The position numbers were made by a program, and so were the translations under genes. The notes under the pieces are model-generated. The model was not told where the DNA came from. It saw only the letters and a program-made list of their open reading frames with translations, and did no database searches. This document shows positions 1-23,958 of a stretch of 23,958 bases of DNA, piece after piece. The stretch's first letter is position 1, and each line of letters begins with the position of its first letter. Source of the DNA: a virus; the IMG/VR virus record IMGVR_UViG_3300046028_000120, positions 1 to 23,958 of that record, one strand, 5' to 3'.

Positions 1-1
1 G

Positions 2-868
2 AAGATTGTTCAGTATCAGGCAGTCCTCCAGTTGGCTCAGTCCGCTCCTCAGTTGTACGACTTGCCGCTGCTGCACCGCCAGATGATTGAGATTCTGGGC
101 ATCAAGAACGCAGCGAAGCTAGTGCCTACTGAAGATGATGCACTGCCAATCGACCCAGTTCAAGAGAACCAAGACTTGCTCACGGGTAAACCAGTCAAGG
201 CGTTTATTGAGCAGAGTCATCAAGCGCATATCGCCGTGCACATGGCTGCAATGCAGGACCCCAAGATTCAGCAACTGATGCAGATGAATCCGCAAGCCCC
301 AGCAATCCAAGCCGCAGCTATGGCCCACATCAACGAGCACATTGCCTTCGAGTACCGCAAGCAGATCGAGCTGGCGATGGGTATGCCCCTGCCAGACAAA
401 GAGCAGAGTAAGCAAGTGTCACCAGAACTCGCCGACAAGATTGCGATGATGGCAGCTCAAGCGTCAGCTCAGCTTACTCAGAAGAACCAGCAAGAGGCTC
501 AACAGCAGGCAGCGCAACAGCAGCAGCAAGACCCAGTTATTCAGATACAGCAGCAAGAGTTGCAGCTCAAGCAAGAAGAACTCAAGCTCAAGCAAGAGAA
601 GCAGAAGATCGACGCCGCTGCTAAAGCCGACCAGCTCCGCATTGAGCAGTCTCGCATTGAGGCACAGAAGGAGATTGCCCAGATGCAGGTGAACGCTACC
701 AGCGCAACAGCGCGTGAACGGGTGGCTAAACAACAAGAGACTGACGGTGCTCGCATGGGTATCGACATTGCGAAACAGAAAGCACAAATGGCGCAGCAGC
801 AGTACTCCGCGATGCTCAACCGCCAGAAGCAGCAGCAACAGCCGAAACAAGTCAAGGAAACTAAATAA
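2..868 (+). CDS. Portal protein, C-terminal part (5' end outside window)
   Basis: The frame is open from base 2, so the gene begins upstream of the window; no in-frame ATG with a ribosome site marks a start. About 288 residues remain. The first half carries a pattern I associate with the C-terminal region of P22-type portals of environmental podoviruses: a stretch with GKPVKAFIEQSHQAHIAVHM followed by repeated predicted helices. The second half is a long Gln/Lys/Ala-rich helix (nt about 470-850), consistent with the helical barrel that projects from some portals into the head. The portal is the dodecameric ring at the capsid vertex through which DNA is packaged. Its position just before co-chaperonin, scaffold and capsid genes supports the call. 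A Gln-rich internal head protein is the main alternative, since the conserved core of the portal is not in the window. Confidence 0.65.
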   Translation, partial: KIVQYQAVLQLAQSAPQLYDLPLLHRQMIEILGIKNAAKLVPTEDDALPIDPVQENQDLLTGKPVKAFIEQSHQAHIAVHMAAMQDPKIQQLMQMNPQAPAIQAAAMAHINEHIAFEYRKQIELAMGMPLPDKEQSKQVSPELADKIAMMAAQASAQLTQKNQQEAQQQAAQQQQQDPVIQIQQQELQLKQEELKLKQEKQKIDAAAKADQLRIEQSRIEAQKEIAQMQVNATSATARERVAKQQETDGARMGIDIAKQKAQMAQQQYSAMLNRQKQQQQPKQVKETK

Positions 869-1068
869 TGGACAACCACCGCTTGCTTGGGTTCATTGCC
901 CGAGAAATCGACAAATTGCGTACAGAGCAAGCGAGTTTCCTTTCCGCCGGTAGAGCAGGGGACTACTCTGAATATCGGCACATCTGCGGGATTATCCGGG
1001 GTCTAAGCCATGCAGAATCAATCCTAAACGACCTCGTGCAACGTATGGAGAAACTTGAAGATGAGTGA
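868..1068 (+). CDS. Small helical protein after the portal, unknown function
   Basis: This 66-residue acidic/basic mixed protein starts at an ATG that overlaps the portal stop by one base (TAATG), which indicates translational coupling. It has no signal peptide, membrane segment or cysteine pair. The whole chain looks like two amphipathic helices separated by a glycine-containing turn near residues 28-32. Small proteins of this kind are often found between portal and scaffold genes in environmental podoviruses, but I recognise no function. Its stop overlaps the start of the co-chaperonin gene, so it is locked into the head operon. Confidence 0.6.
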   Translation: MDNHRLLGFIAREIDKLRTEQASFLSAGRAGDYSEYRHICGIIRGLSHAESILNDLVQRMEKLEDE

Positions 1069-1471
1069 ATTTAATGTCGCTGCGGTAGACCTCTCGGGAA
1101 TTCTGAACAAGAAGAACGAGGACAAAGCCAAGCAGTTGCCGGACCCGAAGACCTTCCACATTCTTTGCGTAGTCCCCGAGGCTATGGAAGAGTACGCGGA
1201 TAGCGCCATCGGTATCATTAAAGATGCGAAGACTATGCACTACGAAGAAGTACTGACCCCAGTGCTATTTGTGGTGAAACTGGGACCTGATGCGTACAAA
1301 GACGCCACTCGTTTCCCCAACGGGCCATCATGCGTGGAAGGCGATTTCGTTATTTGCCGACCCAACTCTGGTACCCGTCTGAAGATTCATGGCCGTGAAT
1401 TCCGAATCATCAACGATGACTCGATTGAAGCGACTGTGGAAGACCCCCGTGGAATTACACGTGCATCGTAA
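1061..1471 (+). CDS. GroES-like co-chaperonin
   Basis: The 136-residue product matches the layout of Cpn10/GroES. After a charged leader (1-30) comes a beta strand with ILCVVPE (34-40), then a likely mobile loop (about 44-62) with the hydrophobic tripeptide context AIGII (49-53), equivalent to the IVL that binds GroEL. A core follows with VVKLGPDAY (71-79), the CVEGD turn (91-95) and strands ending in EATVEDP (123-129). Like T4 gp31, it would cap host GroEL so that it can fold a phage protein, probably the capsid protein 2.3 kb downstream. I chose ATG 1061 because GGAG lies 10 bases upstream; the upstream TTG at 1055 has no comparable site. The gene overlaps the preceding stop by eight bases. 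It is longer than typical GroES (about 97 aa) because of its N-terminal and loop extensions. Confidence 0.75.
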   Translation: MSEFNVAAVDLSGILNKKNEDKAKQLPDPKTFHILCVVPEAMEEYADSAIGIIKDAKTMHYEEVLTPVLFVVKLGPDAYKDATRFPNGPSCVEGDFVICRPNSGTRLKIHGREFRIINDDSIEATVEDPRGITRAS

Positions 1472-1481
1472 GGAGTAAACA

Positions 1482-2474
1482 ATGGCTAAATTTGGACAAG
1501 ATGACTTCAAGTTTCCTGACGAGCAGGAAGAAGAAGCTAAGGGTAAACCCGTGGATACGGAAGAAGAGTTTGAGATTGAGATCGAAAACGACACCCCTGT
1601 CGCCGACCGCAACCGCAAAGCTGCTCCTCCCCCCGAAGACCCAACCGACGACGAACTGAACTCGTATGACGAGAAGGTACAAGCGCGTATCAAGAAGTTC
1701 ACCCGTGGTTACCACGATGAGCGCCGTGCTAAAGAAGAAGCCCTACGTGAGCGTGAAGCTGCCGAAAACTTTGCTAAGCAGGTTTTTGCGGAGAATAAAC
1801 GCCTACAACAACAGCTTTCCACTGGCAGTGAAGCCTATATCGCACAGTCAAAGACAGCCGCCGAGCGAGCACTTATTGAGGCCAAGCGCCAATATAAGGA
1901 AGCCTATGAAGCTGGTGACCCTGACCTTATGACTGAGGCACAGGCTGGTATTGCACAGGCAACCCTGCACGCCGACAAGGTCGAAAACATGCGGCCAATC
2001 CCAATTGTAGAGCGTGAATTTGAAGCTCCACAGCGCGAAGTTAAGCCTCGATTAGAGACTAGAACAGCTAAATGGCTGGAAAATAACTCTGATTGGTGGG
2101 GTAAAGATGAAGAAATGACCGCTGCAGCTACTGGACTAGACAGAAAACTTCAGCGAGAATATGGTGTAGACTTTATAGGTACCAAAGAATACTTTGATAC
2201 TATTGACAAAACAATGCGCAAGCGTTTCCCTGAGAACTTCGAAAACTCTCAGAGCTATGAGGAAGATGAAGAGCCTCCACGAAAGACTTCTAAACCGGAC
2301 GAGGATTTCACTCCCATCCGTGCAACAAAACCCGCTTCGGTTGTGGCTCCGGCTACCCGCAGCACACCGCCTAATCGTATTAGGCTGAAGCAATCAGAGG
2401 TTGCCATCGCTCGGCGACTTGGGGTTACTCCAGAACAATACGCGAAACAGGTTGCTTTACTGAAAAGAGGTTAA
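1482..2474 (+). CDS. Capsid scaffolding protein
   Basis: This 330-residue protein is strongly acidic at the N-terminus (about 10-45, Glu/Asp-rich). A long heptad-rich coiled coil follows (about 60-160). The C-terminus is a short basic helix-turn-helix-like end (about 298-330, with the motif ARRLGVTPEQYAKQ). That layout is the hallmark of internal scaffolding proteins, whose basic C-terminus docks onto the capsid protein while the coiled coil controls shell curvature. Position between portal and major capsid genes fits. The start follows AAGGAG with good spacing. There is no obvious protease gene in the window, so scaffold exit rather than cleavage is likely. A virion DNA-binding protein is a less likely alternative. 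Confidence 0.75.
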   Translation: MAKFGQDDFKFPDEQEEEAKGKPVDTEEEFEIEIENDTPVADRNRKAAPPPEDPTDDELNSYDEKVQARIKKFTRGYHDERRAKEEALREREAAENFAKQVFAENKRLQQQLSTGSEAYIAQSKTAAERALIEAKRQYKEAYEAGDPDLMTEAQAGIAQATLHADKVENMRPIPIVEREFEAPQREVKPRLETRTAKWLENNSDWWGKDEEMTAAATGLDRKLQREYGVDFIGTKEYFDTIDKTMRKRFPENFENSQSYEEDEEPPRKTSKPDEDFTPIRATKPASVVAPATRSTPPNRIRLKQSEVAIARRLGVTPEQYAKQVALLKRG

Positions 2475-2476
2475 TT

Positions 2477-2944
2477 ATGGAAATGTCTAAAGAAAAATCC
2501 CAAAACCGTCTGGTTCGTGAACTGGACAGTCGTGAATCTTTCTCCCGCCCTACTGCTTGGCGACCCCCAGAGACCTTGCCGTCTCCTGACCCGCGTCCGG
2601 GTTGGACTCATCGTTGGGTTCGTATTAGCATGATGGGACAGGCTGACCCTAGTAACACTTCTTCGAAGTTACGCGAAGGCTATGAACCCTGCAAAGCAGA
2701 TGAGTATCCTGAGCTATTGGTGCACGCTTCTACCGAAGGCCGTTTCAAGGGGAACGTCGAGGTGGGCGGACTGTTGCTTTGCCGTATTCCAGAAGAGTTC
2801 CTGAAACAACGTGATGCTTATTACGCCAATCAGAACAAAGCTCAAATGGAGTCAGTGGACAACAACTTTCTACGCGATAGCGACCCTCGTATGCCCTTGT
2901 TCTCGGACAAGAAGTCGAAGGTTTCTTTCGGTTCTGGTTCTTAA
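2477..2944 (+). CDS. Conserved phage head-module protein, unknown function
   Basis: The 155-residue product has no membrane segment or signal peptide. Its central part contains PGWTHRWVRI (about 41-50), a LREGYEPC segment (about 65-72) and NVEVGGLLLCRIPEE (about 94-108), then an acidic/basic C-terminus ending in KVSFGSGS. I remember this pattern from proteins encoded beside capsid genes in podoviruses of aquatic bacteria, where they are labelled structural or hypothetical. The first ATG is two bases after the scaffold stop; a second in-frame ATG lies six bases on, so the true start may be 2483. It is probably a minor head protein or assembly factor, inferred from place only. Confidence 0.6.
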   Translation: MEMSKEKSQNRLVRELDSRESFSRPTAWRPPETLPSPDPRPGWTHRWVRISMMGQADPSNTSSKLREGYEPCKADEYPELLVHASTEGRFKGNVEVGGLLLCRIPEEFLKQRDAYYANQNKAQMESVDNNFLRDSDPRMPLFSDKKSKVSFGSGS

Positions 2945-2962
2945 ATTTTTAAGGAGTCTTAA

Positions 2963-3799
2963 ATGGCTTATCCTATCGTCTCGGCCCCTTACGGGCTAAA
3001 GCCGATCAATCTGATCGGTGGTCAGGTGTTTGCGGGTTCTACTCGTAACATCCCTATCGCGGCTGGTTACAATACCAATATTGGCTACGGTGACGTGGTT
3101 CAGTACGGTACTGTTGGCAATCGCGGTTCTGTGATTCTTACTGCAATGGTGTACAACACTGCTGCGTATGTCGCTGGCACTATTGGCGTGTTCTTGGGTT
3201 GCTCTTATACCAGCCCCGCTACAGGCCAAAAACTGTTTGCACAATACTGGCCCGCTGGCACTACTGCTACTGATGCTGTCGCTATCGTTTCTGACGACCC
3301 TGACACTATCTACAAGGCAGTGACTGTGACTAACAACGGTACCGACGTAAGCACAACTCAGGTAAATCTGGGTCAGCCTTTTGTTGGAACTAACTTGTTC
3401 TACGTGAAGAATGCTATGAGCACTTCCAATGGCAACTCCACTGCGGGTCTGTCGGCTGGTGCAAGTAACGTTATCACCACAAGCACCGCTCCTTTCCGTA
3501 TTGTTGACATCGTGCCTGATACTGAGAACATCTTGTCTCAGACTGCTACGACTGCTACCAGCACGGCTATGACTCTGAGCGCCGCCAATTCCGCCATTAC
3601 GGCTGGTATGGCTGTTACTGGCTCTGGCGTACCTACAGGCACCTACGTGGTCTCTGTGTCCGGTACCGCCGTTGTCCTGTCTCAGGCTACTACTTCGACT
3701 ATCAGCACTGCGACCGAGTTCGTGTTTGTTGGTGCCGCCGAAGTATTGGTTAAATTCAACTTTGGCTACCATGCGTATTACGCAGCGGCTGGCGTCTAA
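2963..3799 (+). CDS. Putative head decoration or minor capsid protein
   Basis: This 278-residue protein is rich in Thr, Ala, Val and Gly with few charged residues, typical of an all-beta virion protein. The N-terminus (MAYPIVSAPYGLKPINLIGG) is a pattern I associate with abundant structural proteins of marine and freshwater phages. Residues about 200-245 form a small beta domain with GMAVTGSGVPTGTYVVSV, the kind of Ig-like insert found on virion surfaces. AAGGAG sits just upstream of ATG 2963, and the gene ends 11 bases before the major capsid gene. The strong ribosome site and the place before the capsid gene suggest a high-copy shell component. Direct evidence of capsid binding is not visible. 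Confidence 0.6.
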   Translation: MAYPIVSAPYGLKPINLIGGQVFAGSTRNIPIAAGYNTNIGYGDVVQYGTVGNRGSVILTAMVYNTAAYVAGTIGVFLGCSYTSPATGQKLFAQYWPAGTTATDAVAIVSDDPDTIYKAVTVTNNGTDVSTTQVNLGQPFVGTNLFYVKNAMSTSNGNSTAGLSAGASNVITTSTAPFRIVDIVPDTENILSQTATTATSTAMTLSAANSAITAGMAVTGSGVPTGTYVVSVSGTAVVLSQATTSTISTATEFVFVGAAEVLVKFNFGYHAYYAAAGV

Positions 3800-3810
3800 G
3801 GAGCTAAATC

Positions 3811-4722
3811 ATGGCAATTTCACGCGCACAACTACTTAAAGAACTGCTCCCCGGTCTGAACGCTTTGTTTGGTCTGGAATATGCTCGTTACGGTGAAGAA
3901 CATAAAGAAATGTACGAAACCGAAACTTCTGAGCGTTCGTTCGAAGAAGAGACCAAGCTGTCTGGCTTCTCTGCTGCACCAGTCAAAAACGAGGGCTCTG
4001 CCATTTCGTATGACAATGCACAAGAGGCATGGACAACTCGCTACAACCACGAAACCATTGCTCTGGGCTTCTCCATTACTGAAGAAGCTGTGGAAGATAA
4101 CTTGTATGACTCACTGTCTGCTCGTTACACCAAGGGTCTGGCTCGTGCTATGGCCTACACCAAGCAAGTCAAGGGTGCTGCCGTTATCAACAACGGTTTC
4201 TCCTCGGCTTATGTCGGTGGCGATGGCGTGCCTTTGTTCTCTACTGCTCACCCTCTGGTGAACGGTGGTACCAACAGCAACCGTCCTGCTACCGCTGCCG
4301 ACCTGAACGAGACTTCTCTGGAAGCCGCTGTGATTCAGATCGCTGCTTGGACTGATGAGCGTGGTCTGCTGATCGCCGCTAAGCCTAAGAAAATGATTGT
4401 TCCTCCTGCTCTGCAATTCGTTGCTACCCGTCTGTTGGAAACCAGCCTCCGTGTTGGTACTACTGACAACGATATCAACGCAATCAAGAACAACGGTTCG
4501 ATTCCTGAAGGCTACTGTATCAATCACTTCTTGACCGACGCAAACGGCTGGTACCTCACCACCGACGTGCCAAACGGCCTGAAGCATTTCGTTCGTACTC
4601 CGCTGTCTAACAGCATGGACGGCGACTTTGATACCGGCAACGTCCGTTACAAGTCCCGCGAGCGTTATTCGTTCGGCTGGTCTGACCCATTGGGCGTGTT
4701 CGGTTCGCCCGGTTCGTCCTAA
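3811..4722 (+). CDS. Major capsid protein (Mu gpT-like, HK97 fold)
   Basis: The 303-residue product shows the signature layout of Mu gpT-type major head subunits. An N-terminal helix comes first (1-30, with LLKELLPGLNALFG), then an acidic E-loop-like region (about 30-55). A central stretch holds FSTAHPLVNGG (about 147-157), followed by DERGLLIAAKPKKMIVPPAL (about 186-205). The C-terminal part has GTTDNDINAI and DTGNVRYKSRERYSFGW (about 279-295). It forms the icosahedral shell and is the probable client of the upstream co-chaperonin. The start follows AAGGAG. The gene is the last in its transcription unit: a strong terminator begins 18 bases after its stop. The chain has no long N-terminal delta domain, so a separate scaffold (1482-2474) is expected and present. 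Confidence 0.85.
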   Translation: MAISRAQLLKELLPGLNALFGLEYARYGEEHKEMYETETSERSFEEETKLSGFSAAPVKNEGSAISYDNAQEAWTTRYNHETIALGFSITEEAVEDNLYDSLSARYTKGLARAMAYTKQVKGAAVINNGFSSAYVGGDGVPLFSTAHPLVNGGTNSNRPATAADLNETSLEAAVIQIAAWTDERGLLIAAKPKKMIVPPALQFVATRLLETSLRVGTTDNDINAIKNNGSIPEGYCINHFLTDANGWYLTTDVPNGLKHFVRTPLSNSMDGDFDTGNVRYKSRERYSFGWSDPLGVFGSPGSS

Positions 4723-4740
4723 GCTCTTGTAGCTTGACTA

Positions 4741-4766
4741 AAAAGGCTCCTTCGGGGGCCTTTTTT
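4741..4766 (+). terminator. Intrinsic terminator after the capsid gene
   Basis: A ten-pair stem (AAAAGGCTCC pairing with GGGGCCTTTT, one G-T wobble) closes on a TTCG tetraloop and runs directly into six T residues. This is a textbook rho-independent terminator. It lies 18 bases after the capsid stop and immediately before a promoter. A smaller stem (AAGCT/AGCTT, 4721-4735) precedes it and overlaps the capsid stop codon. Confidence 0.9.
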
Positions 4767-4767
4767 A

Positions 4768-4796
4768 TTGCACCTACGCAAACAACATGCTATATT
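4768..4796 (+). promoter_or_regulatory. Sigma70-type promoter with extended -10
   Basis: TTGCAC (4768-4773) and TATATT (4791-4796) are separated by exactly 17 bases, and TGC (4788-4790) supplies an extended -10 element. Five of six bases match consensus in the -10 box and four of six in the -35 box. The site begins two bases after the last terminator T, so it would restart transcription with host sigma70 polymerase. The expected start point is near 4803. Confidence 0.7.
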
Positions 4797-4805
4797 GCAG
4801 TCACT

Positions 4806-4860
4806 CCGGGAAACCCGGTGCATCAAACTGTCCCGGCAGACGACATACCGATTGATGCAC
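4806..4860 (+). promoter_or_regulatory. Structured 5' leader with nested inverted repeats
   Basis: Between promoter and gene lie two stems. CCGGG-AAA-CCCGG (4806-4818) is a tight hairpin. GTGCATCAA (4818-4826) pairs perfectly with TTGATGCAC (4852-4860) over a 25-base loop. A second CCCGG in that loop (4832-4836) could compete for the first CCGGG, so alternative folds are possible. The ribosome site AAGGA (4874-4878) lies just downstream and stays free. It may protect the 5' end of an abundant mRNA or control translation. Confidence 0.55.
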
Positions 4861-4885
4861 TTCACTTGTATGTAAGGAAACTATC

Positions 4886-5371
4886 ATGGGATTCGCAACT
4901 CACCTCGGCCCTTGGCTGCTCGGCACCGTTAAAAACACCACCGGTTCGACCGCTGGTACGATTCAAAACTTGGGTGCTACCGAAGTTACCCAAACCATAA
5001 CGCTCAGTTTTACTTCGATCAACGGCTCGCTTACAGGTACCGCGTTTGTACTGCCAGCTGGCGCAATGGTCACGTATTTCAAGTACTACGTTACGTCTAC
5101 CTTTAGCGGCGCTACAACAGTCAAGCTAAGCATCGGTGCTACTGACGTTACAGCGGCTACCACAATTACAGGCCCTGCTGCTCCAGCCACTATGACGGCT
5201 GCATCTGCTGCTGATGCTGTTACAGCTTTGTTCAACAACGTTGGTGCTACTGACGCACTCGTGACGTACACAGCCACTAAAGCGGCGACTTTGACTACAG
5301 GCTCTGTAACGCTTCAAGTTACCTACACTGTACGTAACTCCGATGGTTCCGCAAACCCTGCTTCTGCCTAA
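4886..5371 (+). CDS. Beta-rich virion-type protein, first gene after the promoter
   Basis: This 161-residue protein is dominated by Thr, Ala, Val and Gly, with almost no charged residues after position 15. The N-terminus (MGFATHLGPWLLGTVKNTTG) matches a pattern I recall from structural proteins encoded just after the capsid gene in aquatic phages. The rest alternates short strands, as expected of a beta-sandwich coat or decoration protein. There is no signal peptide. AAGGA lies seven bases upstream of the ATG. Being first behind a near-consensus promoter suggests high expression. The precise role is unknown. Confidence 0.6.
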   Translation: MGFATHLGPWLLGTVKNTTGSTAGTIQNLGATEVTQTITLSFTSINGSLTGTAFVLPAGAMVTYFKYYVTSTFSGATTVKLSIGATDVTAATTITGPAAPATMTAASAADAVTALFNNVGATDALVTYTATKAATLTTGSVTLQVTYTVRNSDGSANPASA

Positions 5372-5379
5372 TTAGTCTT

Positions 5380-5400
5380 GGGGGCTCCGGCCCCCGTTTT
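5380..5400 (+). terminator. Possible weak terminator or attenuator hairpin
   Basis: GGGGGC (5380-5385) pairs with GCCCCC (5390-5395) over a TCCG loop. One G and four T residues follow, giving a GC-rich stem with a short T tract. It lies between two genes of the same operon, right before the ribosome site of the next. Partial termination could lower downstream expression relative to the gene at 4886, or it could act as an mRNA stabiliser. Confidence 0.5.
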
Positions 5401-5414
5401 ACAGGAGATTAGTT

Positions 5415-5897
5415 ATGTCTATGCAAACAGACGTTCTTTCTAAATTTGTAACAGCACCCGGCGCGGTTACAGATAGTCGCTATCGTATTAAGGGGGCGTG
5501 GGTCTCTTCTACCGTTGCTACGAACCCAAACCCAGTTTTTGTTGACACAAGTACCGCATTCACTGGTACATACAGCCAAACAACCACAGTTATTACAGTT
5601 ACATCAGTCAATCATGGCCTAGTAGCTGGACAGCGTGTTGCTTTGGCGCTTACCAGCGGCTCTGGCGGAAGCGGCGGCTTTGCGGTGACTACAACACCTG
5701 ATCTCAACACGTTTACGGTATCTACACCGCTTACTGGCACCAACTCCGGTAACGTGACTATTTACACGCGAGCGTACATTGAAGTCGCCATTTCAGCGCT
5801 TACGCAAGGCATGTTGATTATTCCCGGCGAAGGCGTTCTTGCTTCCAACGGCATTTTTTACGTCGGTATTTCTGAGTTAACAGTGTTTTATGGCTAA
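5415..5897 (+). CDS. Virion-associated beta protein with Ig-like motif
   Basis: The 160-residue product has an N-terminal helix (about 1-20), then a domain with ITVTSVNHGLVAGQRVALAL (about 59-78) and FAVTTTPDLNTFTVSTP (about 88-104). That combination is a common surface-domain pattern in phage tail and capsid proteins. The C-terminal third is hydrophobic and beta-rich, ending in IFYVGISELTVFYG. A good ribosome site (CAGGAGA) precedes ATG 5415; a second ATG six bases on is possible. The 3' end overlaps the next start by eight bases. It is probably a virion component; its place in the particle is unknown. Confidence 0.55.
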   Translation: MSMQTDVLSKFVTAPGAVTDSRYRIKGAWVSSTVATNPNPVFVDTSTAFTGTYSQTTTVITVTSVNHGLVAGQRVALALTSGSGGSGGFAVTTTPDLNTFTVSTPLTGTNSGNVTIYTRAYIEVAISALTQGMLIIPGEGVLASNGIFYVGISELTVFYG

Positions 5898-6144
5898 GAA
5901 AACTCCCTCCCTTGCAGTCGGTCGTGGCGAAAAGCTCCCGGTCTCTAAGGGGGCTGGACTCACAGCTAAAGGCCGCGCTAAATACAATGCAGCCACGGGC
6001 AGCAACCTGAAAGCACCCCAACCCAAGGGTGGCCCACGGAAGGCTTCATTCTGCGCTCGGATGTCCGGTATGCCCGGCCCGATGAAGGATGAAAAAGGTC
6101 AACCGACACGCAAAGCTGCGTCACTAGCTAGATGGAAGTGCTGA
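5890..6144 (+). CDS. Small basic protein, DUF6321-like
   Basis: This 84-residue, very basic protein contains GLTAKGRAKYNAATGSNLKA (23-42), then SFCARMSGMPGPMKD (53-67) and a C-terminus KAASLARWKC. I recognise this order as the family of short phage and host-genome proteins labelled DUF6321. Its two cysteines (55 and 84) are spaced too widely for a simple zinc knuckle. The function is unknown; the charge suggests nucleic acid binding or packing inside the head. The start overlaps the upstream gene by eight bases. Confidence 0.6.
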   Translation: MAKKTPSLAVGRGEKLPVSKGAGLTAKGRAKYNAATGSNLKAPQPKGGPRKASFCARMSGMPGPMKDEKGQPTRKAASLARWKC

Positions 6145-6146
6145 AC

Positions 6147-6389
6147 ATGGACGACGCAATTCACACAGCCCGCGAGTTGGCTACTCATGCCGCAGACATC
6201 AAACATCTGCAAGACGACATGGACAAGATGTTGGAGAGTATGAAGGCCATGCAAGTTACGCTGACAGCCATCGACCATACACTGTCGGAAGCTAAGGGCG
6301 GCTGGAAGGTACTAATGTTGGTGGGGGGCGCAAGTGGTGCAGCCACTGCACTTTTGGTAAAACTTGCGTACTGGTACTCGGGGAAATAA
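6147..6389 (+). CDS. XhlA-like membrane protein with coiled coil
   Basis: The 80-residue protein has an N-terminal coiled coil (about 5-48, with DIKHLQDDMDKMLESMKAMQ) and one C-terminal membrane segment (about 53-75, LMLVGGASGAATALLVKLAY). That layout is typical of the haemolysin XhlA/phage membrane accessory family, which assists holins or anchors to the inner membrane. I prefer ATG 6147 because GGAAG lies eight bases upstream; the in-frame ATG at 6132 has no ribosome site and would overlap the previous gene. It is far from the holin and endolysin at 22002-22969, so it may act in virion assembly or DNA ejection rather than lysis. Confidence 0.55.
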   Translation: MDDAIHTARELATHAADIKHLQDDMDKMLESMKAMQVTLTAIDHTLSEAKGGWKVLMLVGGASGAATALLVKLAYWYSGK

Positions 6390-6392
6390 ATA

Positions 6393-6875
6393 ATGCCTAG
6401 CACTAGCAAAAAACAGCACAAATTCATGGCAGCAGTGGCTAATAACCCTGCCTTTGCCAAGAAAGCAGGAGTACCGCAATCTGTGGGTAAAGAATTCACA
6501 GCAGCGGACAAGAAGCTGAAGTTACCTAAGTCTGGCTCTAGGGCTGACTTGCAGAAGGTAAACAGCCCGAAGACAAACCAAGGCGCAAACGAACTTTTCA
6601 AGAAAGGTGGCTCTACCATGGCTACAAAAACGAACCCCGGTTTTATGGCAATGATGGCAAAGAAAAAAGACGGCGCTAAAGGCGACATGCCAGCAGCACT
6701 AGCTAAACATGCAGCTAAGCCCGCTTCCAAAGCACATGCGGGTCTTAAAGCAGGTGGTTCCACAGGTTCCTTCCGCGCCTCGGCTAACGGTATCGCTCAG
6801 CGTGGCAAGACTAAAGGTATGATGCCTAAGATGGCTGGTAGTACCACAGGTATGAAGAAAGGTGGGCAGTGCTAA
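6393..6875 (+). CDS. Basic small protein with C-terminal ADGIA-like module
   Basis: This 160-residue Lys/Ala/Gly-rich protein begins with PSTSKKQHKFMAAVANNPAF (2-21), a conserved start I associate with short phage proteins. A low-complexity basic region follows, and then the motif RASANGIAQRGKTKG (128-142) and a GMKKGG tail. Close relatives of that motif recur in the next two genes and at 9062. An internal ATG at 6618, preceded by AAAGGTGG at good spacing, starts the segment MATKTNPGFMAMMAKKK. The gene may therefore be a fusion of two small proteins or make two products. The function is unknown; a DNA-condensing or virion-internal role is a guess from charge and context. Confidence 0.6.
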   Translation: MPSTSKKQHKFMAAVANNPAFAKKAGVPQSVGKEFTAADKKLKLPKSGSRADLQKVNSPKTNQGANELFKKGGSTMATKTNPGFMAMMAKKKDGAKGDMPAALAKHAAKPASKAHAGLKAGGSTGSFRASANGIAQRGKTKGMMPKMAGSTTGMKKGGQC

Positions 6876-7159
6876 TGGGCTCCCCATACAAGGATTCAGT
6901 GCCTGTGCCGGACCCAGTGTCGCCAATGCCGAAGAAGGCAGCGTCTAAGCCAGCACCGAAGCCCGCGCCTAAAAAGGACAAGGATTATGTCTACCCAGAC
7001 TCCACTCCTGTTGCAGATAGCGCAGGTATGAAGCGCGGCGGTAAAGTTAAGAAGATGGCTAGCGGTGGTTCTGCCTCTAGCCGTGCCGACGGTATTGCTC
7101 AACGTGGTAAGACTCGCGGCACTATGCTGTGCAGCGGTGGAATGACTAAAAGGAAGTAA
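6875..7159 (+). CDS. Pro/Lys-rich small protein with RADGIA module
   Basis: The 94-residue product has a Pro/Ala/Lys-rich linker (10-37), then GMKRGGKVKKMASGGS (51-66) and SRADGIAQRGKTRG (69-82), ending in TMLCSGGMTKRK. The C-terminal half is nearly the same as the C-terminus of the next gene. I chose ATG 6875, which overlaps the preceding TAA by one base and follows AAAGGTGGG; the GTG at 6869 is weaker. The linker plus cationic tail looks like a tether ending in a short binding module. The function is unknown. Confidence 0.55.
   Translation: MGSPYKDSVPVPDPVSPMPKKAASKPAPKPAPKKDKDYVYPDSTPVADSAGMKRGGKVKKMASGGSASSRADGIAQRGKTRGTMLCSGGMTKRK
7025..7120 (+). repeat. C-terminal module, copy A (MKRGGKVK...SRADGIAxRGKTRG)
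   Basis: The codons for GMKRGGKVK and SRADGIAQRGKTRG closely match those at 7606-7707 in the next gene, differing mostly at third positions. This suggests duplication of a coding module followed by selection on the protein. More diverged copies of the second half lie at 6774-6818 and 9062-9103. Confidence 0.6.
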
Positions 7160-7161
7160 TC

Positions 7162-7719
7162 ATGGCAACCAAACCTACCAAATGGGACAAACTACCCTCG
7201 ATGTCGGAAGATGTTGTACGTCGCAGTAGGGAAGACATTGGCGCTATTCGCCGAGGTATGGGTGCTGGCGCGTCTAAATTGAGCGGTACGGCCCAAGATG
7301 TGGTTAAAGAGGCTGGTGCTCGCGGTCTCACACGTATGGCTGGGCGAGTTGCTCCTGCTGTTGCTGCTCTTGATGCTGGGTATACCCTCGGTCGTGAGAT
7401 CGACGAACGTACTGGTGCTGGCAAGAAGATGGTTGATGATTCGGGTCTTGGTCGTGCGGCTGGTAGAGCCGCCTTGGTTGGCCGCGAAGGCGCTAGGCTG
7501 TCTGAAGGTGCCAAGCAACGTATGGCTGACATGGAGAACGATGAAGCTCTCCGCGCTGTTGACGCTGAACGTAAAGCTAGCAAGTACGGCAAAGGTGACG
7601 AAGAAGGTATGAAGCGCGGTGGTAAGGTGAAAGCCTACGCTAACGGTGGCTCTGCCTCCGCTTCCAGCCGCGCTGACGGTATTGCTGCCAAGGGTAAGAC
7701 TCGTGGTCGGATGTGCTAA
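7162..7719 (+). CDS. Helical Gly/Ala-rich protein with RADGIA module
   Basis: This 185-residue protein has a charged N-terminus (1-35) and a helical Ala/Gly region with RVAPAVAALDAGYTLGREID (62-81). A further helical stretch rich in Arg, Glu and Ala runs to about 145. The C-terminus repeats the shared module: GMKRGGKVKAYANGGS (149-164), then SRADGIAAKGKTRG (169-182) and a final Cys. The middle could insert in or lie on a membrane (glycine-spaced, amphipathic), but it is too polar for a confident transmembrane call. The function is unknown; it may be an ejection or internal virion protein carrying the same tag as its neighbours. Confidence 0.55.
   Translation: MATKPTKWDKLPSMSEDVVRRSREDIGAIRRGMGAGASKLSGTAQDVVKEAGARGLTRMAGRVAPAVAALDAGYTLGREIDERTGAGKKMVDDSGLGRAAGRAALVGREGARLSEGAKQRMADMENDEALRAVDAERKASKYGKGDEEGMKRGGKVKAYANGGSASASSRADGIAAKGKTRGRMC
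7606..7707 (+). repeat. C-terminal module, copy B
   Basis: This is the second copy of the GMKRGGKVK...SRADGIA-KGKTRG coding module and aligns with 7025-7120. The spacer between its two halves is two residues longer (an extra Ser-Ala). It ends three codons before the stop, so the module is a true protein C-terminus here. Confidence 0.6.
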
Positions 7720-7953
7720 ATGATGTCCAGTCGAGGGATGGGGGCCATCTCCCCCTCTAAGATGCCCAAGGGTAAGCAGACAGCTCGCCGGGATAACACC
7801 GACTTCACTCAATACGCCGAAGGTGGGCAGGTAGGCTTGTATGCGAATATCAACGCAAAGCGTAAACGAGGCGCTAAAATGCGTAAAGCAGGTGCCAAGG
7901 GCGCTCCTACGGACCAAGCATTTATTGACTCAGCAAAAACTGCAAAGAAGTAA
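7720..7953 (+). CDS. Small basic phage protein, unknown function
   Basis: The 77-residue, Lys/Arg-rich product starts directly after the previous stop (TAA then ATGATG), so the start could be either ATG. It opens with MMSSRGMGAISPSKMPKGK and has a central YAEGGQVGLYANINAKRKRG (32-51). The end has KGAPTDQAFIDSAKTAKK. I recall this order from short proteins in the same neighbourhood of environmental phages. It lacks the ADGIA motif but shares the cationic Gly-rich style (EGGQV resembles RGGKV). No function is known to me. Confidence 0.55.
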   Translation: MMSSRGMGAISPSKMPKGKQTARRDNTDFTQYAEGGQVGLYANINAKRKRGAKMRKAGAKGAPTDQAFIDSAKTAKK

Positions 7954-7956
7954 ACA

Positions 7957-8649
7957 ATGACTATCTCCGGCACCACTGCATTTAACCTCGATCTCGTTGA
8001 GTTAGTTGAGGAAGCGTTTGAGCGATGCGGTGGGGAGCTGCGCACTGGTTACGACCTTAAGACAGCCCGCCGTTCACTGAATCTTATGTTCGCCGACTGG
8101 GCGAATCGTGGTTTGAACATGTGGACGTTTGAGCAGGGCTCGATTGCCTTGACTCCCGGCACCGGCACTTATGACTTGCCAGCCGACACTGTAGATTTGT
8201 TGGAGCATGTGATTCGTACTGGGGCTGGTAGTGCTTCTACGCAAGCAGATTTAACGATTACCCGCATTAGTGTTTCTACCTACGCTACGATTCCGAATAA
8301 GCTGCAACAAGCTCGCCCGATTCAGATTTACATTGATCGTAGGCAGGAAATCCCACAGGTAACTGTGTGGCCCATCCCAGATAACGTGCAGACCTACACA
8401 CTGGTGTACTGGCGTTTGAAACGAATTGACGATGCTGGCACGGGCGTAAATACGATGGATGTACCATTTCGGTTTATACCCGCCATGGTTGCTGGCCTTG
8501 CTTACTACCTCGCTATGAAGGTGCCGACTGGCGCTGAGCGTTTACCAGTGTTGAAAGCCCAATATGATGAGGCTTGGCAGTTGGCTTCTGAAGAAGATCG
8601 TGAAAAGGCGGCGGTACGATTCGTGCCTCGCCAACAGTTTATTGGATAA
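7957..8649 (+). CDS. Head-tail adaptor candidate (P22 gp4-like tail accessory)
   Basis: The 230-residue protein begins with a helical region holding LVELVEEAFERCGGELRTGY (13-32) and SLNLMFADWANRGLNMWTFE (40-59). A small beta domain with LTPGTGTYDLPADTVDLLE (64-82) follows, and then helices up to the C-terminus. This order (helix bundle, short beta insert with YDLP, helices) is that of gp4-like adaptors that bind the portal ring from below and start the tail of short-tailed phages. The C-terminal VPRQQFIG could be the portal-binding tail. It pairs with the second adaptor-like protein at 9504, with zinc-ribbon and tiny basic genes in between. A tail-completion protein is an alternative. Confidence 0.65.
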   Translation: MTISGTTAFNLDLVELVEEAFERCGGELRTGYDLKTARRSLNLMFADWANRGLNMWTFEQGSIALTPGTGTYDLPADTVDLLEHVIRTGAGSASTQADLTITRISVSTYATIPNKLQQARPIQIYIDRRQEIPQVTVWPIPDNVQTYTLVYWRLKRIDDAGTGVNTMDVPFRFIPAMVAGLAYYLAMKVPTGAERLPVLKAQYDEAWQLASEEDREKAAVRFVPRQQFIG

Positions 8650-8652
8650 GCC

Positions 8653-9039
8653 ATGGGCAATAGGTTTGCTTCCGGCAAGAACAGTATTGCGGAATGTGAT
8701 CGCTGCGGGCAGCGGTACAAGCTAAAGCAACTGAAGCAAGAGATCATCAAACTTAAGACGTTTAACCTCTTGGTTTGCCCAGAATGCTGGGACCCCGATC
8801 AGCCTCAGTTGCAACTAGGTATGTTCCCTGTGGATGACCCACAGGCAGTACGGAATCCAAGGCATGACCAAACGTATGTAACGTCTGGCCTAAACAGCTT
8901 AGGGAATCCCTCTGAAGGCTCTAGGGAGATACAATGGGGCTGGAATCCAGTAGGTGGAGCCAGTCAATTTGATGCTGCACTTACGCCGAATTACTTGGCT
9001 TCTTTAGCAGAACTTGGTACAGTAACAGTTATTATCTAA
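8653..9039 (+). CDS. Zinc-ribbon phage protein
   Basis: Residues 15-45 contain CDRCG and CPEC, that is CxxC, 23 residues, CxxC, the classic four-cysteine zinc ribbon. After it come WDPDQPQL (46-53) and a Pro/Asp-rich segment, then a poorly conserved, likely beta or disordered C-terminus ending in LAELGTVTVII. Short proteins with this ribbon followed by a DP.PQ segment are common in head-tail regions of podoviruses and siphoviruses. The role is not established to my knowledge; a structural zinc in a connector component or a nucleic-acid contact are both possible. The ATG lies three bases after the adaptor stop. Confidence 0.65.
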   Translation: MGNRFASGKNSIAECDRCGQRYKLKQLKQEIIKLKTFNLLVCPECWDPDQPQLQLGMFPVDDPQAVRNPRHDQTYVTSGLNSLGNPSEGSREIQWGWNPVGGASQFDAALTPNYLASLAELGTVTVII

Positions 9040-9049
9040 GGAGCCAATC

Positions 9050-9238
9050 ATGGCATTCACACGATCAGCAGATGGTATCGCCTCTAAGGGCAAAACAGTG
9101 GGTAAAAACTATGGTGATAGTGGCCCATCCGTTGGTATCCAAAAAGGTGGTAAAGGCAGCAAAGGCGGCAAGACCAATGAAGAGATGCTGAAGTTGGGTC
9201 GCGGCCTCGCTAAAGTAGCTAACCAGAAACGAGGTTAA
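9050..9238 (+). CDS. Tiny basic protein with N-terminal ADGIA module
   Basis: This 62-residue protein consists mostly of the shared module RSADGIASKGKTVG (5-18), a Gly/Lys-rich linker (30-43) and a C-terminal helix with NEEMLKLGRGLAKVANQKRG (43-62). Here the motif sits at the N-terminus rather than the C-terminus as in the three upstream genes, so it behaves as a movable unit. AAGGAG precedes ATG 9050 at good spacing. The function is unknown. Confidence 0.55.
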   Translation: MAFTRSADGIASKGKTVGKNYGDSGPSVGIQKGGKGSKGGKTNEEMLKLGRGLAKVANQKRG

Positions 9239-9240
9239 TC

Positions 9241-9501
9241 ATGGCATTCACTATGAAAAAAGGCGGCAAGGAAGTTGGTCCAGCTTCTGTATACGCTAAG
9301 CCCCACACTATGTCTGGTGGCAAAGTTGACCTCAAGGAAAATGGTTACGATGGCGGTAATCGCCTGACTACCAATGACCTACATATGTCCGTGGGCAGCA
9401 TCTCCAACCGTGCGTACACTGAGCCTAAGACATCCGGCCAAGTAACACGCGGTAATGGCGCAGCAACTAAAGGCACGATGGCTCGTGGCCCGATGGCGTA
9501 A
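9241..9501 (+). CDS. Small basic protein with KTSG...TKGTMARG tail
   Basis: The 86-residue product shares the start MAFT with the previous gene and is Gly/Lys/Thr-rich. The C-terminus (KTSGQVTRGNGAATKGTMAR, 63-82) is a diverged relative of the ADGIA/RGKTRG module: RG, GAA, KG, RG in the same order. GAGGT precedes the start. The middle (YDGGNRLTTNDLHMS) is uncharged and probably disordered. No function is recognised. Confidence 0.55.
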   Translation: MAFTMKKGGKEVGPASVYAKPHTMSGGKVDLKENGYDGGNRLTTNDLHMSVGSISNRAYTEPKTSGQVTRGNGAATKGTMARGPMA

Positions 9502-9503
9502 TC

Positions 9504-10175
9504 ATGGACTACGCTGCTCTTGTCACTGCGATCTCCAACTACACGGAGAATACGTTCCCTACGGACGTAGTAAACACGCTGATTAAGCAGGCGGAGCAGC
9601 GCATCTATAACACGGTGCAGTTTCCATCGTTGCGTAAGAACGTGACCGGTATAACGACTACTAGCAATAAGTACTTGTCGTGCCCCGTGGATTACCTCTC
9701 AACGTACTCTATGGCAGCTATTGACCCTGTTACTGGGGATTACACGTATCTTCTCAACAAGGATGTGAACTTCATCCGAGAGGCGTACCCAAATGCTACA
9801 GCTACCGGCGCACCTAAGTACTACGCTTTGTTTGGCCCGACTACAACAAGTGGCGGCTCCCCAGTAATCACCAATGAACTTACGTTCATTCTTGGCCCGA
9901 CACCGAACAACGCATATAGCGTAGAACTGCACTACTTCTACTACCCAGAGTCAATCACAACCGCGCTGACTACATGGCTGGGCGATAACTTTGACACTGT
10001 GCTGCTATATGGCTCACTGGTTGAAGCCTATACGTACCTAAAAGGTGAAGCAGACATGATGGCGCTGTACGACGGTAAGTACAAAGAAGCTCTCGGTCTG
10101 GCTAAACGTCTGGGTGATGGTCTGGAACGTCAGGATGCGTATCGTAGTGGTCAATATCGTCAGGCGGTCACATGA
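9504..10175 (+). CDS. Head-tail adaptor (SU10 adaptor-like)
   Basis: The 223-residue protein starts with a helix holding LVTAISNYTENTF, then PTDVVNTLIKQAEQRIYNTV (19-38). A beta domain comes next (about 50-150), with LSCPVDYLSTYSM and a Gly-rich hairpin. The C-terminal helices carry WLGDNFDTVLLYGSLVEAYT (158-177) and a Tyr-rich stretch. That layout is that of the adaptor proteins of SU10-type podoviruses, which form the dodecameric ring below the portal. It follows small genes with no clear ribosome site (the ATG is three bases after the stop), so translation is probably coupled. The 3' end overlaps the next start. Confidence 0.7.
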   Translation: MDYAALVTAISNYTENTFPTDVVNTLIKQAEQRIYNTVQFPSLRKNVTGITTTSNKYLSCPVDYLSTYSMAAIDPVTGDYTYLLNKDVNFIREAYPNATATGAPKYYALFGPTTTSGGSPVITNELTFILGPTPNNAYSVELHYFYYPESITTALTTWLGDNFDTVLLYGSLVEAYTYLKGEADMMALYDGKYKEALGLAKRLGDGLERQDAYRSGQYRQAVT

Positions 10176-10582
10176 TTGCGCAGACTCTAACAACCTCGTT
10201 CAAACAGCAATTGCTCCTTGCAGTGCATGATTTCTCAACGGACACGTTCAAGATTGCGCTGTACACAGCCGCTGCGAATCTGGGTGCGGACACTACGGTG
10301 TACACCGTTACCGGCGAAGTTACAGGTGCTGGCTACGTTGCTGGCGGTATTGCGCTTACGGGCTCAACCGTGACGGTTTCCGGTACAACGGCGTTTGTGG
10401 ACTTCGATTCAGCCGTATTCAGTGCATCCGTGACAACTCGTGGGGCCTTGATTTACAATGCCAGCAAGAGCAACAAGGCAGTGGCAGTGCTTGACTTCGG
10501 GGCGGATAAAACGTCTACGACCACACTCACAGTTACTATGCCCGCCAACACATCTACATCAGCGTTAATCCGCTTACCTTAA
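10172..10582 (+). CDS. Beta-rich structural protein, unknown role
   Basis: The 136-residue product has an N-terminal helix (SFKQQLLLAVHDFSTDTFKI, 9-28), then strands with GEVTGAGYVAGGIALTG (48-64) and RGALIYNASKSNKAVAVLDF (89-108). I recall this set of motifs from virion-associated proteins placed between adaptor and fibre genes in many phages. There is no signal peptide or membrane segment. The start overlaps the adaptor stop (ATGA), so the two are made together. It may belong to the tail knob or decorate the head; the sequence does not decide. Confidence 0.6.
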   Translation: MIAQTLTTSFKQQLLLAVHDFSTDTFKIALYTAAANLGADTTVYTVTGEVTGAGYVAGGIALTGSTVTVSGTTAFVDFDSAVFSASVTTRGALIYNASKSNKAVAVLDFGADKTSTTTLTVTMPANTSTSALIRLP

Positions 10583-10591
10583 GGATAGACC

Positions 10592-11173
10592 ATGAGTCTC
10601 AAACCCGAACACGCACAGTCCACCGACACCGTAACTGCCGGGCTTGTAGCTCGCACAAACGCAAGTGAGTCTGCTAAAGGTGGCGGTGTATACCGCATCC
10701 AGTGCTTTGATAAAGACGGCGTACTCAAGTGGGAAGATACCACGCACAACCTAGTTGTGAATGAGGGCCTCCAGAACATGAATACCCAGTACTTCAAGGG
10801 TGTTTCGTACTCCGCAGCGTTCTTCGTAGGTCTGGTTACTGGCCCCGGCTCTGGCACAACCTATGCTGCAGCAGACACGCTGGCATCACACGCTTGGACA
10901 GAGTTCGTTAACTACTCGGGTTCACGTAAAGCAGCCGTATTCGGTACAGCGACCACTGCAGACCCATCGGTAATCAGCAATAGTGCCTCTCCCGCTTCAT
11001 TTACTATCACAAGCTCTGGCGGTGTTGTAGCTGGCGCGTTCCTTTGTACAGTAGCAAGCGGAACTGCTGGCGTGTTGTTTTCAGAAGCGGACTTCCAATC
11101 CCCCGGAGATCGCACCGTCGTCTCTGGCGATACGCTGAACATCACCTACACGTTCAGCCTCGACGCAGCGTAA
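10592..11173 (+). CDS. Virion-type protein with N-terminal KWEDTxHNLVVNEG motif
   Basis: The 193-residue protein has a polar leader (1-30), then YRIQCFDKDGVLKWEDTTHN (34-53) and LVVNEGLQNM (54-63). A beta domain follows with AAFFVGLVTGPG (about 75-86) and a long Thr/Ser/Val-rich C-terminal part. I recognise the first half as a widespread structural protein in environmental phages, usually unassigned. AAGGA precedes ATG 10592, nine bases after the previous stop. It is likely a virion surface or tail component; no enzymatic motif is present. Confidence 0.6.
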   Translation: MSLKPEHAQSTDTVTAGLVARTNASESAKGGGVYRIQCFDKDGVLKWEDTTHNLVVNEGLQNMNTQYFKGVSYSAAFFVGLVTGPGSGTTYAAADTLASHAWTEFVNYSGSRKAAVFGTATTADPSVISNSASPASFTITSSGGVVAGAFLCTVASGTAGVLFSEADFQSPGDRTVVSGDTLNITYTFSLDAA

Positions 11174-11186
11174 TAGGTAACTCACC

Positions 11187-12044
11187 ATGTTCGGGTTCGC
11201 ATCCTTTGCTGCGGCCCCGTTTGGGGCTGCCGGGGTAGCAGGCATTGCCTATGATGCGGCTGTGGATGAGTCTGCAGTAGCCTCGGACGTGATAGAGGGG
11301 TACGCGGTATTCCCTGCAGCCTTCTTCGATACCGCAATGGTATCCGATAGCGCATTGGTAGCCGCATCGCTTTTTGTGGCTGATGTTACGGAGTTGTCTA
11401 CGGCTGCAGATACCGTCTTGGCCTACGCGATATTTACCCCTAGCATCAGTGAAACTGCAGCTTCATCAGATAGCGTTCAAGTAGCAGTTACCTTTGTAGG
11501 CGAAACCCCCGAAGGCGCAACTGTTACAGAGTCCATGAGCGCCGTAGCGACCTTCATCTCAACTATGCAGGATACGATTACTGCGTCTGATACGGAGGCG
11601 GCAGCCGCGACGTTTGTTTCTTCTGTTACAGAGTTGAGCACCGCGTCCGAAACGTTCACTGCGATAGGTGTACTGAATGGAATAGTGTCGGAGACCGTCA
11701 CTGCCTCCGATACGTACAGTGCACGGGGTGTATTTGCTGCATTTATCGTGGAGATCGTGACTGCTTTGGATAGCACGTTGGTGGCGCCGTCGGTGTTTAA
11801 CGTAACTCTTAACGAGGCCGCGACTGCCTCCGATACGGCCTTGGCAAATGCGGTCTTTTTTGCTACCATCGTGGACAGCGCAAACGCTGCCGATAGCCTC
11901 CTTGCTCGGTTCTTGTGGGAGTTAATTGACGATTTTCAGTTGGCTAATTGGGGCAACATCAATACCGATCAGACCCCCGGCTGGAACGTAATCAGTAGTG
12001 ATGCGGTTCCTACAAGCTGGACTACTATAAACACAGAAATGTAA
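11187..12044 (+). CDS. Repeat protein of the tail/fibre block
   Basis: Residues about 22-240 of this 285-residue protein are roughly eleven tandem repeats of about 20 residues with consensus (E/D)xxTASDTxxAxxxFxxxV. The C-terminal tail (about 240-285) is different: a helix with LWELIDDF, then WGNINTDQTPGWNVIS and a final WTTINTE. Very acidic and Ala/Thr/Ser-rich, without Lys, Pro-poor. Such a chain could form a repetitive beta rod, a fibre spacer or a stalk, with the Trp-rich end as docking site. It lies immediately before two fibre genes. A ribosome site (AGGTAAC) is weak. The repeat count probably varies among relatives, which cannot be tested here. Confidence 0.6.
   Translation: MFGFASFAAAPFGAAGVAGIAYDAAVDESAVASDVIEGYAVFPAAFFDTAMVSDSALVAASLFVADVTELSTAADTVLAYAIFTPSISETAASSDSVQVAVTFVGETPEGATVTESMSAVATFISTMQDTITASDTEAAAATFVSSVTELSTASETFTAIGVLNGIVSETVTASDTYSARGVFAAFIVEIVTALDSTLVAPSVFNVTLNEAATASDTALANAVFFATIVDSANAADSLLARFLWELIDDFQLANWGNINTDQTPGWNVISSDAVPTSWTTINTEM
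11250..11910 (+). repeat. Tandem ~60-bp coding repeats
   Basis: About eleven diverged in-frame units encode the (E/D)xxTASDT pattern, one roughly every 60-63 bases. Several units keep near-identical codons around ACTGCxTCCGATACG (for example near 11700-11715 and 11820-11836), but most have drifted, so recombination between units is possible but not recent. Confidence 0.55.
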
Positions 12045-12053
12045 GAGGCGCAC

Positions 12054-15000
12054 ATGGCTATCGTCGTAAAAGATCGAGTAAAAGTTTCTTCCACCATCAT
12101 AGGAACAGGCACTGCTACGCTAGGCACTGCGGCCACCGGATACCAAAGTTTTAGTGCTATTGGCACCGGCAATACTACGTACTACACAATTGCAGATCAG
12201 TCGGGTGCGGACTGGGAAGTGGGTATCGGTACCGTTACAGATACCGGCGGTGGGGTCTATACGCTGTCTCGGGATACTGTGCTGGAGTCTAGCTCGGGCG
12301 GTACGCTCGTCAGTTTTACCATGGGCACCAAAGATGTGTTTGTCACGTACCCCGCAGAGCGCAGTGTGTACCTCGACTCGGCAGGCAGCTACCCAGTACA
12401 GAGTACGTTTAACGCAATCACAGCAAATTCAATTGCGCTGACTACCGGCACAATCTCTACTCAACCCGGCGCTGGTACGGACATTGCCAATAAAACATAC
12501 GTGGACACAGTTGCAGCGCAGGGCATTACATACCACGCTCCGGTCTATGTAGAGTCTCCAAGCACTGCCGGTAGCCTGAATGCCTTGTATAACCAGCCCG
12601 GGGGCGCCGGTGTAGGTGTCGGAGCTACGCTGACTAACAACGGGACTAAAGCCGCGCTGATGATCGACGGTGTGTTGATGACCACCACCAAGCGTGTCTT
12701 GATCTACAACCAGACCAATGCGTTTCAGAATGGCGTTTACACGGTTACCACAGTGGGCACACCTGACCCCGGTGGCACAAACTGGGTGCTTACTCGTGCT
12801 ACTGATGCGGACACGTATGCAGTAAACAGCCCTACCGCACTGGGCCAAGGGGATGCGTTTTTCGTCACTGCCGGTAATACAGGCGCGGGCGAGCTTTACG
12901 TGATGAACACCATTGGCACCATAACTTTTGGTACGACGAACATTACGTTTGCACAGATCAGCGCCGCGATTCCGTATATTGCGGGTACGGGCCTGAACCT
13001 CAACCCGTCCACTACGTTCAACATCTCAAACACAGGGGTTACCGCAGCTAGTTACGGAATTGCGGCACAGGTGCCCACACTTGCGATCAACGCCCAAGGC
13101 CAGATTACATCGGCAGTTAATACGCCTATTGCTATTGCTGTAGCGGCAGTTTCTGGTTTGGCGGCATCTGCTACAACGGATACAACGAACGCAGCTAACA
13201 TAACCTCCGGCGCACTTGGCGCGGCACGTTTGAGCGGTTCGTACACGGGGATTACCGGCGTTGGAGCATTGGCCGCAGGTTCTTTGGCTACTGGGTTTAC
13301 GGCAGTTTCCGCCCCTCTGGGTGGCACAGGACAGACTTCCTACGCTATTGGTGACTTGCTGTACGCGAGCACGACGACGGCCCTCTCCAAATTGGCTGAC
13401 GTAGCAGTCGGCAATGCGCTCATATCTGGCGGTGTAGCTGCCGCGCCAAGCTGGGGCAAAATAGGTTTAGCAACTCATGTGAGCGGCACCCTTCCAGTAG
13501 CTAATGGTGGTACAGGCGCTACTACCCTAACGGGCTATGTGTACGGCAACGGCACAGGGGCTATGACGGCTTCAACCAGCATTCCGAATGCAGCTACAAC
13601 GGCCACCTCTGCCAATACCGCCTCTGCTATTGTTGCCCGAGACATATCAGGTAATTTTGCCGCAGGGACGATAACTGCGGCCTTATCAGGCAACGCAACG
13701 ACAGCTTCATCGGCTACTTTCGCTACTTCTGCGGGGTCGGTGACCAATGCAGCTACTTTCAACAATGGTGGCGCGGGCGCGGTTTCCGGCTCAACGTTCA
13801 ATGGCGCGGGGGCTCTCACTGTTAGCTACAACACGGTTGGTGCGTCGCCACTGGCTGGTTCGGCTAGCTTGACTACAACGGGTACAGTTACCTCGGGAAC
13901 TTGGTCGGGCTCCTTCGGGGCTGTTAGTGGTGCCAACCTGACAAGTCTTACCGCTGCCAACCTGACAGGCACAATTCCAACCGCCGTTTTGGGTAACTCC
14001 ACAGCATATGTTGGGACTACCGCAGTACCACTAAACCGGGCATCCGCTAATCAGGCGATGACTGGCATCCTCAGTGTCACTATGCCGGGGTCTACATCAG
14101 GCTCTACGGTTTTAAAGCCCAGTGCCGCAGCGGGGACTACCACAATCACCATGCCCGCAACAACCGGGACGATGGCGCTGACTTCTGATATTCCATCGGT
14201 TGGTAACGGTACGCTCTCACTGGCTACGTCTGGCGTTGGCCTATCTGGGTCCGCCTCGTTTACAGCCAACCAAGCCGGTGCCGCGACCTACACAGTCACC
14301 TCCAATGCAACCTCGGCCAATACAGCCTCCACGATTGTCGCAAGGGACGGGTCGGGTAACTTCTCTGCGGGCACTATAACTGCGGCATTGACGGGTAATG
14401 CAGCTACTGCGTCAAATACGTCCTCCATCAGTAATGCTGTCGGAAACTCTTACACTTGGACTGCAGTAAATTACTTTCAATCTAACTTAGGGACTACCTC
14501 TGGAACACTAAATTCCCCGCCACTTCAAGTATACGCAACCGGTACAAATGCCGCTTTCATGGCCTTTCACCGAGGCGGAGCTTATGCAGTAAACATGGGC
14601 CTTGATTCTGACAATGTATTCCGCATTGGGGGCTGGTCAGCACCTGCTAATAGATTGCAAATGGATATGTCTGGTAATTTAACCATGGCAGGAACACTTG
14701 CAGGCACCAATCTGTCAGGTACTAATACAGGCGATCAAACAAATATATCGGGTAACGCAGCGACCGCTGGCGGGTTTACGCCATCGCAAACAAACGGAAC
14801 TGCCAACCGAATCGTTGTTGCAGACGCAAACGGTTACATAAACAACAACTATTTCAACTCTACCGACAACTCTACGGCTTCCGGCGTCTCCGCTGTAATG
14901 GTCAAGGCGGGAGACAATTATCTTAGGTCAGGTACTGCGGCTGCGGTAGCCACATTTATCAGCGGCCAGTCGATGAACATCGCTGGGTCTTCGACCTCGT

Positions 15001-15797
15001 GTTCTGGGAACGCAGCGACTGCATCAGCAACGCTTATGTCATCAGGCCGTACTGACGCTACAGCATATCCAGTTGTGTGGGCGACGACCGGCGCTAACTC
15101 GCAGATGTATTCATGCACTGCGGTGAACATACAGTCCAGTACCGGGACATTGAACGCAACAAATTTAAACGCAACAACGGGTGCGTTTTCTGGGCAAGTT
15201 ACGCAAAGCGGAAACTCCGCGACGATTTACGGCCCTAACTCGTCTTGGGCATCGTATTTACAAGTTGGCGGCAATGGGCGGACTGTTAGTGGAATAAATT
15301 ACGCCTCGATTGCTACTACTAATGGCAACATGCACATTGATTCTGGTTCCTCCATGGCGATGTACCTGAACTTCTACTCAGGGACAGCGGGAATAAATTT
15401 TGGGAATGGCGCAACAGGCATCATAGGGACAGTATCCGCTGCGGGTGCCCTTTCAATGAACGGCAACATTACCGCCTACTCCGATGAGCGCCTGAAGAAG
15501 GACTGGACTCCGCTGGTAAGCGACTTCGTTGAGAAACTTGCCGCCGTTAAGGCAGGGACTTACACACGTATCGACAGCGGGGAGCGACAGGCGGGTTCGT
15601 CTGCGCAAGACTGGCAAGAACTTCTACCTGAAGTCGTAACCGAAGGCGCAGACGAGGCCAAGACGCTCGCACTTGCATACGGAAACGCAGCTCTCGTATC
15701 CGCAGTAGAGTTAGCTAAACGAGTAGTGGACCAAGATATGCGGATTGCCAAGCTGGAAGCGCTCGTAGCGCAACTGACTAAAAACATCGCCCTTTGA
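12054..15797 (+). CDS. Tail fibre with C-terminal S74 self-cleaving chaperone
   Basis: This 1247-residue protein has four parts. Residues 1-105 are an anchor domain (MAIVVKDRVKVSS to KDVFVTYPAE) found at the start of many fibres. Residues about 140-305 form a second conserved domain (ANKTYVDTVAAQGITYHAPV onwards). Residues 305-1140 are a long Gly/Ala/Thr-rich beta shaft with GNATTAS and PLGGTGQTSY repeats plus a more complex domain near 800-895. The end is an S74 intramolecular chaperone: YSDERLKKD begins at Tyr1142, with Ser1143/Asp1144 as the expected cleavage pair and Lys1148 as partner. By analogy with endosialidase fibres, the last 105 residues guide trimer folding and are then released. 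It is the likely main receptor-binding fibre. Confidence 0.85.
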   Translation: MAIVVKDRVKVSSTIIGTGTATLGTAATGYQSFSAIGTGNTTYYTIADQSGADWEVGIGTVTDTGGGVYTLSRDTVLESSSGGTLVSFTMGTKDVFVTYPAERSVYLDSAGSYPVQSTFNAITANSIALTTGTISTQPGAGTDIANKTYVDTVAAQGITYHAPVYVESPSTAGSLNALYNQPGGAGVGVGATLTNNGTKAALMIDGVLMTTTKRVLIYNQTNAFQNGVYTVTTVGTPDPGGTNWVLTRATDADTYAVNSPTALGQGDAFFVTAGNTGAGELYVMNTIGTITFGTTNITFAQISAAIPYIAGTGLNLNPSTTFNISNTGVTAASYGIAAQVPTLAINAQGQITSAVNTPIAIAVAAVSGLAASATTDTTNAANITSGALGAARLSGSYTGITGVGALAAGSLATGFTAVSAPLGGTGQTSYAIGDLLYASTTTALSKLADVAVGNALISGGVAAAPSWGKIGLATHVSGTLPVANGGTGATTLTGYVYGNGTGAMTASTSIPNAATTATSANTASAIVARDISGNFAAGTITAALSGNATTASSATFATSAGSVTNAATFNNGGAGAVSGSTFNGAGALTVSYNTVGASPLAGSASLTTTGTVTSGTWSGSFGAVSGANLTSLTAANLTGTIPTAVLGNSTAYVGTTAVPLNRASANQAMTGILSVTMPGSTSGSTVLKPSAAAGTTTITMPATTGTMALTSDIPSVGNGTLSLATSGVGLSGSASFTANQAGAATYTVTSNATSANTASTIVARDGSGNFSAGTITAALTGNAATASNTSSISNAVGNSYTWTAVNYFQSNLGTTSGTLNSPPLQVYATGTNAAFMAFHRGGAYAVNMGLDSDNVFRIGGWSAPANRLQMDMSGNLTMAGTLAGTNLSGTNTGDQTNISGNAATAGGFTPSQTNGTANRIVVADANGYINNNYFNSTDNSTASGVSAVMVKAGDNYLRSGTAAAVATFISGQSMNIAGSSTSCSGNAATASATLMSSGRTDATAYPVVWATTGANSQMYSCTAVNIQSSTGTLNATNLNATTGAFSGQVTQSGNSATIYGPNSSWASYLQVGGNGRTVSGINYASIATTNGNMHIDSGSSMAMYLNFYSGTAGINFGNGATGIIGTVSAAGALSMNGNITAYSDERLKKDWTPLVSDFVEKLAAVKAGTYTRIDSGERQAGSSAQDWQELLPEVVTEGADEAKTLALAYGNAALVSAVELAKRVVDQDMRIAKLEALVAQLTKNIAL

Positions 15798-15841
15798 ACG
15801 GCCAAGTATCCTAAAATAGGGATGTAAACTAAGGAATAACC

Positions 15842-17347
15842 ATGACCACAGCAGCAACCGCCCTTCTGGGCCTAGCTCTCCCCGTTACAGGCGAACTGTC
15901 TGGTACATGGGGCGACACCGTAAACAACTCGATTACAGCCCTGCTGGACTCTGCCGTTGCGGGGACGACCAATCTTAGTGCGGATGCAGATGTAACCCTG
16001 AGCACGACCGCGCTGATAGCCAGTCAGGCCCGTCAAGCCATTATTTTGTGGACCGCTGGGGGTACTATCCTACGCACAATCACAGCGCCTGCAGCAAGTA
16101 AAGAATACATCGTCATCAACAAAACATCTAGCACCCAGTCGATTAAGATCGTCGGTGTAGGCCCAACTACCGGGGTAACTATCCCTGCGGGTACACAGGC
16201 TGTAGTTGCATGGAACGGTGTGGATTTCGTTGCGGTTGCCACGTCAAGCGTTAACTTAGCGTCTCAGGTTACAGGAACCTTACCGATTGCAAACGGTGGC
16301 ACAGCGGCAACAACTGCTTCTGCTGCACGGACAAGTCTAGGTTTGGCTATAGGAACCAACGTGCCGTCCCCGACGGGTACCGGAGCTTCAGGTACTTGGG
16401 GTATTAGTGTCACGGGCAACGCGGCAACGGCTACAAACCTTGCAACCACCCTAGCGATTGCAGGCGGGGGAACCGGAGCCATAACTGCAGGGGCAGCACT
16501 AACCAATCTAGGGGCGTATGCGGCCAGCAACCCAAGTGGGTACACCACGAATACGGGTACTGTGACTTCTGTGATTGCGGGTACAGGTCTCTCCGGTGGG
16601 ACGATCACAACCTCTGGTACCGTTGCGCTTGCCAATACAGCAGTTTCCGCAGGTGCCTATACAAACACGAACATCACCGTAGACGCTCAAGGGCGCATAA
16701 CCTCGGCAGCAAACGGAACCGCTGGTACTGTGACTTCTGTGATTGCGGGTACAGGTCTCTCCGGTGGAACGATTACAACCTCCGGTACCGTTGCCTTAGC
16801 CAATACAACAGTTTCCGCAGGTGCCTATACAAACGCTAGTATTACGGTGGATGCCCAAGGGCGACTGACTGCGGCTTCGACAGGTACATCCGGCGGTGGT
16901 GGTACTGTTACAAGCGTTGCTGGCACGGGGACTGTAAGTGGTTTGTCTCTCAGCGGTACCGTTACATCCATCGGCAACATTACTCTTGGGGGGACACTGG
17001 CTGTAGTCCCTGCTAACTTTGCATCGCAAACAGCAAATACCATTTTAGCTGCCCCTAACGGAGCTGCTGGCACTCCGACTTTCCGCGCTTTAGTAGCTGC
17101 GGATGTACCCACTCTGAACCAGAACACTACGGGTACAGCCGGGGGATTATCGGTAACACTACCTATAGCGAATGGCGGCACGGGCAACACCACCGGCACT
17201 GCGGTTAGTCTAGCAACAACAAACTTCACTGTAGCTCAGGTGGGAAGCAAGCTAGTGTTCTCCTACGGGGGCACGGCGATCATGTCTTTGGACTCTGGTG
17301 GTAATCTCATATCCCTAGCTAACGTAACTGCCTACGGCACACCATAA
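15842..17347 (+). CDS. Second tail fibre, no S74 domain
   Basis: The 501-residue protein begins with a recognisable module (GLALPVTGELSGTWGDTVNN, 10-29) found at the N-terminus of many phage fibre and appendage proteins. A shaft follows with GTLPIANGGTAATT-type repeats like those in the first fibre. At 239-350 two almost equal 56-residue units (GTVTSVIAGTGLSGGTITTS) lie in tandem. The C-terminus ends in SKLVFSYGGTAIMSLDSGGN and a short tail, with no chaperone domain. AAGGA lies upstream of ATG 15842. The two fibres and the adhesin downstream may make one branched or sequential host-recognition apparatus. Confidence 0.75.
   Translation: MTTAATALLGLALPVTGELSGTWGDTVNNSITALLDSAVAGTTNLSADADVTLSTTALIASQARQAIILWTAGGTILRTITAPAASKEYIVINKTSSTQSIKIVGVGPTTGVTIPAGTQAVVAWNGVDFVAVATSSVNLASQVTGTLPIANGGTAATTASAARTSLGLAIGTNVPSPTGTGASGTWGISVTGNAATATNLATTLAIAGGGTGAITAGAALTNLGAYAASNPSGYTTNTGTVTSVIAGTGLSGGTITTSGTVALANTAVSAGAYTNTNITVDAQGRITSAANGTAGTVTSVIAGTGLSGGTITTSGTVALANTTVSAGAYTNASITVDAQGRLTAASTGTSGGGGTVTSVAGTGTVSGLSLSGTVTSIGNITLGGTLAVVPANFASQTANTILAAPNGAAGTPTFRALVAADVPTLNQNTTGTAGGLSVTLPIANGGTGNTTGTAVSLATTNFTVAQVGSKLVFSYGGTAIMSLDSGGNLISLANVTAYGTP
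16556..16885 (+). repeat. Tandem 168-bp repeat in the second fibre
   Basis: Copy 1 starts at 16556 and copy 2 at 16724, offset 168 bases (56 codons). The first 44 bases are identical and the rest differ mainly at third positions, so the duplication is fairly recent or homogenised. An unequal exchange would add or remove one 56-residue shaft unit without breaking the frame. Confidence 0.85.
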
Positions 17348-17357
17348 GGAGCCGAGC

Positions 17358-18500
17358 ATGACCCTCCCTGCCTCCGGTCCCATATCCCTGAACAACGTAA
17401 ACGTTGAGTTGGGGCTTTCGGGTACTGCTACTATTTCTATGAACGACGCTGCTGTGCGAACGTTGTTCGGAGTGCCCTCGGGCGCGATCTCGATGAGTAA
17501 CGGCTACGGCAAGTCCAATGCTTTCTCGTTCAACATTACGACAGGTACTGATAGAAACCTACGCACCCTAGCCGTCGCTGCAGGGTGGAATACGACGAGC
17601 GCAGTTATTGCCACAATTCCTTCAGGAAATACAATCAGTGCATCCAGCCTAGCGGCTACGGCGTTGACGATCAATGGCTCCTTCCCAGCGGGTGTGACCC
17701 TAGTAAACTCCGGCACCGTCCTTGGCTTCACGGGCACGACTGGAACTACAGGTACTGCGGGCGGTACAGGTGCTACGGGTGCTACGGGAACTACGGGAAC
17801 TACAGGTGCTAATGGTGCAGGTGGTGCAGCAAGTGGCTTTGGCGGTAATGGCGGGCCGGGTTCGGCTGGCGGCGGTGCCGGTAACGGTGGTCCCGGTGGT
17901 ACAGGTGGTATTGGTGGCAATGGAACTGCAGGTGGTACAGGTGGTACAGGTGGCCTTGCATTGAGTGTGTCTGTTGCAACATCTGTCAACAACCTTGGCT
18001 CACTTGTAGGCGGTGTCGGTGGTACGGGTGGTACAGGTGGAGCGGCTGGCGCTGGTGGTACAGGTGGTACTGGTGGTCCCGGTGGCACTCGCGCAGGCGG
18101 CGGTGGTGGCGGTGGCGGCGGTGGCTCATACTTATCAGGCGGTAAATTTCCAACATGTACGCTCTCCGCTGGCGGTGCTGGCGGTCGTGGCTCTGGCGCG
18201 TCAGGCGGCGCTCTTGCGGGTGCTGCGGGGGGTACTAATGCAGGTACGGGTGGTACAGGTGGAGGTAGCGCGGCAGCAGGTGCTGCGGGCGGCAATGGTA
18301 TCAATGGTTGTGGCGGCTCTGGTGTTGGTGGTGCTGGCGGTGCTGCGGGTGCTGCAGGTGCTCTTGGCCTTACTGGTGGTACAGGTACAGCGGGTTCTGC
18401 TGGCGGCACAGGTGCTGCAGGGGCTAGGGGCGCGTATATAGCGGGTACCGCAAATGTTACATGGATCAATTTTGGAACACGAACAGGAACAGCATCATGA
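17358..18500 (+). CDS. Glycine-rich adhesin (gp38-like, polyglycine-helix type)
   Basis: This 380-residue protein has an N-terminal docking module (1-55, with ISMSNGYGKSN), a small domain (56-122, with RTLAVAAGWN and ALTINGSFPAGVTLVNSG) and a Gly-rich region (about 125-362). The end is IAGTANVTWINFGTRTG. The Gly-rich part is broken by short loops (LALSVSVATSVNNLG near 200; SYLSGGKFPTCTL after a run of ten Gly; GINGCGG). That is the layout of T-even gp38-type adhesins, where polyglycine-II helices carry variable loops that touch the host receptor. The place right after two fibres supports this. AAGGAG precedes the ATG. Generic low-complexity Gly protein is the alternative, but the ordered end domains argue against it. 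Confidence 0.7.
   Translation: MTLPASGPISLNNVNVELGLSGTATISMNDAAVRTLFGVPSGAISMSNGYGKSNAFSFNITTGTDRNLRTLAVAAGWNTTSAVIATIPSGNTISASSLAATALTINGSFPAGVTLVNSGTVLGFTGTTGTTGTAGGTGATGATGTTGTTGANGAGGAASGFGGNGGPGSAGGGAGNGGPGGTGGIGGNGTAGGTGGTGGLALSVSVATSVNNLGSLVGGVGGTGGTGGAAGAGGTGGTGGPGGTRAGGGGGGGGGGSYLSGGKFPTCTLSAGGAGGRGSGASGGALAGAAGGTNAGTGGTGGGSAAAGAAGGNGINGCGGSGVGGAGGAAGAAGALGLTGGTGTAGSAGGTGAAGARGAYIAGTANVTWINFGTRTGTAS
17728..18430 (+). repeat. GGT/GGC-rich coding microrepeats in the adhesin
   Basis: Units such as GGTGGTACAGGT, GGTGCTACG and GGTGGCGGC recur many times, always in multiples of three bases. Slippage or recombination would change the number of Gly-x-x units or swap loops while keeping the frame, a plausible source of host-range variation. 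Confidence 0.7.
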
Positions 18501-18901
18501 TTAAATACAAAATAGTTGAAGTAAACCAAGCCGGGCACTCAATTGTCGTGCGGTATTACACAGAAAAAATCACGGAAACCATGTTGGCTACTGATACCCT
18601 TGACGGAGTTATCCGTCGCTGCCGTACAGACTACAGTATGGATTTACCTATCCCTGCGCCAGAAGGTGCGGAGCTGGAGCAGTTTATTATGCTTCGCGCC
18701 CCTGCAGACTGGCTTGTTAACATGGAAAAGATTAACGATACTGCGAGCCCTGTGTCTATGGACGCGCTCGTTGCCTTGATTGGTGTTGAGAAATCTCAGG
18801 AGCCGTTGGTGGTAACCAGTATTGCACCGCCGCAAAACGAAGCCGCCCTCACGCTGAAGATTAAAGAAGTCGTAACTGAAATGCTCCAAGGGACCGTATA
18901 A
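18497..18901 (+). CDS. Small protein after the adhesin, unknown function
   Basis: The 134-residue product starts at ATG 18497, overlapping the adhesin stop (ATGA), with AGGAA eight bases upstream; an upstream in-frame ATG at 18461 lies inside the adhesin and lacks a site. The N-terminal half is a beta fold with IVVRYYTEKITETMLATDTL (17-36, using this start) and CRTDYSMDLPIPAPEG; the rest is helical and acidic. I recall similar short proteins next to fibre genes. Coupling to the adhesin makes a fibre-assembly or adhesin-chaperone role possible, but no chaperone signature is visible. Confidence 0.55.
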   Translation: MIKYKIVEVNQAGHSIVVRYYTEKITETMLATDTLDGVIRRCRTDYSMDLPIPAPEGAELEQFIMLRAPADWLVNMEKINDTASPVSMDALVALIGVEKSQEPLVVTSIAPPQNEAALTLKIKEVVTEMLQGTV

Positions 18902-18903
18902 CC

Positions 18904-19776
18904 ATGCGTTTTCTCGCCACTCTGCTGCTGGCCCTATCCAGCTCCGCTGCGTTCGCTGCGCTACCCGATACTCTGACGTTCTATTCCCCCAACCCAACGG
19001 GAACACAGACGGTTGCGTGCCGAACACTGGCTAAACTATATGATGAGAAGTATGGCACAACCAGTACGGTTGCGTTCAAGCCCGGTGTTGCTGGTGTGTT
19101 AGCAATGAAGGAGATGCTGGCCGATAAGAAGTTTGCCATGCTCTGTTCAGGTATTTCCGAGAGCGTCATCAACACCAGCGTATACCCCGGCTACGAAGAA
19201 GACCACAAACAACTGACGATGGTGTCGGTTGTAGCACTCAGCCCTACAGTATTCAGCACAAGTGCCAGTAGCAAGTTCAGCAGTTTGCCAGAGATGCTCA
19301 AAGCGGGTAAGTCGATAACAGTTGGCTACCATTCAAGCTCGTTACAGTTTGTGGCTAAAGCTGCGCTGGCCGGTGCGCCTGTTATCTGGGTGCCGTTTAA
19401 GGCGGGGGCTGATGGCGTACCGTCGCTTGTAGATGGCTCTCTTGATTTATATGTTGACGGCGGCGCATTGTCGGCGCTTATCGCTGCGGGAAAGCTAAAG
19501 AGCTTAGGGCATATCAACGGCCCCGCTACTACTGCTGGACCTGACATAAGCAAACAGTACCCTGCGGCAGCTAAGCTGCAAATCATCGTTGCACTGTCTA
19601 CCTCGATCAAAAATAACCCCGCCGACATCGAAGAGATGAACAAGCGCTTGGTTCCCCTGACTAAACACCCTGAGTTCATCGCGGCCATAAATAAAGTCAG
19701 CAACACTCCGGTGCAAATGTCGGTAGCGGAATCAAATGGTGTAGTTGAACATTTCCGCAAAGAGTTCTACAAGTAA
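18904..19776 (+). CDS. TctC/Bug-type periplasmic solute-binding protein
   Basis: The 290-residue protein has a clear signal peptide: positive start, hydrophobic core and AFA cleavage site at residues 16-18. The mature part is a two-lobed binding-protein fold. Residues 139-186 hold the family's central region: TVGYHSSS, then VPFKAGADGVPSLVDGSLDL and YVDGGALSALIAAGKLKSLG, matching the VP(Y/F)KG...AL.DL..G.VD pattern of TctC/Bug proteins. These periplasmic proteins capture carboxylates and other organic acids for the TctAB transporter; no TctA or TctB is present here. Two cysteines (39, 81) could form a disulfide. It lies two bases after the previous stop, has AAGGGA upstream and overlaps the next gene by one base. 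It would be exported by the host Sec system. The bound substrate is unknown. Confidence 0.8.
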   Translation: MRFLATLLLALSSSAAFAALPDTLTFYSPNPTGTQTVACRTLAKLYDEKYGTTSTVAFKPGVAGVLAMKEMLADKKFAMLCSGISESVINTSVYPGYEEDHKQLTMVSVVALSPTVFSTSASSKFSSLPEMLKAGKSITVGYHSSSLQFVAKAALAGAPVIWVPFKAGADGVPSLVDGSLDLYVDGGALSALIAAGKLKSLGHINGPATTAGPDISKQYPAAAKLQIIVALSTSIKNNPADIEEMNKRLVPLTKHPEFIAAINKVSNTPVQMSVAESNGVVEHFRKEFYK

Positions 19777-20906
19777 TGCACCCACACAAGCGCCTCGGTA
19801 CGTATCGTGTTGGGGCTGCTGAGTTCCACACGCGGGCAGACGCACTCGTGTATGCGTCGATTTCAGGCGAGGAGCCTCGGTGGGACTTTAATGAGGATGT
19901 GTTCGGTACCGTAGACTGGGCGACACCCGTTGAGACCCCGTTACTGGAACTCTACCGGCAGCGTGCGCAGCAGCTCCGCGATAGATACGATTTCGTATCC
20001 CTGTTCTTCAGTGGTGGGGTGGACAGCACCATGGCGCTCCATGCGTTCATTGACAACAACATCCACTTAGATGAGATCGTCATGTACCGACCAGCCCGGA
20101 TGGTCCCCAAGGCCAACAAGACCGATCTGTCTAGCGGCAACATCTTCTCGGAGATTGAGTTCGCTGCGGTTCCCCATCTACAGGAGCACCTGCGAGATAG
20201 CAAGACGGTAGTCAGATTTTTAGACTTAGACGTAAACGTTGAGAAGTTTCTGGCAAACGAAGGGGCGATGGCCCAATACACATCCCTGAAGAACCCAAAC
20301 CCAAATTATTTGGCTAGGCTGGCGATGTGCACCCAAGACCCAGTGTGGAATGCGCTGTACTTAGCCGACAAGAAGGTGTGCCATATCCAAGGCGTGGACA
20401 AGCCGGTGGTCAGCTTTCGCAACGGGGAATACTATTTCCAGTTCAACGACAACATGCTGATGAACGTATTTACCCCCGCCTTCGGTTCAGCGAGTGCCGA
20501 TATGGTCGCCAAAAACCAATTCCACGAACTGTTCTACTGGACGCCTGATTTACCCCAGCTAGTCGTTAAACAAGCGCAGACCGTCAAGAACTTGGCCCAG
20601 AACAACACATTATTGCGACTGCTTATTTCAGGCACGTACAACGTTAACGAGAGCACCATGGTGCCCATCCTAAAGTACATATACCCATCGCATGTAGTGG
20701 CTGTACGCGACAGGTTCACTGTCGGTAAAATAACCTCGACCATCAAGGCACCACACAATAAATGGTTCTTTGATATGATGCCTGCACGTACCCAAGGTGC
20801 ATTTGCAGATATGCTACGCGCACTGGAAGCTAAGGTCGATAGTCAATATTTGAATCTGATTACGCACGACTTGACGGTATTCAGAAGCCCGTTTTACAAG
20901 ATTTAG
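19776..20906 (+). CDS. PP-loop ATP-pyrophosphatase-like enzyme
   Basis: This 376-residue protein has an N-terminal part (1-70) with EPRWDFNEDVFGTVDWATPV (33-52) and helices rich in Arg. The nucleotide-binding PP-loop follows: FFSGGVDST, with SGGxDS at 79-84 and LDEIV on the next strand. The remainder (about 105-376) has helices and conserved-looking polar segments (PNPNYLARLAMCTQDPVWNA) that I cannot assign. PP-loop enzymes adenylate a carboxyl, amide or nucleobase carbonyl before adding N or S (QueC, GuaA, AsnB, TilS families). I recall similar PP-loop proteins in cyanophages. The start overlaps the solute-binding gene (TAATG), so both are co-translated. The acceptor substrate is unknown, and no glutaminase domain or CxxC site is visible. 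Confidence 0.75.
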   Translation: MHPHKRLGTYRVGAAEFHTRADALVYASISGEEPRWDFNEDVFGTVDWATPVETPLLELYRQRAQQLRDRYDFVSLFFSGGVDSTMALHAFIDNNIHLDEIVMYRPARMVPKANKTDLSSGNIFSEIEFAAVPHLQEHLRDSKTVVRFLDLDVNVEKFLANEGAMAQYTSLKNPNPNYLARLAMCTQDPVWNALYLADKKVCHIQGVDKPVVSFRNGEYYFQFNDNMLMNVFTPAFGSASADMVAKNQFHELFYWTPDLPQLVVKQAQTVKNLAQNNTLLRLLISGTYNVNESTMVPILKYIYPSHVVAVRDRFTVGKITSTIKAPHNKWFFDMMPARTQGAFADMLRALEAKVDSQYLNLITHDLTVFRSPFYKI

Positions 20907-20914
20907 GACTGTGT

Positions 20915-21388
20915 ATGATCGACCCGTTCACAGCCTTCGCAGCAGCCCAAGCAGCCGTTAAGGGTATCAAAGCAGCCATTGCCTTAGGTAAGGATATCCA
21001 GTCGGCCAGCGGGGACATCTTAAAATTCTTTGATGCTAAAGACACGCTAACAATTGCCAGCACGAACCCCAAGAAAGCCGGTGTCAAAAAATCAGACATG
21101 GCCCGAGCGGCAGAGCTTGTTCTGCACGCGCACCAGATTCAGAAGGCAGAAGCCGACCTACGGGAGTATTTGATCTACACCGGCAATGCCCAGATATGGG
21201 ACCAGATGATGGTAGAGCGCAACCGGATTCAAGCCGAGCGCCGGGCGGATGAAGCTAAGGCAAAGAAGGCACATGCGAAGAAATTGGAAGAGATCAAAAA
21301 CGCCACATTGCTGACCCTAGGTGCGTTGCTGCTATCCATCTTGATTTACCTGACCATTAACATCACAATCGAAGTTACAAAACCATGA
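20915..21388 (+). CDS. Tail-anchored coiled-coil membrane protein
   Basis: The 157-residue product starts with MIDPFTAFAAAQAAVKGIKA (1-20), an Ala-rich helix I recognise from conserved phage proteins near the lysis or internal-virion genes. A helical middle follows, with a Lys/Glu/Arg coiled coil (about 97-129) and one C-terminal membrane segment (131-151, LLTLGALLLSILIYLTINIT). The N-terminus is therefore probably cytoplasmic or inside the virion. It could be an ejection protein or a holin partner. The start follows AGGA at short spacing and the 3' end overlaps the next gene. Confidence 0.6.
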   Translation: MIDPFTAFAAAQAAVKGIKAAIALGKDIQSASGDILKFFDAKDTLTIASTNPKKAGVKKSDMARAAELVLHAHQIQKAEADLREYLIYTGNAQIWDQMMVERNRIQAERRADEAKAKKAHAKKLEEIKNATLLTLGALLLSILIYLTINITIEVTKP

Positions 21389-22002
21389 GCGATAAGAAGT
21401 TAAACGCCAACACAACGCTTGACAAGGTTCTCGGGTATGTGGACTCGCCGTTTAAACTTGCAGCTATCCTTATCATGGGCTTGGTCGCTTTCGCTGGTTA
21501 CTTTGTTTACACAAACCAAGACCTTCTCATTGGGGCCTACAAAGAGTCCAAGAAGGTACCCAGCATTGCCGAGGACAGGGTTGAAGATGCCTCTGCCCAC
21601 CTGTTCAAAACCACCAACGCCACTATCGTTGCGGTGTTTAAAGTTAACCCCATGTTTGGGACTCGTGTGTTGTACCGGGCCTACGCCAAGGACGGCAGAG
21701 ACAAAACCAATGACGGGCTGGATGTGGGACTGTTTACAAACAACGCAGCCAATAATGCTGACGTTGTAAAGCTGATGGCAAACGAAGTCCCTTGCGGGGA
21801 GTACCGCACAGCGCAGTCTGAAATGGGTATTTGGTACATCAACAAGGGCGTTACCTATACTTGCAGAATCAGTGTTCCACCAGAGCCGGGGCGGTTCGTG
21901 GGGCAGATAACCGTGGGGTGGGAGACGGAACCCACAGACTTAGAATCAGCACGAACCATGCTTAGTATTGCCGCAACCATGCTTTCAAGGAGTAAACAAT
22001 AA
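21385..22002 (+). CDS. Membrane-anchored globular protein, GAF-like end suspected
   Basis: The 205-residue protein has one N-terminal membrane segment (about 23-43, FKLAAILIMGLVAFAGYFVY). The soluble domain (about 60-203) holds alternating strands and helices, including ATIVAVFKVNPMFGTRVLY (79-97), VGQITVGWE (172-180) and a final helix SARTMLSIAATMLSR (188-202). This order resembles small GAF/PAS-type sensory folds, but I rate that as weak. Cysteines 137 and 160 could pair, which would fit a periplasmic domain. It overlaps both neighbours (ATGA at the start, TAATG at the end). The neighbour at 22002 is the holin, so a role in timing lysis or in membrane attachment is possible. Confidence 0.5.
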   Translation: MSDKKLNANTTLDKVLGYVDSPFKLAAILIMGLVAFAGYFVYTNQDLLIGAYKESKKVPSIAEDRVEDASAHLFKTTNATIVAVFKVNPMFGTRVLYRAYAKDGRDKTNDGLDVGLFTNNAANNADVVKLMANEVPCGEYRTAQSEMGIWYINKGVTYTCRISVPPEPGRFVGQITVGWETEPTDLESARTMLSIAATMLSRSKQ

Positions 22003-22460
22003 TGTTTGACATTTCAGGACTGCTGCAAGTAGGCGGCAAAATCATCGACAAGTTAATCCCCGACCCTGAAGCCAAGGCACGGGCACAACTCGAACTGGCA
22101 ACGCTGGCTCAAACTGGCGAGTTGGCGCAAATGGCAAACGACACCAAGTTGGTCGAGTTGAGTAACGCCAACACTGACAGCGCTCGTGACATGAACGCCA
22201 AGGTACAGGAATCAACCAGTGCATCATGGCTGGCAAAAAACACGGCCTACGCGCTGGACATCGGGATTGTCTCGGCCACCATCTTCTTGGCGTGGTTTGC
22301 GTTTATGAAGGGCGTTCCAGATGCCAATAAAGAGCTGGTGTATATGGCGCTTGGCTCACTTATCACCATGTCTGGCACCGTGCTGAACTTCCACCGTGGT
22401 AGTTCTCAGGGCTCCAAAGACAAGGGTAGCGAAATCCAAAAACTCAAGGAACAACAATGA
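22002..22460 (+). CDS. Holin (3TM, gene-transfer-release type)
   Basis: The 152-residue protein has a soluble N-terminus with LIPDPEAKARAQLELATLAQ (18-37) and then hydrophobic segments (about 73-101 with LDIGIVSATIFLAWFAF, and 111-128). The polar tail holds FHRGSSQGSKDK. That is the signature of the three-transmembrane holin family known from gene-transfer agents and many phages. It opens the inner membrane so that the endolysin coded directly after it can reach peptidoglycan. AAGGAG lies just upstream, and the stop overlaps the endolysin start (ATGA). Confidence 0.8.
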   Translation: MFDISGLLQVGGKIIDKLIPDPEAKARAQLELATLAQTGELAQMANDTKLVELSNANTDSARDMNAKVQESTSASWLAKNTAYALDIGIVSATIFLAWFAFMKGVPDANKELVYMALGSLITMSGTVLNFHRGSSQGSKDKGSEIQKLKEQQ

Positions 22461-22969
22461 GAAACAACTTTGCCGAAGCCCTGCAAGCCCTGCTGAAACA
22501 TGAAGGCGGCTACGTAAACCATCCGTCCGACCCCGGCGGCATGACCAATCTGGGGGTTACTAAGAAGGTCTGGGAAGAGTGGGTCGGCCATCCGGTAACC
22601 GAAGCTGCCATGCGTGCGCTTAAGCCCGAAGATGTTGCTGCCCTGTACAAGGCTAAGTACTGGGATAAGGTCCAAGGCGACTTTTTACCCGACGGTGTAG
22701 ACCTTGCGGTGTTCGATGCGGCGGTCAATTCTGGTCCCGGACGGGCAGCAAAATGGCTTCAAGAGCTTGTGGGTGCTAAGGCAGATGGCGTAATTGGCCC
22801 CCAGACGCTAACTACTGTCGGGCAGATCGACCCCAAAAAGCTCGTGGCAGATTACAATGCCCACAGATTGGCGTTCCTAAAGGGACTGCCGACATTCCCT
22901 ACATTCGGTAAGGGCTGGTCCAACCGGGTAGCCGCTGTGACGACCGAAGCGCTTGCCATGACCGCATGA
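22457..22969 (+). CDS. Endolysin, GH108 N-acetylmuramidase
   Basis: The 170-residue protein shows the GH108 signature KHEGGYVNHPSDPGGMTNLG (14-33) with catalytic Glu16. A C-terminal peptidoglycan-binding type 3 domain follows (about 90-165), with FDAAVNSGP (86-94) and KADGVIGPQTL (108-118). It cuts the glycan strand of peptidoglycan to release virions. Its length is typical for the family. There is no signal peptide, so it needs the holin for export. AAGGAA precedes the start, and the start overlaps the holin stop. No Rz/Rz1 spanin pair is obvious nearby. Confidence 0.9.
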   Translation: MRNNFAEALQALLKHEGGYVNHPSDPGGMTNLGVTKKVWEEWVGHPVTEAAMRALKPEDVAALYKAKYWDKVQGDFLPDGVDLAVFDAAVNSGPGRAAKWLQELVGAKADGVIGPQTLTTVGQIDPKKLVADYNAHRLAFLKGLPTFPTFGKGWSNRVAAVTTEALAMTA

Positions 22970-22977
22970 GGTGAAAC

Positions 22978-23958
22978 GTGCCTTTACAGAAGATTCTCCT
23001 TAAGCCCGGAATTAACCGAGAAAACACTCGGTATACAACTGAAGGCGGGTATTACGAATCAAATTTGGTTCGCTTCCGCCAAGGCACGCCTGAAAAAATT
23101 GGCGGTTGGCTACGTATTTCTGCGAACACGTTTACAGGCATCTGCCGTTCACTCTGGAATTGGGTGACTTTGGCGGGTGCTAACCTAGTTGGTGTGGGTA
23201 CAGAAAGCAAGTTTTTCATTGAGCAGACGGGCGTGTATTTTGACATTACCCCAATTGCAAACACGCATGTGCTGGGTGCAAATCCCTTCACTACTGTTAA
23301 CGGTAGTAAGTCGGTCGCGGTTGCTGATGCTACGTACCTACCTGAAGTAGGTGATTACGTTATTTTTTCCAATGTCACTACTTTTAACAATGTAGACCTC
23401 GAAGGAGAGTTCCAAGTAGCTTCATTGTTGAGTACGACAGCATACACAGTAACGGCTAATACTTTTGCCAACGCAAGCGGTTCTGGTGGCGGTTCTCCGG
23501 TGTACGCTGCGTACCTAATTAAAGCTGGTCTTTTGGTGGTTGGTAACTTTTTGGGTTGGAGTTCTGGTGCGTGGGGTAGTTCCAACTGGGGTGGCTTGGG
23601 TCAAACTGCGAGTTCGGATGTAAGACTATGGACGCAGTACAACTTCGGCGAAAATCTGGTACTTGGTCCTAAAAAGGGCGCACTATACTTCTGGAACGCT
23701 TCGACTGCACCTGTACTACTGTACCCAACAGCAATAAGTATCTCCAATGGTTCTCCTGCGTTAGTGACGCTCACCACGAATACAGCCACTACGCTGCTAG
23801 ACGGTACGGCGTTAATGTTTGAAACTACAGGCGTTTTGCCAGCTCCGTTGGTTCCGTTCACGGTGTACTATGTTAAGTACCTGACACCAACTACATTTAA
23901 TTTATCGCTTACTTTTGGCGGTGCGGCGATTAACACTACCACCGCTGGGTCAGGGTCT
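22978..23958 (+). CDS. Tail nozzle/stabilisation-type protein (3' end outside window)
   Basis: A GTG start follows GAGGTG (22968-22973) and is eight bases after the endolysin stop. From it 327 codons stay open to the end of the window. The N-terminus reads PLQKILLKPGINRENTRYTT and then ESNLVRFRQGTPEKIGGWLR (about 29-48), followed by FTGICRSLWNWV. That start is typical of the large beta-propeller-like proteins that form the nozzle or stabilise the tail of SU10/P22-type podoviruses. Later residues are Thr/Gly/Ser-rich strands. It is one of the few structural genes located downstream of the lysis genes here. The C-terminus is not visible. Confidence 0.65.
   Translation, partial: MPLQKILLKPGINRENTRYTTEGGYYESNLVRFRQGTPEKIGGWLRISANTFTGICRSLWNWVTLAGANLVGVGTESKFFIEQTGVYFDITPIANTHVLGANPFTTVNGSKSVAVADATYLPEVGDYVIFSNVTTFNNVDLEGEFQVASLLSTTAYTVTANTFANASGSGGGSPVYAAYLIKAGLLVVGNFLGWSSGAWGSSNWGGLGQTASSDVRLWTQYNFGENLVLGPKKGALYFWNASTAPVLLYPTAISISNGSPALVTLTTNTATTLLDGTALMFETTGVLPAPLVPFTVYYVKYLTPTTFNLSLTFGGAAINTTTAGSGS

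Follow-up and report, generated by a model that had tools for sequence, protein, structure and literature searches.

Behind two tail fibre genes, the window (the whole stretch of DNA analysed, an entire virus record of 23,958 bases) carries a gene for a glycine-rich protein, and we asked what this protein does and how it is held on the phage. The ORF spans exactly 17358-18500 on the plus strand and encodes 380 aa. Its ATG lies 10 nt past the stop codon of the preceding fibre gene and 6 nt past AAGGAG (17346..17351, +), a sequence that overlaps this stop codon and that we take, from the consensus, to be the likely ribosome-binding site. Compared with the closest relative, L004, the frame shows 36 synonymous and 16 non-synonymous differences (pN/pS 0.19) and is under purifying selection. 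A long minus-strand ORF (17504-18538) appears to be the Pro/Ala-rich mirror of the Gly codons. Based on the ORF, homology, the structural model and purifying selection, we annotated the product as a gp38-type receptor-binding protein, here called the adhesin.

Fibre A and fibre B precede the adhesin gene, which is followed first by a small ORF, then by two accessory genes and then by a region that encodes a glycosyl hydrolase 108 endolysin. Because a major head protein gene is found at 3811-4722, we regard this as the virion gene region of a tailed phage. Fibre A (12054..15797, +, 1247 aa) carries a C-terminal Peptidase_S74 chaperone at 15480-15794 (Pfam E 2.5e-8), with NITAY before it. A Pfam scan detected no S74 domain in the adhesin or in fibre B (15842..17347, +, 501 aa), the proposed partner fibre. 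A megablast of 12000-23958 against phages gave no match. The original prediction of an adhesin with variable loops outside the T-even phages is supported by the gene context, a tail gene region, together with the changes relative to L004 given below.

Evidence for the gp38 type came from the family. The window protein alone matched no Pfam family, BLASTP with T2 gp38 returned nothing meaningful, and the PDB phmmer matches of the single sequence, a kinesin fusion and collagen, were rejected as composition only. When a 48-member alignment (A5) was compared with T2 gp38, hhalign gave a score of 82.2 over 225 columns (columns 30 to 310 of 313), against at most 25.5 for 60 shuffled gp38 sequences and 18.6 for reversed gp38. 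The match begins at column 30, inside the N-terminal domain that we call the dock, and without the Gly part the likeness is marginal (gp38 residues 41-118 score 22.9, shuffled maximum 19.0). Scanned singly at E up to 0.01, 35/48 members matched Pfam GP38 (PF05268, best 2.8e-12) and 39/48 matched phrog_2056, 'tail fiber protein; host specificity'. A profile search of 177,635 PDB sequences placed PP01 gp38 first, but at E 0.043, with S16 gp38 at 4.1.

The AlphaFold2 model of the whole protein has a mean pLDDT of 70.5 and a pTM of 0.66. Confidence exceeds 85 in the middle domain, in strands 202-217 and at the C-terminal end. The middle domain (residues 55-123; 17520..17726, +; pLDDT mostly 91-96) is predicted to form the first part of a beta-helix, the strands within residues 198-217 (17949..18008, +) its next ring, and residues 357-380 (18426..18497, +) its closing strands. 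Foldseek matched three PDB chains below 1e-3, all gp38 (PP01 at 2.6e-6 and 8.5e-5, S16 at 1.1e-4), with modest TM-scores of 0.34-0.38 by query length. VIA superposed residues 53-380 on the receptor-binding domain of gp38, with Z 18.3 for S16 gp38 (6f45_D; 241/248 residues aligned, rmsd 6.0) and Z 17.8 for PP01 gp38 (9v85_C; 207/222 residues, rmsd 2.8); the next-best entry after both gp38 structures reached Z 5.8. This fold evidence is not fully independent of the sequence evidence, because AlphaFold2 may know S16 gp38 from training. The distinct C-terminal cap that had been predicted is indeed ordered (88-94), and conserved, but is not distinct: it is the last turn of the same beta-helix, and by alignment and superposition its strands correspond to the last gp38 residues. 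Likewise, the predicted gp38 design holds for the receptor-binding part, while the attachment domain with three Trp helices is absent.

The adhesin shares with T-even gp38 (S16, PDB 6F45; PP01, PDB 9V85; T2) the succession of an attachment part, a beta-helix, a Gly-rich part with variable loops and closing beta strands, the gene position directly after a fibre gene (as in T2), and probably one monomer per fibre trimer. It differs in its dock, which has three ISL/ISM repeats without Trp in place of three Trp helices, in its partner fibre, which is of the S74 or NVTAY-end type in a phage that is not T-even, and in a first Gly turn of 74 residues. A gp38-type adhesin outside the T-even phages is already known in kind, since entries from Rhizobium and Agrobacterium phages in BFVD are named Gp38, and excerpts of PMC9608196 describe Pam3 gp24, a cyanophage tail fibre with a glycine-rich domain, as a receptor-binding lattice of this sort. 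According to the same excerpts, Pam3 gp24 differs: it forms a trimer of its own, its middle domain is TNF-like, its N-terminus is long and helical, and it needs a separate chaperone, gp25. The TNF-like middle domain and the long trimerising N-terminal helix are absent from the adhesin, where the N-terminus is a 54-aa three-repeat dock and the rest superposes on gp38.

Next to the beta-helix parts, the sequence contains the Gly-rich region that had been predicted, about 235 residues (124-358) with 109 Gly, against 126/380 over the whole protein, and the run of ten Gly is present at residues 247-256 (18096..18125, +; read from the sequence and the tandem-array listing). The first Gly-rich turn (residues 124-197; 17727..17948, +) would correspond to helices 1-2 of S16 gp38, in which, according to the excerpted text of PMC6851490, the Gly lattice grows from beta-helix turns. 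The main part (residues 218-356; 18009..18425, +) is a candidate polyglycine II lattice with loops, modelled at low confidence. Gly recurs at positions i and i+3 within 124-358 in 76 instances; the triplet pattern thus exceeds composition, as the maximum in 2000 shuffles was 67. Structure prediction, suggested as a check on the polyglycine helices, gave the gp38-type fold and left these helices as candidates.

Part of the modelling would suit a disordered or collagen-like low-complexity linker without any polyglycine lattice. Over most of the stretch the pLDDT is 37-71, falling below 50 at residues 140-183 and in parts of 237-291, and DSSP assigns nearly no secondary structure; the GTT/GAT triplets at about 124-155 look collagen-like, and collagen IX is matched weakly, through composition (E 0.64). 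We nevertheless consider a linker very unlikely, because the Gly columns are conserved (mean entropy 1.44 in 58 columns, versus 2.52 in 55 non-Gly columns), the alignment with T2 gp38 is collinear across the whole stretch, and the superposition on both gp38 structures is as extensive as given above. We therefore keep a Gly-rich lattice with loops as the candidate.

Comparing loops between close relatives had also been suggested, and between the window and L004 (97% identical) the substitutions do fall mostly in loops. All 380/380 codons align with no indel; of the codons that differ, 29 are silent and 12 change a residue. All 12 changed residues lie in 210-364, with zero in the dock or middle domain. 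Residues 255-290 (18120..18227, +) hold 7/12 of the residue-changing codons and 6/29 of the silent ones (Fisher 0.03, for a region chosen post hoc). Together with the column entropies, these changes agree with a feature of gp38 adhesins, in which conserved Gly motifs are separated by hypervariable loops. According to PMC12892980, such loops contact the receptor OmpC in the case of PP01.

It had been proposed that triplet microrepeats allow the loops to change fast. Tandem arrays exist, but they are imperfect (9, 18 or 27 bases), with 62-76% matches in the long ones; the Gly run is encoded by the purest array of at least three copies (18096-18125, 90%). We tested loop change driven by repeats and discarded it, given the alignment with L004 without indel and the position of 11/12 residue-changing codons outside every tandem array listed (codon 235 lies inside one). 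The first Gly turn is another matter. It is 74 residues long in the window and in L004 but 14-34 in 46 further members (median 23), so that one older expansion is likely; slow expansion of one Gly turn is plausible.

How, then, is the receptor-binding part attached? The predicted ordered N-terminal dock was recovered in the models, with a pLDDT of 64-84 per ten residues in the whole-protein model and 85.8 overall when modelled alone. This domain (residues 1-54; 17358..17519, +) consists of three tandem 17-18-residue repeats, delimited by profile self-comparison: repeat 1, residues about 5-21 (17370..17420, +), ASGPISLNNVNVELGLS; repeat 2, about 22-39 (17421..17474, +), GTATISMNDAAVRTLFGV; and repeat 3, about 40-53 (17475..17516, +), PSGAISMSNGYGKS. 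In the self-comparison of the dock profile (109 sequences), offsets 35, 18 and 17 give the three best diagonals, which link one unit three times; this unit reads SGAISLSQVNTELG, ATISLNDAAVRTLAG and SGAISMSNGYGKS in the consensus. Without gaps the best score was 17.6, and 500 column shuffles reached at most 15.9; with gaps it was 22.6, and 100 shuffles reached at most 12.3. The models place one helix in each repeat (residues 11-17, 31-37 and 46-49).

The dock matched little that is known. No Pfam family was detected in any of 88 docks at E 0.01, a search of the PDB with the dock profile gave nothing below E 0.09, and the dock modelled alone matched no PDB structure, a weak test with a 56-residue model. 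Its likeness to the gp38 attachment domain therefore rests on the whole-chain superposition. The library entry phrog_26817 covers residues 1-78, i.e., the dock and the start of the middle domain (E 6.9e-11), and has no function assigned. In S16 gp38, as excerpts of PMC6851490 describe, the attachment domain has three helices, each with a Trp, that meet the fibre trimer every 120 degrees. Since the dock lacks Trp and its sequence shows no likeness to T2 gp38 (score 10.9), it would be either a very remote gp38 relative or an independent solution.

We collected docks from 21 loci, the best 80 of 239 relatives, the best 80 of 83 obtained with a single relative (L061) as query for the middle domain, named phage records and a Duganella locus, which gave 122 distinct dock proteins among the matches listed after removing repeats of the first 120 residues. 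One narrow pattern run over 84,980 species genomes found a single dock (Duganella), which suggests that prophages rarely carry it; one query of plasmids found no dock. The gp38-type middle domain is present in 64 of the 122 dock proteins (57 complete); 20 were Gly-rich without it, and 38 were neither. In Vibrio nt-1, for instance, the dock belongs to an FG-GAP protein; short dock proteins occur in Vibrio PhiImVa-1 and, as a more distant case, in Pseudomonas PA5oct. BLASTP sorted the C-terminal parts into 15 groups among the matches listed, a rough number of cargo kinds because the unmasked search merged 103/122 proteins, partly through Gly-rich composition. Four pairs of docks with at least 85% identity have C-terminal parts without a match, and two or three dock genes occur in 6 distinct loci, in tandem in four of them (L050, L078, L079, L087), again among the matches listed. 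The converse also occurs: in Limnohabitans YIMV22061 and Macromonas BK-30P, the adhesin part lacks the dock and follows a fibre with a different end.

Two further observations concern single proteins. Three gp38-type parts have other short N-termini, which start with MSGI or MSFAV (L103:4950; L175, ORF 778-1743; L348, ORF 4426-5202) and may represent further attachment types. The dock protein of Providencia phage PSTNGR1 (L346:4501-5454) contains a CFTEDCLVLMADGSLKRI stretch, which looks like a Hint/intein start, and is possibly a self-processing tip protein.

The position of dock genes points to what the dock may bind. Pairing was counted for the 120 distinct dock genes among the matches listed with at least 600 nt upstream, 2/122 having too little sequence. 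In 84/120, the end of such a fibre lies within 100 nt upstream (S74 type in 40, neck type in 44), and in 17 more it lies within 3 kb; the same test downstream found a fibre end in 2/106 among the matches listed. In a cruder control with other same-strand frames of at least 120 aa, an S74 or neck end was near the start in 81/1534, a count that includes alternative frames over dock genes. A neck was defined as a frame ending in [NGDSTA][VI][TS]A[YF] plus one to eight residues; asked of frames of at least 60 aa, the pattern fits 79 of 19,373 frames of at least 40 aa, duplicates included. Among the matches listed, 42 distinct S74-less partner fibres stop 1-4 residues past [TS]A[YF], with GTP in 22. 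This motif is present by definition because the neck pattern requires it, and the evidence lies in its place and its rarity. Among the distinct adjacent S74 partners listed, N[IV]TAY, which was not used to find them, precedes the S74 site in 31/38.

Fibre A belongs to the Peptidase_S74, or endosialidase-type, fibres (PF13884). Fibre B differs in having no chaperone domain, and the adhesin is encoded as a protein of its own instead of belonging to an S74 chain. The end of fibre B, NVTAYGTP (17321..17344, +), equals the sequence that precedes the S74 domain in its sister fibres, and from the translation and the end pattern across loci we propose it as the dock socket. S74 domains cut themselves off after that sequence, as described for endosialidases.

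We also looked from the S74 side, scanning with S74 core alignments (the best 80 of 553 and the best 80 of 566 relatives). Once 38 duplicates, 14 ends with too little sequence and 1 whose site could not be read had been dropped, 117 distinct S74 ends followed by at least 1 kb of sequence were left. Among these matches, a dock follows within 100 nt in 34/117 and within 3 kb in 40 more, and in 27 of these 40 an S74-less neck fibre lies between, the order seen in the window. In the other 43/117, no dock was detected within 3 kb; three of these ends (in L261, L280 and L286) are nevertheless followed by apparent divergent docks. The share of 74/117 is not an unbiased estimate, because the S74 queries came mostly from dock loci and the lists hold the best 80 of 553 and 566. 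Among the matches listed, a Tyr or Phe lies at most 4 residues before the S74-site Asp in 74/74 ends with a dock and in 33/43 without; Fisher 2e-5 overstates this, because related sequences are not independent. All ten exceptions (seven with AN) fall in sample A6, and in sample A7 all 64 ends have the aromatic residue, which makes the association a lead and not a proof. In isolated phages the same order is found in PhiImVa-1, PSTNGR1 and Cygsa01 with S74 fibres, and in Pasto with a fibre ending in GNISAYT.

The adjacency could instead reflect a cluster of host-recognition genes, with the dock binding something other than a fibre end, e.g., the baseplate or capsid. No fibre is annotated within 5-6 kb on either side of the dock gene in Vibrio nt-1, PVA23 and Pseudomonas PA5oct, and no such fibre lies within 3 kb of 19/120 dock genes among the matches listed, some of them near a contig end. 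Even for proteins with a dock and a gp38-type middle domain, the adjacent fibre end is missing in 14/60 among the matches listed. Against another target speak the one-directional adjacency within 100 nt and the three repeats, which suit a threefold partner. Further, one locus without a fibre nearby (L005) has two S74 matches elsewhere on its contig, and the same adhesin part without a dock (L103, L175, L024) does not adjoin such fibre ends in 3/3 cases, a small number, as is likewise the case in BK-30P. We therefore judge a different target unlikely and favour docking on the fibre end.

A gene directly 3' of a fibre gene could also encode an assembly helper of the Tfa / T4-gp38 kind, which would fold fibre B and not serve as the receptor-binding part of the virion, and fibre B indeed lacks an S74 chaperone of its own. 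Yet the folded part of our protein matches the adhesin gp38 of S16 and PP01, docks follow chaperone-bearing S74 fibres about as often as S74-less ones among the matches listed, and the loops vary while the dock and middle domain do not. In addition, the record of the distant PA5oct dock protein (36% identity, E 6e-4) notes ESI-MS/MS, without saying whether virions were measured. On this evidence a helper role is quite unlikely, and we retain the adhesin reading.

The sequences and the models support a gp38-type receptor-binding part, loop variation, a three-repeat dock and the pairing of its gene with S74-neck fibre ends. As a whole, these features are probably best explained by a single-chain plug of three repeats that would cap the threefold fibre tip and present an exchangeable gp38-type adhesin. 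The gene product would be the receptor-binding tip of a tail fibre, with one copy sitting on the end of the upstream-encoded fibre B. From homology and the model, its beta-helix would hold the Gly-rich lattice, whose loops would meet the host receptor as published for S16 and PP01 gp38. With its three repeats in tandem, a single chain suits a threefold end, so that one monomer could cap three chains; the repeats are seen in the sequence, and we infer the contact and the trimer. The socket may be the fibre end that becomes exposed in sister fibres once the S74 chaperone cleaves itself off after NVTAY, and fibre B, without a chaperone, would simply end at the socket sequence. Since this plug is joined to other tip domains elsewhere among phages, it may work as a common adaptor, and its loops would change through substitution and module exchange rather than repeat slippage.

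More tentatively, we lean towards the dock being a general plug-and-socket standard of lytic phages, which would fit S74-cleaved or naturally ending threefold fibre ends, read them through the terminal aromatic residue and mount interchangeable tips in podoviruses, jumbo phages and T4-related phages. If so, the S74 cut would gain a second purpose in exposing a docking site, and freeing the socket may be a reason why many fibres shed their chaperone. The sequence of a fibre end would then predict which adhesins it can carry, and the 54-residue dock would mark receptor-binding proteins where the gene after the fibre reads 'hypothetical protein'. An internally repeated plug would reconcile a threefold fibre with a single adhesin, without sequence similarity to the Trp-helix solution of S16. 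In searches of the open-licence PMC literature we found no description of the attachment domain, of the threefold repeat inside it, of how it is reused for different cargo or of the link to S74 ends.

Several observations concern the neighbouring genes. Fibre B is 99% identical between the window and L004, and fibre A diverges before about 15462 (74% across 266 codons of a partial gene, aligned roughly). In window 6393-9238, four small ORFs (6393-6875, 6869-7159, 7162-7719 and 9050-9238) have in common a short SRADGIAQRGKTRG-like motif, which looks like a tag copied from one small gene to another. Directly after the adhesin, a 134-aa small ORF (18497-18901) starts with an ATG that shares bases with the stop codon of the adhesin (ATGA); a scan of 18482-18898 gave no clear family for it. 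In several loci, further small ORFs separate S74 fibres from docks; these may be helpers. The next gene (18904-19776), placed between those for tail and lysis, encodes a TctC-type periplasmic solute-binding protein (Pfam TctC 2e-8), an unusual phage cargo that is 93% identical to its counterpart in L004. It is followed at 19776-20906 by a 376-aa protein with a FSGGVDSTMALHAF motif, which we liken to that of N-type ATP pyrophosphatases (Pfam match non-significant, 0.057). Its silent divergence to L004 is 0.47, above that of the neighbouring genes, which hints at exchange. Similarly, in Pseudomonas phage Cygsa01 (L347:5879-8028), two genes annotated as MnmA tRNA thiouridylase come after a dock adhesin, just as the ATP-pyrophosphatase-like gene comes soon after the adhesin in the window.
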